From Synechococcus sp. CB0101 (GTDB lineage Bacteria; Cyanobacteriota; Cyanobacteriia; PCC-6307; Cyanobiaceae), in assembly GCF_000179235.2 (NCBI RefSeq), contig NZ_CP039373.1, positions 2,576,554 to 2,640,553 on the forward strand: a DNA stretch of 64,000 bases, given 5' to 3'. Position 1 is the stretch's first letter. The number at the start of each line of letters is the position of its first letter. Made by a program: the position numbers and the translations under genes. Under the pieces are notes generated by a model. That model did no database searches. It was not told where the DNA came from and saw nothing but the letters and a program-made list of their open reading frames with translations. Shown here in pieces: positions 1 to 64,000 of the stretch.

Positions 1-1
1 C

Positions 2-685
2 GACATCCAGGGCATCGAGGACTTCCTCGGCGACATGGACTTCAAGGTGGCCGGCACCGAGAAGGGCATCACCGCCCTTCAGATGGACATGAAGATCACC
101 GGTCTTGAGGTGAAGACCGTGGCCGAGGCGATCAACCAGGCCCGCCCGGCCCGCCTGCACATCCTCGAGAAGATGCTCGAGGCGATCGAGAAGCCCCGTG
201 AGGTGCTGAGCCCCCACGCTCCGCGCCTGCTCAGCTTCCGCATCGATCCCGAACTGATCGGCACCGTGATCGGCCCCGGCGGCCGCACGATCAAGGGCAT
301 CACCGAGCGCACCAACACCAAGATCGACATCGAAGATGGCGGCATCGTCACGATCGCCAGCCACGACGGTGCTGCCGCTGAGGAAGCGCAGCGCATCATC
401 GAAGGCCTCACCCGCCGCGTGTCGGAAGGCGAAGTGTTCAGCGGTGCTGTCACCCGCGTGATCCCGATCGGCGCCTTCGTGGAAATCCTGCCCGGCAAGG
501 AAGGGATGATCCACATCTCCCAGCTCAGCGAGGCCCGCGTGGAGAAGGTGGAAGACGTGGTGCGCGTGGGCGATCAGGTGACCGTGCGCGTGCGCGAGAT
601 CGACAACCGCGGCCGCATCAACCTCACCCTGCGCGGCGTGCCCCAGTCGGAAGAGCCGGCAGCAGCAGTGGTTGTGGCCGAGTGA
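2..685 (+). CDS. pnp: Polyribonucleotide nucleotidyltransferase (PNPase), 3' part only
   Basis: This is the C-terminal part of PNPase, the phosphorolytic 3'-5' exoribonuclease of RNA turnover. The frame is open from base 2, so the 5' end lies outside the window. It begins in the end of the second RNase PH-like core ([12 protein letters not shown], which contains conserved metal-site Asp residues). It continues through a KH domain with the RNA-binding loop [11 protein letters not shown], then a C-terminal S1 domain ([20 protein letters not shown]). A short acidic/Ala tail ends at a TGA and is followed by a strong terminator. The domain order is diagnostic. Confidence 0.97.
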
Positions 686-711
686 TCCAGGGCTCAGCCC
701 CCTGAGTGATC

Positions 712-736
712 AGCCCCCGGCAACGGGGGCTTTTTC
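712..736 (+). terminator. Rho-independent terminator after pnp
   Basis: A GCCCCCG / CGGGGGC stem with a GCAA loop is followed directly by TTTTT. It lies 27 bases after the pnp stop and before the convergent cysQ. Confidence 0.9.
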
Positions 737-753
737 ATGCGCCGCCGAGCGGT

Positions 754-1674
754 TCAGACAGGGAACCCCGGATCGATCACCGCCATAGCGCCGGCAGCCT
801 TGTCACACAGCTGCTGGTGGCTGCGGCCATGGCTGGCGATTAGGCAGCCGGCCTGGCGGATGTCGCCATCGTTGTAGCTGAGGCGGCGGCCGTCGGCGTG
901 GGTGAAGGCGCCACCGGCCGCGCGAAGCACCGCCTCAGGGGCCGCCATATCCCAATCCTTCGGGGCGCTCTTACCGGAGAGCGAGATGTAGAGATCGGTT
1001 TCGCCGCGAAGGATCGTGGCCACCTTGCCGCCCACACTGCCGATCGCCTTGGTGTCGCCCAGGGCCAGGGCCTCCAGCAGCTGCTCCAGCCGTTGATCGC
1101 GGTGGTTGCGGCTCGCCACCAGCACCAAATCCCCCAGGGCTTGGCGAGGGCTCAGGCTGGCGGGACGCTGCTCGCCGGCGCGGTTCTCACACCAGGCGCG
1201 CGCCTGCGGCACCAGGCCGATCCAGAGCTCCTCCATCTCGGGCAGCAACACCACACCGAGCACCGGCTCGCCGTGATGAGCCAGGGCCAAATGTACCGCG
1301 TATTCGCCGGTGCCCTGGAGGAAATCTTTGGTGCCATCGAGTGGATCCAGGATCCAGAGCCACTCGGCATCAAGCGGTTGGCCTGCGGTGAGCTGCTCTT
1401 TGGCGGTTTCTTCACTGAGCAGGGTCCAGCCCGCATCGGGGAAGGCCTTCACCAGGCCATCGAGCAACCACTGGTTCACCGCCAGATCGGCTGCACTCAC
1501 AGGGCCTTCGCCACCCTCATCCACGCTCAGCGCCGGCGGAAAGCCGTAGGGGGGCTGCTCTCCGCGGCCATAGGCCAGCAAGATGTCGGCGGCGCCCCAG
1601 CTGAGGCGGCGCAATTCCGCCAGCAGCGCCTGCTCATCGATCCCCGGGGGCATGCAGGCGGCGGCGGGCATCAT
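754..1674 (-). CDS. cysQ: 3'(2'),5'-bisphosphate nucleotidase / inositol monophosphatase family
   Basis: This is a member of the Li+-sensitive phosphatase superfamily. CysQ hydrolyses 3'-phosphoadenosine 5'-phosphate left over from sulfate assimilation. The metal-binding motif DPLDGTKDF lies near residue 110 and the second signature KDWDMAAPEAVLRAAGG near residue 245; both Asp/Glu metal ligands are present. The length of about 300 aa is normal. The start is uncertain: two adjacent ATGs (1674, 1671) and another at 1653 are in frame. It is convergent with pnp and divergent from rsmI, whose start lies 20-24 bases away. Substrate assignment within the IMPase superfamily rests on family resemblance. 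Confidence 0.88.
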   Translation of the reverse strand: MMPAAACMPPGIDEQALLAELRRLSWGAADILLAYGRGEQPPYGFPPALSVDEGGEGPVSAADLAVNQWLLDGLVKAFPDAGWTLLSEETAKEQLTAGQPLDAEWLWILDPLDGTKDFLQGTGEYAVHLALAHHGEPVLGVVLLPEMEELWIGLVPQARAWCENRAGEQRPASLSPRQALGDLVLVASRNHRDQRLEQLLEALALGDTKAIGSVGGKVATILRGETDLYISLSGKSAPKDWDMAAPEAVLRAAGGAFTHADGRRLSYNDGDIRQAGCLIASHGRSHQQLCDKAAGAMAVIDPGFPV

Positions 1675-1697
1675 GGAGCTGGCAAAGGGGCATTGTG

Positions 1698-2555
1698 ATG
1701 CAGGGCGCCGAACCGGCTGCTGGAGTGCTCTATCTGGTGGGCACCCCCATCGGAAACGTGGGTGATCTCTCGCCCCGTGCGCGCCACGTGCTGGGTCATG
1801 TGCAGTGCATCGCCTGCGAAGACACCCGCCGCAGCGGCCTGCTCCTCCACAACCTGGGCATCAAAAGCAGGTTGGTGAGCTTCCACGAGCACAACCAGAG
1901 CAGCCGCATCCCGGAACTGCTCGCCGCCCTGGAGGCCGGCGAAGCGATTGCGGTGATCAGCGATGCCGGCCTTCCGGGCATATCCGACCCCGGTGAGGCA
2001 CTGGTGGCGGCGACACGCGCAGCGGGGCGCACGGTGATCTGCGTGCCGGGGCCTTGCGCCGTGACCACCGCCCTGGTGAGCAGCGGCCTGCCCGCAGGGC
2101 GCTTCTGTTTCGAGGGGTTTCTACCCCCCAAGGCCACACAACGGCGCAGCCGTCTACAGGAGCTAGCCGCAGAACCCCGAACCCTGGTGCTGTTCGAGGC
2201 GCCCCATCGCTTGATCAACCTGCTGGAGGATCTGCACGCAGAGCTGGGCGATCGCCCCATCGCCGTGACACGGGAGCTCACCAAACGCCATGAGCAACAG
2301 GTGGGTCCGTGCGTGTCGGCGGCACTGGAGCACTTCCGGCACAACCCTCCCCAGGGAGAATTCACGATCGTGCTGGGGGGCGCCGCCACTGAAACGGCCC
2401 CGCTGCCCAGCGAAGCCGACTTGCAAACGGCTCTGAGCGCCCTGGTGGCCTCCGGCCTGAGCCGAAGCGATGCCGCGCGGCAGCTGGCCCAGGAAACGGG
2501 CATGGCCCGCCGAGAGCTCTACGCTCTGCTCCATCGGGCTGAGGAGCCAAGCTGA
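1698..2555 (+). CDS. rsmI: 16S rRNA (cytidine(1402)-2'-O)-methyltransferase
   Basis: RsmI uses SAM to 2'-O-methylate C1402 in the decoding centre of 16S rRNA. The N-terminus carries the tetrapyrrole-methylase-fold signature LYLVGTPIGNVGDL. It is followed by EDTRRSGLLL, the HEHN motif and the glycine-rich SAM region ISDAGLPGISDPG near residue 95. At about 285 aa it is the usual size. An ATG at 1698 and a GTG at 1695 are adjacent possible starts. The stop overlaps the start of the next small gene by one base, implying translational coupling. Confidence 0.95.
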   Translation: MQGAEPAAGVLYLVGTPIGNVGDLSPRARHVLGHVQCIACEDTRRSGLLLHNLGIKSRLVSFHEHNQSSRIPELLAALEAGEAIAVISDAGLPGISDPGEALVAATRAAGRTVICVPGPCAVTTALVSSGLPAGRFCFEGFLPPKATQRRSRLQELAAEPRTLVLFEAPHRLINLLEDLHAELGDRPIAVTRELTKRHEQQVGPCVSAALEHFRHNPPQGEFTIVLGGAATETAPLPSEADLQTALSALVASGLSRSDAARQLAQETGMARRELYALLHRAEEPS

Positions 2556-2794
2556 TGCTGCTGCGCCTGCGCCTGCTGGTGGCCAGCCTTGGGGGCGGCG
2601 TACTGCTGCTGCTGATCCTGTGCCTGGGGGCCCAGAACCTCGATCAACGGGCGCGACTCAACCTGGGCTTTGGCAAAACCGCCGAACTTCCCACCGGCTT
2701 TTTGTTGGGAGTGGCGCTGGTTACCGGTGTGATCAGCGGCGGGGTCACAACTGCACTGCTGCTGCCCAGGAGCGATCAGGGCCGCAACGTATAG
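2555..2794 (+). CDS. Small two-helix membrane protein
   Basis: This is a 79-aa protein with a hydrophobic helix at about residues 6-27 and a second at about 48-68, and a short basic tail. The layout resembles LapA-type small membrane proteins, but I cannot assign a function. Its ATG shares one base with the rsmI stop, so it is probably co-translated. Its 3' end overlaps the convergent lipoprotein gene by 19 bases. Confidence 0.65.
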   Translation: MLLRLRLLVASLGGGVLLLLILCLGAQNLDQRARLNLGFGKTAELPTGFLLGVALVTGVISGGVTTALLLPRSDQGRNV

Positions 2795-3207
2795 GTGATG
2801 ACTTCACCGGGCTTGAACAACGGAAGGGTGGTGGCCAGGACTTTGTCCTGTGTGGTGAGTTCCTCCTTGCCTTCTGAGGTTTTCACGACCACAACGCCTG
2901 GAGGCTGGCTGTACTCATAGATGTTGATCTCAGTGGAGGGTTCATAGGTGCCCTTCCCCACCGTCACCACAGGCTGGGTTCCCTTGCAGCGGAACCAGGT
3001 TTCCTTAAACGAAAACTGATTCAAACCAGTGGTCACCTGCCGCACGCTGCTGTAGGCGCCCGTTGACGAGTGCCCATACCAGCGGGAGCTGCTGGTGTTG
3101 AGGGCCGTACCAGGGGGATCTGTCCTCAGGCGGCCGGGGAGGGGATCACAGCCACTGATCAGCCCAGCCAGCACCCCGGCAGCGATGAGCCACAGCCCTG
3201 AACGCAT
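2776..3207 (-). CDS. Putative lipoprotein of unknown function
   Basis: This is a 143-aa protein with an N-terminal signal sequence ending in the lipobox-like LISGC, so a lipid-anchored envelope protein is expected. The remainder looks like a small beta-rich secreted domain (many Thr/Val, KTSEGKEELTTQ). No named family is recognised. The start ATG at 3207 gives a good signal peptide (MRSGLWLIAAG). Confidence 0.7.
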   Translation of the reverse strand: MRSGLWLIAAGVLAGLISGCDPLPGRLRTDPPGTALNTSSSRWYGHSSTGAYSSVRQVTTGLNQFSFKETWFRCKGTQPVVTVGKGTYEPSTEINIYEYSQPPGVVVVKTSEGKEELTTQDKVLATTLPLFKPGEVITYTLRP

Positions 3208-3237
3208 TCGTGGAGGGAGAACTAATCCGGTCTTAGC

Positions 3238-4004
3238 TCAGTGATTCGCCAGGGCAAACAGCGTGCCCCCTTCCACCACTAGCCGGGTAATGCCCTGCGC
3301 CACCAAATAGGAGGAACGGCGTTCCAGCACCCCCGCATCCGGCACCTTGATCACCCGCTGGGTGCGGCCGCACTGGCGCTTGGCCTGGCGAGGATTCGTG
3401 AACAGCATCAAGGCTTGACGGTCCTGCTCCTCTTCGGGAAGGGAGCCCAACTCGGGGAACTCCGCCAGGGGCCGGGGCTGAAGCTCCACGGTTTTGTCCA
3501 CCAGCATGTAAACGCTGGCGGGAAGCGCTCCAGGAATCAGAGGCTGGGCCTCCAGCCGCACAGCTGGATCGGCCACAACAGCAACGGGCGCCGGGTCGTC
3601 GGCATCGTCGCTGTCGTCATCAGAACCGCTTTCGCCATCGTCGAGGCCGTCATCGCCGAAGTCATCGGCGTCATCGATCGCCAGGGTCTTCAGGTCGTCG
3701 TCGTTGCTGACCTCTTGGGTTGAGGCCACTGGCTGTGGAGGGGGCTCAGACACCGCGATGGGTTCCTCCGATGCCTCCGCAATCGGGATAGCTGCCTCCA
3801 CCTCGGCAACAGGAGCGGCCGATTTCCCCTCGACTGCCGCTTGATAGCCTCCATCTCCTTCGGATCCAGGGCTGCCTTCAGCACCCGGCTCACCGTGTTG
3901 GGGCTGCAGCCGTAGGCGGCCGCTAAAGCTTGGGCCGTTTCACCCTGGCGGTAGCGAACCACCAGCTCCTCTTTCTGGCTGTCGTTAAGCCGTGGAGCGG
4001 GCAT
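3238..4004 (-). pseudogene. HTH (Hin/transposase-like) DNA-binding protein, needs a -1 frameshift
   Basis: Two overlapping frames make one protein. The first (4004 to about 3822) encodes MPAPRLNDSQKEELVVRYRQ and the helix-turn-helix AAAYGCSPNTVSRVLKAAL, like Hin/IS helix-turn-helix domains. The second (about 3840 to 3238) encodes an Ala/Pro linker, a very acidic Asp/Ser stretch, and a globular C-terminus (PASVYMLVDKTVEL ... RQCGRTQRVIKVPD). From memory of the family, picocyanobacteria carry this as one uninterrupted gene of the same architecture. Joining the frames requires a -1 shift between 3842 and 3822. This could be a real one-base loss (for example a G missing near 3840), an assembly error, or programmed slippage. 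Function unknown, probably DNA binding. Confidence 0.7.
3822..3828 (-). other. Candidate -1 slippery heptamer GGGAAAT
   Basis: In the upstream frame the codons read AGG GGA AAT, which gives the X-XXY-YYZ heptamer G-GGA-AAT inside the region where the two frames of the HTH gene overlap. A -1 slip here joins the HTH half exactly to the C-terminal half. No convincing downstream pseudoknot was found by eye, so a plain indel remains the simpler explanation. Confidence 0.35.
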
Positions 4005-4087
4005 CTAGCCTGAATGCGCAGCACACCACCATAGAAGCCACTGGCCGCTGCGTCGCCAGGGCTCAACTGCCACAATGCCCAGCGTCA

Positions 4088-4161
4088 GCTCCCTTAGCTC
4101 AGCTGGATAGAGCAGCTGCCTTCTAAGCAGCCGGTCGATGGTTCGAATCCATCAGGGGGCG
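4088..4161 (+). tRNA. tRNA-Arg (anticodon TCT)
   Basis: A complete cloverleaf can be drawn. The acceptor is GCTCCCT / AGGGGGC with one G-T pair. The D arm is AGCTCAGCTGGATAGAGC. The anticodon arm is GCTGC-CTTCTAA-GCAGC with TCT at 4122-4124. The T arm contains GGTTCGAATCC. CCA is not encoded. The 3' half reappears in degenerate form at 7769-7812, which makes this tRNA a likely integration site or duplication boundary. Confidence 0.96.
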
Positions 4162-4207
4162 TCTAGAAAAACCAAGCTGGCATCGCAGATTGGCCGTTCA
4201 GTGCCGC

Positions 4208-4245
4208 TGACGTGGACCCTGGTGATCGGCCCAGGGTCCACGTCA
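4208..4245 (+). repeat. Perfect 15-bp inverted repeat (hairpin) downstream of tRNA-Arg
   Basis: The arms TGACGTGGACCCTGG (4208-4222) and CCAGGGTCCACGTCA (4231-4245) are perfect complements around an 8-base loop. No T-run follows, so it is not a standard terminator. It sits in the ~130-base stretch between tRNA-Arg and the first repeat/peptide unit, where no gene is seen. Confidence 0.8.
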
Positions 4246-4291
4246 AGGCTATGGACAACCAGCTGGACTCAGGAGAGGTTTGACCTCACCA

Positions 4292-4391
4292 GAAACTCCC
4301 TGAAAAGCCCCTCGCTCCTCATCTGGTAATGGGCAATCAGCCCTGCGATGGTGAATACATCGAGAGGAACACGCCTCCGACTTCACACCAA
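4292..4391 (+). repeat. Copy A of ~100-base upstream repeat
   Basis: This aligns without gaps to 4672-4771 (offset 380), with about 79 of 100 bases identical by hand count. Bases 4341-4367 are identical to 4721-4747 over 27 bases. It lies directly upstream of the first double-glycine peptide gene. Both copies contain a mini reading frame starting MVNTSRGT at the same place. In copy A it runs in frame into the peptide gene. It could be a shared 5' UTR or promoter, or the scar of a duplication. Confidence 0.85.
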
Positions 4392-4413
4392 ACGCTCAAC
4401 AAGGCCGACACCC

Positions 4414-4593
4414 ATGAGCACCAACACCACCGAACTCAAGACAAACATCACTGAACTCAAAAACAAAGAACTGGAAACTATCCAGGGCGGTCTTGGCTCC
4501 ACAATCCTGGGCTACAAAGCCGATTTTGACTCCGGGCTCTTAGGGGCTAGCAATCAAGCGCGATGTGAATATATTCAGGTAGTCTTCTCTTAG
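4414..4593 (+). CDS. Double-glycine-leader peptide 1 (bacteriocin/RiPP-like precursor)
   Basis: This is a 59-aa precursor. The ATG at 4414 gives a leader of 26 residues with ELKNKELETIQGG, matching the class II bacteriocin / C39-peptidase leader pattern (ELxxIxGG). The predicted core is 33 residues, starts LGSTILGYKADFDSG, and has one Cys. A longer in-frame start at 4348 inside the upstream repeat is possible but gives an atypical basic extension. No modification enzyme or exporter is nearby. A GG-cleaving ABC transporter elsewhere would be needed. AT content is higher than in the flanking genes. Function (antimicrobial, signalling or biofilm-type secreted peptide) is not determinable. Confidence 0.7.
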   Translation: MSTNTTELKTNITELKNKELETIQGGLGSTILGYKADFDSGLLGASNQARCEYIQVVFS

Positions 4594-4624
4594 TAGTCAC
4601 TCTGCGTAAGCGTCCGCAACAAGA

Positions 4625-4652
4625 AAAGCCCGGCTGTACAGCGGGCTTTTTT
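4625..4652 (+). terminator. Terminator after peptide 1
   Basis: A stem AAAGCCCG / CGGGCTTT with a GCTGTACAG loop is followed by a T-run. It lies about 30 bases after the peptide 1 stop and before repeat copy B, so peptide 2 probably has its own promoter. Confidence 0.85.
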
Positions 4653-4671
4653 CATGCATACTCTTTCACTC

Positions 4672-4771
4672 GAAACTCCCCGAAACCTCCCCGGCCCCTC
4701 ATCTGGCTTGTCGCAGTCAACCCTGCGATGGTGAATACATCGAGAGGGACACACCTCCGACTGCACCTCAC
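4672..4771 (+). repeat. Copy B of ~100-base upstream repeat
   Basis: This is the second copy of the element at 4292-4391, placed directly upstream of the second double-glycine peptide. Its mini frame MVNTSRGTHLRLHLTH ends at a TAA at 4776-4778, just before the AAGGAG ribosome-binding site (4777-4782) of peptide 2. The mini frame is therefore either a leader peptide or chance coding inside a regulatory repeat. Confidence 0.85.
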
Positions 4772-4790
4772 ACATTAAGGAGTTTCAATC

Positions 4791-5027
4791 ATGACTAACA
4801 AAGCAGACCGTGGTCTCAACCCTCAAACTACCGACCTCCCTCATCAACCAGTAGAGCCTTCGGATGAAGAGTTGGCTGTTGTGGCCGGTGGTTTTGACAA
4901 GGATGCATACTGGCAAGGGGTTGTTGGGCGGTTATCTGATGAAATTGAGCGCGAAACAGAAGCTAGATTAATTAAGGAAAGGATGTACAGGGGTGAGTAC
5001 GCCGCTGATTTTGATGGAGGTTCGTAA
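4791..5027 (+). CDS. Double-glycine-leader peptide 2
   Basis: This is a 78-aa precursor. The leader (about 34 residues) ends in PSDEELAVVAGG, close to the LSDEELEAVAGG motif of Nif11/NHLP-type and other double-glycine leaders. The predicted core of 44 residues begins FDKDAYWQGVVGRLSDEI. It is charged and likely helical, and contains no Cys, which argues against a lanthipeptide or disulfide product. The start is supported by AAGGAG 8 bases upstream. One 60-base line inside it is only 38% GC by hand count, well below the neighbourhood. No processing genes are adjacent. Confidence 0.72.
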   Translation: MTNKADRGLNPQTTDLPHQPVEPSDEELAVVAGGFDKDAYWQGVVGRLSDEIERETEARLIKERMYRGEYAADFDGGS

Positions 5028-5054
5028 GGTCTTGACCTTAGATCATATTCCCCC

Positions 5055-5083
5055 AGAGCCCCTGTGACCGCAGGGGCTTTCTA
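5055..5083 (+). terminator. Terminator after peptide 2
   Basis: AGCCCCTG / CAGGGGCT stem with a TGACCG loop, followed by TTTCT. It lies about 30 bases after the peptide 2 stop. Confidence 0.8.
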
Positions 5084-5213
5084 CCTCTTCAACAGCCCAC
5101 CAAGACCCCTCATTCAGTCGTCAATAACTGGCACCATTGCATCGAAATGAGCCTTGTTGGCGGGTGGCGTGACCCCCTTTGCTGGTCCAGTTCTTCTGAG
5201 AGCTGGTGGGTAG

Positions 5214-6013
5214 TCAGGCCGCTTTCCATTGCTGGATGACCTCCAGGGGCGTACGCCCCTGGAGCGCCGAATGCGGTCTGTAGGTGTTGTACTCGAGTCG
5301 GTGCTGCTCAGCCAACAGCCTGGCCTCCTGCACCGAGGTGAACATTTCGATGTTCAGGAATTCATCCCTGAACCGGCTGTTGAATGACTCCACAAATGGG
5401 TTCTCCCAGGGCGAGCCCGGTGGGATGTAAGCCGTGCTGCAGCCACTCGCAGTGCACCACTCCTGCAAGGCATTGGCGATGAACTCCGGGCCGTTATCCA
5501 TCCGCACATGCGTAGGCGGTGGATAGAGCTTGAGCAGCTCCTCGACGTGTCAATTACCTCAGCAGCCCTACAGCGTCTGCCGATCCGAATCGCCAGGCAG
5601 AGCCGGCTGTATTCGTCGATCACATTGAGGATCTTGAGGGTTCTCCCATCCATGGTCTGATCGAACTGGAAGTCGATCGCCCAGACGTGATGGGGGTATT
5701 CAGCACGCAGCAGCTCCCGTTTGTCTCCGGGAGGACGTGATCGCTTGCGCCGGCGCGGGAGGGGGCGCTGCAACCCCTCCTCCCGCCAGATCCGTTGCAC
5801 CCGTTTGTGATTGACGCTCCAGCCCTCGAGCCTGAGCCTCCGGTACACAAGCCGCCGGCCCCAGCGCACATGACGCCTGGCCAGCTCGCGGATACGGCGG
5901 CGCAGCTTCTGCTCCTCAATTGCGGTGACCGCTAACGGCCGGCGTTGGGTATTGCGGTTTTGGCCGGCCAACCGGCAAGCACGGCGCTGGGATACACGGA
6001 ATCGATCCTGCAG
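5214..6013 (-). pseudogene. IS3-type orfB transposase of element 1, split and frameshifted
   Basis: This is an rve/DDE integrase. An N-terminal HTH_21-like region (RELARRHVRWGRRLVYRRL) is followed by the catalytic core AIDFQFDQTMDGRTLKILNV with its first Asp, MDNGPEF with the second, and NSRFRDEFLNIE in the region of the catalytic Glu. One base is missing near 5545-5550: the frame changes between RCRAAEVID and EELLKLYPPP. The gene's start region is separated from it by element 2. Removing that insertion and one AACA joins 7249 to 6013 and restores AVCVLQDRFRVSQRRAC, matching the same stretch in element 2. Confidence 0.85.
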
Positions 6014-6062
6014 AACATGACGTGACCCCCTTCATTGGTCCAGGCGCAATGAGAGTGGGTGG

Positions 6063-6892
6063 TTATGCAGCAGCTGGTTGAGCTGCCTCCAGGGGCGTAC
6101 GCCCCTGGAGGGCTGAATGCGGCCTCAAGGTGTTGTACTCCCAGCGCCAGCGATCAGCCAAGGTTTGGGCCTCGCTCACGGTGGTGAACAGCTCGGTGTT
6201 CAGTAACTCATCCCTGAACCGGCTGTTGAACGACTCGGCAAACCCGTTCTGCCACGGTGATCCTGGTTCGATGTAGGCCGTGGTGGTGCCGCTGTTCTCG
6301 CTCCAGCGCTTGAGGGCGTGGGCGATGAATTCGGGCCCGTTGTCGCTGCGGATGAACGCTGGGGCTGGGTAGAGGCTGGTGAGCTCCTCCAGCACCGCCA
6401 CGACGTCTCTGGACTTGCAGCGCCTGCCCACCCGGATGGCCAGGCAGAGACGGCTGTGCTCGTCGATCACGTTGAGGAACTTGAGCCGCCGGCCATCGGC
6501 CGTGGCGTCGAATTGGAAGTCCATCGCCCAGACCTGGTGCGGGTGCTCAGCCTGGTGACGTCGCACCGAGCCGTCAGCCGGGCGTGCCCTCTTCTGCTTG
6601 CGGGGGTGGGCCGCTGCAGGTTCTCCTCGCGCCAGAGCCGGTGCACCCGCTTGTGGTTCACCGTCCAGCCTTCCCGCCGCAACAGGCGGTGGGCCATGCG
6701 CCGGCCCCAGCGGATGTGCTCAGCTGCGATTTCGCGGAGACGATGCCTCAGCTTGGCCTCCTCAAGATCGGCGACCTTGCCGACATGGCGCTGGCTGCTG
6801 CGGTGCTGGCCCACCAATCGGCAGACCCTCCGCTGGGATGCCCGGTAACGCTCCTGCAGGACTGTGACGGCCCGCCGGCGACGCTCCGGGCT
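6063..6892 (-). pseudogene. IS3-type orfB transposase of element 2, one-base frameshift
   Basis: The upstream half (SPERRRRAVTVLQERYRAS ... REENLQRPTP) and the downstream half (RRHQAEHPHQVWAMDFQFD ... LEAAQPAAA) are in different frames. The break is near 6595, where a run of C appears one base short; adding one C would read RKQKRARPADGSV and restore a full DDE integrase. The catalytic motifs MDFQFD, SDNGPEF and SFNSRFRDELLNTE are intact. In IS3 elements orfB is normally made as an OrfAB fusion by -1 slippage. The frame here lies -1 to orfA, as expected. Confidence 0.85.
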
Positions 6893-7170
6893 CAGAAGTT
6901 TCCCTCAGCGAGGTCCTTGAGCATCGCCTTGTCGAGCTCTGCTTCCGCCAGAAGCCTTTTGAGCCGGGCGTTCTCTTTCTCCAGCTGGCTGAGCCGTTTG
7001 GCCTCTTCTGCCTTCATTCCGCCGTAGAGCTGCCGCCAGCGGTGGTAGGTGGGCTGGGAGACCTCGAGAACTCGGCAGGCGTCCGCAACTGTCTGGCCCT
7101 GGGCAAGCAACTGGTCAGCCGTTTTGAGCTTGCGGATGATCTGCTCGGGTGTGTGGCGGGTTCGTTTCAT
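6892..7170 (-). CDS. IS3-type OrfA (transposase HTH subunit), element 2
   Basis: This is a 92-aa protein with an N-terminal HTH (RHTPEQIIRKLKTADQLL, VADACRVLEVSQPTYHRW) and a C-terminal leucine-zipper-like coiled coil (RLSQLEKENARLKRLLAE). It is the normal length for IS3 OrfA. The start at 7170 (MKRTRHTP) is preferred over an in-frame upstream start at 7212, because the same MKR start exists in element 1. It differs from the element 1 OrfA at 17 of 92 positions. Confidence 0.9.
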   Translation of the reverse strand: MKRTRHTPEQIIRKLKTADQLLAQGQTVADACRVLEVSQPTYHRWRQLYGGMKAEEAKRLSQLEKENARLKRLLAEAELDKAMLKDLAEGNF

Positions 7171-7303
7171 GGTGGAGTCCCCGGCCCAGTCTGGCCGGAT
7201 GAGGACTCTCATTCACCCTGGACCGATTTTTAGGGGCCACGCCAAACACACACGGCTCTGTCGCGCCGCAAGGTGCGCTTTGCAGCGCAACGTCGCTCCG
7301 GGC

Positions 7304-7582
7304 TCAGAAGTTTCCCTCGGCCAACTCCTTGAGCATCGCCTTATCCAATTCAGCATCAGCTAGAAGCCTCTTGAGGCGGGCGTTTTCCTGCTCCAATTCC
7401 TTGAGGCGTTTCGCCTCGGTGGCTTTCATCCCGCCGTCGAGCTGCTGCCATCGGTGATAGGTCGGGGCCGACACCTCCAGGGCACGACAGACATCGGCGA
7501 CGCTCTGGCCCTGGTTGAGGAGCTGCTCAGCGGTGCGCAGCTTGCGGATGACCTGCTCGGGTGTGTGGCGCTTGCGTTTCAT
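7304..7582 (-). CDS. IS3-type OrfA, element 1
   Basis: This is a 92-aa HTH plus coiled-coil protein, MKRKRHTPEQVIRKLRTAEQ to LAEGNF, co-linear with the OrfA of element 2. It is intact, but its partner orfB is interrupted 55 bases downstream by element 2 and is frameshifted, so no active transposase can be made from this copy. Confidence 0.9.
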   Translation of the reverse strand: MKRKRHTPEQVIRKLRTAEQLLNQGQSVADVCRALEVSAPTYHRWQQLDGGMKATEAKRLKELEQENARLKRLLADAELDKAMLKELAEGNF

Positions 7583-7657
7583 GGGGCTTCTCCTGGCCAA
7601 GTCTGGCCGCTTGGGAAGCTCTCATAAGGACTGGTTCAGTTTTTGGGGTGCACGTCA

Positions 7658-7980
7658 CAACCCCGTGCGAACGGGGATACTTCGGATGCCGCAGTATTTC
7701 GCACAATTTCTCGCACACCACTAGACCCAGTCCAGTCCCCAAAGGGTTTTTACCCCCAGATACCAACCGCCTTCTGAGCAGCCTGTCGATGGTTCGCATC
7801 CATCAGAGGGCGTTTCCAGCGAGGCAGGCCTTCAACGGCCACCTGTTGATTGATCTCACCAACAATTCCCCAGATCCTCCCTGAGGTTTCTTCTGGTGAT
7901 CCAGTGAAGGTTGAAGGATTCTGAAGAGGTGAAGGGGAGCACCCCACACACCTCAGCGATCCAAAACAATCAGAAGCACC
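7658..7980. other. Intergenic stretch at the island's right edge
   Basis: Between the end of IS element 1 and peptide 3 there is no convincing gene. The stretch holds a small hairpin (CCCCGT / ACGGGG, 7661-7676), the tRNA-Arg remnant (7769-7812), and about 170 bases of sequence leading to peptide 3. I saw no integrase remnant that I could defend. Confidence 0.6.
7769..7812 (+). repeat. Degenerate copy of the 3' half of tRNA-Arg (att-like scar)
   Basis: These 44 bases match tRNA-Arg positions 4118-4161 at 40 of 44, covering the anticodon loop to the discriminator base. The substitutions break the anticodon (TCT followed by GAG) and the T loop (TTCGCATCC), and no 5' half is present, so it is not a functional tRNA. 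It is a direct repeat in the same orientation as the intact gene. This is what integration into, or duplication from, a tRNA 3' end leaves behind. Confidence 0.85.
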
Positions 7981-8262
7981 ATGACCATCGAAACCGTCAC
8001 CACAGTGACCGACAAGAACACTTTCGACCTGTCAGATGCAGACCTGCAGGGAGTGGTCGGAGGCCGGAGAGATCGTTCTGCTCAACGAAAAGCGCGCAAA
8101 GCACAGAGGCAGATTCGATCCATGCAACCGACGATCAGCCTCGATGGAGGAGTCGTCACGATTGATGGTGTCTCGACCGGTGGCCCTGGTCCAGCTCCGT
8201 TCAATCACTTTGAACCGATTCCCGAGGCTGACAGAATCACCTTCCCCCAGATGCCTGGCTGA
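7981..8262 (+). CDS. Double-glycine-leader peptide 3
   Basis: This is a 93-aa precursor. The leader (28 residues) ends FDLSDADLQGVVGG, a double-glycine motif like those of peptides 1 and 2. The predicted core is unusually long (65 residues). It begins with an Arg/Lys/Gln-rich basic helix (RRDRSAQRKARKAQRQ) and turns into a Gly/Pro-rich tail (STGGPGPAPFNHFEPIPE), without Cys. A basic amphipathic start is compatible with a membrane-active peptide, but this is inference. It lies 169 bases after the tRNA-Arg remnant and converges on the dnaJ-like gene with a 7-base gap. Confidence 0.68.
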   Translation: MTIETVTTVTDKNTFDLSDADLQGVVGGRRDRSAQRKARKAQRQIRSMQPTISLDGGVVTIDGVSTGGPGPAPFNHFEPIPEADRITFPQMPG

Positions 8263-8269
8263 ATCAGGC

Positions 8270-9271
8270 TCAGAGCCGCGCAGCGCTGATCCAATCAGCA
8301 CGAGGATCCACGCTGCGAGCGGCGCGTAGCTGCTCCAGCAGCTGCTTTTCTTGGTCGCTGTAGCTGGCAGGTTGCTTGAGGCTCAAACTGAGCAGCAGAT
8401 CCCCTCGACCACCTTTGCTGGGCCAACCTTTGCCCTTCAGCCGCAAGCTCCGGCCCACCGCCATGCCAGGCGGCACCGTCACCGTGGCTTCACCATCAGG
8501 CGTGGCCACGCGCACCTCGCCACCGAGGGCGAGCTCATCAAGGCTGAGGGGAAGATCAGCCTTGAGTTGGTCACCATCCAGGCTCCACACCGGGTGGCCT
8601 TGCAGTTGCAGGTTGAGATAGAGATCACCGCGGCGGCCCGTACCGGGCTGCAGATTGCCCTTGCCTTTCAGCCGCAAGCGGCTGCCGGGCTTCACACCAG
8701 CCGGGATGCGCACTTGCACCCGTTCATCATTCACGGCCAGGGTGCGCTCACAGCCGCGAAAGGCTTCAGAGAAGCTGAGGGTGATGTTGGCTTCTGCATC
8801 GAGATTGGGAGCCTGAGCCCGTTGAGCTCCGCCTCCGGCGAAGCCACCGCCCGGGAACCCTGAGGCACCAAAACCGCCGGGGAAGCCTGATCCGAAACCA
8901 CCAAATCCGCTGGGCCCACCGGCAAAACCACCGCCACCGGGGCCGCCAAAACGACCGAGCAAGTCGTTGATGAAGTCGTCGAAATTGCCGTAGCGGCCGA
9001 AATCCACATCAACGCCGGCGCCTCCAGCTCCACCGGCCTGATTCCAGTACTGGCCAAACTGCTCGTAGCGCTTGCGCTTATCGGGATCAGAGAGCACCTC
9101 GTAGGCCTCGCTGATCTCTTTGAATTTGGCCTCGGCGCCCTGATCTCCTGGATTCACATCCGGGTGGTACTGCCGGGCCAGCTTGCGGAAGGCCTTCTTC
9201 ACGGTGTCGGCATCGGCGCTGCGCTCCACCCCAAGCACCTTGAAGTAATCGCGATATCCGTTGGCGCTCAT
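8270..9271 (-). CDS. DnaJ-class chaperone, type II (CbpA-like)
   Basis: This is an Hsp40 co-chaperone that stimulates DnaK ATPase. It has a J domain at residues about 5-72 with the HPD motif (YHPDVNPG), a long Gly/Phe-rich linker at about 80-150, and two C-terminal beta-barrel substrate domains (for example RIPAGVKPGSRLRLKGKG and VPPGMAVGRSLRLKGKG). The CxxCxGxG zinc repeats of DnaJ proper are absent, so it belongs to the CbpA/DnaJ2 class. It is divergent from the thioredoxin-like gene. Confidence 0.93.
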   Translation of the reverse strand: MSANGYRDYFKVLGVERSADADTVKKAFRKLARQYHPDVNPGDQGAEAKFKEISEAYEVLSDPDKRKRYEQFGQYWNQAGGAGGAGVDVDFGRYGNFDDFINDLLGRFGGPGGGGFAGGPSGFGGFGSGFPGGFGASGFPGGGFAGGGAQRAQAPNLDAEANITLSFSEAFRGCERTLAVNDERVQVRIPAGVKPGSRLRLKGKGNLQPGTGRRGDLYLNLQLQGHPVWSLDGDQLKADLPLSLDELALGGEVRVATPDGEATVTVPPGMAVGRSLRLKGKGWPSKGGRGDLLLSLSLKQPASYSDQEKQLLEQLRAARSVDPRADWISAARL

Positions 9272-9403
9272 CGCAGTTGCTGGGGGAGACCGTGGCCGGC
9301 AGTGCCAGTCTCCCAGCCATCAGGGGTGACTGGTGCGGTGCTTCGGGGCGGAAGGCCGAACGCTGCAGCACGTTTAGGGTCGTGGCGAAGCGCGCGCCTC
9401 GCC

Positions 9404-9871
9404 ATGCCTGGTGGTTCCGATCGTCTCCTGCGCCCCCTGAAAGCCATCCAGTCCTGCACAAGCCTCCCTTGGGCGCTGGTCCTGATCGCGGCAGGCTCGC
9501 TGGCGATTGGATCGGCCGCTCCTGCAGCCGAAAGCAGTGGCAGCAGCACCGCGAACAGCACAAGCCAAGCCTCCTCCAGCCGCCAAAAAGCACTGGCCAG
9601 GCACCTCAAGCTCAAAGGTGCAGTGGTGTACGGGGCCTGGTGGTGCCCCCATTGCACGCATCAGAAGGAGCTGTTCGGGGTCGAAGCGATCGAACTGCTG
9701 CCCTATGTGGAGTGCGACAAAGACGACGCTGGCCGCAAGCGCTGCCAGGACGCGCAGGTGAGGGGCTATCCCACGTGGGATCTCAACGGTGAGCGACGTC
9801 TTGGCGTGCTCAGCCTTGAAGAATTGGAGAGTTGGAGCGGCTACAACTCGGGATCAAGCGGTAGCCGCTGA
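9404..9871 (+). CDS. Secreted/lumenal thioredoxin-like protein (CPHC)
   Basis: This is a 155-aa protein with an N-terminal hydrophobic export helix (about residues 15-35, SLPWALVLIAAGSLAIGSAA), a Ser-rich linker, then a thioredoxin-like domain containing GAWWCPHCTHQKELFG. It resembles the Trx domain fused to cyanobacterial VKOR enzymes but stands alone. It probably exchanges disulfides outside the cytosol. The ATG at 9404 was chosen because it gives a signal anchor. An open frame further upstream overlaps the dnaJ gene and looks non-coding. Confidence 0.75.
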   Translation: MPGGSDRLLRPLKAIQSCTSLPWALVLIAAGSLAIGSAAPAAESSGSSTANSTSQASSSRQKALARHLKLKGAVVYGAWWCPHCTHQKELFGVEAIELLPYVECDKDDAGRKRCQDAQVRGYPTWDLNGERRLGVLSLEELESWSGYNSGSSGSR

Positions 9872-9879
9872 GCCGGAGC

Positions 9880-10134
9880 TCACTCCTCTTCGGTGGCTCC
9901 GAAGCAGTGCATCAGGGCATCACCCCAACTGTTGATGGCCTTGAGCTGATTGTCACTGGCGCCACTGAGGGCTTCGCCGTGGGCACGCAGCACCGAAGCC
10001 TTGTCCACACTGTGGCCATGGGCTGCAGCCAGGTCGACGATGTCGTCCATACCGGTGGCGGCATGGAGCTTCTGACGCAGGTCCTCGTCGGATTGAGCCT
10101 TCTCGAGGAACGCCTTCAGATTGGCAACAGACAC
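9880..10134 (-). CDS. Nif11-domain protein
   Basis: This is an 84-aa protein starting SVANLKAFLEKAQSDEDLRQ, the typical Nif11 N-terminal domain, with the AAAHGHSVDKASVLRA helix. In many cyanobacteria Nif11 domains serve as leader sequences for prochlorosin-type RiPPs, where they end in a double Gly. Here the C-terminus (SGASDNQLKAINSWGDAL) lacks a GG site and a Cys/Ser/Thr-rich core, so it looks like a free-standing Nif11 protein of unknown role. Confidence 0.8.
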   Translation of the reverse strand: MSVANLKAFLEKAQSDEDLRQKLHAATGMDDIVDLAAAHGHSVDKASVLRAHGEALSGASDNQLKAINSWGDALMHCFGATEEE

Positions 10135-10166
10135 AGCAGCAGGGCAGGGACCTGCCAGCGATGCTC

Positions 10167-10529
10167 TCAGACCGGCGGCCCTCCAGCCAAGAGCGGCTCC
10201 ACCAACACGGCTGTTCCGTAGCAGAGCACCTCAGTTGCCCCCGTGGAACCGGTCTCCACCGTGGAGCCGTCGTAGCGCATCCCCACGATGGCGTTAGCGC
10301 CGAGTTGACGGGCGTGATCCACCATCTCGTCGTAGGCCTGCTGGCGGGTCTGCTCACACATGGCGGTGTAAGCCCCAATGCGGCCACCGATCATCGTTTT
10401 CAAGCCTCCCAGAAACCCCTGCAGGAGCGTGGGCGAGCGCACCACGATCCCGCGCACCACACCGCGGCACTCGAGGATGCGATGGCCGGGCAGCTCGAAG
10501 GTCGTGGTGACGGGCAGAGGACGAGCCAT
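10167..10529 (-). CDS. YbjQ/UPF0145 family protein
   Basis: This is a 120-aa protein with the YbjQ fold signatures HRILECRGVVRGIVVRS, the DEMVDHARQLGANAIVGMRYD region and a final LCYGTAVLVEPL. Family members form pentamers; function is not established (heavy-metal binding has been proposed). The start at 10529 (MARPLPVTT) was chosen; an upstream start at 10559 is possible. It follows a short unknown gene on the same strand. Confidence 0.85.
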   Translation of the reverse strand: MARPLPVTTTFELPGHRILECRGVVRGIVVRSPTLLQGFLGGLKTMIGGRIGAYTAMCEQTRQQAYDEMVDHARQLGANAIVGMRYDGSTVETGSTGATEVLCYGTAVLVEPLLAGGPPV

Positions 10530-10600
10530 CGGGATTGGGCGCTCCACTAGCGACAGCATGCAGCCCCAGCCTGGGTCCGCCAACCCATTCCCTCCAGGCC

Positions 10601-10885
10601 TCAATCGAGCGGATGAGCCAACAACTGCTCTTCCACCGCTTCGCTGATGCCGTGATCGGAATACAGCGACGAGGGAGGAAAGCGCAAATCCCGCAACCAC
10701 TCCACCAGCAGCCGTCGATCACGCATGGCCACCGACAGGGCCAGAAAGTCGCGCCCTAACAAGCCATCGAATTGGATCGTCTCCTGCAGATCGTCCAGCT
10801 CAATGCAAATAGCCCGGTAGAGGCAAAAGTCGCGCAGGCTGAGCTCAGCGAGGTGCCGACGGCGCGAAGGATCCATAGAGGACAA
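10601..10885 (-). CDS. Hypothetical 94-aa protein
   Basis: This is a soluble, Leu/Arg-rich, probably helical protein (HLAELSLRDFCLYRAICIEL, VEEQLLAHPLD) with no recognised domain. Starts at 10885 and 10876 are both possible. It sits between ssrA and ybjQ on the same strand. Confidence 0.55.
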   Translation of the reverse strand: MSSMDPSRRRHLAELSLRDFCLYRAICIELDDLQETIQFDGLLGRDFLALSVAMRDRRLLVEWLRDLRFPPSSLYSDHGISEAVEEQLLAHPLD

Positions 10886-10950
10886 CCTGCGCAGATCGAC
10901 AGGGGTCGACAGGCCACAGCTGCAGATTTGCAGCCCATCGACTGAAACTT

Positions 10951-10970
10951 AAAAGGGGCCTTCCAGCCCC
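10951..10970 (-). terminator. Terminator of ssrA
   Basis: On the minus strand GGGGC-TGGAAG-GCCCC is followed by TTTT, directly downstream of the tmRNA coding piece. Confidence 0.75.
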
Positions 10971-11228
10971 AATGGATCATTTGGTTGATAAGGCTGATCT
11001 CACCCCATCTCCCTTATTAGGGTCAGGCGGCCACAGGGGCGGTCTGACGGGAGAAACGAACGATGTTGTTCGCTGTTACGTGTTTGCTCTGACCGAGCAG
11101 GCTTCAGTCACCCTCCTCATGCCCCGTCGAAACCATTGCAGCCCCGAAAAGTGGAGCTGAGCGGAATCGAACCGCTGTCCGAAACACTGGTGTGAGCCAC
11201 CTAGTCCGGCCGAAACCGGACTCCTTCA
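10971..11228 (-). ncRNA. ssrA: tmRNA, circularly permuted two-piece form
   Basis: On the minus strand the 3' (acceptor) piece comes first. It has a hairpin AGTCCGG / CCGGACT near 11222, then the T arm GCGGTTCGATTCCGC and the acceptor end CAGCTCCA (to about 11152). After a spacer of only a few bases the 5' (coding) piece begins GGGGCTGCAATGGTTTCGAC at 11145. GGGGCTG pairs with CAGCTCC. The tag frame, from a GCG resume codon (11071-11073) to TGA (11023-11025), reads ANNIVRFSRQTAPVAA, the picocyanobacterial tag. tmRNA rescues stalled ribosomes with SmpB. Exact outer ends are estimates; the downstream pseudoknots were not drawn. Confidence 0.95.
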
Positions 11229-11264
11229 TTGTGGCAGTAGCCAGTGCAGGGCGCAGGGGTGGGC

Positions 11265-12419
11265 ATGACCGAACAGCAGCTGATCCAGTGCACCGCGGTG
11301 CTGCCTCCAGGGCTGGAGGCCTGCGGCGCCGAGGAGCTGAGTGAGCTCGGCGCCACCGGGGTGAAGGCGCTGCATCGCGCCGTGGGCTTTCGCATCGATC
11401 TGGCCGGCTTCTACCGGCTGCAACTGCAAGCCCGGCTGCCCTTCCGGGTGCTGCGCCAGCTGGCGGTGTTTCCCTGCCGCAACCGCGAGGAGCTTTACGC
11501 CGGCGTGCAGCGCGCCGCCGACTGGGAACAGTGGCTGCCTCCAGAGCTCAGCTTCCGCGTGGATGCCAGCGGCAGCCTGCCGGGCCTCACCCACAGCCAC
11601 TACAGCGCACTCCAGGTGAAAAACGCCCTGGTGGATTGGCAACGGCAGCGCTGGGGCGAGCGCTCGTCTGTGGATCTGGACGACCCCGATCTCTCCATCC
11701 ATGTGCACCTTGGGGGCGGGCAAGCGCGGCTGAGCGTGGATGGCAGCGGTGAGAGCCTGCACCGGCGCGGTTACCGCCCGCGCATGGGCCTGGCACCGCT
11801 GAAAGAAAACCTGGCTGCCGGATTGATCCGGCTCACCGGCTGGGATGGCCATCTGCCGCTGGCCGATCCGCTTTGCGGTTCAGGCACCTTGCTGATCGAA
11901 GCGGCCTGCATGGCCCTGGGCCGCGCCCCGGGCATGGAGCATCGCTTTGCCCTGGAGCGTTGGCCCGACTTCGATGGCCGGCTGTGGAGCCAAGCGCTGG
12001 AGCAAGCCAGCCAAGCAGAGCGCGATCAGCTGGCCGATGGCACGCCATTGGCCCCCGTCGTGGGCCTGGAACTCGATGGCGCAGTGGTCGATCAGGCCCG
12101 CAGCAATGCCGAAGCCGCTGGCGTGGGCAACGCGGTGAGCCTCCAGTGCGGCGACTTCCGCAGCTTCGATCCGCCTGCTGGCCCTGGCGTGGTGGTGTGC
12201 AATCCCCCCTATGGCGAACGCATCGGCGAGCGCGATGAGCTGGAGCAGCTCTATGCCGACCTGGGGCAGATGGTGAAGGAGCGCTGCAGCGGCTGGGATT
12301 TCTGGCTGCTCAGCGGCAACCCGGAGCTCACAGGTGCCTTGCGGATGAAAGCCAGCCGGCGCATTCCGGTGAGCAACGGCGGCATTGATTGCCGCTGGCT
12401 GCACTACGCCATCCGATAA
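11265..12419 (+). CDS. THUMP-domain class I SAM-dependent RNA methyltransferase (RlmL/YcbY-like)
   Basis: The N-terminal ferredoxin-like/THUMP RNA-binding region (about residues 5-160) is followed by a UPF0020-type methyltransferase domain. The SAM site LADPLCGSGTLLIEAA is near residue 200 and the catalytic NPPYGERIG near residue 315, the motif of N2-guanine or N6-adenine RNA methylases. This is most like the RlmL N-terminal half (23S rRNA m2G2445); the specific target is inferred. The ATG at 11265 was chosen over an upstream GTG at 11244. Confidence 0.87.
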   Translation: MTEQQLIQCTAVLPPGLEACGAEELSELGATGVKALHRAVGFRIDLAGFYRLQLQARLPFRVLRQLAVFPCRNREELYAGVQRAADWEQWLPPELSFRVDASGSLPGLTHSHYSALQVKNALVDWQRQRWGERSSVDLDDPDLSIHVHLGGGQARLSVDGSGESLHRRGYRPRMGLAPLKENLAAGLIRLTGWDGHLPLADPLCGSGTLLIEAACMALGRAPGMEHRFALERWPDFDGRLWSQALEQASQAERDQLADGTPLAPVVGLELDGAVVDQARSNAEAAGVGNAVSLQCGDFRSFDPPAGPGVVVCNPPYGERIGERDELEQLYADLGQMVKERCSGWDFWLLSGNPELTGALRMKASRRIPVSNGGIDCRWLHYAIR

Positions 12420-12451
12420 GGCCCGAGAATCCACTCACGTGCACTCGCTCT

Positions 12452-13816
12452 ATGCCACAGCTCTTCGCGCTGCTTCTCGGCAGCACCGCTGAGGCAGCCA
12501 GGCCAGCGCTGCAGGCGATCCCCTTGGAAGCCCAGTTGCTGTTCATCGGCGTTGTGTTTCTGGGCACGTTGATCATCAGCCGCTTTTCGATTCGAATCGG
12601 CATTCCGGCAGTGCTTGGCGTGCTGGTTTTAGGGCTCATGATCAACATCCAGGGGCTCGATGTTGGCCACACCGAGGTGGAGAGCGTGCATACCTTTGCA
12701 CTCGCACTGCTGCTGTTCTACGCCGGCCTCACCACCGACATCCAAGCAATTCGAGGCTTTGTGGAGTATGGATTGATCCTGGCCATTGGCGGCGTGGCCA
12801 TTTCAACCTTGGTGCTGGGAACCGCCATTTTCTGGTTGTGCTCGGCCACCGGCCTCACCCTGGCCCCTGGCCTCAACGAAACCATGCCGATCGGCGCCGC
12901 TTTTCTGGTGGCGGCATGCCTGGGGTCAACCGATGCGGGAGCCACGCTGAGCGTTCTGCGCCAGGTGCAACGACTCGTACCCGAACGCGTTCGCCATCTC
13001 CTCGAGTTCGAGTCGTCGGTGAATGACCCCGCCGCACTCATCTTGTACAGCATTTGCCTGAGCCTATTTGCTGTGAGCCACAGCCAAACAGAGCCATTAA
13101 CGGGCTCCATGCATGGCATGGTGGTGGACGCCTTCGGCGACCTGCTGCAAAAGCTCGGCTCAGGGCTACTGGTTGGCGTGGGGTTTGGCTACATCGCTAA
13201 AATCATTGTTAATCGCTTTGTCGTTGACAAAGAGCAGCTGCTGATCGTTGCGATGTCGCTGGCATTCATGGATTACGGCTGCGCCCACTTCCTCGACGGA
13301 TCAGGGTACGTAGCGGTCTATGTGACAGGCGTGTTCATGACCAACCTGCACTACAAAGACCCCCGGTTCAATCACGAAACCATCCACAGGGTGCTTCTCC
13401 CCTTCAACACCATGACGGAGATCAGCATCTTCCTTCTATTCGGCCTGGTGGTGAATCCCGCCGATCTGTTGCCCTGCCTGCCTGCGGGTCTGGGCACCGC
13501 CGCCGCACTGATGCTGCTGGCTCGCCCCCTCAGCGTGGCCTGCTTCCAACGGTTCTCGCCGTTCAATCGGCGCGATTCAACCCTGATTGCCTGGTGCGGC
13601 CTGCGCGGTGCCGTTCCTTTGGCTCTGTCATTTCAAGTGAGTGTTGCGATCCCCACGCTCAAGGGGCTGGACCCAGCGATCAGCACCGAATTGTCGCAGA
13701 ACTGTCAGAGCATCGTGTTCATCGCCGTGATGGCCAACCTGTTGATCCAGGGGCTATCCCTGCCCCCGATCTGCCGCTGGCTCAACGCCCCACCAGCGCC
13801 CGCGTCGTCTTCGTGA
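12452..13816 (+). CDS. Na+/H+ (cation:proton) antiporter, CPA1/NhaP-type
   Basis: This is a roughly 454-aa integral membrane protein with about 12 hydrophobic segments. Family features include LLLFYAGLTTDIQAI, the GSTDAGATLSVLR stretch in place of the usual TDP motif, ESSVNDPAALIL with the ND pair of cation/proton exchangers, and AWCGLRGAVPLALS near the C-terminus. It probably extrudes Na+ in exchange for H+ at the plasma membrane. The ATG at 12452 begins a hydrophobic N-terminus. The 3' end overlaps the convergent holin-like gene by 35 bases. Confidence 0.9.
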   Translation: MPQLFALLLGSTAEAARPALQAIPLEAQLLFIGVVFLGTLIISRFSIRIGIPAVLGVLVLGLMINIQGLDVGHTEVESVHTFALALLLFYAGLTTDIQAIRGFVEYGLILAIGGVAISTLVLGTAIFWLCSATGLTLAPGLNETMPIGAAFLVAACLGSTDAGATLSVLRQVQRLVPERVRHLLEFESSVNDPAALILYSICLSLFAVSHSQTEPLTGSMHGMVVDAFGDLLQKLGSGLLVGVGFGYIAKIIVNRFVVDKEQLLIVAMSLAFMDYGCAHFLDGSGYVAVYVTGVFMTNLHYKDPRFNHETIHRVLLPFNTMTEISIFLLFGLVVNPADLLPCLPAGLGTAAALMLLARPLSVACFQRFSPFNRRDSTLIAWCGLRGAVPLALSFQVSVAIPTLKGLDPAISTELSQNCQSIVFIAVMANLLIQGLSLPPICRWLNAPPAPASSS

Positions 13817-14189
13817 GGCCAGCCATCGTTTCCGGCAGGTAAGGCCCCTTGGTGAGCTGACCGCCAATACGCAGCATCACCCCACTCAGAACCAGGTTCA
13901 CCACCGCAAACGCCCCCAGCGCCGCCATCCAGCTCCAGCTCTTCACCAACACCAGCCAGCACAGCAGCGCAATCTCCCCAGCGAGCAGCGCCGTGAGCAG
14001 AGCCGCCAACCCACCGCCGAGCAGCACCAAGCCAATGATCAGGCGGCGCTTCTCCCGATCCACCTCCTTGAGGGCGATGCGCACATGCAGATCCATCACG
14101 GAGGTCACCAACCCCGTGATGCGTGAAGCCGCCTCCAGCGGCAGCCCCCGGCGGCGCTGCTCGCGGCCGTTTCCGCTGCTCTCGCTCAT
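13782..14189 (-). CDS. Phage-holin-family (Holin-X type) membrane protein
   Basis: This is a 135-aa protein. A short polar N-terminus and an amphipathic helix (AASRITGLVTSVMDLHVRIA) are followed by two adjacent transmembrane helices (about residues 50-72 and 78-103). This matches the 'putative holin superfamily III' architecture, which in bacteria is usually a housekeeping envelope protein rather than a lysis protein. Its start overlaps the stop of the upstream gene (ATGA), so the two form a unit. Confidence 0.75.
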   Translation of the reverse strand: MSESSGNGREQRRRGLPLEAASRITGLVTSVMDLHVRIALKEVDREKRRLIIGLVLLGGGLAALLTALLAGEIALLCWLVLVKSWSWMAALGAFAVVNLVLSGVMLRIGGQLTKGPYLPETMAGLTKTTRALVGR

Positions 14190-14653
14190 GCCGAACGCCG
14201 GCCCGAGGCCAGCAGCACACCCAGCAACACCCCCACACCCGCGGCAATGCCGAGGGCCATCAGCGGCCTCTCACGCACAGGCTTCTCAATCCGGGGGCGC
14301 AGGGTGGCATTGAGATCGTCGAGCAACTGCTCGAGCTGCTCCTCTAGGGGCCGCAGTGAATCCGCGAGGTGATGGGCCTGATCGCCCGTTACCTGCACCA
14401 GCTCCAGCAACTGCTCCTTCACGCCCTCGCTGGTGCGGCCCGTCTGACGGGCGATCACCTCCACCACCGTGTCAAAACTGCCGCGGGTCGCCTCAAGGGT
14501 GTGCCGCGCCACCTCAGGCCATTCCCGCTGAATGGAGGGCAGCAGGCTCTCGAAGCGATCGCGGAACTGGTGCGCCGCGGCCGCGGGAGTGTCCACGGCT
14601 GGAGCGGGGCCCTGAGGCTCAGCGGTGGTGTCGCCGGCGGGATTTGGATCCAT
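14186..14653 (-). CDS. ElaB/DUF883-like tail-anchored membrane protein
   Basis: This is a 155-aa protein. A Pro/Ala-rich disordered N-terminus and a long amphipathic helical segment (about residues 30-120) are followed by one C-terminal transmembrane helix (LMALGIAAGVGVLLGVLLAS) ending GRRSA. The pattern is that of ElaB/YqjD-type tail-anchored proteins. Translationally coupled to the holin-X gene. A shared envelope role is inferred only from the arrangement. Confidence 0.7.
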   Translation of the reverse strand: MDPNPAGDTTAEPQGPAPAVDTPAAAAHQFRDRFESLLPSIQREWPEVARHTLEATRGSFDTVVEVIARQTGRTSEGVKEQLLELVQVTGDQAHHLADSLRPLEEQLEQLLDDLNATLRPRIEKPVRERPLMALGIAAGVGVLLGVLLASGRRSA

Positions 14654-14757
14654 GGCGAAACAAGCCTGGATGGCTGGAAGCTGCGCCCAACCTAAGGACG
14701 GCGTCTTGAAAACGTCAGGGGGTCCGCTACTTTGCAGCTGCTCGGCGCTCGGGCCTG

Positions 14758-17700
14758 TTGGTTCACATCAATCAGGTAGAGCTGACGCACTTCAAGTCGT
14801 TCGGGGGGTCGATGACCATCCCCCTCGAGCAGGGCTTCACGGTGGTGACCGGCCCCAACGGCAGCGGCAAGAGCAACATCCTTGACGGCGTGCTGTTCTG
14901 CCTGGGCCTGGCCAGCAGCCGCGGCATGCGGGCCGAACGCCTGCCCGATCTGGTCAACAGCGCCATGCTCAAGCAGGGCAAGGCGGCTGAAACCGTGGTG
15001 ACGGTGCGCTTTGACCTGCGCGACTGGCAGCCCGATGAGGCGGAAGCAGGGCTGGAAGCCCCCGAGGAGGGGCCCTGGATCCAACCAGGCCAGCAGGAAT
15101 GGTCGGTGACCCGCCGGCTGCGCATCGCCCCCGGCGGCACCTACGCCAGCAGCTACAGCGCCGATGGCGTGGCCTGCAACCTCCAGCAGCTGCAAACCCA
15201 GCTGCGCCGCCTGCGGGTGGATCCCGAGGGCAGCAATGTGGTGATGCAGGGCGACGTGACCCGCATCGTGTCGATGAGCGCCAAGGAGCGGCGCGGCATC
15301 ATCGACGAACTGGCCGGTGTGGCCCTGTTCGATTCCCGCATCGAGCAGACCCGCAGCAAGCTCGCAGAGGTGCAGGACCGCGAGGAGCGCTGCGCCATCG
15401 TGCAGCAAGAGCTGCTGGTATCGCGCCAGAAGCTGGAGCGCGACTGCGCCAAAGCCCGCACCTACCAAGACCTGCGCGAGCGCTTCCAGCGAGGCCGATT
15501 GCAGGAGCAGGTGCTGGGCTTTGAGCAGGCCCAGGAGGAGCAGCGGCAGCTGCAGAGCCGCCAGGAGGCCTTGGGCCGCCAGCAGCAGAGCGAACGCGCC
15601 GCCATCAGCGAAGCCAAAACCGCCCTGGAGCAATCGGCCAAAGCGCTGGAAGCGCTGCAGGCCGAGGTGAAAGCCCTCGGGGAAGACAGCCTGCTGGCGG
15701 TGCAATCGGAACTGGCCGGCCTGGAGGCCAGCGGCCGCGAGCTGGCCCGCCAAGCCGAGAAGCATCAACTGAGCGCTGAAGAGCTGCAGCGCCAGCGCCA
15801 GCAGTTGGCACGCCAGCAGGGCGAGCTGCGCCAGCAGCAAAACCAGCTGGCCGCTCCCGACGATGAAGCCGCCCTGGAGCAGGCCGAAAGCAGCTGCCGC
15901 AGCGCCGAATCAGCCGTGGAACTCTCGCGCCGCCGCCTCGGCGAAGTGGCCGGCCGCAGCGGCAGCTGGATGGAGGAGCAGAAGCAGCGCAGCCAGCGGC
16001 GCCAGGAGCTGCAGGCCCGGCTCTCACCCCTGCAGGCTGAGCAGCAACAGCTGGCGGCGCGGCTGCAGCAGGAGCAGGAGCGGCTGAGCGAACTGCAGCA
16101 GGAGCAGGCCGATGACGCCGCAAGCAGCGATGGTGTGGCCAGCGCCCTCAGCCAGCTGGAGCGCGAATGGCAGCAGCTGCTCACCGAGTTGCAACAGCAG
16201 CAGGGCCGGGCCCAGGAGCTGGCAGAGGCCCTCGCCCTGCAGCAGCGCACCCGCCAACGGCTGGAGCAGGAGCAGGTGACTCTTGAGCGCGAGATCGCCC
16301 GCCTCGAATCGCGCCGCGAAACCATCCAGGAGAGCCGCGGCACCGGCGCCCTGCGCCTGCTGCTGGAAGCCGGTCTCGACGGCATCCATGGCCCAGTGGC
16401 CCAGCTGGGTGAAGTGGAAGAGTTGCACCGGCTGGCACTCGAGGTGGCGGCCGGAGCGCGGCTCGGCCAGGTGGTGGTCGACGACGACCGCATCGCCGCG
16501 CGAGCGATCGAGCTGCTCAAGAGTCGCCGCGCTGGTCGCCTCACCTTCCTGCCCCTCAACAAAATCCGCGGCGGCGCCAGCTCCAGCGGCAACAGCGCGG
16601 CCTTCCAGCGCGGCAGCAACCCAGGTGGCAGCGGTGGCGATGGCCTGGTGGGCCGGGCAGTGGAGCTGGTGCGCTTCGAACCGGTCTACGGCGAAGTGTT
16701 CCGCTACGTGTTCGGCGACACGCTGGTGTTCCGGGATCTGGCCAGCGCCCGCCGTGAACTGGGCCGCGCCCGCGCCGTGACCCTCGATGGCGAGTTGCTC
16801 GAGAAGAGCGGTGCCATGACCGGCGGCAGCTTCCAGCAGCGGGGCAACCAGCTCAGCTTCGGGGCCGCCAGCGACGCCGATGAAGCCGAGCCCCTGCGCC
16901 GGCGTCTGCTGGAGCTGGGCGAAACCCTCGCCGCCAGCCGCCGCAAAGAAGCCGACCTGGGCCGCCAACTGGAAGAACTGCGCCCGCAGCTGAGCCGCCT
17001 CGAGCAGCGCCGCGCTGCCCTCGATGCCGAACGCAGCGCCGCCCAGCGGGCCCACGGCCCCCTGCAGCAGCGCCGCGACCAAATGCTCACGCGCATTCAG
17101 CAGATCGAGGCGGATCTGGGCAGCGGCCAGCAGCGGCTGCAAACCCTTGCGAGCGAGCTGGCACCCCTGCAGCAAAGCCTGCAGGAACTGGAGGCGCAGG
17201 AAGCCAGCGCCCAGGCCAGCGGCGACAGCGAGCGTTGGCAGGGGCTACAGCAGGAGTTGGAGGCCGCCGATGCCGCCCTCACCGCCGCCCGCCAGCAACG
17301 CGACGCGGCCTGCTCGCCGCCCGGCGGGAACGGGGCCTGGCAGCCGAGCGGGTGGCCAGCCAACTGCAAGCCCTCACCGGCGAGGAGCAGCGCCTGGTGC
17401 AAGCCGTGAATGCCCTGGTGGCTGAGCGGGCGGCCTGGAAGGAGCAGCAGCAGGCCGATCAAGCCAAACGCAGCGAGCTGGAAGAGCGGCAACAGGAGCT
17501 GCAGGCGCGCTTCGGCGAGCGGCGGCGCGCCCGTGATGAAGCGGAAGCGCAGCTCTCACGCCAACGCCAAACGCTTCAGCAGCAGGAATGGGAACTGCAG
17601 CGCCTCGGCGAGGAACTAACCGCCCTGGCGGAGCAGGAACGCAGCGGCGCCCTGCGGCTTGAGCAACTGCAACGGGAGCTGCCCGATCCGCTGCCGGAGA

Positions 17701-18371
17701 TTCCCGAAGACGTTCGCGAGAACGGTCTTGAAGCGCTGCAGGCCGAACTCAAGAGCCTCCAAGCCCGCATGGAAGCCCTGGAGCCGGTGAACATGCTCGC
17801 CCTGCAGGAGCTCGAAGAGCTGGAAGCCCGCCTCGCCGATCTGCAGGAGCGGCTCGATGTGCTCTGCAAGGAGCGCGAGGAGCTGCTGCTGCGCATCGAA
17901 ACGGTGGCCACCCTGCGGCAAGAGGCCTTCATGGAGGCCTTCAAGGCTGTGGATGGTCACTTCCGCGAGATCTTTGCCGGCCTCTCCGATGGCGAAGGGC
18001 ACCTGCAGCTGGAAAACCCGGAATCGCCCCTCGATGGCGGCCTCAGCCTGGTGGCCCACCCCAAGGGCAAAGCGGTGCGTCGTCTGGCGTCGATGAGCGG
18101 CGGCGAGAAATCGCTCACAGCCTTGAGTTTCCTGTTTGCGCTGCAGCGCTTCCGCCCCTCGCCCTTCTATGCCCTCGACGAGGTGGACAGCTTCCTCGAT
18201 GGCGTGAACGTGGAGCGCCTGGCGACCCTCATCGCCCAGCAAGCCGAAGCCGCCCAGTTTCTGGTGGTGAGTCACCGCCGACCGATGATCGGTGCCGCCA
18301 CACGCACCATTGGCGTGACCCAGGCCCGCGGCGCCCACACCCAGGTGGTGGGATTACCACCGGCGGCCTGA
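14758..18371 (+). pseudogene. smc: Chromosome segregation protein SMC, with a one-base frameshift
   Basis: SMC is the ATPase of the chromosome-organising condensin complex. The N-terminal head has Walker A GPNGSGKSN. A long Gln/Glu/Leu-rich coiled coil surrounds a hinge near residues 515-690. The C-terminal head has the signature [18 protein letters not shown], Walker [12 protein letters not shown] and a D-loop. The frame changes in the coiled coil near 17308-17312: the first part ends ARQQRDAA and the second resumes [17 protein letters not shown]. Restoring one base, probably a G, gives a normal ~1,200-aa protein. Because the gene is conserved and important, an assembly error is more likely than real loss. 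The start is a TTG at 14758 (VHINQVELTHFKSFGG). Confidence 0.9.
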
Positions 18372-18405
18372 GGGCAGCACCTTGCCGCTCGGCCACAATG
18401 CGCCC

Positions 18406-19332
18406 ATGACAAGCACACCTCCCGGCAGCGACCCGACCGCCACACCCAGTGATCGCCTCTGGCTGCGTTCGGAGCTGATGGGCACCCAGGTGATCACCCG
18501 CGACTCCGGCCGCCGGCTGGGTGTGGTGGGCGAAGTGGTCGTGGATATCGACCGGCGTGAGGTGGTGGCGCTGGGCCTACGCGACAACCCACTCACCCGC
18601 TTCCTTCCGGGCTTGCCGCGCTGGATGCCGCTGCAAAGCATCCGTCAGGTGGGCGACGTGATCCTGGTGGATTCCGCCGATTCGCTGGCGGAGGGGTTCA
18701 ACCCCGATCGTTATTCCCGCGTGATCAACTGCCAGGTGATCACCGAAGCGGGCGAGCAGCTGGGCAAGGTGCTCGGCTTCAGCTTCGATATCGAAACGGG
18801 TGAACTCACCACCCTGGTGCTGGGCGCGCTGGGCATTCCCCTGCTCGGCGAAGGCGTGCTGAGCACCTGGGAGCTCACGGTGGAGGAAATCGTGAGCAGC
18901 GGCCCCGACCGAATCATCGTGTACGAGGGCGCCGAAGAGAAGCTCAAACAGCTGGGCACGGGCCTGCTGGAGAAGCTGGGCGTGGGCGGTCCCAGCTGGG
19001 AGGAAGAGGAGCGCGAGCGCTATCGCCTCAACATGGTGCCGGTGGAAAACCAGCTAGCCGCCGGGCAGCCATCGGTGCAGGAGCAACAGCGCCGCATCGA
19101 GCCCGCCACCAGCCGCCGCTTCGAGAGCGACGAGGACTACGACTACGTGGAAGTGGAGCAACGCCGCGAGCGCGAACCGCTGCGCCAGCGCCGCTACCTC
19201 GATGAGGAACCGATGGAGGCCGCACCGCGGCGTCACTACGACGAGGAGCCACCCACCCGCCGCCGCTACGTGCGCGATGAGGGGCCCGTCGATGTGGAAC
19301 CGATGGACCCCCGCGATGCCGATCGCTGGTAA
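18406..19332 (+). CDS. PRC-barrel domain protein
   Basis: This is a 308-aa protein with two PRC-barrel domains. The first (about residues 20-100) includes GRRLGVVGEVVVDIDRREVV and the second (about 105-185) includes AGEQLGKVLGFSFDIETGEL. A long, highly charged Arg/Glu/Asp/Tyr-rich tail with imperfect repeats (EEPMEAAPRRHYDEEPPTRR) follows and is likely disordered. PRC barrels are found in photosynthetic reaction-centre H subunits and RimM. The role of the cyanobacterial version is unsettled. It lies 34 bases after smc, same strand. Confidence 0.85.
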   Translation: MTSTPPGSDPTATPSDRLWLRSELMGTQVITRDSGRRLGVVGEVVVDIDRREVVALGLRDNPLTRFLPGLPRWMPLQSIRQVGDVILVDSADSLAEGFNPDRYSRVINCQVITEAGEQLGKVLGFSFDIETGELTTLVLGALGIPLLGEGVLSTWELTVEEIVSSGPDRIIVYEGAEEKLKQLGTGLLEKLGVGGPSWEEEERERYRLNMVPVENQLAAGQPSVQEQQRRIEPATSRRFESDEDYDYVEVEQRREREPLRQRRYLDEEPMEAAPRRHYDEEPPTRRRYVRDEGPVDVEPMDPRDADRW

Positions 19333-19356
19333 GGCAGCCGGCCAGACCGACCAGCC

Positions 19357-19752
19357 CTACTTGGGCTCGAAATTGAGCGAAGCCGAGTTCACGCAGTAAC
19401 GCAGGCCGGTGGGATTGGGGCCGTCGTTGAACACATGCCCCAGGTGGGCATCGCACTTGGCGCACTTGATCTCGGTGCGCACCATGCCGTGGCTGCGGTC
19501 CTCGAGTGTGGTGATCGCCTCGGGGTTCACCCCTTCCCAGAAGCTGGGCCAGCCGCTGCCCGAGTCGTATTTGGTGTCGGAGCTGAACAGCTCGCTGCCG
19601 CAGCAGACGCAGCGATACATCCCCTTGGCCTTGTTATCCCAGTAGATACCGGTGAAGGCGCGCTCAGTGCCCCCCAAGCGCGCCACCTGGAACTGCTCAG
19701 GGCTGAGCTGATCGCGCCACTGCTCGTGATCAGCGGGGGATGCGGAAGCCAT
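19357..19752 (-). CDS. msrB: Peptide-methionine (R)-S-oxide reductase
   Basis: MsrB reduces methionine-R-sulfoxide in oxidised proteins. This 131-aa protein has two zinc-binding CxxC pairs (RCVCCGSEL and [12 protein letters not shown]), the core [14 protein letters not shown], and [11 protein letters not shown] containing the catalytic Cys. The start at 19752 ([12 protein letters not shown]) was chosen because a longer frame upstream overlaps the neighbouring gene antisense and is not MsrB-like. Confidence 0.94.
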
Positions 19753-19792
19753 GCAATGCGGAGATGGGCTGGCCCACAACCTAAAGAGCGCC

Positions 19793-21094
19793 CTACGCCG
19801 GCGGCAGCAGCTCCCGAACCATGCCCGCCAATGCCGCCACGGCACCGGGTTGGCCCCGCAGGCTGCGCAGGTCGTCGCGCATCCCGGCCAGGCGATCCGG
19901 GTGAGCGAGCCAATCGGCCGCTTCCTCCGCGATCTGGGCGGGCGTGATCGCTCCCACCCGCTCGGGAACCACCCCGCGGCCCGCGGAAATATTGGGCCAG
20001 GCCAAAAAACCGTGATGGCGCATCCGCCAGGCCGTGAGGGCAGCACCCAACAGCCAGCGCAGAATCGGCAGCCGCGCCAGGATCCCCAAACCGCCATCCC
20101 AAGCCTGCATCACATGCAGGTGCTGCGTGGGCACCAGCACAATCATCGGCACCCCCAGAGCCCCGAGTTCGGCGGTATTGGCACCCACCGTGGTGAGCGC
20201 CAGGCGGCACTGACTCAGCACCCCATGGGCAGGCTGCGTCTCGATCAGGCGAATGCGCGTGCCAGCCGGTGTGCAGAGTTCCGTCCCATCCAGCCCCTGC
20301 AGCAACTGCGGCTCGCCGGCCGCATAGAACGCCGCAATCGGATTAGCCGCACCGGCATAGGCCAGGAGCTCGCGCACGCTCGTGGTGGGAGCAACCGGCA
20401 GCAGGAAGCGGCAAGCGGGCCGCAGCCCCGCGAGGCGATCGGCCGTCTCCAGCAGAAACGGCATCCCCACCTGCAACTTGGCCCGCTTGGAGCCCGGCAT
20501 CAACGCCACCCATTCCCCCTCAGGCAAGGGCTGATCGCTGCGGGCTGATTCCGAGAGATCCGCCATCAGATCGCCCACCACCCGGCAACGGGGTTGCCAG
20601 CGGGCACTCAGCCGATCAGCCGCTGCCGAGCCCATCGCCGCGATCCGATCGTTCCAGCGGGGCCAGCGGGCCACCCACTCGGCATAGGTGATGTGGCGGT
20701 AGCCGAGGCGGGCCGAGAGCAGCACCGTCCAGAACTGATCGCCTCCGAGAAACACCACCACGCCTCGGGCCGGCCAGGGGCCATAGCGGCGGGGCCGCAG
20801 CAGCAGCCACCAGAAGCGAGCCGCCGGCAGGATCCGCTCAAACAGACCCATTCCCTCAGCAACTCGGTGTTCGCTGCCTGTGGCGTTGGGGCAGGGCACA
20901 AGCACCAGCCGAAGCGCCATGGGCGACTGAGCAGCCACGGGCCGCATCGCCAGCTCCCGATGCAAGCGCTGAGCCAGCGGCCGCACCCAGGTGCTGAGCT
21001 CGCCTGGGCCGTTGCAGACCAGCACGATGGCCGCGTCAGGCGGAGCAAATGGCTCCAAGTTCACCGGATCCAAAGAACCGCCGAGCTGCGTCAC
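19793..21094 (-). CDS. Lipid-A-disaccharide synthase-related glycosyltransferase
   Basis: This is a 433-aa GT-B-fold protein. [17 protein letters not shown] near the N-terminus and the later [18 protein letters not shown] and [20 protein letters not shown] segments match cyanobacterial LpxB-related proteins. These are distinct from LpxB proper. A role in outer-membrane glycolipid synthesis is likely; the substrate is unknown. It lies upstream of msrB on the same strand with a 40-base gap. Confidence 0.83.
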
Positions 21095-21123
21095 ACGCTG
21101 GCCTCGATCGGTGAATGGATCAA

Positions 21124-21205
21124 TGCGGATGGCGAGACTTGAACTCGCAAGACCGAAGTCACACGCCCCTCAAACGTGCGTGTCTACCAATTCCACCACA
21201 TCCGC
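21124..21205 (-). tRNA. tRNA-Leu (anticodon GAG)
   Basis: On the minus strand the acceptor GCGGATG pairs with CATCCGC. The D arm includes GTGGTGGAATTGGTAGACAC. The anticodon arm is CACGT-TTGAGGG-GCGTG with GAG. A variable arm (TGACTTCGGTC) and T arm GAGTTCAAGTCTC follow. CCA is not encoded. The 211 bases from here to accC hold nothing else I can identify. Confidence 0.95.
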
Positions 21206-21416
21206 GTGGTTGTTGAGATCGCAGCAGAGTGCTGACGGAACTCGGTTTTGGTCGTCTGTGCATGGGGCCAAAATGACCTTGGCGACAGGCGTGAGGGCGA
21301 ACAGCGCTGATGCACTGCCCCGGAACTATACCCATCGACCCAGCGTGATCCGCCCTGGTGAGCACTGATACAGTCCCCTGCGGCCTGCGCTGCCGGATCT
21401 GCCGGCCTGCCACTGG

Positions 21417-22769
21417 ATGCCCATCGGCAAACTGCTGATCGCCAACCGTGGCGAAATCGCTCTGCGCATCCTGCGCACCTGCCGCGAACTCGGCATTCCC
21501 ACCGTTGCGGTGTACAGCACGGTGGATCGCAACGCCCTGCACGTGCAGCTCGCTGATGAGGCGGTGTGCATCGGCGATGCACCCAGCAGCAAGAGCTACC
21601 TCAACATTCCCAACATCCTGGCGGCCGCCACATCCCGCGGCGCCGATGCCATCCACCCGGGCTACGGCTTCCTGGCGGAAAACGACAAGTTCGCTGAGAT
21701 CTGCGCCGCCCACGGCATCACCTTTGTGGGGCCCTCGCCGGAATCGATCCGCTCGATGGGCGACAAGTCAACGGCCAAGGCCACGATGCAGAGCGTGGGC
21801 GTGCCCACCATCCCCGGCAGCGAAGGTCTGCTGGAGAACGTGGATCAGGCCCGCACCCTGGCTGAGTCCATGGGTTATCCCGTGATGATCAAAGCCACCG
21901 CCGGCGGCGGCGGGCGGGGGATGCGCCTGGTGCCCTCCCCAGATCAACTCGACAATCTGTTCAAGGCCGCCCAGGGCGAAGCGGAAGCTGCCTTCGGCAA
22001 CCCTGGGCTCTACATGGAGAAATTCATCGACCGGCCCCGGCACGTGGAAGTGCAGGTGCTGGCCGATCGCCACGGCAACGTGGTGCACGTGGGCGAGCGC
22101 GACTGCTCCATTCAGCGGCGCCACCAGAAGCTGCTGGAGGAAGCGCCCAGCGTGGCCATCAATGCCGATCTCCGCAAACAGATGGGTGATGCAGCTGTGG
22201 CTGCAGCCCGCACCATTGGCTACGAGGGCGCCGGCACCGTGGAGTTCCTGGTGGATCGCACCGGGCACTTCTATTTCATGGAGATGAACACCCGCATTCA
22301 GGTGGAGCACCCCGTCACCGAGATGGTGACCGGCGTCGACCTGATTGCCGAACAGCTGCGCATTGCCGGCGGTGAGCCAATCTCCCTGCGCCAGGAGGAG
22401 ATCCAACTGCGCGGTCATGCGATTGAAGTGCGCATCAATGCCGAAGATCCGCGCCAGAACTTCCGCCCAGCCCCAGGCAAGATCACCGGCTGGCTACCGC
22501 CCGGCGGCCCCGGCGTGCGCTTCGACAGCCACGTGTACACCGGCTACGAGATCCCGCCCTTCTACGACTCCCTAATCGGCAAGTTGATCGTGTGGGGCAC
22601 CGACCGCGACCATGCCCTCAAGCGGCTGCGCCGTGCGCTCTCGGAATGCGCCGTCACGGGCATTCCAACCACGATCGATTTCCACCTGCAGCTGCTCGAT
22701 CGGCCTGAGTTCCAGGCCGGTGATGTGCATACCAAATTTGTGGAGCAGGAGATGCTGCCCCCGGCTTAA
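21417..22769 (+). CDS. accC: Acetyl-CoA carboxylase, biotin carboxylase subunit
   Basis: AccC is an ATP-dependent biotin carboxylase that carboxylates biotin on AccB in the first step of fatty acid synthesis. The N-terminal motif [20 protein letters not shown] starts the pre-ATP-grasp domain. The ATP-grasp Gly loop [10 protein letters not shown] is near residue 162. [14 protein letters not shown] carries metal/catalytic residues. The C-terminal biotin-carboxylase domain follows. At 450 aa it is full length. It overlaps the convergent yggT by 4 bases. Confidence 0.97.
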
Positions 22770-23128
22770 GCCGGCAGCACGCTGACGCGGATCATCACCT
22801 GGGTAATCAAACCCTGCTGACCCACCAGCAGCTCACGCACCAGGCTGATCAAGCCCAGCCAGATCACGGGCGTTACATCCACGCCACCGATCGGCGCAAT
22901 CAGCCGACGGGTGAACCCCAGCAGTGGTTCGGTGGGGACCGCCACAACGCGCCAAATCCCTTGGCTGAGATCCACCTGGGGATACCAGGTGAGCACGATG
23001 CGGAACAGGAACAGCAGCGTCCAGGCCGACAGCAGCAACCCCAGCACCAAGTGCACAGGGGGCAGCACCTGCCGCAGCAGCGCCAGGGTGTCGGCCTGCG
23101 ATCCCGCCGTGGCAAGGCTCCCCGTCAC
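22766..23128 (-). CDS. YggT family membrane protein
   Basis: This is a 120-aa protein with two YggT-type hydrophobic segments, including [10 protein letters not shown] and [24 protein letters not shown], the family signature. Chloroplast and cyanobacterial relatives (Ycf19/CCB3) are linked to thylakoid protein maturation. This position between accC and psbX is typical of picocyanobacteria. Confidence 0.9.
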
Positions 23129-23205
23129 AAAGCTCTAAGCAGCAGTGGCTTGATCGTAGGAAGCGGCCATCACTGCCTAGGATCCCGGGCGGATTCGTCA
23201 CAGCC

Positions 23206-23328
23206 ATGACCCCCTCCCTCGCCAACTTTCTGAGCAGCCTCGTCTGGGGCGCGGTGATCGTGGTCATCCCCATCACCATCGCGGTGATCCTGATCAGCCA
23301 GAACGACCGCGTCGACCGCAAGCTCTGA
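23206..23328 (+). CDS. psbX: Photosystem II protein X
   Basis: This is a 40-aa single-helix subunit of photosystem [22 protein letters not shown] followed by a hydrophobic continuation and the polar tail [10 protein letters not shown]. It is located in the thylakoid membrane near cytochrome b559. Its length and sequence match cyanobacterial PsbX. Confidence 0.95.
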
Positions 23329-23403
23329 TCGCTGAAGCGGCCAGCGTTCCCCAGGCCGCCCTCGACTCCCGCCCTACAGTGGCTTGAAAGGGAGCTGCGA
23401 TCC

Positions 23404-24306
23404 GTGGTCAACGCCAGCCTGAATTGGGCCAGCATTGTTGGGATCGTGTTGGCCGTTGGCGGAGCACTCCTCTACTTCATGAGGAGTTTCAAGCCCGCCC
23501 TGGCCCGCGATTACGACGTGTTCTTCGCCGCCGTGGGTTTGCTCTGCGGCGGCATTTTGTTTTTCCAGGGCTGGCGCCTCGACCCGATCCTGCAATTCGG
23601 TCAGTTCCTGCTCGCCGCCACCACCATCTTTTTCGGCTACGAAAGCGTGCGGCTCCGGGGCGTGACCACCGAGCAAGCCCGCCGCTCATCGTTCTTCGAT
23701 GACGACGAGCCGATGCCCAAACCCCGCATGGGCGGTGGCCGCGACTGGCGCGATGACGTCGATCGTTTCGACGAACCGCAGCCGCTGCGCCGCCGCATCC
23801 GCTCCCGCGAAGACGGCTACGGCGAGCGCGATGAGGACGACCTGTATCGCCCCCGCCGGGCACCAGCCCGCGCAGCCATTCCCGAGCGCGCCGCCTCCCG
23901 AGATGAATGGGATGGCCGTAGCGAGCGGCGCGAAGCACCACCGACCGCAAGCCGTTTCCGCGCCGGCAGCGGCCCCAGCGAAGGCCCCGGCCGCGAATTC
24001 GGCTCCCGTCGCCAGGACCGCGATGAGAGCCGCCGCGGCACCCGCCCTGCCACCAGCAGCGAGCCCATGCCACGCTCCAGCCGCCGGCCAGGCCCAAGCG
24101 ATCGCCCTGAAGGCACCCCTTACCGCCCGCAGGGCAGCCAAACCGCTGCCGCCTCCAGCACCGCCAGCGACCCCGGCGTGAGCGATGCAGAATTCCGCCC
24201 TGTTCCTCCCTCCAGCCGCAACAACGGCCCCGGCAGCACCTCGGCCAGCCCCAAGGGTCCCAGCCCCTCCGGTCCGCGCGACAACAGCTCCCGTTTCGAC
24301 GACTGA
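23404..24306 (+). CDS. ycf66: Ycf66 family protein
   Basis: The N-terminal ~85 residues carry three hydrophobic helices with the Ycf66 pattern (NWASIVGIVLAVGGALLYF, FFQGWRLDPILQFGQFLL). About 200 residues of Arg/Pro/Ser-rich, probably disordered sequence follow. The start is a GTG at 23404. Ycf66 is restricted to cyanobacteria and some plastids, function unknown. Neighbour of psbX as in related genomes. The 3' end overlaps the next frame. Confidence 0.9.
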   Translation: MVNASLNWASIVGIVLAVGGALLYFMRSFKPALARDYDVFFAAVGLLCGGILFFQGWRLDPILQFGQFLLAATTIFFGYESVRLRGVTTEQARRSSFFDDDEPMPKPRMGGGRDWRDDVDRFDEPQPLRRRIRSREDGYGERDEDDLYRPRRAPARAAIPERAASRDEWDGRSERREAPPTASRFRAGSGPSEGPGREFGSRRQDRDESRRGTRPATSSEPMPRSSRRPGPSDRPEGTPYRPQGSQTAAASSTASDPGVSDAEFRPVPPSSRNNGPGSTSASPKGPSPSGPRDNSSRFDD

Positions 24307-24847
24307 GCGCCTTCTCGCTTCTGCTGCGCTCCTGCTGCTCGGCTTGAGCGGTTGCAGCTGGCTGCCCTTGCGGCGTCAGCCAGCAGCACCAACTGGGCTT
24401 GGGGCCGAGTCGCGTCAACAACCGGCACTCAGTGGCGACGGGCGGCTACTGGCAAGCCTGGTGGATCGCGGCGGCCGCACCACCGTGCTGCTGCAGGACC
24501 GGCGCAGTGGCCGAGAACTCCTCTTACGGCATCTGCGCAATCGCCAACCCCACAGCGCCCCATCACTGAGCTGGAACGGCCGCTACCTGGCTCTGCTGGT
24601 GCAGCAAGGGGGCCGGCGCCAGGCCGTGATCGAAGACCGGGCCACCGGCCAGCAGCACCCGCTGTGGCTGCCCGCCGGCCAGGAACCCCAATGGTTGAGC
24701 CTGGCTCCCGATGGCCAGAGCATCGCCCTGGAACTGATCCAGGGCGGCAGCCGCAAGATCCAGGTGTTCAGCCTCGCCGGCCTGCTCGAACCCGATCGCG
24801 CCCCCGGTTTACGCGAAAGCGGCGGCGGCCCGGAGCAGCAGCCATGA
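24185..24847 (+). CDS. WD40/TolB-like lipoprotein 1
   Basis: A lipoprotein signal (LLASAALLLLGLSGC) is followed by a beta-propeller-like region with TolB-type repeats (LSGDGRLLASLVDRGGRTTV, SLSWNGRYLALLVQQG, LAPDGQSIALELIQGG). The first ATG at 24185 lies 122 bases inside ycf66 and gives a long Ala/Pro stretch before the signal. No better ATG/GTG is visible, so the true start is doubtful (a CTG or a frame error is possible). It overlaps the next lipoprotein by 4 bases (ATGA). Confidence 0.65.
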   Translation: MQNSALFLPPAATTAPAAPRPAPRVPAPPVRATTAPVSTTERLLASAALLLLGLSGCSWLPLRRQPAAPTGLGAESRQQPALSGDGRLLASLVDRGGRTTVLLQDRRSGRELLLRHLRNRQPHSAPSLSWNGRYLALLVQQGGRRQAVIEDRATGQQHPLWLPAGQEPQWLSLAPDGQSIALELIQGGSRKIQVFSLAGLLEPDRAPGLRESGGGPEQQP

Positions 24848-25335
24848 GCCGGCGCGCTTGGATGTTGGGCGGTGCGGTCGGCCTAATCAGTCTGTTGTTG
24901 GCGGGTTGCCAGAGCGGGATGCGACCGATTCAGGGGCTCAATCAACCGCTCAACCGCCTGGGCGACAGCCAAAGCCCCTCCCTGAGCAGCGAATGGCTGG
25001 CCTTGATCAGCACCCGCACCGGCAGCCGCCCTCAGGTGCAATTGATCGATCGCCGCCGGAATGCACCGGTGCCGTTGCCCGGCCTGAACCGCGCCGACAG
25101 CCTGCCCATCCATGTGGCGGTGGATCAACGGGGCGAGCGCCTCGCTGTGGTGCGCCAACGGGATGACCGCAGCGAACTGGTGCTGCACCGGCGCTCCCTA
25201 CAGGCCTCTCAGATCATCCCCATCGAACCGGCGGGCGTACCGCAACGGGTGAGCCTCAGCGCCGACGGCCGGGTGCTGGCGGTGGAGGTGAGTCGCTCAG
25301 GCCTCTGGCAGGTGGATCTCCTGGAGCTGCCCTGA
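24844..25335 (+). CDS. WD40/TolB-like lipoprotein 2
   Basis: This is a 163-aa protein with an Arg-containing signal peptide and lipobox (GLISLLLAGC). It then has the same half-propeller layout as its upstream partner: SSEWLALISTRTGSRPQVQL, VAVDQRGERLAVVRQRDD, SLSADGRVLAVEVSRSG. It is evidently a paralogue of lipoprotein 1, translationally coupled to it. Envelope scaffolding or surveillance is possible but not shown. Confidence 0.8.
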   Translation: MSRRAWMLGGAVGLISLLLAGCQSGMRPIQGLNQPLNRLGDSQSPSLSSEWLALISTRTGSRPQVQLIDRRRNAPVPLPGLNRADSLPIHVAVDQRGERLAVVRQRDDRSELVLHRRSLQASQIIPIEPAGVPQRVSLSADGRVLAVEVSRSGLWQVDLLELP

Positions 25336-25364
25336 GCCCGGAGCCGAGGGTTGCCCGCAGTGGA

Positions 25365-25565
25365 TCAGCCCACAAAACCGGCCCAGCTCAGGAAGGTGTC
25401 GCCGCTGATCGCCTCCACCAGCAGGATCGCCGCAAAGCCCACCATGGCGAAGCGACCATTCACCCGCTCGGCGTAGCCGCTCCACCCAAAAGCAGGCACG
25501 TCATTGGTGGTGGCACTGGTGGCGGGGATGGCGCTGGTGGCCTCGGTCTCGGGGGATGTGGTCAT
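25365..25565 (-). CDS. hli: High-light-inducible protein (HLIP/SCP)
   Basis: This is a 66-aa single-helix chlorophyll-binding protein. A Thr/Ala-rich N-terminus is followed by the chlorophyll a/b-binding motif ERVNGRFAMVGFAAILLVEA. It acts in the thylakoid in photoprotection and chlorophyll recycling. It starts 6 bases after the ABC transporter stop on the same strand, so it is probably cotranscribed with it. Confidence 0.94.
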   Translation of the reverse strand: MTTSPETEATSAIPATSATTNDVPAFGWSGYAERVNGRFAMVGFAAILLVEAISGDTFLSWAGFVG

Positions 25566-25571
25566 CGCGGA

Positions 25572-27557
25572 TCAGACGCCGGAGTTGAAGGTATAGCTGG
25601 TGGCCGGCATCAGCTTCCAGCCGCCCAGGCCATCGAGCTCGAGCACCAGGTTGTGGAATGCCTTCAGGGTGGGCCGGTGACCCACGCTCACAAAGGCCAT
25701 CTCCCGCTGGGTGAGCAGGGCATAGAGGTGCTGCTCGGTGCTCACATCGAGGGCACTGGTGGCCTCATCCAGCACCACAAAACGCGGTGAATTGAGCAGC
25801 AGGCGAGCGAAGGCCAGGCGCTGTTGTTCACCCAGCGAGAGCAGACGGGGCCAGTCCTGCTTGATGTCGAAGTCGGGGTAGCGCTGCACCAGGGCGCCGA
25901 GGCGCACCTCCTCAAGCACGCTGCGCAGATGCTCATCGCTGAAGCGCTGCGGATCCTGGGGGTAGCAGAGCTGCTCCCGCAGGCTGCCCAACAGCATGTA
26001 GGGCTTCTGGGGAATGAAGAGCAGCTCCGAGACCGGAGGGCGCTCCACCTCTCCGGCTGCTGGAGGCCAGAGGCCACTCACCAGGCGCAGGAAGGAGGTT
26101 TTACCGCAGCCGCTCGGGCCCACCACCAGCACCCGCTGATTGGTGCCCACCTCCAGGCTGAGGTCGTGAATCAGGCGGCGATCGCTCTGGGGCGGCACCA
26201 GATCCACATGACGCACCACGAGCGATCGAGAAGCAGCCGAGGCTTCATCAGCCAGCAGATCGCGCTGCGCTTCAGAGCGACTGATCGCGTCGACTTTGCC
26301 CTGGAAGCCTTCGAGTCGGCTGATCGAGGCGGAAAACGCCGCCAGGCGATCAATGTTATTTACGATGTAACTCACAGATGACAGCACCTGTGAAAAGGCA
26401 ATGCCGGCCTGACCAAACACCCCGAAATCGACATCCTTGGCAAAATAAATAGGCGCGATTATGAGCCAAGGCAGAAACCGAGAAAAGTAATCGTAAGAGC
26501 GCTGGATAACACCAATAAGGGCCTCCCAGACTATAAGCTTATTGTAATTCGAAATAACACCCTTCAGCCTCCTGGACGCCTCCCTGCCCTCCTGCTGCTC
26601 TCCTCGATAGAAAGCAATTGACTCGGCATTATCGCGAATATGAACCAAGCCATAACGAAAATCGGCTTCCAACCTCAACTGACCATAGTTCAAAGCAACA
26701 AGTTTGCGACTTGCGTAGACAACAATAGCCGTACCCAAAACAGAATACAAAAGCAGATAAACAGCCAACGAGGAACTGATACTCCAAAGAACCAAGATAA
26801 AACTGGAAAAGGTGAGCAGCGCATAGGCAACCTCAACAAGAACCTCCACACTTGTCCTGGTGAACTCTTTGGCATCGTCGGAGATTCGCTGATCTGGGTT
26901 ATCTATCTCTTCCGCCATCTCGTCATTTGGATTAAGGACGTAATAAGCGCGTCCCGAAAGATAACGACTAAGCAATCTGCCACTGAGCCACTCCCTCCAA
27001 AGAAGGCCTATCCATTTATTTAAGTAAGTGAGAATCGCACGGACCGGAAGGGCAAGTACCAGGCAAAATGCATAGATAGCAACAATCTCCCAGAATTGCT
27101 CAACCTGGTAGGCGACCAAAGCATTCTCAATATTGCGTGCAATAAAACTGATGCCGACGTTGATGCCGTTGATCACCAAGATCAACAATGTGATCAAACC
27201 CATCAGCAACCAGGGAAGCCAACGCCCCTGGCGCAGCTTGCTGCGCAGCGCCCCGAAGCAGATCAGACCAGCCACAAACAGCACCATCACCACCGGCCCT
27301 GCCGGACTGGCCCAGATGGCGTTCACCTGTTGCGGCACCCCCGGCAGGAAGCGGGCCTGCAGCTCAGGGATGAGAGCTCCACTGGCCGCTACAACCCCGC
27401 TCAGCAGCAACAGCGTGCTGCCCACCACCACGGTGATCAGCGCCACGATCAGCAGCAGAAACTGCCAGGCGCTGGTGTCCTCCACCGGCAGGAAATAGGG
27501 CTGGGCGAGGCGCCGCAGCTTGCCGAGCTGACTGCGGAAGGCCTGCAGGGGGTTCAT
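25572..27557 (-). CDS. ABC transporter, fused permease/ATPase (SbmA/BacA- or YddA-like)
   Basis: This is a 661-aa half-transporter. The N-terminal membrane domain (about residues 1-400, ABC_membrane_2 type, six helices) is followed by an ATPase with Walker A GPSGCGKTSFLRL, signature LSLGEQQRLAFARLLL, Walker B FVVLDEATSALD and H-loop. Relatives include BacA (peptide/cobalamin import), YddA and peroxisomal ABCD proteins; the substrate here is unknown. About 26350-27180 inside the membrane domain is much lower in GC (43% in one 60-base line against 58% and 65% in flanking lines) while the frame stays open, suggesting recombination with a divergent allele. HIT lies upstream, hli downstream. Confidence 0.9.
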   Translation of the reverse strand: MNPLQAFRSQLGKLRRLAQPYFLPVEDTSAWQFLLLIVALITVVVGSTLLLLSGVVAASGALIPELQARFLPGVPQQVNAIWASPAGPVVMVLFVAGLICFGALRSKLRQGRWLPWLLMGLITLLILVINGINVGISFIARNIENALVAYQVEQFWEIVAIYAFCLVLALPVRAILTYLNKWIGLLWREWLSGRLLSRYLSGRAYYVLNPNDEMAEEIDNPDQRISDDAKEFTRTSVEVLVEVAYALLTFSSFILVLWSISSSLAVYLLLYSVLGTAIVVYASRKLVALNYGQLRLEADFRYGLVHIRDNAESIAFYRGEQQEGREASRRLKGVISNYNKLIVWEALIGVIQRSYDYFSRFLPWLIIAPIYFAKDVDFGVFGQAGIAFSQVLSSVSYIVNNIDRLAAFSASISRLEGFQGKVDAISRSEAQRDLLADEASAASRSLVVRHVDLVPPQSDRRLIHDLSLEVGTNQRVLVVGPSGCGKTSFLRLVSGLWPPAAGEVERPPVSELLFIPQKPYMLLGSLREQLCYPQDPQRFSDEHLRSVLEEVRLGALVQRYPDFDIKQDWPRLLSLGEQQRLAFARLLLNSPRFVVLDEATSALDVSTEQHLYALLTQREMAFVSVGHRPTLKAFHNLVLELDGLGGWKLMPATSYTFNSGV

Positions 27558-27595
27558 GACAGCGTTCAGATACCGCCATTCTCACCGGTTCAGGT

Positions 27596-27958
27596 TCAGC
27601 CCGGCGGCCAGGCCAGCGGGCGCCCGCCGATCACATGCACGTGCAGGTGAAACACGGTCTGCCCCGCCTCGGCGCCGCTGTTGATCACCGTGCGGAATCC
27701 CTCCAGGCCCTGCTCGCGCGCCACCTTCGCGGCCACCAGCAGCAGGTGCCCGAGCAAGCCCTCGTGCTGCTCACCGGCCTCCGCCAGATTCACCACGTGC
27801 TCGCGTGGGATCACCAGGATGTGCACGGGCGCTTGGGGCGCCACGTCGCGAAAGGCGAGGCACTGCTCATCGGCATACACCTGATCGCAGGGGATCTCAC
27901 CGCGCAGGATGCGACCGAAAATCGTGTCGTTCGGCGGGGTGCCAGCGGGATCGACCAT
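27596..27958 (-). CDS. HIT-family nucleotide hydrolase
   Basis: This is a 120-aa protein with the histidine triad HLHVHVIGG close to the C-terminus and an N-terminal DTIFGRILRGEIPCDQVY. It is typical of the bacterial HinT/PKCI branch, which hydrolyses nucleoside phosphoramidates. It lies 38 bases upstream of the ABC transporter on the same strand. Confidence 0.93.
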   Translation of the reverse strand: MVDPAGTPPNDTIFGRILRGEIPCDQVYADEQCLAFRDVAPQAPVHILVIPREHVVNLAEAGEQHEGLLGHLLLVAAKVAREQGLEGFRTVINSGAEAGQTVFHLHVHVIGGRPLAWPPG

Positions 27959-28033
27959 CGCGTGAAGGGCGTGAGCTGAGGGGAGCGATGAAACAGCGGT
28001 GGCACTTCACCACTGCAGGTTTCCGTAAGGCCG

Positions 28034-29677
28034 ATGTTGGCACGATGCAGCGGAGCAACCCTGGTGGGGCTCGAAGCCCGGGCCGTGGCCGTGGAGGTAG
28101 ACATCGCCCCCGGGCTACCGGGGCTGCAGGTGGTGGGCTTGGCGGATGCGGCCGTGCAGGAGTCGCGGCAGCGGGTGCGGGCCGCCATCCGCAACAGCCA
28201 GCTGCGCATGCCCCTCACGCGGGTGGTGGTGAATCTGGCCCCGGCCGATCTGCGCAAGGAGGGACCGGCCTTCGACCTGCCGATCGCCCTGGCGGTCCTT
28301 GCCGCCAGTGACCAGCTCGATCCCCGCCAGCTGGAGGGAATCTGGTGCGCCGGGGAGCTGGGCCTGGGGGGTGAACTGCGGCCGGTGCGCGGTGCGGTGG
28401 CCCTGGCCCTGGCCGCCCAGCGCCATGGAGCGCGGGCCCTACTGCTGCCTCGGGCCAACCACCACGAAGCCGCACTGGTGGAGCAGCTACCGCTGGTGGT
28501 GGCCGACAGCTTGAGCGAAGCGCTGCACTGGCTGCAGCACCCCGATCAAGCACCTGAGCCGGCCTTAGCCCAGGCAACCGGGCTCGGGGCAGACGCCCCC
28601 CAACTCGGCGATTTAGCCAGCGTGCAGGGGCAGCTGCATGGCCGGCGCGCCCTGGAAATCGCCGCCGCGGGGGGCCATCACCTGCTGCTGGTGGGTCCGC
28701 CCGGCAGTGGCAAAACCCTGCTGGCGCGCTGCCTGCCAGGCCTCTTACCGGAGCTCAGCCGGGCGGAACAACTGGAACTCACGCAGCTCTATTCGGTGGC
28801 GGGACTGCTCGGCGCCCAGGGGGGCCTGCTGCAGCAACGCCCCTTCCGCAGCCCCCATCACAGCTGCTCCAGCGCAGCCCTGGTGGGAGGCGGCGCGCAA
28901 TTGCGGCCAGGGGAACTGCCCCTGGCACACCGCGGGGTGCTCTTTCTCGATGAACTGGCGGAATTCCGCCGCGATGTACTCAATCAGCTGCGCCAGCCTC
29001 TCGAGCAAGGCGAGCTTTGGTTGAGCCGGGCCCGGCAGCGCCTGCGGTTTCCCTGCGCGGTGAACCTGGTGGCCGCCACCAATCCCTGCGCCTGCGGCTG
29101 GGCGGGAGATCCGGAGCGCACCTGCAGCTGCGGCACGGCCCAACAGCAGCGCTATTGGGGCCGGCTTTCAGGCCCCCTGCTGGATCGCATCGACCTGCAG
29201 GTGGTGATGCGGCGCCTGGAGGGCAGCACCCTGGGGGCAGGTTTCCGGGGCACCAGCGCCGCGGAAGCCAGTGCCGTGGTGCGCGCGCGGGTGCATGCAG
29301 CACGGGAGCGCATGCGCAGCCGCAACCCTCAAGGGGTGAGCAACAGCCAGCTGAGCGCCACGGATTTACGCCAACACGGGGCCATCAGCAGCGAAGCGCT
29401 CGACCTCTGGCAACTGGCCATTGATCAACGGGGGCTCAGCGCACGCGCAGCCGAACGGGTGCTGCGGGTGGGCCGCACCATTGCTGATCTGGGGGGCCAC
29501 AGCCACGTCAACGCCTCAGCGGTGGCGGAGGCCCTCAGTTACCGGAGCTTCGATCAGCTCAGTGGCGCAGGGGCTGGTCGCGATAGGGCTGCACACCCAC
29601 CAGCGGTGGCTGATGCTGGCGCTCCTCCAGGGGGTTACCGAAGGCGTTGCCAACGCTCGAGCCGATCCAGCGATTGA
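28034..29677 (+). CDS. comM: YifB/ComM family Mg-chelatase-like AAA+ ATPase
   Basis: ComM-type AAA+ helicases promote branch migration during natural transformation. An N-terminal Lon-like subdomain (EVDIAPGLPGLQVVGLADAA) is followed by the ATPase domain with Walker A VGPPGSGKTLLARCLPG (near residue 220) and Walker B GVLFLDELAEF. A zinc-like Cys group (TNPCACGWAGDPERTCSCG) and the C-terminal lid follow. Conserved family sequence ends at EALSYRSFDQLS. The remaining ~40 residues look non-native and overlap an antisense mini-gene, so the tail may be a read-through or frame error. Confidence 0.93.
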   Translation: MLARCSGATLVGLEARAVAVEVDIAPGLPGLQVVGLADAAVQESRQRVRAAIRNSQLRMPLTRVVVNLAPADLRKEGPAFDLPIALAVLAASDQLDPRQLEGIWCAGELGLGGELRPVRGAVALALAAQRHGARALLLPRANHHEAALVEQLPLVVADSLSEALHWLQHPDQAPEPALAQATGLGADAPQLGDLASVQGQLHGRRALEIAAAGGHHLLLVGPPGSGKTLLARCLPGLLPELSRAEQLELTQLYSVAGLLGAQGGLLQQRPFRSPHHSCSSAALVGGGAQLRPGELPLAHRGVLFLDELAEFRRDVLNQLRQPLEQGELWLSRARQRLRFPCAVNLVAATNPCACGWAGDPERTCSCGTAQQQRYWGRLSGPLLDRIDLQVVMRRLEGSTLGAGFRGTSAAEASAVVRARVHAARERMRSRNPQGVSNSQLSATDLRQHGAISSEALDLWQLAIDQRGLSARAAERVLRVGRTIADLGGHSHVNASAVAEALSYRSFDQLSGAGAGRDRAAHPPAVADAGAPPGGYRRRCQRSSRSSD

Positions 29678-29699
29678 GAACCTGCATCAGCTGTTTCAT
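29559..29699 (-). CDS. Possible 46-aa small protein antisense to the comM tail
   Basis: The minus strand encodes MKQLMQVLNRWIGSSVGNAF and ends GVQPYRDQPLRH. An amphipathic/basic helix, a Pro-rich middle and the PYRD tail give it a protein-like composition. An AGGTCTCC-like purine stretch precedes it only weakly. It overlaps the last ~118 bases of comM, which is where that protein stops looking like its family. Function unknown. Confidence 0.4.
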   Translation of the reverse strand: MKQLMQVLNRWIGSSVGNAFGNPLEERQHQPPLVGVQPYRDQPLRH

Positions 29700-29740
29700 G
29701 GGAGACCTCCGCGGGGGTGATCTCATCATCAGCAGGCCAC

Positions 29741-29776
29741 AAAAAAGCGGAAACCGGTAGAAACACCGGTTTCCGC
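29741..29776 (-). terminator. Terminator after rpsU
   Basis: On the minus strand GCGGAAACCGG / CCGGTTTCCGC (11 bp) with a TGTTTCTA loop is followed by TTTTTT. Confidence 0.92.
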
Positions 29777-29806
29777 GAACGCCCTGTGGGCAAAAGCTGA
29801 ATGCGA

Positions 29807-29977
29807 TCAGCGACGACGACGACGCTGCTGAGCCTTGCGCTTGTACTTCTCGACCGGAGTCTCGTGGTGACGCAGGCGCTTGAGGTCGGCGAAGATCCCG
29901 GCTTTGGACACCTGGCGCTTGAAGCGGCGCAGCGCCGACTCAATGCCCTCGTTTTCGCCGACGGTGACCTGGGTCAT
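29807..29977 (-). CDS. rpsU: 30S ribosomal protein bS21
   Basis: This is a 56-aa basic protein: [20 protein letters not shown], then [19 protein letters not shown] and an Arg-rich tail ending QQRRRRR. It joins the small subunit near the mRNA exit. Its length matches cyanobacterial bS21. It is followed by a strong terminator. Confidence 0.96.
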
Positions 29978-30033
29978 AAACCGATCAAGAATCTGTGCAG
30001 TTTGACGATGGTAGCAAGCGCCTCGTCAGCCCT

Positions 30034-30660
30034 TCAGCTGCCTTCTGCAGGCAGGGCAGGCGCCGCGTCAGGGGCCGCCGCCGCCCCGGCATCGGGCCAA
30101 TCAGCGCGGTAGACGTACACATGGCCGAGGGTGCGGCCACCGAACTGACGCCGCATCAGCTTCCAGCCGGGCTCCGGCACGAGCAAGAGAAAGCCGTTCG
30201 CGCTGCCACCACTGCGGGCCACCACCAATTCAGGGCCAACCCCAGGCTTGGTGGGAAGAGCCATCAGCAGGGTGTCGCCCGACTCCTTCACCACACTGAG
30301 GCGATACACGGTGCCCAGGTCGTTATCGCCGATCCTGAGCGAGTAGCCATTGCCGTCGATGAAACGGTTGCAGATGCCGGTGAAGTCGAAGGTGGAGAGC
30401 AGCGGGTCCACCACCCCTGGCTGGCTCCCCTGCACCGCGTAGCAAGGCCTCGCTGCTGAGCGCTGCTCATAGATGTTGAGCTGAGCGCGGCTGCCATCAC
30501 CGATCGGCGCCGCCACGATCACAAACTTGCTCTGATCCACCTCCACGGCTTCAAACAGCGCCTTGGCAGCAGCAGGCTCAGGCGAGAGCAGTGCCAGGGC
30601 ACCAGCCAGGGGCAGCAGTGCAGCGAGGGTGCGGACCGAATGAATCACAGACGCGGGCAT
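30034..30660 (-). CDS. DUF3747 domain secreted protein
   Basis: This is a 208-aa protein with a signal peptide (to about residue 32, LLSPEPAAA), then the DUF3747 fold: ALFEAVEVDQSKFVIVAAPI, STFDFTGICNRFIDGNGYSL and GWKLMRRQFGGRTLGHVYVY. It has two Cys that may pair and an Ala/Pro-rich end. It is a cyanobacterial family of unknown function, sometimes seen beside S-layer domains. Expected in the periplasm or outer envelope. Confidence 0.88.
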   Translation of the reverse strand: MPASVIHSVRTLAALLPLAGALALLSPEPAAAKALFEAVEVDQSKFVIVAAPIGDGSRAQLNIYEQRSAARPCYAVQGSQPGVVDPLLSTFDFTGICNRFIDGNGYSLRIGDNDLGTVYRLSVVKESGDTLLMALPTKPGVGPELVVARSGGSANGFLLLVPEPGWKLMRRQFGGRTLGHVYVYRADWPDAGAAAAPDAAPALPAEGS

Positions 30661-30704
30661 GCAGCCTGGCGATCGTAGAAGTGCCGCGCGGCAATGCCAG
30701 CCCC

Positions 30705-30902
30705 TCAGGCCGGCTTATTGATCCGGATCGCCACCAGCAGGCTGAGCACGGTGCCCGGCAGGGCCAGGCCCAGGATCAGGCGGGTGGTGGACACACCCAG
30801 ATCGGGGTCGCCGTAGGCGAGCTCAAACACCGAACCGGTCGCCGCAATTCCGAGCAGACAGGCCAGGGCCAGGAACACTCCGGCCAGGGGTTTCATCGGC
30901 AT
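30705..30902 (-). CDS. Small two-helix membrane protein
   Basis: This is a 65-aa protein with hydrophobic helices at about residues 5-25 and 40-60 (GVFLALACLLGIAATGSVFE; LILGLALPGTVLSLLVAI) ending RINKPA. No named family. It lies 12 bases downstream of def on the same strand. Confidence 0.65.
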   Translation of the reverse strand: MPMKPLAGVFLALACLLGIAATGSVFELAYGDPDLGVSTTRLILGLALPGTVLSLLVAIRINKPA

Positions 30903-30914
30903 GACGGATGGGCC

Positions 30915-31517
30915 TCAGGCGATTGCGTGCACATCGGCTGGATTGAAGCCCTTCTCCCCCAGGCCTTCGCGCAGCTTGTCGTGATCGGTGACGCGGTCGA
31001 CGAACAGCACACCATTGAGATGGTCCATCTCGTGCTGAATGCAGCGAGCCATCAGGCCATCGGCCTTGAGCCGCTTGGGACGGCCCATCTCATCGCGGTA
31101 GCTCACATCCACCACGCTCGGCCGCACCACATCGAGGTACACCCCGGGGATGCTCAGGCACCCCTCCTCGTAGGTGCAGAGACTGCCGCCCACCGAGGTG
31201 ATCTCGGGGTTGATCAGGATCAGGGGCGGGCTTTTGGGGTCTTCGATCTCCAGATCGATCACCAGCAGCTGCAGCGGCTCACCGATCTGCGGAGCAGCCA
31301 AACCGATGCCCTTGGCGGCATACATGCTCACCAACATGTCGCGGGCCAGCGAACGGATGCTGTCGTCCACCTTGCCGATGCGCTTGGCAGGGGTGCGCAG
31401 CACCTGGTCACCCAGGGTGTGGATGTCGTAGGGAGGGTGATCCACCGGCTCCTTCGACACCTGCAGCCGGCCGGCGTTTTCGGCAGAACGGGCCAATCGG
31501 GCGAAGCTGCTGGCCAA
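30915..31517 (-). CDS. def: Peptide deformylase
   Basis: This is a metalloenzyme removing the formyl group from nascent chains. All three motifs are present: GIGLAAPQIG, EEGCLSIPG (metal Cys) and QHEMDHLNG (HExxH metal ligands). At 200 aa, with an N-terminal extension typical of cyanobacterial type 1B enzymes. It is divergent from the S9 peptidase gene (65-base gap). Confidence 0.96.
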   Translation of the reverse strand: MASSFARLARSAENAGRLQVSKEPVDHPPYDIHTLGDQVLRTPAKRIGKVDDSIRSLARDMLVSMYAAKGIGLAAPQIGEPLQLLVIDLEIEDPKSPPLILINPEITSVGGSLCTYEEGCLSIPGVYLDVVRPSVVDVSYRDEMGRPKRLKADGLMARCIQHEMDHLNGVLFVDRVTDHDKLREGLGEKGFNPADVHAIA

Positions 31518-31582
31518 GGCGTGTCCTCGCTGGCGGGGTCGTTCAGGCGATTCTAGGAGGCTTCTCTCGAGCGCTTTTGGAG

Positions 31583-33511
31583 ATGGCTTCGCCTGGATCC
31601 AGCTCAGCCCCCCTCTCCGCTGCGCTGGTGCTGGGCAAGACCCCCAGCCTCAAGGAGCCCCACCTGCTGGGCGGTGTTCTCTATTGGCTGGAGCAGCGCC
31701 CCCATGAGCGCGGGCGCACCACCTTGATGGCCCGCAGCGGCCCAACCGCCGCCGCCGTGGAGCTCACGCCAGGCGACTGGAATCTGCGCTGCCGCGTGCA
31801 TGAATACGGCGGCGGTGCCTGCGCGATCGGTCGCCGGGCCACTGGCGACGCGGTGGCCGTGTTTGTGCACGACAGCGATCGCTGCCTGTGGCTGTTACCT
31901 CTCGACGCTCCTGGCAGCACGCCGCGGCGCCTCACCACCCCCAGCGACAACGGCCGCTTCCCGGCTGCCCTCGGCGGCGGGGTGATCGATCCCCGTCACG
32001 ACCGCTGGATCGGCGTGATGGAAGCCGATGGACGCGACACCCTGGTGGCCGTAGCGCTCACGGGGGGCGCCCCTCAACCGCTGCACGCACCAGCCGATTT
32101 CTGCGGCTACCCCTCTCTGAGCCCCGCCGGCAACCAGCTGGCCTGGGTGGAGTGGCAGCAGCCCTGCATGCCCTGGGAGCGCAGCCAGGTGTGGCTGGCC
32201 CCAGTCGATCCCGATGGCAGCCTGGCTTCCCCTCGGCCCGTGGCCGGCTCCGCCCCAGGCGATGCGGAAGCATGCTCGGTGTTTCAACCGCTCTGGGCCG
32301 GCGATCAGCTGGTGGTGAGCAACGACCGCAGCGGCTTCTGGAACCTGGAGTGCTGGAGGCAAGCTGCCCAGGCCAGCGCCAGCGCCGCACCCAAGTGGGA
32401 GCCGCTGCTGCCGATGGAGGCGGACTACGCCATGCCCCAATGGGTGTTCGGCATGAGCACCCTGGCCTGGGACGGAGAACAGCTGCTGGCGCTGGCCTGC
32501 CGCCAGGGCAGCTGGGAGCTGGGTCAGGTGCTGATGCCCAAGCAGCCCGGCAGCGCCGGCCAATGGCAGGTGCTGCCCCAACCGTTCACCGATCTGGCCG
32601 AGCTTTGTGCGGAGCAAGGCCAACTGGCCTGCGTGGCCAGCAGCGCCCGCGAACCCTCCGGCCTGCTGGAGCTGGAGCTGAGCAGCGGCCGCTGGCGCCA
32701 TCAGAGCGCCGCACCGTGCCCACTCAAGCCTGAGGCCATCAGCCAGCCGGAGGCGTTGTGGTTCAGCGGCCACGGCGGCCAGCCCACCCATGCCTGGTAC
32801 TACCCGCCAGCCGGTGGCGGCCACCCGGAAGCGCCCCTGCTGGTGAAAGGCCACAGCGGACCCACGAGCATGGCGCGCACGGGACTGAGCCTGGGCATCC
32901 AGTTCTGGACATCCCGCGGCTGGGGCGTGGTGGATGTGAACTACGGCGGCTCCACCGGCTTTGGCCGCGCCTACCGCGAGCGCCTCAATCGCCAGTGGGG
33001 TGTGGTGGACGTGGCCGACTGCGCTGCCGCAGCGCAAGCGCTGGTGGCCCGCGGGCTGGCCAGCGCCGAGCGCATTGCGATCGAAGGGGGCAGCGCGGGT
33101 GGCTTCACCGCCCTGGCGGCCCTCTGTTTCACCGACACCTTCCGGGCCGGCGCCAGTCGTTACGGCGTGGCCGACCTCACCGCCCTGGCGAGCGACACCC
33201 ACCGGTTTGAAGCTCGCTACCTCGATGGCCTGGTGGGGCCCTGGCCCGTAGCGAAGGCCACCTATGAGGAGCGCTCGCCGCTGCAACATGCCGATCGCAT
33301 CCGCTGTCCGGTGATCTTTTTCCAGGGTCTTGAGGATGTGGTGGTGCCGCCGGAGCAGACCGAACGGATGGCAGCGGAGCTGAAGGCCAATGGCATCCCG
33401 GTGGAGGTGCACCTCTTCCCGGAGGAGGGACACGGCTTCCGCAATGGCGCCACCCAGATCCAGGTACTGGAAGCCACCGAAGCCTTCTTCCGCCGCCACT
33501 TCCAGCTGTGA
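31583..33511 (+). CDS. S9 family prolyl oligopeptidase/acylaminoacyl peptidase
   Basis: This is a 642-aa protein. An N-terminal beta-propeller (about residues 1-380) is followed by an alpha/beta hydrolase. The nucleophile lies in EGGSAGGFTALAAL, the Asp in FQGLEDVVVPPEQTERM and the His in PEEGHGFRNG. Cytosolic, no signal peptide. Ten bases separate it from the downstream symporter pair, so peptide breakdown and amino-acid uptake may be linked. The ATG at 31583 was chosen; a TTG at 31577 is in frame. Confidence 0.9.
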   Translation: MASPGSSSAPLSAALVLGKTPSLKEPHLLGGVLYWLEQRPHERGRTTLMARSGPTAAAVELTPGDWNLRCRVHEYGGGACAIGRRATGDAVAVFVHDSDRCLWLLPLDAPGSTPRRLTTPSDNGRFPAALGGGVIDPRHDRWIGVMEADGRDTLVAVALTGGAPQPLHAPADFCGYPSLSPAGNQLAWVEWQQPCMPWERSQVWLAPVDPDGSLASPRPVAGSAPGDAEACSVFQPLWAGDQLVVSNDRSGFWNLECWRQAAQASASAAPKWEPLLPMEADYAMPQWVFGMSTLAWDGEQLLALACRQGSWELGQVLMPKQPGSAGQWQVLPQPFTDLAELCAEQGQLACVASSAREPSGLLELELSSGRWRHQSAAPCPLKPEAISQPEALWFSGHGGQPTHAWYYPPAGGGHPEAPLLVKGHSGPTSMARTGLSLGIQFWTSRGWGVVDVNYGGSTGFGRAYRERLNRQWGVVDVADCAAAAQALVARGLASAERIAIEGGSAGGFTALAALCFTDTFRAGASRYGVADLTALASDTHRFEARYLDGLVGPWPVAKATYEERSPLQHADRIRCPVIFFQGLEDVVVPPEQTERMAAELKANGIPVEVHLFPEEGHGFRNGATQIQVLEATEAFFRRHFQL

Positions 33512-33521
33512 GGGGGCTGCC

Positions 33522-34922
33522 ATGAACGACCTTCTGCCCGCGCTCTGGACTCCCGAGAGGCTGCTCGGACTGGCTTGGCTGGCCCTGGCCGGTTCCGTTC
33601 TCACCCTGATCCTGGCCGCTGGGCGCCGCATCGGCCGGCGGCTGAACCTGCGGCTCTGGGGTGTTCCAGAAGCCTTGGTGGCGGGGCTGATCGGCCTGCT
33701 GGTGGCACCCAGCGGAGCACTGCCCCTGTTGCCGCCTCACCTGATGGAGCTCTGGGGCGAGCTACCGCTCGTGCTGCTCACCCTGGTGTTTGGGTCGCTG
33801 ATGCTGGGCAAACCCTTGCCTCAACTGGGCGGGCTCTGGCGCCCCGTGGGGGGGCAGGTGTCGCTGGCACTCGTTCTCGCCTTTGGCCAGTACGTGGTGG
33901 GAGGCCTGGCGGTACTGCTGGTATTGCAGCCATGGCTGGGGGTGAGCCCGGTGATGGCCTGCCTGATCGAAGTGGCCTACGAAGGCGGTCATGGCTCCGC
34001 AGCCGCGATGGGTCCGAGCTATGCGGCCCTCGGCTTTCCAGGCGGCCAGGATCTGGGCCTAGCCATGGCCACCGTGGGGCTACTCAGCTCCACCCTGGTG
34101 GGGGGCGTGGTGGTGGTGATCGGTCGTCAACGGGGCTGGCTCCTGGCCCAGGGGACCCCCACACCCAGCACTGCCGCAGTGCAGCCCACCGCTGCATCCG
34201 CAGCACCCGAGCGCCCCGCCTGGGCGGACTGGGCCGTGAACCTTGCCCTGGCGGGCTGCGCTGTGCTGATCGGCGTGGTGCTGCTGCAGCTGCTGCGCCT
34301 GGGCACCGATGCCATCGGCGGTGGTGTGGCCGAGGTGGGGCGCGCCCTACCGGTGTTCCCACTGGCGATCATCGGCTCGCTGTTGATGCGCTGGCTGCTG
34401 GAGCGCACTGGCCGCAGCCACTGGGCGTCGGCTCCGATCCAGAGCGAAATCGGCACCCTCTCCGCGGATCTGCTGATCACCTCGGCCACCGCCTGCCTGA
34501 ACCTGGCCCTGCTGGCCGCGGATTGGCTACCGCTCACGGTGCTGGCCGTGGCGGGGCTCACCTGGAACTTGGCGGTCACCCTGCTGCTGGCGCCCCGGGT
34601 GCTGCCGGCCGATTGGTTCGAGCGGGCTGTGCTGGAGTTCGGCCAGGCCACAGGCGTGGCCGCTTCGGGCCTGCTGCTGCTGCGCATGGCCGATCCCGAC
34701 GACCACAGTGCGGCGCTGCCGGCCTTTTCGCTCAAGCAATTGCTGCTGCAGCCCTTTTTGGCGGGCGGGGTGGTCACGGTGGTGGCCCCATTGGCCGTGG
34801 CCAGCTGGGGGCTGCCCACCTGGACCGCCTTCTGCCTGGGTCTGGTGCTGTTCGCCGGAGGCGCGGGCCTGCTGCTGGCCCAGGCCGGACGCAACACTGA
34901 ACCATCTGCCGCCCACCCATGA
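33522..34922 (+). CDS. GltS-like sodium/glutamate symporter, copy A
   Basis: This is a roughly 466-aa membrane protein with two inverted structural halves. The N-half re-entrant motif EVAYEGGHGSAAAMGPSY and the C-half LEFGQATGVAASGLLLLRMA match the ESS/GltS family (Na+-coupled glutamate import). It shares its stop with the start of copy B (ATGA overlap). It begins AGGGGGCTGCC upstream of ATG 33522. Confidence 0.88.
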   Translation: MNDLLPALWTPERLLGLAWLALAGSVLTLILAAGRRIGRRLNLRLWGVPEALVAGLIGLLVAPSGALPLLPPHLMELWGELPLVLLTLVFGSLMLGKPLPQLGGLWRPVGGQVSLALVLAFGQYVVGGLAVLLVLQPWLGVSPVMACLIEVAYEGGHGSAAAMGPSYAALGFPGGQDLGLAMATVGLLSSTLVGGVVVVIGRQRGWLLAQGTPTPSTAAVQPTAASAAPERPAWADWAVNLALAGCAVLIGVVLLQLLRLGTDAIGGGVAEVGRALPVFPLAIIGSLLMRWLLERTGRSHWASAPIQSEIGTLSADLLITSATACLNLALLAADWLPLTVLAVAGLTWNLAVTLLLAPRVLPADWFERAVLEFGQATGVAASGLLLLRMADPDDHSAALPAFSLKQLLLQPFLAGGVVTVVAPLAVASWGLPTWTAFCLGLVLFAGGAGLLLAQAGRNTEPSAAHP

Positions 34923-36322
34923 AGCTGTTTGACGTGCTGGTGGCCTTTGCGGGCCTGAGCCTGCTGCTGCTGGCCGGGATCACCCTGCGCCGCAAGCTGC
35001 GCTGGCTGCGGCAGCTCGGCATCCCCGAAGCGCTGGTGGCCGGATTGCTGGGGCTGCTGATCGGTCCCTTTGGCCCGCTGCGGATCTTCCCGGAGCAGGT
35101 CTACACGGTGTGGGCCCAAACCCCGGGCGTGCTGATCTCACTGGTGTTCGCCACCTTGTTTCTGGGCCAACGCCTGCCCAGCCCGCGGCAGTTGTGGCAG
35201 CGGGCAGCCGGCCAAACCGCCTTCGGCATGACGCTCGGATTTGGTCAATACCTGGTGGGTGCCCTACTGGTGTGGCTCGTGCTGCAACCGCTGTTCGGAA
35301 CCAACCCATTGATGGCCTGCCTGATTGAGGTGGGTTTCGAAGGCGGCCATGGCACCGCCGCCGGCATGGGCGACACCTTTGCCGATCTGGGCCTGGCCTC
35401 CGGCGAAGCCCTCGGTCTGGCCATGGCCACGGTGGGCGTGGTGAGTGCTGTGCTGATCGGCAGCACCTTGGTGGTCATCGGCCGCGGCCGCTCCTGGCTC
35501 AGCGCCGAGGAGAGCCAGCCCTCGGCAGGCTCTCTGCTGCAACGGGCCGCCCACAGCGATCCGATGTCAGCGGAAGCCAAGCTGGCGCAAGAAGAGGCAG
35601 CCGGCCTGAGCGATCCAACGGCATCTGCCTCCGTCACCATCGATGGGCTCACGGTGAACCTGGCCCTGGCGGGCGCCGCTGTTGGCCTGGGCGTCCTGCT
35701 CAAGGAGGGCATCACCCGCCTCGGAGGCGTGCTCGGTGGGGCCGCCACCGCCGACCTGCTGAATGCCATCCCCGTCTTTCCCCTCGCGATGTTGGGAGGT
35801 CTGATGGTGCAGCTGCTGTTGCAGTGGCGCCGACACAACGATCTGGCCTCGCCGGTGGTGCAAGCCAGCGTGGGCTCCTTGGCGATGGACGTGTTGATCA
35901 CGGCGGCCATGGCCAGCCTCAACCTGCCGATGCTGGAGGACAACTGGCTGCCCTTCCTGCTGCTGGCGCTGGCCGGTCTGGCCTGGAACGTGGCGGCCTT
36001 CCTGCTGCTGGCGCGCCGCTTCTTTCGCGATCACTGGTTCGAGCGAGCGATCGCGGATTTCGGCCAGGGCACCGGCGTCACCGCCACGGGCCTGCTACTG
36101 CTGCGCATGGCGGATCCGATGGGCCGCAGCCGGGCCATGGAGAGCTTCTCGTTCAAACAGTTGGTGTTTGAACCGTTCCTCGGCGGCGGCCTGATCACCG
36201 CCCTTGCGCCGATCGCGCTGGCCAGCTGGGGCCTACCCCGCTTCAACGCCGTGGCGTTGCTGCTCACCGTTGCATCGATCGCCTTTGGCCTGTGGATCGG
36301 GCGCCGCGCCCAGCAGACCTAA
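34919..36322 (+). CDS. GltS-like sodium/glutamate symporter, copy B
   Basis: This is a 467-aa paralogue of copy A, co-linear over its whole length. It has EVGFEGGHGTAAGMGDTF in the N-half and DFGQGTGVTATGLLLLRMA in the C-half. The middle loop (about residues 195-235) is longer and charged. Coupled translation with a full-length homologue suggests that the two form a heterodimer or serve related substrates; this is inference. Confidence 0.88.
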   Translation: MKLFDVLVAFAGLSLLLLAGITLRRKLRWLRQLGIPEALVAGLLGLLIGPFGPLRIFPEQVYTVWAQTPGVLISLVFATLFLGQRLPSPRQLWQRAAGQTAFGMTLGFGQYLVGALLVWLVLQPLFGTNPLMACLIEVGFEGGHGTAAGMGDTFADLGLASGEALGLAMATVGVVSAVLIGSTLVVIGRGRSWLSAEESQPSAGSLLQRAAHSDPMSAEAKLAQEEAAGLSDPTASASVTIDGLTVNLALAGAAVGLGVLLKEGITRLGGVLGGAATADLLNAIPVFPLAMLGGLMVQLLLQWRRHNDLASPVVQASVGSLAMDVLITAAMASLNLPMLEDNWLPFLLLALAGLAWNVAAFLLLARRFFRDHWFERAIADFGQGTGVTATGLLLLRMADPMGRSRAMESFSFKQLVFEPFLGGGLITALAPIALASWGLPRFNAVALLLTVASIAFGLWIGRRAQQT

Positions 36323-36325
36323 CGC

Positions 36326-36997
36326 TTAGTGGCCGTAGAGCAGGGTGCGGAACTGATGCCGCACCTGCTCCATCTGCTCGGCACTGAGCAGGGGCGGTTC
36401 GCCGATGGTTCGAGCCTGCAGGTAGATGCGAGCGAGGGTTTCCACCTCCACCGCCAGAGCCAGGGCCCGATCGAGGTTGGGACCCACCACCACCTGGCCG
36501 TGCTGGGCCATCAGGCAGGCGAGACGCCCCTGCAATGCTTCCACCACCCCATCGGAGAGCTCCTGGGTGCCGAAGGTGGCGTAGGGAGCGCAGCGAATGT
36601 CGTGGCCGCCGGCCACCGCAATCATGTAGTGAAAGGGTGGAATGCCGCGACCGTGACAAGCCAGGGCCGTGGCGTGGATCGAGTGGCAGTGCAGCACGGC
36701 CTGCACCTCCGGCCGGTTGGCGAGCACATCCGCATGCAGCCGCCATTCCGAAGAGGGGCGCCGCTGGGGCCGGCCCGGCTCGGCGGGGTGCAGCGGTTTC
36801 CCCGCCAGATCCAGCGCTACCAGATCGCTGGGCTGCATCAGCTCATAGGGCAATGAGCTGGGGGTGATCAGCATTCCGCCGGGAATGCGCACTGAAAGAT
36901 TGCCGGAGGTGCCCTGGTTGATGCCGCTCGCCTGCATGCGGCGCGCCACAGTCACCAGCTGCTCGCGCAGGTCCTGTTCGCTCATGGAGGTCAGCAT
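36326..36997 (-). CDS. Class II aldolase/adducin family protein (MtnB- or DrdA/Ald2-like)
   Basis: This is a 223-aa protein. The N-half has GINQGTSGNLSVRIPGGML, then HCHSIHATALACHG with zinc-binding His, the Glu-bearing SSEWRLHADV and a later AQHGQVVVGPNL His. This is a zinc aldolase/dehydratase. It overlaps the stop of mtnA, so it probably uses a sugar phosphate made by MtnA: either dehydration in methionine salvage (MtnB) or aldol cleavage in the 5-deoxyribose/DHAP shunt. No mtnC/D or kinase is visible here. Starts at 36997 or 36984. Confidence 0.8.
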   Translation of the reverse strand: MLTSMSEQDLREQLVTVARRMQASGINQGTSGNLSVRIPGGMLITPSSLPYELMQPSDLVALDLAGKPLHPAEPGRPQRRPSSEWRLHADVLANRPEVQAVLHCHSIHATALACHGRGIPPFHYMIAVAGGHDIRCAPYATFGTQELSDGVVEALQGRLACLMAQHGQVVVGPNLDRALALAVEVETLARIYLQARTIGEPPLLSAEQMEQVRHQFRTLLYGH

Positions 36998-38103
36998 CAG
37001 GCGTAGAGGTTGCGCAAGCCGGCTTCGCTGGCGGGCGCCACACCGCGTTCGGTGATCAGCGCCGTCACCAGCCGGGCCGGGGTCACGTCGAAGGCGGGAT
37101 TGAAGCCTTCGCTGCCATCAGGGGTGAGTTGCACGGTGGCCAACTGGCCGGCAGCCGGGCCGTCGTCAACGCGACCCTGGATGTGGGTCACCTCCCGGGC
37201 ACTGCGCGCTTCGATCGGAATTTCAGCCACGCCGTCGTCGATGGTCCAGTCGATGGTGGAGGCGGGCAGGGCCACATAGAAGGGCACGCCGTTGTCGTGG
37301 GCGGCGAGGGCCTTCAGATAGGTGCCGATCTTGTTGCACACATCACCGCGGCGGGTGGTGCGATCGGTGCCCACGATCACCGCATCCACCTGGCCGTGCT
37401 GCATCAGGTGGCCGCCGGCGTTATCCACAATCACGGTGTGGGGCACACCCTCGCGGCCCAGCTCATAGGCGGTGAGCGAAGCCCCCTGGTTGCGAGGGCG
37501 GGTTTCATCCACCCACACATGGATGTTGAGTCCAGCGCGGTGGGCCTTGTAGATCGGCGCCAAGGCCGTGCCCCAATCCACCGTGGCCAGCCAGCCGGCG
37601 TTGCAGTGGGTCAACACATTGAAGGGCTGCCCCTGGCGCTCGGCGGGCCGAGCCGCTGCCAGCTGCTGGAAGATCGCCAGGCCGTGCTCGCCGATGGCCT
37701 CGCACATGGCCACGTCTTCATCGGCGATGGCCGCCGCTTCCGCCTTCGCCACCTCAGCCCGCTCAGCCGGGGGCAGCGGCGTCACGCGATCGCGCACCCG
37801 CTCCAGGGCCCAGCGCAGGTTCACCGCCGTGGGGCGAGTGGCATTGAGCTGCTCGAACGCAGCAGCGAGTGCGGCATCACTCGAATCCGCCTGCAGCGCC
37901 AACATCAGCCCATAGGCGCCGGTCACGCCGATCAGGGGCGCGCCGCGCACCACCATTGTGCGAATCGCCTCAGCCGCCTCGTCGCAACTGCGCAGCGTGC
38001 GCGTGGTGAAGTGATGCGGCAGCTGGATCTGATCGATCACCCCGATCGAGCGGCCATCGGGCTCCAACCAGATGGTGCGCCAGGCCTTGCCGTCGATCTT
38101 CAT
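36997..38103 (-). CDS. mtnA: S-methyl-5-thioribose-1-phosphate isomerase
   Basis: MtnA isomerises methylthioribose-1-phosphate, and also 5-deoxyribose-1-phosphate, to the ribulose form. This 368-aa protein has [35 protein letters not shown] with the catalytic Cys, [16 protein letters not shown], and [20 protein letters not shown] with the catalytic Asp. It was started at 38103 ([13 protein letters not shown]). It is head of the two-gene unit with the aldolase and divergent from the phosphoesterase gene. Confidence 0.95.
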
Positions 38104-38167
38104 GGGGTGCGTTGCCGTGGCGAATGCTCCATGCTGCCCGTCGACCGCTCCAGCCACCCCAGAACCC

Positions 38168-39187
38168 ATGCCCCTGCGTCGCCGCCAGCTGCTCCAGCTC
38201 GCCGCCGCCGGCGCAGGCAGCGGTGCCTGGTGGCTGCTCGGGCAACAGCAGCAGCCGGCCACGGCGGCCCCGAGCAGCACCCCTGATCTGCGCATCGGCC
38301 TGATCAGCGACCTCAACAGCAGCTACGGCTCCACCACCTACATCCCCCAGGTGAGCCAGGGCCTCCAGCAGCTCCTCAGCCGCAAACCAGCCCTGGTGGT
38401 CTGCGCCGGCGACATGGTGGCCGGTCAGAAACGGGGCCTGAGCGCCGGTCAGCTGGATGCCATGTGGGAGAGCTTTGCTCGCACCGTGCTGGCACCGATC
38501 CGCCAGGCCGGCCTGCCCTTCCTGCCCGCCGTGGGCAACCACGACGGCTCCCCCGGTTTTGAAGCCGATCGGGCGGCCGTGCGCCGCTTTTGGACGCCGC
38601 GGCGCCAGGCCCTTGGCCTGCGCTTCATGGATGCGGGCGATTTCCCCTTCCACTACAGCGCCCTGCAGAACGATGTGTTCTGGCTGGTGTGGGATGCCAG
38701 CTCCGGGCGCATCCCCGCCAGCCAGCTCAGCTGGGCGCGTCAACAGCTAGCCAGCCCTGAAGCGCGCCAGGCACGGCTACGGCTGGTGGTGGGGCACCTG
38801 CCCCTCGTGGGCGTGAGCCAGGGGCGCGATCGCGCCGGTGAAACCCTCGATCAGGCTGCCGCCGTGCAAAGCCTGCTGGAGCAGGGCCGCGTGCAGGCCT
38901 ACATCAGCGGCCACCAGCACGCCTGGTTCCCCGCACGCCGCGGCCAGCTGGATCTGATTCATCTGGGGGCGATGGGCAGCGGCCCCAGACGGCTCCTCCA
39001 GGGAGCCATCCCTCCCCAGCAGACCTACACGACCCTCGACATCAACTGGCAGGACAACTCCCTCCTGGAGACCACCTATGCGGTGGCCAGCGGCCAACCC
39101 GTGGCCTGGAGCCGCCTACCCGCCACCTTGATGGGCCGCGCCGGCGGCCTCAACCGCAACGTTCAGGCGCGATCAATCCGCCGGTAG
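38168..39187 (+). CDS. Exported metallophosphoesterase (calcineurin-like)
   Basis: This is a 339-aa protein. An N-terminal [20 protein letters not shown] looks like a Tat-type signal. It is followed by the dinuclear metal phosphoesterase motifs [35 protein letters not shown] and SGHQHAW. It is likely a periplasmic phosphodiesterase or phosphatase; substrate unknown. It overlaps the convergent DUF1543 gene by 25 bases. Confidence 0.85.
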
Positions 39188-39714
39188 CCGAACCAATCCG
39201 GCACCTGGGGCTGGCTCAACCCCTCGGGATGGGGATCGAGCTGCAGATGCCAGCGCTCACCACCGAGCAACTCCAGCTGCTCGATCGCCAGGCAGTCGTC
39301 CACGGCGCAGAGATCATCCTTGTGCTGCTGCAGCGCGCCTGACAGCCACTGCCGCTTTGCCGCAGCCTTGGCCGCCTGAGGCGAGCGCGCCACCACCAGC
39401 CCGAAGTGGTGCAACTCCGCCAGGGAATCAGGGCGGTAGGCGCCCAGGTTCACAAACCAGAGCCGCTCGGGCCGGGGCGCGGCCGGCTCGCGCACGAGGC
39501 TCACCGCCCAACCATCGATCGCCCGCACCGCCATGTAGCTGTCCAGGTGCAGGCCCTCACGCCTCCCGAACCACTGCCGCCGCAGCTCGGGGAGGGTGTC
39601 ATCGATGGAAGCCCCCACCACAAAGCGCACATCGTGCAGCTCGATATGACTGGTGGCGGTGCGCCCCCCCAGCACCACCAAAAACAACTGCGCGTGGTCA
39701 GCCAAGAGCTCCAT
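39163..39714 (-). CDS. DUF1543 domain protein
   Basis: This is a 183-aa soluble protein. LFLVVLGGRTATSHIELHDV and VVGASIDDTLPELRRQWFG followed by LHLDSYMAVRAIDGW match the DUF1543 family. A second half (VARSPQAAKAAAKRQW ... IEQLELLGGERWHLQLDP) repeats the pattern. Function unknown. Starts at 39714 or 39723 fit. It is divergent from the amine oxidase. Confidence 0.82.
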   Translation of the reverse strand: MELLADHAQLFLVVLGGRTATSHIELHDVRFVVGASIDDTLPELRRQWFGRREGLHLDSYMAVRAIDGWAVSLVREPAAPRPERLWFVNLGAYRPDSLAELHHFGLVVARSPQAAKAAAKRQWLSGALQQHKDDLCAVDDCLAIEQLELLGGERWHLQLDPHPEGLSQPQVPDWFGYRRIDRA

Positions 39715-39750
39715 GGTCAGCATTCCAACAGCTGTGAGAACGCTGGCGCG

Positions 39751-41169
39751 ATGAACGATGCCGTCGATGTGGTGGTGGTGGGTGCCGGACTCTCCGGGTT
39801 GATCGCCGCTCGCCGCTTGATCGAACAAGGACAGCGGGTGCGCGTGCTGGAGGCGCGGCCACGGGTGGGGGGCCGCATGGTGAGCCAGACCCTCAGCGAC
39901 GGCAGCGTGGTGGATCTGGGAGGCCAGTGGGGAGGCAACACGCACCACCGCTTCGCGGCGCTACTGCAGGAACTCGGGCTGAATCGCTACCCGAGTTACT
40001 ACGCAGGCGACGGCATCTTCTGTTGGCAAAGCAAGCGCATCAAGGCCCCACTGGCGGAGCGTTTTGAGGACAGCCTGGTGTTCTTTGAGCCTGGGGCCCT
40101 CGACCTGGATGCGAAGGAGCTGGAGGCAACCCGCGCACTGCAGCGGGCCTTCACCGCCCTCGTCGCCCAGATCAACCCACGCCAGCCCTGGCTCACCCCC
40201 GATGCCGAACGGCTGGATCGGCTCACCGTGAGGGCATGGGCTGCCCAGCAGACCAACCTGCCCCTGGCCCATCTCCCCCTCGACTGGCTCTGCCGAGTGG
40301 GGGGATCGGGCGGCTTTGAACCCTGGGAAGCCTCAATCCTGCACCTCGCCTGGACCCAGGCGGTGGCACCGCAGACCGAGACTCCGGAAGCCTGGCTGGT
40401 GCAGGGAGGGGCAGGAGCGGTGAGCCTGCAGCTCGCGGCGGACCTTCGGGCCCGCAGCCCGGAGGCCCTCATGCTGGAAGCCCCGGTGCTGGCCATTCAG
40501 CAAAACGAGGCCATGGCAACCGTGATGGCCGAGGGGCTCGAACCGCTGCAGGCCCGTGCGGTGATCGTGGCGGTGCCACCACCGCAGCGGCAAGCGATCC
40601 GCTTTGAACCGCCCTTGCCCCCGGCACATCAAGCCCTGCTGCAACGCACAGCCATGGGCGGCATGACCAAAATCCTCACGCGCTACAACAAGCCCTTCTG
40701 GCGTGAGCAGGGACTGAACGGTCTGGGGACCGGTGAACAGCCCTGGCTGGATCTCACCGCCGACAGCGGCCCCCCTGGCGAGCAACCGGCCGTGCTGGCC
40801 AGCTTTGTGGCAGGCGAGCGGGCCATCACCATGGCCGCACTGCCGGAGGCGGAACGGCGAGCGCTGATCCTCAAGGATCTGGTGAGCTATTGGGGCCCCG
40901 ACGCCGCAAGCCCCCTCGATCTGGTGGAACAAGCCTGGAATGGCGAAGCCTGGACCGGCGGTGCCTTCACCAGCTTTCCTGCACCAGGCAGCTGGACCAG
41001 CCATGCCCGCCTGGCTGCCGGCACCGAGGGTGGCCCGGCTCCCGCCAGCCATGGGCGGGTGTGCTGGGCCGGTACCGAGGTCTCCCCGCGCTGGCCTGGC
41101 TATTTCGAAGGCGCCATCGAGGCCGGGGAGCTGGCCGCGTCCACTGTTGCCCGACACCTGAGCCCATGA
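39751..41169 (+). CDS. FAD-dependent amine oxidase (MAO-like)
   Basis: This is a 472-aa flavoprotein. The N-terminal dinucleotide fold DVVVVGAGLSGLIAARRLIE is followed by LEARPRVGGRMVSQTL and GGQWGG. The C-terminal FAD motif is VCWAGTEVSPRWPGYFEGAI. This is the monoamine oxidase/flavin amine oxidoreductase layout. It overlaps by 4 bases the first of two methyltransferase genes, so the three probably modify the same small molecule. The substrate is unknown. Start ATG 39751 (MNDAVDVVVVG). Confidence 0.88.
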   Translation: MNDAVDVVVVGAGLSGLIAARRLIEQGQRVRVLEARPRVGGRMVSQTLSDGSVVDLGGQWGGNTHHRFAALLQELGLNRYPSYYAGDGIFCWQSKRIKAPLAERFEDSLVFFEPGALDLDAKELEATRALQRAFTALVAQINPRQPWLTPDAERLDRLTVRAWAAQQTNLPLAHLPLDWLCRVGGSGGFEPWEASILHLAWTQAVAPQTETPEAWLVQGGAGAVSLQLAADLRARSPEALMLEAPVLAIQQNEAMATVMAEGLEPLQARAVIVAVPPPQRQAIRFEPPLPPAHQALLQRTAMGGMTKILTRYNKPFWREQGLNGLGTGEQPWLDLTADSGPPGEQPAVLASFVAGERAITMAALPEAERRALILKDLVSYWGPDAASPLDLVEQAWNGEAWTGGAFTSFPAPGSWTSHARLAAGTEGGPAPASHGRVCWAGTEVSPRWPGYFEGAIEAGELAASTVARHLSP

Positions 41170-41999
41170 AGGATCGGCCCTACATCCATGGAACGAGTCG
41201 CCGCGAACAAGAGCGTCTGATTGATCAAGCAGAGCTGCTCTCCGAGCTACTGGCAGCGAACCTGGATTACCAGGCTGGCGACCAGATCCTCGAGATCGGC
41301 TGCGGTGTTGGTGCAGTGCTGGGGCAGATCGGCAAGAGCCACCCCGATGCCCAACTGCACGGGATCGACATCAGCCCCGACCAGATCGAGGCCGCGCGGC
41401 TGCACCTCAGCGGGCTGGGCCTGGATCAGGTGGAGCTTGCGGTGGGGGATGGCGCTGCGCTGCCTTGGGCATGCGCCTCGATGGATCGTGTGCGGTTGGT
41501 GTGGGTGGTGGAGCACCTCCAGGAGCCAGTGGCGGTGCTGCGTGAAGCCCTGCGGGTGCTGCGGCCAGGGGGCACGATTCACATCACCGAAACCGATTAC
41601 TCCAGCCTGCGCGTTTCCCCGCCGGATCCCGCGATCGAGGCGATGCTCAGCGCCTTCGTTGCCCACTTCAACCGCCATGGCCATGCCCACGCCGGCCCGG
41701 CGCTGGGCCCCTGGCTGGAGCTGGCCGGCTTCGATCAGGTGCGCAACACCATGGTGGGGATCCACCACTGGTGTCCCAGTCGGCGCAGCCACGTTGAAGG
41801 GTTTTGCCGCTATCTGCTCGCCTTCATCGAGCCGGAGCACTCCGCCCTGGTCGCGGCGGCGCCCAACCCCTCCGCCACAGCCCTGATCCAAACTGGCCTG
41901 GAGCGGTTCGCGCGGCTGGGAGAGCAACCCGAAGGAGCGATCAGCATCAGCATCTACCAAGCCCAAGGGATGAAGCCCACCGACCAACCAGCAGGCTGA
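41166..41999 (+). CDS. SAM-dependent methyltransferase 1
   Basis: This is a 277-aa class I methyltransferase. The SAM-binding motif I is ILEIGCGVGAVLGQIG, the acidic loop is LHGIDISPDQIEAARL, and EALRVLRPGGTIHITETD is the post-core motif. The shape is that of small-molecule (UbiE/sarcosine-like) methylases, but the acceptor cannot be told. Translationally coupled to the amine oxidase (ATGA); 5 bases precede methyltransferase 2. Confidence 0.85.
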   Translation: MKDRPYIHGTSRREQERLIDQAELLSELLAANLDYQAGDQILEIGCGVGAVLGQIGKSHPDAQLHGIDISPDQIEAARLHLSGLGLDQVELAVGDGAALPWACASMDRVRLVWVVEHLQEPVAVLREALRVLRPGGTIHITETDYSSLRVSPPDPAIEAMLSAFVAHFNRHGHAHAGPALGPWLELAGFDQVRNTMVGIHHWCPSRRSHVEGFCRYLLAFIEPEHSALVAAAPNPSATALIQTGLERFARLGEQPEGAISISIYQAQGMKPTDQPAG

Positions 42000-42004
42000 G
42001 CAGC

Positions 42005-42718
42005 ATGGATCTCTTCGCGCAGCAGTGGGCTTCCTATCGGGCTGTGGTGGAACACAACCTGATGGAGCATCAAGCGGTGGCGGCCACCACCGCCTCCACC
42101 CTGGAGAACTGGCTGGTCGCGCGTCCAGCTGATGCCCAACCGCCGCGGATGGTCGACCTCGGCTGCGGCGATCTGGCCCTGCTGGCACCCGTGCTGAAAC
42201 GCTTGCCTTTGGGCTCCTACACAGGCCTCGATCTCACAGCGGAGGTGCTGCCGCTGGCTCAGCAAGCACTCGGCACTGTGGCCTATCCCTGCCGCTGGCT
42301 GGAAGGAGATCTACTCCGTTGGGCGCGCGATGCAGCAGATGAGCAGGAGGAGCCGGTCGACATTTTTCACTCCGCCTTCGCCATCCACCACCTCAGCGAC
42401 CAGGAGAAACAGACACTGCTCCAGTGCTTGCGCACCAGGATCGCGCCGGGAGGACTGTTCATTTGGGTGGATGTGTTCCGAGAAGCCGGCGAAGCCCGGG
42501 ATGCCTACGTGAAGCGCTACCTGCAGCGCATCGCCAGCAGCTGGCCCCAGCTCTCAGCCCAGCAGCAAGAGCACGTGAGCAGCCACCTCGCTAGCTACGA
42601 CAACCCTGCGGATCGCGGCACGATTGAAACGATAGCCTCAGCTGCGGGATGGCAGTGGCGCTGGGCCTGGAACGGCGCGCACCGAGCCGAGGCGATGGCC
42701 GTGCTGACGCCGGCCTGA
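42005..42718 (+). CDS. SAM-dependent methyltransferase 2
   Basis: This is a 237-aa class I methyltransferase with motif I VDLGCGDLALLAPVL, TGLDLTAEVLPLAQQAL, and RIAPGGLFIWVDVFREAGEA. It is not closely similar to methyltransferase 1. It is third gene of the amine-oxidase unit and converges on sufS with a 16-base gap. Confidence 0.85.
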   Translation: MDLFAQQWASYRAVVEHNLMEHQAVAATTASTLENWLVARPADAQPPRMVDLGCGDLALLAPVLKRLPLGSYTGLDLTAEVLPLAQQALGTVAYPCRWLEGDLLRWARDAADEQEEPVDIFHSAFAIHHLSDQEKQTLLQCLRTRIAPGGLFIWVDVFREAGEARDAYVKRYLQRIASSWPQLSAQQQEHVSSHLASYDNPADRGTIETIASAAGWQWRWAWNGAHRAEAMAVLTPA

Positions 42719-42734
42719 GCCAAGGCGAACCCGC

Positions 42735-44024
42735 TCAGCTGTGCTCCCGCAGGAAGCTGATCGAGCCCTGCAGCTCATCGGCAAAGCGATCGATCTCCTC
42801 AGTGGTGGTGGTGAAACTGAGGCTGGCGCGGGCGGAGCCGCTGATGCCGTAGTGGCGATGCAGCGGCTGAGTGCAGTGGTGGCCGCTGCGAATGCAGATG
42901 CCGGCTGAATCGAGCAGAGCAGCGATGTCGTTGGCGTGAACGCCCTCCACGTGGAAGGCGGCAAGAGCAGCACGATCCGGCTGTTGCTCTGGGGTGGGGC
43001 CGAGGATGCGCAGGCCATCGATGGCCTGCAGGCGCTCGAACAGATGGCGGGTGAGCTGCTGCTCCCAGGCGTGGATGCGATCCAGGCCGATGGCCTGCAG
43101 ATAATCGAGCGCTGCGCCCATGCCCACCGCCTCGCCGATGGCGGGCGTGCCGGCTTCGAACTTGTGGGGCAGCCCGGCCCAGGTGCTGTGGTCGAGGTAC
43201 ACGTCCTGAATCATTTCGCCGCCACCCAGGAAGGGGGGCATCGCCTCCAGCAGCGCCTCACGCCCCCAGAGGAAACCCATGCCCGTGGGGCCACAGAGCT
43301 TGTGGGAGCTGCCCACCAAGAAATCAGCACCGAGCTGCTTCACGTTCACCGGCAGGTGGGGCAGGCTCTGGCAGGCGTCCACCAGCACCAGGGCGCCGGC
43401 GGCATGGGCCAAGGCCGCCACCTCGGCGATCGGGTTGAGGCAGCCGAGCGTATTGCTCACCTGCACCAGGCTCACCAGGCGGGTGCGCTCGTTGAGCTTG
43501 CTGCGTAGATCGTTTAGATCCAGCTCACCGGTGTCGGTGAGGCCGGCATGGCGCAGCACGCAGCCGGTGCGATCGGCCAACAGCTGCCAGGGCACCAGGT
43601 TGCTGTGGTGCTCCATCACCGTAAGCAGCACCTCATCGCCAGGGCGCAGGTTCGCCTCACCCCAGCTGCGGGCCACGAGGTTGATCGCCTCGCTGGCGTT
43701 GCGGGTGAACACGATCTCGTTGGGGTTGGCAGCCCCCACGAACGCAGCCGCCTTGGCGCGCGCCCCTTCAAAGCCTTCGGTGGCACGGGCGCTCAGTTGG
43801 TGGGCGCCGCGGTGCACGTTGGCGTTGTCATGGTCGTAGTAGTGCTGCAGCGCCTCGAGCACCTGGCGCGGTTTCTGGCTGGTGGCTGCGTGATCGAGGT
43901 AGATCAGCGGCTGGCCAAGGCAGGCGGTCTGGGCCAGCAGAGGGAAATCAGGACGCGTTTGCGCCGCCAGATCCCCGGCCTGGGCAGCTACCGCGGATTG
44001 GGGTGCCGAGAGGGTGCTGGTCAT
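42735..44024 (-). CDS. sufS: Cysteine desulfurase SufS
   Basis: This is a PLP enzyme releasing sulfur from cysteine for Fe-S cluster assembly. The PLP Lys lies in VGSSHKLCGPTGMGF, the catalytic Cys in CIRSGHHCTQPLH, and the EHHSNLVPW cofactor motif is present. It was started at 44024 (MTSTLSAPQ), where ATGA overlaps the sufD stop. Last gene of the suf unit. Confidence 0.96.
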   Translation of the reverse strand: MTSTLSAPQSAVAAQAGDLAAQTRPDFPLLAQTACLGQPLIYLDHAATSQKPRQVLEALQHYYDHDNANVHRGAHQLSARATEGFEGARAKAAAFVGAANPNEIVFTRNASEAINLVARSWGEANLRPGDEVLLTVMEHHSNLVPWQLLADRTGCVLRHAGLTDTGELDLNDLRSKLNERTRLVSLVQVSNTLGCLNPIAEVAALAHAAGALVLVDACQSLPHLPVNVKQLGADFLVGSSHKLCGPTGMGFLWGREALLEAMPPFLGGGEMIQDVYLDHSTWAGLPHKFEAGTPAIGEAVGMGAALDYLQAIGLDRIHAWEQQLTRHLFERLQAIDGLRILGPTPEQQPDRAALAAFHVEGVHANDIAALLDSAGICIRSGHHCTQPLHRHYGISGSARASLSFTTTTEEIDRFADELQGSISFLREHS

Positions 44025-45264
44025 GCCGCCGCCTCCAGTAAGCGCTCGAGCGAACACCAATGGCGGGCAGCGGCCGGGAGCTCGCGCAGCACCTCTTCGC
44101 AGAAGGCCCGCTGCAACAGGCCCGCCGCTTGATCAGCGCCGATGCCACGGCTCTGCAGATAGAAGAGCTCGTCGGTCTGCAGGCTGCTCACCGTGGCGCC
44201 GTGGGCGCACTTCACGTCATCGGCCACGATCTCCAGCTCCGGCTTGGTATCGATCCTGGCGCGATCCGACAGCAAGAGGTTGCGGCTGAGCTGGGCGGCA
44301 TTGGTGCGCTGCGCGGCGCGGGGCACCCGCACGGCCCCGTTGAACACGCTGCGGCCCTGGCCGGCCGCCACTGCTTTATGCAGCTGATCGAGCTGCCCTT
44401 CAGGCCCCTTGAACTCCACAAAGCTGTGGGTGTCAGCAATGCGCTGACCATCCACCAGCTGCAGGCCCCGCAAGGTGGTTTGGGCGCTGCCATCCACCTG
44501 CACCGCGCGGGGTTCCAGGCGTGCCAAGCCCCAACCGGAGCTCACACTGCTGAGCTGCGCATCGCTTTCCGGCTCCTGCTCCAAGGCCACATGCGCCAAC
44601 AAGGCCGCATCCGCCTGACCTAAGGCCACCAAGCCATGGCTGAGACGCGCGCCGCGCGCCAGGTGAGCTTCGATCACCAAGCTGTGCAACCCAGAGCCCT
44701 GGGCTTCGATCCACTGGGAGAGATCCAGCTCAGCTTTTTCTTCCAGCAACAGCAGCAGCCGCAGGGCCTGCAGGCCAGCACCGGCGGCACTCACCAGCTC
44801 CAAGCTCACCTGGCTGCGGCTGGTCACGCGCAGCGCCAGCACCCGCTCCGCAGCAGCGTGATTGAGCTCCACCGGCCAGTGCTGTTCACAGCCAGCCGCC
44901 GCCAGGGTGTGTCCCAGGCCCTGAGCAATTTCATCGGCGCTGAGCCGCTGCAAACCAGCCGGCAGGGCTTGGTCCGCAAGCGGATCAGCGCTGCCGTTCC
45001 AGTTCAACCGCAGGGCGCCTGAAGCCACCTCGGGCAGCGCAGCAGCCGCTGCGGAAGCAGCCGTGAGCGGCAGCGTCTGCAGCAAAGCGAGATCGGTGAA
45101 GCGCCAGTCTTCGTTGCGGCTGGAGGGAATGGGCTGTTGGCGCAGCGCCTCACGGCCGCGCTGCTGCAACAGGGCCAGCTCACCGCTGGCGGCAGGCGCA
45201 GCCGCCAACCAGGTCTCCAACCAAGCGCCCTTAGCAGGGGCTGGGGCAGCGAGGCTTGCAGCCA

Positions 45265-45265
<1 letters not shown>
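44021..45265 (-). CDS. sufD: Fe-S cluster assembly protein SufD
   Basis: This is a 414-aa SufB/D-family scaffold. The C-terminal beta-helix includes VFNGAVRVPRAAQRTNAAQL and LEIVADDVKCAHGATVSSL, then [20 protein letters not shown]. It forms the SufBC2D complex. It shares one base with the sufC stop. Confidence 0.95.
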
Positions 45266-46059
<794 letters not shown>

Positions 46060-46139
46060 GGCGGAGGAGCGAGCGAGAAGGGAATCAGAAACGGAAGGGG
46101 AGCAGGCGGATCAACGCCCAGGCGGCAACAGGGCGAATC

Positions 46140-47582
46140 TCAACCCACGGAGCCCTCCAACTTCAGGGCCAGCAACTTGTCAGCTTCCGCGGCAAATTCC
46201 ATCGGCAGCTGATTGAACACATCGCGGCAGAAGCCACTCACCATCATCGACACCGCCTCTTCAAAGCCGATGCCACGGCTTTGTAGATAGAAGAGCTGAT
46301 CTTCCGAGATGCGGCAGGTGCTGGCCTCGTGCTCCACCGACGCCTGAGGTTGCTGGGAGCGGATATAGGGATAGGTGTTGGCGGCGGCCTGATCGCCGAT
46401 CAACATCGAATCGCACTGGCTGTAGTTGCGCGCGCCCACAGCCTTGGGGCCGATCTGCACCAAACCGCGGTAGCTGTTCGCGGAGCGACCGGCACTGATG
46501 CCCTTGCTCACGATCGTGGAGCGGCTGCGGGGCCCCACATGAATCATCTTCGTGCCGGTATCGGCCTGCTGTTTGTTGTTGGTGAGGGCCACGGAATAGA
46601 ACTCACCCACCGAATCCGCCCCCTGCAGCACACAGCTGGGGTATTTCCAAGTGATCGCTGATCCGGTTTCCACCTGGGTCCAGCTGATCTTGCTGCGGTC
46701 GCCGCGGCACTGACCGCGCTTAGTCACGAAGTTATAGATGCCACCCACACCGTTCTCATCACCGGCGTACCAGTTCTGAACAGTGGAGTATTTGATGGAG
46801 GCATCGTCGAGCGCCACCAATTCCACGACGGCCGCGTGGAGCTGGTTGGTGTCAAACATCGGGGCAGTGCAGCCCTCGAGGTAACTCACGGATGCACCTT
46901 CCTCGGCCACGATCAAGGTGCGCTCAAACTGACCGGTATCGCCGGAGTTGATGCGGAAATACGTAGAGAGCTCCATCGGGCATTCCACACCTTTGGGAAT
47001 GAACACGAACGAGCCATCGCTGAAGACTGCGGAATTGAGCGCAGCGAAATAGTTGTCATTACTGGGCACCACTGTGCCGATGTAGCGCTCGATCAACTCG
47101 GGGTGCTCCTTCACCGCCTCGCTGATGGAGCAAAAGATCACGCCGTGCTCGGCCAGCTTCTCTTTGTAGGTCGTGGCGATCGAAACGCTGTCGAACACCG
47201 CATCCACCGCCACGTTCGAGAGCCGCTTCTGCTCACTCAGAGGAATGCCGAGCTTGTCGAAGGTTTCGAGCAGCTTGGGATCCACCTCATCGAGGCTCGC
47301 TTTTTTCTGCTGGTGCTTGGGGGCGGCGTAATAAACGACGTCTTGATAATCAATCGGTGGATAACCGAGGGCAGCCCAATCGGGCTCGCTCATCTGTAAC
47401 CACTGCTTGTAGGCCCGCAGCCGGAACTCCAGCAGGAAGGCAGGCTCCTCCTTCTTGCTGGAAATCAGGCGGACCACGTCCTCACTGAGGCCCTTGGCGA
47501 TCTTTTCGGTTTCGATATCGGTGACGAAGCCGTACTTGTACGGCTGGCTCACCAGATCACCAACAGCCTGTGCGTTGCTCAT
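46140..47582 (-). CDS. sufB: Fe-S cluster assembly scaffold SufB
   Basis: This is a 480-aa scaffold on which clusters are built. The N-terminal [20 protein letters not shown] is followed by the SufB core ([20 protein letters not shown] with the conserved Cys; [19 protein letters not shown]). It sits between ftrC (10 bases upstream) and sufC (80 bases downstream). Confidence 0.97.
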
Positions 47583-47592
47583 GGAATGACCT

Positions 47593-47946
47593 TCAACCGG
47601 CGCAGTGGGCTTTCACTTCTTCGAGCGTGATGGTCTGCTTCTCGCCGCGGAAGGGGTTGTCTTCGGTGAGGAACAGCATGCAGTGGCACTCCTTGCGCTC
47701 ACGCATGGGCACGCAAGGGCAATTCCAGAAGGCCTGAGCCACCTCGGCTTCCTTGTCTTCGTAGTGGCGGCACGGGCACAGGGCGCCGCCGAGCTCGTCC
47801 TTATGACGAGCCAGACCCTCCAACACCACCGCCGTCACGCTGGGGTCACTGCAGAAATAGGTGCCGGTGCGCTGGGCATAGGTTTCCGCAAATTTGCGGA
47901 TCACCTCAAGGCTGTCGCTGGCTTGGGGGGCAGGAGCTTCAGACAT
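47593..47946 (-). CDS. ftrC: Ferredoxin-thioredoxin reductase, catalytic (beta) subunit
   Basis: This is a 117-aa 4Fe-4S enzyme that passes electrons from ferredoxin to thioredoxin disulfide. The cluster and active-site Cys lie in [29 protein letters not shown] and CHCMLF. It starts the suf unit, 10 bases before sufB, so its expression may be tied to Fe-S assembly. Confidence 0.95.
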
Positions 47947-47999
47947 GAGGGCAAAGGCGAGGCGGAGCGAAATGCCTGTGCAGGCTTGGCCAGCGGTTA

Positions 48000-48017
48000 C
48001 GAAACCGATTGGTTTCG
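48000..48017. promoter_or_regulatory. Inverted repeat between ftrC-suf and sufR (candidate operator)
   Basis: CGAAACC-GATT-GGTTTCG has 7-bp perfect arms in the ~200-base gap between the divergent ftrC and sufR genes. SufR is known to repress suf in cyanobacteria through inverted repeats, but the Synechocystis operator differs (CAAC-N6-GTTG), so binding by SufR is a guess from position. Confidence 0.5.
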
Positions 48018-48145
48018 CAAGTCGACCCTAAAGCACACGGGCAGCACCCGGGGGTGACGCTGCATTGTGACGTGTGGGCGCTCCCAACCCGAAACTCGTC
48101 ACCCCACGGCCAGGCGTGGCATGGTGTGGTGATAAAGAGTTAGTC

Positions 48146-48781
48146 ATGAGCGCCTCCACGCAGGCACCCACCCGAGAGGCAGCGCTCACCCTGATGTTGC
48201 GTCAGGGGGAGCTCACGGCGGCTCAGCTGGCTGACTCCCTTGGTGTGTCGGTGCAGGTGATGCGCCGGCACCTGCGCTCCTTGGAAGAGGAGGGCCTGGT
48301 GGAAGCCAGCCCAACCACCGAAGGCCCTGGGCGCCCCTCCAACCGCTGGCGACTCACGGCAGCAGGACGCCGCCAGTTCCCCAATGGCAGCGAGCACTTC
48401 GCTCTAGGGCTGCTCAGTTCGATGGCCACGAGCCTGCCCACCGAGATGGTGGATCAGCTGCTGCAGCGTCAGGCTTCAGAAAAGGCGGCTGACTACCGGC
48501 GCCTGATCGGTGAAGGCACCCTCCAGGAGCGCCTCGAGCGGCTGGTGGATCTGCGCCGGCGCGAGGGATACGTAGCCGAATACCGCCCCAACCCCGATGG
48601 CGAGGGCTGGGTGATCAGTGAATTCCACTGCTCCGTGATGAAGATCGCCGAACAGTTCCCCTGCGTGTGCGATCAGGAACTTCAGCTGATCCGCCACACC
48701 TTCCCCGATTGCGCCGTCGAACGGGTGCACTGGCTGCTGGATGGCGGCCATGCCTGCGGCTTTCTGCTGGAGCCGTGCTGA
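48146..48781 (+). CDS. sufR: Fe-S-dependent transcriptional repressor SufR
   Basis: This is a 211-aa DeoR-like winged-helix regulator (ELTAAQLADSLGVSVQVMRR) with the C-terminal Cys cluster HCSVMKIAEQFPCVCDQELQ that binds an Fe-S cluster. It represses the divergent suf genes in cyanobacteria when clusters are sufficient. ATG at 48146; the longer upstream frame is not conserved-looking. Confidence 0.94.
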   Translation: MSASTQAPTREAALTLMLRQGELTAAQLADSLGVSVQVMRRHLRSLEEEGLVEASPTTEGPGRPSNRWRLTAAGRRQFPNGSEHFALGLLSSMATSLPTEMVDQLLQRQASEKAADYRRLIGEGTLQERLERLVDLRRREGYVAEYRPNPDGEGWVISEFHCSVMKIAEQFPCVCDQELQLIRHTFPDCAVERVHWLLDGGHACGFLLEPC

Positions 48782-49137
48782 GCGAGCAGGATCTCCAAGA
48801 GCTGGAGAGCACGCTGCTGCCAGCCCTGGAGCGCCACCATCTGCGCCTACTCGCTCACAGCCTGCGCTGCCTGCAGCAAGCCGCCCAAGGCAGCACCGCC
48901 ATGCCTGCGCAAGAGGGGCTGATGACCTGGGCCCAGCAGCAACCCAACCTGGCCGTAGATCCCACATTCATTCCTGTGCTGGTGGAACAGCTGGCTAAAG
49001 CAGCTGTGCAGCTGGAGGCCATCGGCGTCGACGCCGGCAAAGCACCGCTGGCCCTCGAGATCAGTGATCTGGTGCGCTGGGGACAGCAGCAGGCCGATCA
49101 ACGAATCGGTGACACGCTCAAACCACCAGAGCACTAA
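48775..49137 (+). CDS. Hypothetical 120-aa helical protein
   Basis: It starts at a GTG (48775) overlapping the sufR stop by 7 bases. The sequence is Leu/Gln-rich and helical (LLPALERHHLRLLAHSLRCL, FIPVLVEQLAKAAVQLEAI). No recognised family. Coupling to sufR suggests cotranscription; the role is unknown. Confidence 0.7.
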   Translation: MLSEQDLQELESTLLPALERHHLRLLAHSLRCLQQAAQGSTAMPAQEGLMTWAQQQPNLAVDPTFIPVLVEQLAKAAVQLEAIGVDAGKAPLALEISDLVRWGQQQADQRIGDTLKPPEH

Positions 49138-49981
49138 CCCCAGCCAACGCCAGCAAGGCCGCCAGCCAGCCCCGCCACCCAGGCTGATCTCCCTCCAGAT
49201 GAGCCAGAGGAATGGCCATGAGCGGCGCTGTAGCCAACAGGGCTACCGCAATTCCGCCGGGGAGCCTTTGCAGGGCCATCTGCTGCAGCGCAATCCCCGC
49301 CGTCGTGCCGAGCAGGGTGGCTAGCAAGCCCAGGGGCCAACGCCGAGCAGAGGGGCGCGGCCCCCAACCCCGATGCCGCCAACCGCGCAGCAAAGGGAGA
49401 AGCACGAGCGCGGCCGCCAGCAGCCGCACCCATGCCGACTGCAACGGATCCAGGGCGGCATCCCGCAAGGCCGCCCGCGACATCAGAGCTCCACCACTGC
49501 CACAGAGCAAAGCCCCCACAGCCAGCGCAACGCCCTGGAGCTGCAAGCGACCTTCTGCAGCACTGGTCGGCCGCTGAACCGCCACCAGCAGCAGAGCCAA
49601 GGTGATCAGGCCCAGCCCGATCCACTGCAGAGGAGCCGGCACCTCCGCCAGCCACACCAGTCCCCCCAGGGCCGCCACCGCAGGGCCGCCCGCGTCGATG
49701 GTGAGCGTGCGGCGCGTGCCAAGCCGTCGCAAGGCGGCGAAATAAAGGCTGTCGCCGAGCGCAATGCCCAACACACCACTGAGCGCCAACAACACCAATG
49801 CGCCAGGGGCCGCCGGCCAGGGGCGACCCAGCACCAGCGGCAGCAACATCACCAGCGCCAGCCAGTTCTTGAGCAGGTTGAGCTCAGCGCCGCTCAACGA
49901 GGTGGATAGGCGCCGCCACAGGCCGCTGGCCAGGGTCCAGCACAGGGCCGCAGCCAGGGCAGCCAAAGCACCGAACAGCAC
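49118..49981 (-). CDS. EamA-family (DMT) transporter
   Basis: This is a 287-aa protein with about ten transmembrane helices in two EamA repeats, LALSGVLGIALGDSLYFAAL in the first half and LLATLLGTTAGIALQQMALQ in the second. It is a drug/metabolite exporter of unknown substrate. Its 3' end overlaps the previous gene by 20 bases. Confidence 0.9.
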   Translation of the reverse strand: MLFGALAALAAALCWTLASGLWRRLSTSLSGAELNLLKNWLALVMLLPLVLGRPWPAAPGALVLLALSGVLGIALGDSLYFAALRRLGTRRTLTIDAGGPAVAALGGLVWLAEVPAPLQWIGLGLITLALLLVAVQRPTSAAEGRLQLQGVALAVGALLCGSGGALMSRAALRDAALDPLQSAWVRLLAAALVLLPLLRGWRHRGWGPRPSARRWPLGLLATLLGTTAGIALQQMALQRLPGGIAVALLATAPLMAIPLAHLEGDQPGWRGWLAALLALAGVSALVV

Positions 49982-50034
49982 AACCTCAACCGGCGGTGGC
50001 GGCTTGCGATCATCGCTGCACCCGCCGCGCCGCC

Positions 50035-50646
50035 GTGAGCCTCTCCCTCGAGAACGCCCTCAGCTTCTTTCAGCTGAGCTGCGGCCGCTGGCGCTCCCAG
50101 CGCAGCGTGCACCATCTGCTGCATCGCCGCGCCGAAGCCGGTGGCTCCTTAATCGTGGTGGAAGAACTAGAGCCGCGCGATCAACGGCTCGTGGAGCTGG
50201 CCCAGCTGCATGGGCAAGATCCAGCCGGGCTCGTGGGGGGCTGCTGGGTGCGTTGGAGCGCCTCAATGGCCTGGGACAAAGCCGGCGAAGACCACACCGG
50301 TGAGAGCGTGATCGGCTTGATCCCCACCGATGAACGCGGCCGCGAAGGCATCCTGCTGCGCGACCTCGGCTACGCCGAGAAGGCACCTGCCAGCTCACGC
50401 TTCTCGATGGATGAGCGCGATGGACTGCTGCTCAGCACCGAGTACGAAACGATGAACGTGTGGGAGCGCTTCGCCTTCCAGGGACCCAACGTGCGCGTGC
50501 GCAGCAGCACGGTGGAGGGCCTCTCTAACAACGCCTCCTTCTGCATCGAAACCCGCTGCGACGACGTTCAGCAGGATCGGCCCACGGCATCGGCCGCTGC
50601 CGGCAACAGCACCAGCGAACCGGCCCTTTCGCTCCTGGGCTGGTAG
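50035..50646 (+). CDS. CpcS/CpeS-family phycobiliprotein lyase
   Basis: This is a 203-aa lipocalin-like bilin lyase that attaches phycocyanobilin (or related) to phycobiliprotein Cys. It starts MSLSLENALSFFQLSCGRWR, then has RSVHHLLHRRAEAGGS and GESVIGLIPTDERGREGILL, and YETMNVWERFAFQGPNVRVR. The GTG at 50035 was chosen to fit the family N-terminus. cpcG follows after 105 bases. Confidence 0.92.
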   Translation: MSLSLENALSFFQLSCGRWRSQRSVHHLLHRRAEAGGSLIVVEELEPRDQRLVELAQLHGQDPAGLVGGCWVRWSASMAWDKAGEDHTGESVIGLIPTDERGREGILLRDLGYAEKAPASSRFSMDERDGLLLSTEYETMNVWERFAFQGPNVRVRSSTVEGLSNNASFCIETRCDDVQQDRPTASAAAGNSTSEPALSLLGW

Positions 50647-50751
50647 GCCCGCACTGTCTCGAACGTTACGGACTGTGAGTCCTGCCTGAGGCGGATCAGT
50701 GGAGCCGTGACGGCACTTCTACGATCAACAGCGACGGATGCCGAAGTTCGA

Positions 50752-51510
50752 GTGGCCCTCCCCCTCCTGAAGTACGCGCCCACAACGCAGAACTCGCGTG
50801 TGGATCCCCTTCGCGTGGGCTCGGACGAGGATCCCAAAGCCGTGTCCATGGACAAGGCCATGGATCGCGAAGACCAAAACTTCGTGATTGAGGCGGCCTA
50901 CCGCCAGATCTTCTTCCACGCCTTCAAGGTGGATCGCGACGCCACCCTGGAGTCGCAGCTGCGGAACGGCCAGATCACCGTGCGCGATTTCATTCGCTCG
51001 CTGTGTCTGTCGGACACCTTCAACCGCAGCTTCTACACCCTCAACAGCAACTACAAGGTGGCCCGCCACCTGGTGGAAAAGCTGCTGGGCCGCCAGACCC
51101 ACGGCAAGTCTGAGGAAATCGCCTGGTCTGCGGTGCTGATGACCCGCGGCGTGAAGGGCATGGTTGACGACATCCTCGATAGCGAGGAGTACCTCAACGC
51201 CTTCGGTTACGACACCGTTCCCTACCACCGCAACCGCGTGGTGGGCAGCCGTGATCTTGGCGAAACCCCCTTCAACATCACCAGCCCCCGCTACGACGCC
51301 TACTACCGCGGCATCCTGGGCTTCCCCCAGATCGTGTACACCGGCACAGCCCGCAAACTGCCCGAGCGCTCCCTGCAGCGCCGCGGCGGCTTCCCCCAGG
51401 ACTACATGCCCTGGGTGCGCACCCTGCCTGCTCTGCGTGGCGCCAGCGCCGCGGGCAGCGCCGACATCGATTACCTGGCCAAGGTGCCCTACCGCAGCCT
51501 CGGCCGCTGA
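50752..51510 (+). CDS. cpcG: Phycobilisome rod-core linker polypeptide CpcG
   Basis: This joins phycocyanin rods to the allophycocyanin core. The N-terminus ALPLLKYAPTTQNSRV is typical when started at the GTG 50752. The PBS linker domain (about residues 35-200) includes EAAYRQIFFHAFKVDRD, RSLCLSDTFNRSFYTLNSNY, and DSEEYLNAFGYDTVPYHR. An intact C-terminus ends KVPYRSLGR. It is followed by a strong terminator. Confidence 0.96.
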   Translation: MALPLLKYAPTTQNSRVDPLRVGSDEDPKAVSMDKAMDREDQNFVIEAAYRQIFFHAFKVDRDATLESQLRNGQITVRDFIRSLCLSDTFNRSFYTLNSNYKVARHLVEKLLGRQTHGKSEEIAWSAVLMTRGVKGMVDDILDSEEYLNAFGYDTVPYHRNRVVGSRDLGETPFNITSPRYDAYYRGILGFPQIVYTGTARKLPERSLQRRGGFPQDYMPWVRTLPALRGASAAGSADIDYLAKVPYRSLGR

Positions 51511-51540
51511 TCATTCAGGCCGCTCTGGCCGAAACACGCT

Positions 51541-51564
51541 GCGGGGGGCAACCCCCGCTTTTTT
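51541..51564 (+). terminator. Terminator after cpcG
   Basis: GCGGGGG / CCCCCGC with a GCAA loop, then TTTTTT. Confidence 0.93.
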
Positions 51565-51672
51565 GTGCCCGCCGCCAGCCGCGCAGTCTTGGGATGCTGA
51601 CTGCGGGATCACAGATCAGGGCGGACCTGTGAGAGTTGGTCAGACTGATCCCGAACACAATCCGGAGGCGCT

Positions 51673-52719
51673 GTGAGTCAGACCCTGTCATCGCTTGCCC
51701 GGATGACCTTGCGCCAACTGCGCCAGGTGGCCAGCGAGCTGGGTGTGACCCTCTACAGCCGCAAGACCAAAGACGAACTGGTGAGTGCGATCGGCGAACG
51801 CCAAGCCGACCTCTCCAGCCTGGAGCAAGAACACGCCCCCAGCAAACAGGCTGATGACACCCGCGTGGTGTTCCTGCCCCGCGATCCGCAGTGGGCCTAT
51901 GTGTTCTGGGAAATCAGCGAGCGCGATCGCCAGCAAGCCTTTAAGGCCGGTGCCAGCCAGCTCTGCCTGCGGGTGGCTGATGTGACCGGCATGAGCAACG
52001 GCGCCAGCCATCCGCACACCCTCCAGGAGGTGCCGGTGGATAGCCATGCCACCGAGTGGTACCTGCCAGTGCCCCTGAGCGACCGCGACTACCGCGTGGA
52101 GTTGGGGTATCGCGTCAGCGGTGGTGGCTGGATCTCCCTGGCCTTTTCGTCCGTGGCCCGGGTGCCGGCCCTGCACCCCAGCGAGCAGATCCTCGATCAA
52201 TTCGTGCCGTTCTCGCTCGATACGCCCCCCAGCACGATCACCCCGCAGACCCTTCCCAGCAGCGACAACGGCCTCCACGAGCGGCTCTACCAAACCGCCA
52301 CCGTTGGAACCCGCCGCCTCGGCCGTGGCTCCGAAGCCTTCCATGAGCTGGATCAGAGCAGTGGTGCTGGCCTGAACGCCTCCGGTGCAGGCCTCTGGGC
52401 CAGCGGCCGCAGCGAATCCGGCTCCGGCGTGGTGGCACCGCGGCAGCGCTCCTTCTGGCTGGTGGCCGATGCAGAGCTGATCGTCTACGGCGCCACCGAC
52501 CCCTCCGCCAAGCTGACCATCGGTGGGGAGGAAGTCCCCCTGTCCAGCGACGGCACCTTCCGCGTGCAGGTGCCCTTCCGCGATGGCCAGCAGGTGTATG
52601 CCATTGAGGCCGTGGCCGCCGATGGCGAGCAGAAGCGCAACATCACGCTCGATTTCGAACGCTCCACTCCGGAAGACAACAGCAATCCCAGCGACCAGGC
52701 TGTGGCCGAATGGTTCTGA
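51673..52719 (+). CDS. DUF4912 protein with Rho-N/SAP-like N-terminus
   Basis: This is a 348-aa protein. LRQLRQVASELGVTLYSRKT resembles a Rho-N/SAP nucleic-acid-binding motif. DUF4912 follows (VVFLPRDPQWAYVFWEISER to SLAFSSVARVPALHPSE), then a variable linker. The C-terminus (SFWLVADAELIVYGATDPSA) looks like a second beta-sandwich. The start is a GTG at 51673. Function unknown; common in cyanobacteria. Confidence 0.87.
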   Translation: MSQTLSSLARMTLRQLRQVASELGVTLYSRKTKDELVSAIGERQADLSSLEQEHAPSKQADDTRVVFLPRDPQWAYVFWEISERDRQQAFKAGASQLCLRVADVTGMSNGASHPHTLQEVPVDSHATEWYLPVPLSDRDYRVELGYRVSGGGWISLAFSSVARVPALHPSEQILDQFVPFSLDTPPSTITPQTLPSSDNGLHERLYQTATVGTRRLGRGSEAFHELDQSSGAGLNASGAGLWASGRSESGSGVVAPRQRSFWLVADAELIVYGATDPSAKLTIGGEEVPLSSDGTFRVQVPFRDGQQVYAIEAVAADGEQKRNITLDFERSTPEDNSNPSDQAVAEWF

Positions 52720-52729
52720 AGCCCCGGCG

Positions 52730-52903
52730 ATGAAAGCACTCGTGGCCCTCACCCCGATCACCGGTGCAGTCGCCCTGCCGCTGCTGGTGGTTTTTTTGAT
52801 GGCCAAAGTGGGCATCGGCGCCGGCGTTGCAGCAGCTGTGGTGATCAGCAGCCTGTGGTTTGTGGCCATGCTGCGCACCTCTGAGCTGCCAGAACACGGC
52901 TGA
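52730..52903 (+). CDS. Small membrane protein, 57 aa
   Basis: It starts at ATG 52730, 10 bases after the DUF4912 stop. Two hydrophobic stretches (TGAVALPLLVVFLMAKVG, AAAVVISSLWFVAM) and a polar tail SELPEHG. No family recognised; close spacing suggests cotranscription with DUF4912. Confidence 0.6.
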   Translation: MKALVALTPITGAVALPLLVVFLMAKVGIGAGVAAAVVISSLWFVAMLRTSELPEHG

Positions 52904-52950
52904 GCCCCAGACCATCGGGGAATGCTCCTGGTAGTGGCAGGGGCAACTCC

Positions 52951-54363
52951 ATGGCACACCGGCTGCGCGGGCGGGCTGTTCTGGCTCTCTGTGTTGGCTT
53001 GCTTCAAGCCTGCGGCCACCAGAGTGGGCGGCTGGTGGGAGCCAAGGCAGCTGATCTGCCTCTGCCCGATGGGATTGAGGTGGCGTTCAACCACCGCGAA
53101 GACCGCCACTACCGCAGCCCCATCCACGCCGAGCACCGCAACGGCGACAACCTCGAAGCCTTCGTGATCGGTGCGATCGAGGCCGCCGAGCAGGAGGTGC
53201 TGGTGGCGGTGCAGGAGCTATCACTGCCATCGATCGCACAGGCCCTGGTGCGTCAACACCGGAAGGGCGTGCACGTGAAGGTGGTTCTCGAGAACACCTA
53301 CAGCTCCCCCTGGAGTGAGCAACACGACGCCGAGCTCGATGGCCATGCCCGCCAACGGCGTCAGCTGCTGATGGCACTCGCCGATCAAAACCGTGATGGG
53401 GTGGTGAGCCTGGAGGAACAACAGGCCGGCGATGCCGTGGCGCTGCTGAACGCGGCAGGGGTGCCCTGGCTCGACGACACCGCCGATGGGAGCAAAGGCA
53501 GCGGCCTGATGCACAGCAAATATGTGGTGGTGGATCGCCGGCTGGTGGTCACCGGATCGGCCAACTTCACCGCCTCCGGCATGCATGGTGATGCCGCGGA
53601 TCGGCGCACCCGCGGCAACGTGAACCATCTGCTCCAGCTGGAGAGTGCAGCCCTGGCGGAGCTATTTGCAAGCGACTTCAACTGCATGTGGGGCGATGGC
53701 CCCGGCGGAGAGCCCGACAGCCGCTTCGGGCTGGCCAAACAATCCGGCCATGCCACGCGGGTGTTGGTGGGCGACATTCCCGTGGAGGTGCTGTTTGCCC
53801 CTCATCCGCGCCGTGATCCCAGCCACGGCCTCCAGCTGATCGGCAGCGCCCTGGCCGCCGCTGAACAGCGGGTCGACCTGGCGCTGTTTGTGTTTTCAGC
53901 CCAAGCCCTCACCGACGTGATCGCTGATTTGCAGACCAAGGGCGTGAAACTGCGTTTGCTGGCCGACCCGGGCTTTGCCAGCCGCTCCTTTTCCGAAGTG
54001 CTCGATCTGCTTGGTGTGTCCATGGCGGATCGCCACTGCAAGCTGGAAGCCGGTAACCGCCCGCTGCAGGAGGCTGCCGAAGGCGTGGGCATCCCCCGAC
54101 TGGCACGTGGGGACAAGCTGCACCACAAGTTCGCCGTGATCGATGGCAAGACCGTGATCACAGGCAGCTTCAATTGGAGCCCCTCTGCCGCCCACCAAAA
54201 CGACGAGGTGCTGCTGCTGATCCACTCAGAGCAAGTTGCGGCACACTTCACCAGGGAGACGGATCGCCTCTGGAAGGGCGCAGAGCTGGGGATCTCAGAG
54301 CAGCTGCAGCGGAAACTGAACGAGAACCGCAGGCGCTGTGGCAGCGGGATCCAGCGGACCTAG
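52951..54363 (+). CDS. PLD-like lipoprotein with an EF-hand loop
   Basis: This is a 470-aa protein. A lipoprotein-like signal ends LLQAC at residue 21. Two phospholipase D HKD motifs are present: MHSKYVVVDRRLVVTGSANF (near residue 187) and HHKFAVIDGKTVITGSFNWS (near residue 391). Between the signal and the first HKD an EF-hand-like loop DQNRDGVVSLEE (residues 145-156) has Asp/Asn/Asp and a Glu in the expected ligand places. It is therefore a secreted, possibly Ca2+-controlled nuclease or phospholipase. Two HKD motifs in one chain imply a monomeric active site. Confidence 0.88.
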   Translation: MAHRLRGRAVLALCVGLLQACGHQSGRLVGAKAADLPLPDGIEVAFNHREDRHYRSPIHAEHRNGDNLEAFVIGAIEAAEQEVLVAVQELSLPSIAQALVRQHRKGVHVKVVLENTYSSPWSEQHDAELDGHARQRRQLLMALADQNRDGVVSLEEQQAGDAVALLNAAGVPWLDDTADGSKGSGLMHSKYVVVDRRLVVTGSANFTASGMHGDAADRRTRGNVNHLLQLESAALAELFASDFNCMWGDGPGGEPDSRFGLAKQSGHATRVLVGDIPVEVLFAPHPRRDPSHGLQLIGSALAAAEQRVDLALFVFSAQALTDVIADLQTKGVKLRLLADPGFASRSFSEVLDLLGVSMADRHCKLEAGNRPLQEAAEGVGIPRLARGDKLHHKFAVIDGKTVITGSFNWSPSAAHQNDEVLLLIHSEQVAAHFTRETDRLWKGAELGISEQLQRKLNENRRRCGSGIQRT

Positions 54364-54447
54364 GCGCCTGACAGACGCATTCCGTGACCGACGCCACACC
54401 AGACCCTTTTTTTGCTTCTAGGGTGATTTGAAGCCAACGGAGGGGCG

Positions 54448-54534
54448 ATGTTCACTGCCACTGCGCTGATTGCCGCTGCTGCGGTCACCCTGATGCTGAT
54501 GCCTGTGTTGGTGGTGCTCACGGAGTTGGGCTGA
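54448..54534 (+). CDS. Possible 28-aa single-helix protein
   Basis: ATG at 54448 follows GGAGGGG 3 bases upstream, a good ribosome-binding site. It encodes MFTATALIAAAAVTLMLMPV and ends LVVLTELG, one transmembrane helix. Size and composition are like small thylakoid subunits, but it matches none that I recognise (PetN, PsaM, PsbM and others differ). Confidence 0.4.
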   Translation: MFTATALIAAAAVTLMLMPVLVVLTELG

Positions 54535-54580
54535 GCATCAGTCATCCTCACGAGCAGCCCCCAGCACGCCCCATTGCGGC

Positions 54581-56353
54581 ATGACGTTCTCCCTCTCCGG
54601 CGCTGCGCAACCAACAGCCGTACTGGAGCAACTGGCTCTGCAAGCGATCAGGGCTCAGAACTATGCGGTTGCAGCTGAGCTCTATCAGCAGGCTGTCGCT
54701 CAAGGCGATGCCACAGCAGCGGCTTACAGCAACCTGGCGGCCCTGGAACTTCAATCCAACCGCATTGAAGCCGCAGCTGCGTTGCTAGAGCATGCCTTGC
54801 GGCTGGCTCCGAACAACGCTGAAGCCTGGCTGAATCTCGGAACTGCGCAACACGCGCTCGGCCGTAGCGCCAAGGCCGTTGAGAGCTTTCGGCAGGCGGC
54901 ATCCCTCAAACCAACCATGGCCAAGGCATACGCCAACCTTGGCCATGCCCTGCAAGCGATCCATGATCTGCCAGGCGCCTTGCAGGCCTACAGCCAAGCC
55001 CTCAGTCTGCAGCCGCTTTACCCAGAGGTGCTGTCAGCACGGGGAGTGGCCTTGCGGAAACAAGGGCACATCAACGAATCGATTGCATCGCTGCAGCAGG
55101 CCATCAATCAGCGATCCCCCTATCCCGAAGCATTGAACAACCTCGGGTTGAGCCTGCAGGAAGCGGGGCAACTCGAAGAGGCCCTGAACTGCTTTGAGCA
55201 AGCCCTGGCACTCACCCCCGAGCACCCCGAAATCCTCTCCAACCTTGGACTAGCGCTGATGGAGCAGGGGCGTATTGATCAAGCCAAAACCTGCTTCCAA
55301 CAAGCGCTGAACTACAACCCGCTCTACCCCGAAGCGCATCGGCATTTGGCCTATTGCGTTCATGGGCGAGATGATGCTGAACCGGAACAAGCTGCACGCG
55401 CCTGCCTAGAAGAGCTCCAAGATCACCCGAAGGCGTATCACCTGTCGTTCTGCATCGGCAAATACCAGCTGGATCGCCTGGATCCAGGAGCTGCTGAATG
55501 GTTTTGCAAAGCCAATCGGATGCGAGCCGAACAATTTGACAGCAGCTGGAGCCTGCCGAATGTGAACGATCTGCTCCAGCAAAACGAGACCTTGCTGCAG
55601 CAGCAGGCAGCCCATAGCAATCAATCGTCTCCTACATCAACCAAACCCAGGCTGATCTTCATCGTGGGGTTGCCACGATCGGGCTCCACCTTGGTGGAAA
55701 CAATCCTCAGTCAAAACAGCAGATTGATCGACCTGGGCGAAGTGGCTTACCTCAATCAAGCCATGACTGGCGCAGAGAATCTCGAGGCTGTGCGCCAGCA
55801 CTATCGATCCTCAATCGAAAACCGATCCGATTACAGCGCCGACGCAGAAGCCTGCAGCGACAAGTTTCTCTACAACTTTGCCTATGCACCACTGCTTGCG
55901 GCGGCCTTCCCGGATTGCCGAATCCTGCACGTTTACCGCAATCCGATGGACAACCTGTGGTCCACCTTCACCAATCACTTTGCCACGGGCAATGAATGGA
56001 CCTACAACCTGGACCACTCAGTGGCTTTCTATCACTTCTATCGCCAGATGATGGCCGCCCACGAGGAGCAGATGCCAGGAAAGATTTATCACCTCAACTA
56101 TGACCAGCTCACGCGGCAGCCTGAGCAGGTGATTCCCGGCTTAATCGAGCATTGCGGTTTCAACTGGGATGAGGCGTACCTGCATCCTGAACGGGGCCGG
56201 CGCCAAATTCACACCGCGAGTGTTGTGCAGGCCCGGGCACCGATCAACAGCCATTCCGTGGGACGGTGGCAGCACTACCGCGAATTGCTGCAGCCCTACG
56301 CCGATCAACTGGAGGCCCTGGGTTACGACACAGCCATAGAACCCATTGCATGA
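54581..56353 (+). CDS. TPR-repeat sulfotransferase-family protein
   Basis: This is a 590-aa protein. At least six TPR units occupy residues about 10-260 (for example AEAWLNLGTAQHALGRSAKA, PEILSNLGLALMEQGRID). A P-loop sulfotransferase domain starts with FIVGLPRSGSTLVETILSQN (near residue 360), the PAPS 5'-phosphosulfate loop, and continues to HVYRNPMDNLWSTF. It probably sulfates a carbohydrate or protein using PAPS; the acceptor is unknown. Confidence 0.9.
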   Translation: MTFSLSGAAQPTAVLEQLALQAIRAQNYAVAAELYQQAVAQGDATAAAYSNLAALELQSNRIEAAAALLEHALRLAPNNAEAWLNLGTAQHALGRSAKAVESFRQAASLKPTMAKAYANLGHALQAIHDLPGALQAYSQALSLQPLYPEVLSARGVALRKQGHINESIASLQQAINQRSPYPEALNNLGLSLQEAGQLEEALNCFEQALALTPEHPEILSNLGLALMEQGRIDQAKTCFQQALNYNPLYPEAHRHLAYCVHGRDDAEPEQAARACLEELQDHPKAYHLSFCIGKYQLDRLDPGAAEWFCKANRMRAEQFDSSWSLPNVNDLLQQNETLLQQQAAHSNQSSPTSTKPRLIFIVGLPRSGSTLVETILSQNSRLIDLGEVAYLNQAMTGAENLEAVRQHYRSSIENRSDYSADAEACSDKFLYNFAYAPLLAAAFPDCRILHVYRNPMDNLWSTFTNHFATGNEWTYNLDHSVAFYHFYRQMMAAHEEQMPGKIYHLNYDQLTRQPEQVIPGLIEHCGFNWDEAYLHPERGRRQIHTASVVQARAPINSHSVGRWQHYRELLQPYADQLEALGYDTAIEPIA

Positions 56354-56375
56354 TGGGGGCATCGTTCCGGTTGCG

Positions 56376-58528
<2,153 letters not shown>

Positions 58529-58565
58529 GGGGCCATATTGTAAAAACGTTGTCGACGATCAGCCC

Positions 58566-59117
58566 GTGCTGGACCCAAGCGTTCATGTCACGGCAGTGAT
58601 CACCCATCGAGTCCGGCCAGGCCGAGAGCCGGGCTACGAAACATGGATCAAAGGTATTTCCGTCGATGCACGCCGCTTCGACGGATACCTTGGCGCCCAT
58701 ATCCTCCGGCCCGAGCTGGGCGTGACAGAGGACCACGTCATCGTGGTGCAATTTGATACCTGCAAGAATCTCGATCGCTGGTTGCAATCGGAGACGCGTC
58801 GCGGCTGGGTAGAGCGCATCAAGCCGCTGATTCGTGAACCGGAATCCATCAAGGTTCACACGGGGCTGGAACCTTGGTTCCAGCTCCCCGAAGCATCGGC
58901 TCGCCCTGCCCCGATGCGATACAAACAGGCCCTGTTGGTTTGGCTGGGCGTGGCCATCATTTCACTACTGGTGGCCCCGCAGGTCAACGCTGTACTGGCC
59001 TCCTGGCCATTCCTTCTTCGCATCCTGGTGAATACAGGGATCACCGTAGCCCTACTCACCTATTGGGTAATGCCCTTCCTAACGCGTTGCTTTAAACGTT
59101 GGCTTTTCCAGACTTGA
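58566..59117 (+). CDS. Antibiotic-biosynthesis-monooxygenase-like membrane protein
   Basis: This is a 183-aa protein. An N-terminal ABM ferredoxin-like domain (HVTAVITHRVRPGREPGYET, VVQFDTCKNLDRWLQSETRR) is followed by two transmembrane helices (QALLVWLGVAIISLLVAP; FLLRILVNTGITVALLTY). ABM domains of this type are often small oxidases or heme-binding enzymes; this membrane-anchored form is of unknown function. A 170-base gap after it holds no gene I can support. Confidence 0.8.
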   Translation: MLDPSVHVTAVITHRVRPGREPGYETWIKGISVDARRFDGYLGAHILRPELGVTEDHVIVVQFDTCKNLDRWLQSETRRGWVERIKPLIREPESIKVHTGLEPWFQLPEASARPAPMRYKQALLVWLGVAIISLLVAPQVNAVLASWPFLLRILVNTGITVALLTYWVMPFLTRCFKRWLFQT

Positions 59118-59287
59118 ACCATCTAATTGGCCAACCGCCGATCCATCACCAAAACAACAACTTCCCAACGATCACTCAGACCAAGTGAAACCATGAATGG
59201 CGCTTGATCGCTAGAACTCGAACAGCACGCAACGGGTTGAACGCAGGCTGCGAACAACAAGCATCAGCAACAACAAAACGGCTGTAA

Positions 59288-59569
59288 TCAGCGGATGCCA
59301 CGACGACGGTGGTACTCAGCTTCAGGGCTACCGGCTTGGAGCTGACGGATCGACTCAATCGCAAACGCCGCCAGCGATCCGGATGCCACCAGAATTCCGT
59401 AGAAAGCCTGGAGCCTCGTTAAGGGCAGGTCAGCGGGAGTATGGCGCATGATGCTGTGCATCAAAGCCGCCACCAACACACCGAGGGCCGCTCCGCAGCC
59501 CATGGCAATAAGCACCTTCAAGGGATCAAAGCTGCCACGAGCAGGTTTTGAACGCGGTTCAGAGCGCAT
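59288..59569 (-). CDS. Small two-helix membrane protein downstream of the RND pump
   Basis: This is a 93-aa protein with hydrophobic helices (LKVLIAMGCGAALGVLVAAL; FYGILVASGSLAAFAI) and charged ends (MRSEPRSKPARG ... YHRRRGIR). It starts 4 bases after the RND transporter stop on the same strand, so probably the last gene of that unit. No family recognised. Confidence 0.65.
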   Translation of the reverse strand: MRSEPRSKPARGSFDPLKVLIAMGCGAALGVLVAALMHSIMRHTPADLPLTRLQAFYGILVASGSLAAFAIESIRQLQAGSPEAEYHRRRGIR

Positions 59570-59573
59570 CAGA

Positions 59574-62500
59574 TCAACTCAGGCTGGGTGTGCCATCGGG
59601 ATCATCATTAAAACGAGAGACCAGGCTCTTCATCACCACATAAAACACAGGCACCACAAACAACGACAACACGGTGGCGATCAAGAGCCCACCAAACACC
59701 ACAGCACCCAGAGAGGCCTGGCTGCGGGCACCAGCACCACTGGCAAACACCAGAGGAATAAAGCCAAACAGCGAGGAGATGGCCGTCATCAAGATCGGCC
59801 GCAGCCTTGAACTGGCCGCGAAGCGTGCTGCATCGAGGGCAGGATCACCAGCGGCCATGCGCTGATTAGCGAGATCAACGATCAAGATGCCGTTACCAGC
59901 GGCAAGGCCAATCAACATCACAAGGCCCACCTGGGCATAAACATTCAGCACCTCGCCACGCAAAGCCAGGAAGATCAGAGCCCCGAGCATCGCGGTTGGC
60001 ACTGTCATCAGAATAATCAGCGGGTCGCTATAGCTCTCATATTGAGCAGCCAGCACCAGATAAACCGCGAGGATGCCGAGGGCAAAAATCACCACTGCCA
60101 GAGCACCAGCCTTCACTTCTTCGCGGGAGATACCCGTCCAATCGAAGCCAAGCCCCTGAGCATCCTGGCGAGCAAAGAGGCGCTTCATCGCTTGAATCGC
60201 CTGTCCAGAGCTCTTGCCGGGTGCCGGTGTCCCCTCGATTTTGATCGAGCGGTAGAGATTGAAATGAGGCACCACACTGGGGCCTACAACCTGCTTCACC
60301 GTAAAGAATTCAGCCAGAGGAATCTGCTGCTCGCCGCTGCGATCCTTCACATACAAGGCAGCGAGTTGCTCGGGAGTAGCACGACTATCAGGCTGAGCCT
60401 GCACATACACGCGTCGCACTTTGCCCTCTTGGAAGGTGTCATTCACATACAGACCACCAAAGTTAACGCTGAACGACTGCATCGCCGCACCAAAATCAAC
60501 GTTAAGCGCAGCCATGCGATCACGATCCACCTTGATCTCAATCTGCGGCGATTCTGGAGAGAAGAGGGTGTAAACGCGCTTCAAGTCAGGATCAGCACTG
60601 GCGGCCTGAATGATCTGCAGGGCGTTGGCATTGAACGCTGGCAGGTCGTAAGCCCCGCCACTTTGATCAAGCAACTGGAATTCAAAACCGCCGCCGGTGC
60701 CATAGCCGGGGATGGCCGGGGGTTCCACCACAAACGTGCGGGCGCCAACCACATCCGCCGCCAACTTCTGGTTTAAGCGCTCCACGATCGCCGTCATGCT
60801 CTGGTCGGCCCCGCGTCGCTCGGCCCAGTTGCGGGTGCCGAAGAAAAAGAGGCCCTTGTTGGGGCTATTGCCATCGAGGCTGGCACCGCTGAACACCGAT
60901 GCAGCAGTGATATCCGGCTCACTACGCAGCACCTCTGCCACCTGGCGATTGATCCGTTCGGTCACCTGGGATGACACCCCCTCGGGAGCCTGAACAAACC
61001 CAATCGCGTAACCCTGATCTTCGATCGGCACAAAGCCGCCAGGAATGAGCTGGAACGCGATGGCGGTGAGCAGAACACCACCCGCGAGTCCGGCCATCAC
61101 CAAGCGCCTCTGATCGAGGGCCCACGCCAGGGCAGCGGCGTAGCGCTGTTCAACCAGGGCATAAAAACGGTTGAAACGCGTGAAGATCAGCGGCGTGCTC
61201 CAGCCCAGTGCCAAACCGAGGGCCGGGTAGAGCAACACAGGGAGCAGATTGGTGACCCCCACCAACACCAAGCCGCTGATCGCGCCACCAGCAGCCATCG
61301 GCAAGGTGAGTGCCCGGGAGCTGATCCGGCTGAGCACAAGTCCCAAGGCAGCAGCAGCAGCAAAGGGCAGAAGCACCAGCGCAGCCCCACCGCCGATCAC
61401 CAGCAATCCGTAGATGAATCCGATCACGGTGCCGGCCACCGCGTAGCCACGCCGACTGGGCGGCTCCGACTCCCGGCCCAGCAGCAGCGCTGACAGCATG
61501 GGCGAGAACGTGAGCGCGTTGAAGGTGGAAATCGCGATCGAGAAGATCACGGTGGCCGCAAACTGCTTGTAGATCGTGCCGGTGGCGCCGGGGAAGAACA
61601 GCACCGGCAGAAATACCGCAAACTTCACCAGAGAGGTGGCAATCACCGCGGAAAACAGCTCGTCCATCGTGGATTTCGCCGCCTGAAGCGCACTCATCCC
61701 CTGCGCCTTCTTGGCCGACGTGTCTTCAATCACCGTGATGGCATCGTCCACCACCAAACCGGTGGCCAACACCAAGCCAAACAGCGTTAGCTGATTGAGC
61801 GAGAAACCAAACCCCAGCACCAGGGCAAACGTGCCCACCAACGCCACGGGAATGGCAATACCCGGAACCAAGGTGGCTTTCCAATTCTGCAGAAACAGAA
61901 ACAGGATCAACACCACCAGCACCACCGCATCCCGCAGGGAATTCACCACTCCCTGAATGGAAGCCGAGATGAAATCAGTGTTGTCGTAGATCTTCTCCAT
62001 CTTCATACCCACCGGCATCGTCGCGGCGAAGTCAGCCAGCACTTTCTTCACACCACTCGATACATCCAGGGCATTACTGCCGCTGAGCTGATACACCGCG
62101 AGTCCAACCGAGGGGACACCCTGCTTGTCGGTGGCACTCACTGCATAGGTTTCTCCACCCAGCTCCACGCGACCGACATCGCGCAACCGCACCAGGCCAC
62201 CATCTTCGGTGGACCGAACAATCAAGTTTTCGAATTCTTCAACGCTGCGCAGCCGCCCCTGAAGCTGCACCGTAAAGGTGTATTCCTGCCCCTCGGGCGA
62301 GGGCTCACCGCCAACCTGACCGGCGGGAACCAGACGATTTTGGCTCGTCAGTTGACTCACCACATCAGTCGATGTGAGGCTGTAAGCGGTGAGCTTTTCA
62401 GGATCGAGCCACAAGCGGAAGGCCAGTTTGCGGTTGCCGAAATAGGTGAGATCGCCAACACCCTTCACACGCTTGATCGCGTCAGTCAGGTTGAGATCCA

Positions 62501-62987
62501 GCAGGCCACTGATGGTTTCAGGGCTATAAACGACCTGTTCAGGGTCTTCGCTTCCAAAGTTGTAAACCAACAGAATGGAGTTGGAGGCTTTATTCACAGA
62601 GACGCCAGCCTTCCGCACTTCCTCAGGCAGCTGCGGCTCAGCAAGGGCAACCCGATTTTGCACATTCACCTGGTTGATATCGCCGTCAGTTCCACTGTTG
62701 AACGCAACACTGATAGAACTCACACCATCAGCGGAGCTCGATGATGTGATGAAATCCATATTTTCCACACCATTAATCTGCTGCTCGAGCACGCTGGTCA
62801 CACCCTGCTCCACAGACACAGCATCAGCACCGGTGTACGTCGCTCGCACCTTCACGGTGGGCGGGGCAATATCCGGAAGGTTTTCGATCGGCAGAATCGG
62901 GATAGCAATCAGCCCTGCGATCACGATCAACAGGCTGCAGACCGTCGTCAGCACCGGCCGGGTGATGAATTGATTAGAAGCAGACAT
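59574..62987 (-). CDS. RND multidrug efflux transporter (HAE1/AcrB family), long form
   Basis: This is a 1,137-aa proton-driven inner-membrane pump. The N-terminus FITRPVLTTVCSLLIVIAGL is typical. The proton-relay Asp pair lies in GLVLATGLVVDDAITVIED, and AARFAASSRLRPILMTAISS lies near the end. It is about 85-90 residues longer than AcrB. The extra part (about residues 505-600) follows LLGRESEPPSRRGYAV and contains three or four more hydrophobic segments before FYALVEQRYAAALAWAL. It lies 9 bases downstream of its adaptor gene. Confidence 0.94.
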   Translation of the reverse strand: MSASNQFITRPVLTTVCSLLIVIAGLIAIPILPIENLPDIAPPTVKVRATYTGADAVSVEQGVTSVLEQQINGVENMDFITSSSSADGVSSISVAFNSGTDGDINQVNVQNRVALAEPQLPEEVRKAGVSVNKASNSILLVYNFGSEDPEQVVYSPETISGLLDLNLTDAIKRVKGVGDLTYFGNRKLAFRLWLDPEKLTAYSLTSTDVVSQLTSQNRLVPAGQVGGEPSPEGQEYTFTVQLQGRLRSVEEFENLIVRSTEDGGLVRLRDVGRVELGGETYAVSATDKQGVPSVGLAVYQLSGSNALDVSSGVKKVLADFAATMPVGMKMEKIYDNTDFISASIQGVVNSLRDAVVLVVLILFLFLQNWKATLVPGIAIPVALVGTFALVLGFGFSLNQLTLFGLVLATGLVVDDAITVIEDTSAKKAQGMSALQAAKSTMDELFSAVIATSLVKFAVFLPVLFFPGATGTIYKQFAATVIFSIAISTFNALTFSPMLSALLLGRESEPPSRRGYAVAGTVIGFIYGLLVIGGGAALVLLPFAAAAALGLVLSRISSRALTLPMAAGGAISGLVLVGVTNLLPVLLYPALGLALGWSTPLIFTRFNRFYALVEQRYAAALAWALDQRRLVMAGLAGGVLLTAIAFQLIPGGFVPIEDQGYAIGFVQAPEGVSSQVTERINRQVAEVLRSEPDITAASVFSGASLDGNSPNKGLFFFGTRNWAERRGADQSMTAIVERLNQKLAADVVGARTFVVEPPAIPGYGTGGGFEFQLLDQSGGAYDLPAFNANALQIIQAASADPDLKRVYTLFSPESPQIEIKVDRDRMAALNVDFGAAMQSFSVNFGGLYVNDTFQEGKVRRVYVQAQPDSRATPEQLAALYVKDRSGEQQIPLAEFFTVKQVVGPSVVPHFNLYRSIKIEGTPAPGKSSGQAIQAMKRLFARQDAQGLGFDWTGISREEVKAGALAVVIFALGILAVYLVLAAQYESYSDPLIILMTVPTAMLGALIFLALRGEVLNVYAQVGLVMLIGLAAGNGILIVDLANQRMAAGDPALDAARFAASSRLRPILMTAISSLFGFIPLVFASGAGARSQASLGAVVFGGLLIATVLSLFVVPVFYVVMKSLVSRFNDDPDGTPSLS

Positions 62988-62996
62988 GCAGCAACC

Positions 62997-64000
62997 TCAA
63001 TTCGTCACGGCAACAGGCATGCCATGGCGCAGCTTCAACAAGTTGCTCGTGATCACCATCTGCCCAGCACGCAGTCCCGAGAGCACTGGGTAGCGGTTCT
63101 CCTGGATGGCACCCAGCGTCACGGGTGTCTGCAAGGCAAAACGGGTGCCCGCCGGCAGACGGCGCAACTTCTCAACCGGAGCCTGCCCCGGTTGCGCCTC
63201 CAGATCCTTCAAGGTGCCCACCCGCCACACAAAACTCTGACCGGAGGTCTGTCGCACCGCAACAAAGGGAACCGCTGGCTGCTCGCGGCTATCCAGCAAC
63301 AAACGGGTGCGCAAGCGCTGGCCGTTGCGCAAGACACCTCCTGGATTTGGGAGCAGGGCTTTCACCAAGAGGGCCTGATTGCCGGCGGTCACCGTGGGAT
63401 CCACCGAGCTGACGCGGGTTTCAGCCAACACCTTGGTCGTTCCCGGCAGACTCAGCTGCACCGGCAACCCCACCCGAATGCGCTCGGCATAGGTGGAGGG
63501 CACTTCAACACGGGCCAACAAGGTGTTGTTTTTAATCAGCTTGGTGAAGGGATCACCCGCTCTCAGCACATCCCCGATCTTCACCTGAACATCCGCCACC
63601 ACCCCGGGCAACGGTGACAGCAGATTGCTGTAGGCCAGATCCGCTTGCTTGGCGATCACCGCCTCTCGGGCTGAGATGTATTGAGCCTTGAATTCATCGC
63701 GCTGCTGAGCAGTCGCAGCACCTTGTGGCACAAGAAACTCGTAGCGCTGCCAGTTGAGCTTTGCCTTCTGCTCCTGAGCCTTGAGATCAGCCAATTCAGC
63801 CCGGATCTGCGCCTGATCAAGCACCAGCAACAACTGCCCCTGCTTCACCACATCGCCCTGGGAGATCGGCAACTGCTGAATGCGTCCCGATGCCTGGGCC
63901 GCCAGCTGGACAAGCTCGTAGGCCTCCAAGGTGCTCACCGTATCGATCGCATCGCTGAAGCGAGCCGACGCAACAGGTGCCAACGTGACGGCTAATGGCT
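62997..64000 (-). CDS. RND efflux periplasmic adaptor (membrane fusion protein), 5' end missing
   Basis: This is the periplasmic linker of the pump. It has a barrel-sandwich region (VQLAAQASGRIQQLPISQGD), a short coiled coil (LADLKAQEQKAKLNWQRYEF), the returning lipoyl half (LLSPLPGVVADVQVKIGDVL), then beta-barrel and membrane-proximal domains. The frame is open to the window edge (PLAVTLAPVASARF, the end of a likely signal), so the start lies outside. First gene of the unit with the RND pump. Confidence 0.92.
   Translation of the reverse strand, partial: PLAVTLAPVASARFSDAIDTVSTLEAYELVQLAAQASGRIQQLPISQGDVVKQGQLLLVLDQAQIRAELADLKAQEQKAKLNWQRYEFLVPQGAATAQQRDEFKAQYISAREAVIAKQADLAYSNLLSPLPGVVADVQVKIGDVLRAGDPFTKLIKNNTLLARVEVPSTYAERIRVGLPVQLSLPGTTKVLAETRVSSVDPTVTAGNQALLVKALLPNPGGVLRNGQRLRTRLLLDSREQPAVPFVAVRQTSGQSFVWRVGTLKDLEAQPGQAPVEKLRRLPAGTRFALQTPVTLGAIQENRYPVLSGLRAGQMVITSNLLKLRHGMPVAVTN

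What the first reader, a model, noticed from the sequence alone, without database searches (positions are those of the whole stretch)
4292..4771. A ~100-base repeat precedes peptides 1 and 2, with a 27-base identical core and a shared mini-frame
Copies at 4292-4391 and 4672-4771 align without gaps (about 79% identity), while the peptide genes they precede have diverged strongly. Conservation is highest at 4341-4367/4721-4747, where both copies can encode MVNTSRGT. In copy A this frame is open into the peptide; in copy B it stops just before the ribosome-binding site. The upstream part is better conserved than the coding part, which suggests a regulatory 5' UTR or leader peptide.
Basis: seen in the sequence. 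Interest (0 to 1): 0.6.

Follow-up and report, generated by a model that had tools for sequence, protein, structure and literature searches.

The report
Shared promoter of secreted-peptide genes
The repeated 100-base stretch is a switch-on DNA sequence (a promoter with a row of 11-base activator boxes) that this tiny cyanobacterium has placed in front of about 28 different exported small peptides and proteins, and several sea-water relatives use a related switch together with one particular sensor-regulator gene pair, which makes that pair the likely controller of the whole set.

Summary
The repeat is real: 79/100 identical, 27-base identical core. It is not a two-copy curiosity. The window's genome holds 20 close and 8 diverged copies, and 27 of 28 precede short ORFs with a GG-type export leader (3 with a degenerate cleavage site; two FKBPs and one thioredoxin included).

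The copies share a promoter layout rather than a leader peptide: a 44-bp block of 11-bp repeats, an unconserved linker of fixed length, a -10-like hexamer with A-11 invariant and T-7 nearly so, then an inferred start A/G that opens a covarying hairpin. The MVNTSRGT frame starts inside the -10 element, so it is probably not transcribed.

Marine relatives have the same layout with clean boxes (TCACCAGAAGC TCACCAGAACC...). Of 56 such promoters read, 31 precede GG or Nif11 peptides and 14 proteins with a hydrophobic N-terminus. Box presence tracks one histidine kinase/OmpR-type regulator pair (12/14 genomes with it, 4/27 without); five of eight inspected kinase genes carry boxes directly upstream. 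In this genome the related pair adjoins a C39 peptide exporter.

Best reading: a two-component-controlled exported-peptide regulon. Start sites and regulator binding are inferred, not measured.

The parts
4286..4329 (+). Copy A: 44-bp operator, four 11-bp units (4286-4296, 4297-4307, 4308-4318, 4319-4329; -73 to -30). The fourth unit reads as an inverted box (TCTGGT).
   Evidence: 11-bp periodicity; column conservation; permutation test
4347..4352 (+). Copy A: inferred -10 element GATGGT (A-11, T-7)
4359..4380 (+). Copy A: inferred transcription start (A4359) and 5'-terminal hairpin ATCG-A-GAGG-aacacg-CCTC-CGA
   Evidence: covariation, folding; start site not mapped experimentally
4414..4593 (+). 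Peptide 1 gene, GG leader MSTNTTELKTNITELKNKELETIQGG
   Evidence: (ComC, 21 bits against cutoff 20.4)
4666..4709 (+). Copy B: operator, four 11-bp units
4727..4732 (+). Copy B: inferred -10 element GATGGT
4739..4760 (+). Copy B: inferred start and 5' hairpin
4791..5027 (+). Peptide 2 gene, leader MTNKADRGLNPQTTDLPHQPVEPSDEELAVVAGG
7856..7899 (+). Copy C (diverged, type IV): operator TCACCAACAAT TCCCCAGATCC TCCCTGAGGTT TCTTCTGGTGA
7917..7922 (+). Copy C: inferred -10 element GATTCT
7929..7949 (+). Copy C: inferred start and 5' hairpin GTG-aa-GGGG-agca-CCCC-a-CAC
7981..8262 (+). Peptide 3 gene, leader MTIETVTTVTDKNTFDLSDADLQGVVGG

Best explanation
The repeat is a stand-alone promoter cassette for exported peptides. 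An OmpR/PhoB-family response regulator, phosphorylated by the histidine kinase encoded beside it, binds a row of 11-bp boxes (clean form TCACCAGAAGC/TCACCAGAACC; in this genome TCACCAGAAAC, TCCCTGAAACC and an inverted TCTGGT) upstream of a weak -10 element [GC]AnnnT and recruits RNA polymerase. Transcription starts at (A/G)TCG, so each mRNA begins with a short hairpin (AUCGaGAGG...CCUCCGAU) that probably protects its 5' end or sets its life time. The peptides and small proteins carry GG leaders and leave through a peptidase-C39 ABC exporter; in this genome kinase, regulator and exporter genes are neighbours. Shown by sequence: copies, periodicity, fixed spacing, -10 signature, covarying hairpin, GG genes downstream, co-occurrence with the kinase/regulator pair. 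Inferred: the start site, binding by this regulator, activation rather than repression, the role of the hairpin, and that this exporter handles these peptides.
For: 28 copies in the genome; 27 of them before leader-bearing ORFs. 11-bp period: observed 0.46 against 0.27 +/- 0.04, 0 of 20,000 column shuffles reach it. R4-to-+1 distance constant (offset 73, one base more or less in two copies) while -32 to -17 is unconserved; A-11 in 16/16 and T-7 in 15/16 diverged representatives. Hairpin: 4 pairs with double changes; mean folding z -2.6 against +0.4 downstream. Same layout in 56 promoters read, nearly all from genera g34/g29; TCACCAG at -73 in the same register. Reversed control pattern near zero. 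Kinase orthologue present: 12/14 genomes with boxes; absent: 4/27; Fisher p = 1.6e-5. Box pairs directly upstream of the kinase gene in 5 of 8 orthologues inspected (G276, G316, G281, G296, G047); in G047 that is the genome's only match. In the window's genus only the two genomes with the element have a full-length match to this kinase, beside C39 exporter genes or GG-peptide genes. Regulator: Response_reg + Trans_reg_C. OmpR/PhoB relatives bind tandem repeats of 8+3 bp (PMC1906773) or 7+4 bp (PMC4832192).
Against: No start site has been mapped and no binding measured. The -10 hexamers are poor matches to TATAAT. The boxes of this genome are diverged from the clean marine form, and the kinases of the two groups are only about 29-39% identical (regulators 48-53%), so the same-regulator inference is indirect. 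No clean box lies upstream of the kinase/regulator genes in G000 or G015. G255 (99% complete) has boxes but no kinase orthologue; G118 and G331 (incomplete) have the kinase but no exact box pair. Genomes in a co-occurrence count are not independent. The diverged copies were found by similarity, so part of their shared columns is by construction.
Confidence: 0.72

Rival explanations
1. Structured cis-regulatory RNA (riboswitch-like 5' UTR): transcription starts upstream of 4286, and the whole ~100-nt element folds to control expression.
For: Strong sequence conservation before divergent genes; a complementary pair ACCAGA/TCTGGT flanks the 5' half; the 3' hairpin covaries.
Against: The 5' stem and the CGATG/CATCG stem show no compensatory change. 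The 5' half has an 11-bp period that fits DNA, not RNA. No Rfam family matches, even at E<5. The linker is unconserved but of fixed length. Boxes also precede kinase genes.
Confidence: 0.12
2. The promoter/operator reading is right, but another transcription factor binds the boxes and the kinase/regulator pair merely travels on the same genomic islands.
For: G255 has boxes without the kinase orthologue; G000 and G015 kinases are diverged from the marine ones.
Against: Boxes sit directly before the kinase gene in five genomes, including one where this is the only match; the regulator is of the family known to bind 11-bp-phased direct repeats.
Confidence: 0.2
3. Leader-peptide attenuator: the MVNTSRGT mini-frame is translated and controls the downstream peptide.
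For: The frame is present in both window copies and in-frame with peptide 1; a few substitutions are synonymous.
Against: ATG in only 12/20 close copies; the frame is lost in IV and G015 copies and some III copies; its start falls in the inferred -10 element.
Confidence: 0.03
4. Passive by-product of recent tandem or dispersed duplication of whole peptide genes (or a MITE-like mobile repeat), with no function of its own.
For: Many copies are clustered; transposases lie nearby.
Against: Upstream parts stay conserved while genes differ completely, including FKBP and thioredoxin genes; the same register is kept across genera; copies sit at a constant place before start codons.
Confidence: 0.04

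Closest known systems
PhoB / SphR (OmpR family) tandem Pho boxes (PMC1906773)
   Same: Tandem direct repeats with 11-bp phase, upstream of a -10 element and in place of a good -35; OmpR/PhoB-type regulator.
   Different: Box sequence TCACCAGAAxx, not CTTAACCT (SphR) or the E. coli Pho box; up to six units to about -84; targets are exported peptides, not phosphate genes.
Bacteriocin regulons of Gram-positive bacteria driven by a kinase/regulator pair, with GG peptides and C39 exporter (ComCDE, plantaricin, sil/gallocin type; described from general knowledge, e.g. PMC8545106 for gallocin)
   Same: Kinase and regulator genes near a C39 exporter; direct-repeat promoters dispersed over several GG-peptide loci.
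   Different: OmpR-type instead of LytTR regulator; HisKA kinase; cyanobacteria; no inducing peptide identified; 5' hairpin predicted on nearly every transcript.
Prochlorosin/synechococsin (ProcA/SyncA, Nif11) precursor families of marine picocyanobacteria (PMC10783134)
   Same: Many dispersed precursor genes per genome; some Nif11 genes in g34 carry this promoter.
   Different: That paper names regulators near the clusters, but its main text mentions neither promoters nor upstream sequences; Nif11 genes inspected in this genome lack the element.
5'-terminal stabilising stem-loops (ompA type; from general knowledge)
   Same: Hairpin inferred at the extreme 5' end of the mRNA, then an unpaired spacer and the ribosome-binding site.
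   Different: Shared by a whole regulon and embedded in the start region; stabilisation not tested.

Membership tests
OmpR/PhoB-type response-regulator promoter | Tandem direct repeats with 11-bp phase | tested here: met
   lag 11 and 22 peaks; 0 of 20,000 shuffles; clean repeats in g34/g29
OmpR/PhoB-type response-regulator promoter | -10 element at fixed distance from the repeats | tested here: met
   A-11 16/16, T-7 15/16, constant spacing; the hexamer is otherwise weak
OmpR/PhoB-type response-regulator promoter | Regulator with receiver and Trans_reg_C domains linked to the sites | tested here: met
   domains, location; co-occurrence; boxes before kinase genes
OmpR/PhoB-type response-regulator promoter | Regulator binds the boxes and changes transcription | not testable with these tools
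   Needs DNA binding and expression assays
SphR Pho box | CTTAACCT-type units before phosphate genes | tested here: not met
   Units are TCACCAGAAxx before peptide genes
Rfam cis-regulatory RNA / riboswitch | Match to a described family | tested here: not met
   none at gathering threshold or E<5 in the element
Rfam cis-regulatory RNA / riboswitch | Covarying structure over the whole element | tested here: not met
   no double change in any of the three helices tested on the close copies; only the 3' hairpin covaries once diverged copies are added
Leader-peptide attenuator | Conserved translated short ORF | tested here: not met
   start codon and frame not conserved
Peptide-regulated bacteriocin system (kinase, regulator, exporter, GG peptides) | Kinase and regulator genes beside a C39 exporter, GG peptides with the shared promoter | tested here: met
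   (G000 locus L098; G015 loci L054, L085)
Peptide-regulated bacteriocin system (kinase, regulator, exporter, GG peptides) | An exported peptide is the kinase ligand | not testable with these tools
   Needs induction assays

The most novel reading that the evidence does not exclude
Picocyanobacteria of several genera run a peptide communication or warfare regulon: one exporter-linked kinase senses an exported GG peptide (or a competitor's) and, through its OmpR-type regulator, switches on tens of dispersed exported peptides and GG-leader enzymes (FKBP, thioredoxin) at once from one shared promoter.
Probability: 0.25. Interest if true: 0.85.

Novelty: new variant of a known kind. Interest (0 to 1): 0.7.

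Why it matters
Double-glycine and Nif11 peptides are abundant in Synechococcus and Prochlorococcus, and the function of prochlorosins is described as unknown (PMC10783134). A shared promoter with a named candidate regulator turns scattered orphan peptide genes into one testable regulon and gives a handle (delete or activate one regulator) for finding when and why they are made. The promoter also finds new members, including secreted small proteins without GG leaders.

Tried and rejected
First RNA structure (ACCAGA/UCUGGU, CGAUG/CAUCG, GAGG/CCUC): no compensatory changes, dropped. Rfam at gathering and permissive thresholds: nothing relevant. Mini-frame as leader peptide: frame not conserved. 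ECF-sigma reading (GAAAC...TCTGG as -35/-10): considered, but it does not explain the 11-bp repeats or the A-11/T-7 columns. Nucleotide search of the genus with the close form: only the own genome. Pattern scans of genome contigs and viral contigs gave zero. The genome contigs zeros are uninformative: the two patterns were written to match the G015 and g34 promoters, yet found none, and near records may be left out there. Weak R1 hit in G296: E = 6e-4 in a 300-genome search, not used as evidence. Weak R2 or R1 hits in G002, L098 and window 46856: no peptide gene, treated as chance.

Full report
OBSERVATION. The two stretches are as described: 79 of 100 bases identical without gaps, a 27-base identical core at 4341-4367/4721-4747, and MVNTSRGT readable in both (repeat family D3). 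Searching the 2.79-Mb genome with copy A gives 20 places. A covariance model then finds diverged copies, and a second model built from 27 sequences lists 28 copies in the genome. The model was trained on most of these copies, so its E-values for them are not independent evidence. One diverged copy is in the window itself, at 7856-7955, before the peptide gene at 7981.

WHAT FOLLOWS THE COPIES. Of 28 copies, 24 precede an ORF with a GG leader, 3 an ORF whose leader has a degenerate cleavage site (AG, AA, GP), and 1 (1431108) no recognisable leader. Downstream products differ completely: several peptide families, two FKBP-type isomerases with a GG leader (L009 8225, L010 6258; one of them scanned, HMM matches), and a thioredoxin-like protein with a GG leader (L053 8097, by sequence). 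Nif11-type peptide genes in the same clusters lack the element immediately upstream.

ANATOMY. I placed all copies in one register. Positions 1-44 form 11-bp units: mean identity at lag 11 is 0.46 (and raised at lag 22), while most other lags are near 0.25. In 20,000 column permutations, which keep between-copy conservation, none reached the observed value (mean 0.27, sd 0.04). In 16 representatives less than 80% alike, the block -73 to -33 is largely conserved, -32 to -21 is not, and A-11 (16/16) and T-7 (15/16) stand out in hexamers that otherwise vary (GATGGT, GATAGT, GATTCT, CATGAT, CACGCT, CAGTCT, GAGGGT). The distance to the following (A/G)TCG is constant apart from one-base shifts in two copies. 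A-11 and T-7 are the two most conserved positions of sigma70-type -10 elements (established knowledge). I therefore take the A/G as the transcription start; this is an inference.

HAIRPIN. From the inferred start the RNA folds into a hairpin: ATCG-A-GAGG...CCTC-CGAT in close copies, ATCGGAA-gaaa-TTCCGAT, CGGAGGG...CCCTCCG and GAGGGCG...CGCCCTC in others. On a structure-naive alignment 4 of 7 pairs have double changes, and 2 of 500 shuffles reach the observed number of double-changed cells. Folding of +1 to +36 gives a mean z of -2.6 (close and diverged copies) and -2.3 (a sample of marine promoters), against +0.4 further downstream. The stems first suggested for the upstream part have no compensatory change.

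MINI-FRAME. ATG is present in 12 of 20 close copies. The frame is absent from type IV and G015 copies and some type III copies, and its start lies within the inferred -10 element. I regard it as incidental.

OTHER GENOMES. In the window's genus, 2 of 25 genomes have the element: the own genome and G015 (a third weak hit, in G002, has no peptide gene). In G015 the copies lie around a C39-peptidase ABC exporter, and next to a histidine kinase and an OmpR/PhoB-type regulator (Response_reg plus Trans_reg_C). A full-length match to that kinase exists in the genus only in G000 (48% over nearly the whole length); other genomes have partial, probably paralogous matches. In G000 the kinase and regulator genes (L098 8584-10038 and 7886-8587, minus strand) directly adjoin the exporter genes.

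MARINE GENERA. A distant kinase match led to genus g34. There 11-bp repeats of the same unit, TCACCAGAAAA TCACCAGATCT..., lie near the pair. The pattern TCACCAGRNNNTCACCAR across 400 family genomes is concentrated in a few genomes (22, 14, 12, 10, 8, 7, 6, 6... matches), while the reversed control is near zero. I read 56 distinct promoters. Most show six 11-bp units from -84 to -19, GATCTT at -12, GTCGAGGGGGcaacaCCCCC from +1, and TCACCAG at -73 in the same register as in the window's genome. By a simple rule 31 precede GG or Nif11 peptides and 14 precede proteins with a hydrophobic N-terminus, mostly likely secreted. One G276 promoter (L137) joins marine-type boxes to the GCGATGGTG...TACA start region of the window's type.

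REGULATOR. Full-length orthologues of the G276 kinase occur in 14 of 41 g34/g29/g24 genomes tested; 12 of these have box pairs, against 4 of 27 without the kinase (Fisher p 1.6e-5; genomes are related, so the p-value is optimistic). Five of eight orthologues inspected have a box pair just upstream of the kinase gene, and in G047 this is the only match in the genome. Regulators of the two groups are 48-53% identical, against 41-46% to an outside paralogue. Exceptions: G255 has boxes without the kinase; G118 and G331 (incomplete assemblies) have the kinase without exact box pairs; no clean box is seen before the pair in G000 or G015.

MECHANISM. Most likely the phosphorylated regulator binds the 11-bp boxes as head-to-tail dimers, as OmpR/PhoB relatives do on 8+3 or 7+4 bp repeats (PMC1906773; PMC4832192), and activates a promoter with a weak -10. 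The transcript starts with a protective or regulatory hairpin, and the peptide is exported by the neighbouring C39 transporter. Binding, activation, start site, signal and hairpin function are not shown.

IDENTITY AND LITERATURE. The genome size (2,789,616) is close to that reported for Synechococcus sp. CB0101 (2,789,657 bp, PMC6715862); this is a likely but unproven identification. Eight literature searches found no description of this promoter or regulon. The most relevant paper notes regulators near prochlorosin clusters, and its main text does not contain the words promoter or upstream (PMC10783134). The library is partial, so prior description elsewhere cannot be excluded.

Noticed in passing
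window 5165-7650: Two partly degraded IS3-type transposase copies (rve/HTH-like ORFs, 72-91% alike over several blocks) and their leading-ORF remnants lie between peptides 2 and 3.
   Followed up: no
L009 8225-8569; L010 6336-6677; L053 8097 (minus): Two FKBP-type prolyl isomerases and one thioredoxin-like protein carry a GG export leader and the peptide promoter: apparent export of folding enzymes by a peptide exporter.
   Followed up: partly
L009 10158, L010 8600, L012 5556: Nif11-type peptide genes in the same clusters share a different conserved upstream stretch (CACTATCCTGCTGACACCAGGTTGAAGGTCAGCGATAATGG), possibly a second promoter class.
   Followed up: no
L137 (G276), first promoter: Hybrid promoter: marine TCACCAG boxes joined to the GCGATGGTG..TACA/GAGAG start region of the window's type.
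   Followed up: partly
L113 7264-10638 (G276): Between regulator and kinase genes lies a gene for a periplasmic-binding-protein-like lipoprotein (by eye PhnD-like), suggesting a three-part sensor.
   Followed up: no
L053 11946-12290 (minus): A GG-peptide paralogue (MQPQLGRPVVDKVLSEAVGG...) next to a transposase-like ORF has lost the element; possibly silenced.
   Followed up: no
L010 9336-11897 (minus): Large RTX-type (HemolysinCabind) protein gene adjoins the peptide cluster at 1105-1109 kb.
   Followed up: no
window 10932-11241 (minus): Permuted tmRNA gene; ordinary for this group.
   Followed up: no

Follow-up and report, generated by a model that had tools for sequence, protein, structure and literature searches.

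A possible modular accessory operon with an amine oxidase and two methyltransferases in the DUF1543/suf slot of picocyanobacteria

Results

Gene content and borders of the locus

The window analysed here is a stretch of 64,000 nucleotides from Synechococcus sp. CB0101 (contig NZ_CP039373.1). Within it, three genes follow each other on the forward strand, each reading from ATG to stop. OX (positions 39751..41169, 472 amino acids, PF01593) encodes an FAD amine oxidase which by its sequence falls into the monoamine/putrescine-oxidase branch, M1 (41166..41999, 277 amino acids, PF08241/PF13649) a class I SAM methyltransferase of the 3MGG family, and M2 (42005..42718, 237 amino acids, PF08242) a class I SAM methyltransferase with His-His-Asp residues of the CysG/BelI type. 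The start codon of M1 lies on the stop codon of OX in the forward-strand sequence ATGA (41166..41169, read from the sequence), which gives an overlap of 4 bases, and a gap of 5 bases separates M1 from M2. The spacings confirm the tight operon that the earlier note had proposed. The spacing of −4 between OX and M1 is also found at locus L093 of genome G047 and locus L095 of genome G127, where OX, M1 and M2 are each 63-69% identical to the proteins of the window. This recurrence shows that the packing of OX and M1 goes beyond chance.

The three genes occupy a slot at a fixed chromosomal position between a divergent DUF1543 gene and a convergent suf operon. The DUF1543 gene (39163..39723, reverse strand, start codon uncertain; PF07566, 134.7 bits) forms the left border, and a gene for a sufS-like cysteine desulfurase (42735..44024, reverse strand), named by eye from its sequence and the suf context, is convergent with M2 and forms the right border. 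A further neighbour outside the operon is mtnA (36997..38103, reverse strand), coding for S-methyl-5-thioribose-1-phosphate isomerase (TIGR00512, 418 bits with a cutoff of 279). The earlier note had not recognised the cluster as a described one, and a literature search by title and abstract, with most subscription papers outside its scope, likewise yielded no description of it and no paper with the term DUF1543.

An amine oxidase of the monoamine oxidase type

OX contains an FAD Rossmann motif and a full-length PF01593 Amino_oxidase domain (227 bits, residues 14-466), together with a Pfam match to NAD_binding_8 at residues 9-75. Among the best 60 of 110 matches to solved structures, the closest relatives are monoamine oxidase 8p84 (203 bits) and putrescine oxidase 2yg7 (182 bits), compared to 62 bits for the L-amino-acid oxidase branch and 55 bits for the spermine oxidase branch, neither of which was therefore preferred. 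The FAD amine oxidase of the earlier note can thus be specified as MAO-type, and its sequence places it in the branch of monoamine, putrescine and cyclohexylamine oxidases. It resembles the bacterial members of this branch in matching PF01593 over its full length and in having kept the active-site lysine. Membership in a carotenoid pathway, which the earlier note had named as a finding that would speak against its reading, was rejected, as the NCBIfam family for CrtI-type desaturases matched with 33.1 bits (cutoff 238.1) and over residues 7-60 only.

Lys307 is present in all 22 aligned OX sequences, position 406 is Phe in 21 and Tyr in one of them, and position 451 is Tyr in 17 and Phe in five. 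From the roles known in MAO-B, we take Lys307 to be the active-site lysine and positions 406 and 451 to form the aromatic cage. Ala405 stands at the position of the covalent-FAD cysteine in 22/22 sequences, which does not fit a mammalian-type MAO with Cys-bound covalent FAD; putrescine oxidase 2yg3 has an alanine there as well. OX appears to differ from putrescine oxidase at Glu324, the diamine sensor that binds the second amine: this residue aligns with Leu335 (Leu in 21 of 22 sequences), and an acidic residue is found one residue off at position 334 in 21 of 22.

Two methyltransferases of different families

M1 matches Methyltransf_11/25/31 in Pfam. In a profile search it aligned over its full length with 3mgg, a Methanosarcina mazei methyltransferase whose title names no function (178 bits), and the same structure was the best fold match (Z 30.2, rmsd 1.8, 250 aligned residues, 26-28% identity), the next-best fold reaching Z 21.6. 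The profile matches also included phosphoethanolamine N-methyltransferase 5wp5 (93 bits), and the Foldseek matches included the sarcosine/dimethylglycine methyltransferase 2o57 as a distant fold match (TMq 0.49). M2 matches Methyltransf_12/25, and its best fold is 3DTN (Z 22.5), tied with CysG (21.5-22.0), CmoA (21.1-21.5), YecO (21.2) and BelI (21.0). With different best folds the two enzymes belong to different families, in agreement with the earlier note, which had called them unrelated.

CysG acts in the biosynthesis of cystargolide and BelI in that of belactosin; both are metal-dependent carboxylate O-methyltransferases (PMC11408123). Their identity to M2 is only 20-23%, but M2 shares their fold, with the ties given above, and His128, His129 and Asp199 of M2 align with the His-His-Asp residues of CysG in 26/26 family members and 14/14 distant sequences (40/40). 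The two histidines by themselves were dropped as a mark of CysG-like enzymes, since they also occur in 11 of 20 weak paralogues, hand-picked as a control from more than 100 weak M2 matches; the aspartate was found in none of the 20 (18 unaligned there, two Pro). Asn variants of the His-His-Asp residues of CysG remained active, although EDTA abolished their activity (PMC11408123). Because these residues are those of the CysG/BelI enzymes, they point to O- rather than N-methylation by M2.

In CysG, Arg22 sits at the methylated carboxylate, and His167 and Arg187 hold the second carboxylate of malate-type substrates (PMC11408123). Arg12 of M2 is present in 26/26 family members with a matching spacing from Trp8, in a stretch outside the profile alignment, and is replaced in the 14 distant sequences by Gln (11), Asp (2) or Ser (1). 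With the numbering matched via the His-His-Asp residues, His167 meets Tyr172 of M2 (one column off in a second alignment) and, in the second alignment, Arg187 meets Leu195, with His194 beside it. Both residues are thus without counterpart in M2, which speaks against a malate-type second-carboxylate site. M2 also differs from CysG and BelI in that its relatives occur in many cyanobacteria and stand alone at the 14 distant loci examined, none of which has a nearby OX, M1, aldo/keto reductase (AKR) or Pot gene.

Slot content in related genomes

The DUF1543 gene was detected in 98 of 151 family genomes (E ≤ 1e-20). Sixty-three of these were examined, with sufS on the same piece in 38 and not in 25; the 35 genomes outside the census all have a DUF1543 identity of at most 52%. 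The slot, which sufS adjoins in 38 genomes, was readable in 38 including the window's own. Fifteen of the 38 were chosen via DUF1543 alone, and the others, bar the window, for a match to OX, M2 or AKR. Slot contents were determined by tblastn with named queries and by a simple codon-score gene caller, which misses or merges some genes; the M2 of G005 (L107), for instance, was detected by direct search only. Genomes of slot-bearing picocyanobacteria are about 2-4 Mb in size.

The slot was empty in 15 genomes and occupied in 23. Every occupied slot, most of them chosen by an OX, M2 or AKR match, contains at least one of OX, M1, AKR, M2 and a PotABCD-like transporter (M2 in 17, AKR in nine, OX in six, M1 in four, Pot in one), and the 15 slots chosen via DUF1543 alone comprised 13 empty ones and two with AKR. 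Wherever at least two of OX, M1, AKR and M2 occur in a slot (n = 7), their order is OX-M1-AKR-M2, and the same order is seen in G144, G107, L202 and L206. AKR gave no match in the window genome at E ≤ 1e-60. The commonest occupied state is M2 without OX, M1 and AKR (9/23), and seven of these nine genomes have no close OX anywhere. OX stands alone in the slots of G106 and G045, and AKR occurs without OX or M2 in those of G068, G030, G018 and G062. Decay is apparent in G064, where a close OX is absent and both M1 and M2 are internally deleted. Extra genes, named by eye, comprise four unrelated ones beside AKR in G062 and one each in G018, G118, G140, G087 and G082.

The slot copies of OX from the window, G150, G047, G127, L202, G106 and G045 form one clade (100/98), which also includes one G082 copy located elsewhere. 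Dispersal of the three genes in relatives, which the earlier note had named as a refutation of its reading, is seen in part: some slots have M2 and no OX, others OX and no M2, and close OX relatives are also located outside the slot, but M1 stays with M2 in 8/8 distinct picocyanobacterial copies.

Polyamine-type transporter genes near OX and M2

PotD was found in only 10 of the 151 genomes, with scores far below the NCBIfam cutoffs, and gave no match in the window genome at E ≤ 1e-30. Pot genes adjoin OX in G143 and M2 in G082 and G005, compared to about 0.01 cases expected by rough gene-number arithmetic for a link that was spotted post hoc; in seven of the 10 Pot genomes they lie beside neither. 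In G048, one of these seven, a distant OX relative (38%) lies three called genes from Pot. The locus resembles the microbial putrescine-oxidase degradation pathway in that the oxidase gene is clustered with further enzymes and, in G143, with a polyamine-type transporter. It differs from that pathway in its two methyltransferases, and we noticed no aldehyde dehydrogenase among the slot genes.

Discussion

We tentatively favour, at somewhat less than even probability, the reading that OX, M1 and M2 represent one local form of an accessory operon of modular make-up that sits in the fixed DUF1543/suf slot of picocyanobacteria. The fullest set in relatives, OX-M1-AKR-M2, points toward suf and would handle amines, aldehydes and acids, possibly with a link to polyamines. 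By oxidative deamination, OX would turn a small primary amine, which may be a polyamine-type compound, into an aldehyde with release of NH3 and H2O2, and AKR, in the relatives, would reduce aldehydes to alcohols. M2, with a divalent metal bound at His-His-Asp, would methylate a small molecule on a carboxylate or hydroxy-acid oxygen, and M1 may methylate a second, different one. As genomes retain M2, OX or AKR without the others, the enzymes probably do not form one obligatory pathway.

The constant co-directional order, the single clade of slot OX copies and the company of M1 and M2 would also suit one linear pathway, in which OX forms an aldehyde, AKR reduces it and M1 and M2 add methyl caps, with an ancestral OX-M1-AKR-M2 set from which steps were lost elsewhere. 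Partial pathways are expected to persist less often, however, and the frequent slots with M2 but not its partners, in genomes mostly devoid of a close OX, the solitary OX and AKR genes and the 14 isolated M2 relatives make this pathway fairly unlikely. The extra genes in G062 and five other genomes and the independent assortment of the slot genes might instead indicate a neutral insertion hot spot, a DUF1543/sufS site that tolerates unrelated genes, so that the operon would be without a common function. This we regard as unlikely, given the recurrence of a small set of families that share one order and orientation (in slots mostly selected for these families), the empty or AKR-bearing state of all slots chosen via DUF1543 alone and an OX/M1 overlap that is maintained across two genera.

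The earlier note had read the cluster as a route in which an amine or amino acid is N-methylated and oxidised step by step to a betaine-like osmolyte, a modified amine or a pigment. The MAO-type oxidase and the matches of M1 to 5wp5 and 2o57 are consistent with such a route, but M1 scores far higher with its own 3MGG family, M2 carries metal-site residues of the O-methyltransferase type, and betaine-route models (GSMT/SDMT) were absent among the best 25 of 62 NCBIfam matches of M1 and the 10 listed for M2. Nothing in these matches pointed specifically to a betaine route, and as OX, AKR and M2 each occur without the others, we consider a fixed route of this kind very improbable.

Regarding the modular accessory operon, it is the combination that is new, the enzyme families themselves being already known. 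It may further be speculated, as an improbable extension taken as a whole, that M2 stands for a family of His-His-Asp, metal-dependent carboxylate O-methyltransferases that is widespread in cyanobacteria and lies outside beta-lactone biosynthesis. In picocyanobacteria of estuaries and lakes the slot would then supplement M2 with an oxidase, a reductase and another methyltransferase, for an undescribed, methyl-capped, polyamine-derived metabolite. More generally, the neat operon of one genome can mislead: the relatives reveal a modular slot, with genes that also occur apart.

Operon structure and genomic context

The operon under study encodes an FAD amine oxidase (OX, 39751-41169, as read from the sequence) and two SAM methyltransferases (M1, 41166-41999; M2, 42005-42718). 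All three genes lie on the + strand, M1 overlapping OX by 4 bases and M2 following after a 5-base gap, which confirms the tight operon described in the earlier note; the operon is real. It is flanked on the left by a divergent DUF1543 gene and on the right by the convergent suf operon, the ends of M2 and sufS being separated by 16 bases. If DUF1543 starts at 39723, its start and that of OX are divergent and 27 bases apart (39724-39750), leaving scant room for two promoters. Past DUF1543 lie a metallophosphoesterase gene, mtnA and, adjoining mtnA, the gene of a fuculose-phosphate-type class II aldolase; mtnA and the aldolase gene together cover 36326-38103, an arrangement that matches a shunt salvaging methylthioadenosine and 5'-deoxyadenosine. 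Two adjacent genes of one cluster at about 33000-36322 encode proteins of 466 and 467 amino acids, GltS-like by eye; the pair also occurs in G064, a genome of the same genus. The window genome is a single contig of 2,789,616 bases.

Gene content of the slot and distribution in relatives

We examined the stretch bounded by DUF1543 and sufS (the slot) in 38 genomes, of which 15 were empty (59 bases or fewer between matches) and 23 occupied; the sample is biased, in that 15 of the 38 were fetched via DUF1543 alone (13 empty, two with an aldo/keto reductase gene, AKR) and the rest as OX, M2 or AKR matches. The window genome has OX-M1-M2 in its slot, G150 has OX-AKR-M2, G047 and G127 have OX-M1-AKR-M2, G064 has a damaged M1-M2, G082 has PotABCD-M2, and G118 and G137 have AKR-M2. 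OX stands alone in G106 and G045, AKR occurs without OX or M2 in four genomes (G062, G068, G030 and G018), and M2 without OX, M1 or AKR in nine (G081, G087, G140, G115, G092, G009, G075, G101 and G143), of which G140 and G143 carry a close OX elsewhere. In total, M2 was present in 17 occupied slots, AKR in 9, OX in 6, M1 in 4 and the PotABCD-like transporter in one. In G032 and G074, both with an empty slot, an OX is present on the other side of DUF1543, and in G144 the contig with OX-M1-AKR-M2 ends short of DUF1543. Inspection by eye suggests NapH/CcoG similarity for a large membrane protein whose gene adjoins OX in one genome and M2 in four more (loci L115 of G140, L135, L137, L141 and L142).

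Among 151 genomes of the picocyanobacterial family, the window genome included, M2 matched at 150 bits or more in 41, OX of the close group in 18 (17 above 470 bits, plus G144 with a match in two pieces), M1 at 100 bits or more in 6, AKR orthologues (E <= 1e-60) in 22 and PotD (E <= 1e-30) in 10. In a phylum-wide sample (292 genomes, E <= 1e-20), M2 was found in 23, 16 of them outside the family, and M1 in 9, of which 6 reach at least 170 bits. OX, M1, AKR and Pot were not found near the M2 relatives in any of 14 distant loci examined. On L197 of the distant cyanobacterium G401 (3439-6254), a SufS-cluster gene lies one gene from an M2 relative, hinting that the suf neighbourhood might be old.

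Predicted functions of the three enzymes

The amine-oxidase assignment of OX is sound: its best relative among solved sequences is the monoamine oxidase 8p84 (203 bits), followed by putrescine oxidases (174-182 bits) and cyclohexylamine oxidase (173 bits), compared with at most 62 bits for L-amino-acid oxidases and 55 bits for spermine oxidase. Lys307, placed in the active site by analogy with MAO, is invariant across 22 aligned relatives, which have Ala where mammalian MAO has the Cys that attaches FAD covalently. Leu335 aligns with Glu324 of putrescine oxidase, presumably its diamine sensor, and 21 of the 22 have an acid at the adjacent position 334.

The predicted M1 model is confident (pLDDT 91.3) and groups by fold with 3MGG (Z 30.2; next structure 21.6), a structure without stated function, so that no more than a general methyl-transfer role is predicted for M1. 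One search of named genomes with M1 matched a Synechococcaceae MAG with OX-M1-AKR-M2 (L202), REEB417 (L203) and a Vulcanococcus MAG that has M1-M2 but lacks OX and AKR (L206). Outside the family, M1 is closest to copies from two MAGs, one of Verrucomicrobiales (57%) and one of Phycisphaerae (55%; its reading frame contains one stop), on whose fetched pieces OX, M2, AKR and Pot were not found; other cyanobacterial matches found reach 42% or less. In the M1 tree, the picocyanobacterial copies group together (91/85, below the starred level) within a clade containing these two MAGs (98/98), a placement suggesting that M1 moved between bacteria by gene transfer, in either direction. A second M1-like methyltransferase, 30% identical, is encoded in the window genome (G000) but outside the window (G000:C1:2769744-2770436), with relatives in G009 and G064.

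M2 also gave a confident model (pLDDT 92.6, pTM 0.90), with 3DTN, CysG, CmoA, YecO and BelI tied as nearest folds (Z 21.0-22.5); Foldseek ranked CysG and BelI first, and a profile search 3DTN first and CysG second. CysG and BelI are described in PMC11408123 as carboxylate O-methyltransferases holding Ca2+ by His122-His123-Asp191. H128, H129 and D199 of M2 occupy these positions and are invariant in 26/26 family sequences (those of the 41 strong matches in alignment A3) and 14/14 distant sequences, drawn from the 16 detected beyond the family. Among 20 weakly matching methyltransferases of the same family, HH occurred in 11 and Asp in none; the metal-site claim is thus carried by Asp, for which the control is weak, 18 of the 20 being unaligned at that column. 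M1 relatives have Glu-His after the strand equivalent to the HH strand of M2 (15/15, matched by eye). M2 resembles a metal-dependent O-methyltransferase. The CysG residues holding the second carboxylate are not kept in M2, so its substrate probably differs. As a caution, Asn variants of the CysG motif are still active according to PMC11408123: D191N lost 56%, and both His variants were fully active but inactivated by EDTA.

Interpretation of the gene set

PotABCD-like operons lie beside OX (G143) or M2 (G082, G005) in 3 of 10 cases and beside neither in the other 7; no PotD match was found in the window genome at E <= 1e-30. As this adjacency was spotted after the fact and the transporter scores under curated cutoffs, it is only a hint of a polyamine link.

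M2 accompanies M1 in all eight distinct picocyanobacterial copies (G000, G047, G127, G144, G107, G064, L202 and L206), and OX precedes M1 in five of them and is absent in two, while in one the contig ends before its position. In G064 no close OX was found and M1 and M2 have internal deletions, so the set is dispensable there. A linear pathway whose steps were lost in some genomes appears rather doubtful as an account of these arrangements. Further slot genes encode a metallophosphoesterase (G018, G118), an L,D-transpeptidase-like protein (G140), a small lipoprotein-like protein (G087) and four unrelated proteins (G062), all named by eye, and a 180-aa ORF (G082). That the slot is a neutral insertion hot spot we consider unlikely. 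The stepwise N-methylation and oxidation of an amine or amino acid proposed earlier is improbable, because the slot is modular in relatives and M2 is O-methyltransferase-like, which argues against a fixed route. Tentatively, we favour the reading that OX-M1-M2 may be a modular small-molecule set at a slot of varying gene content.
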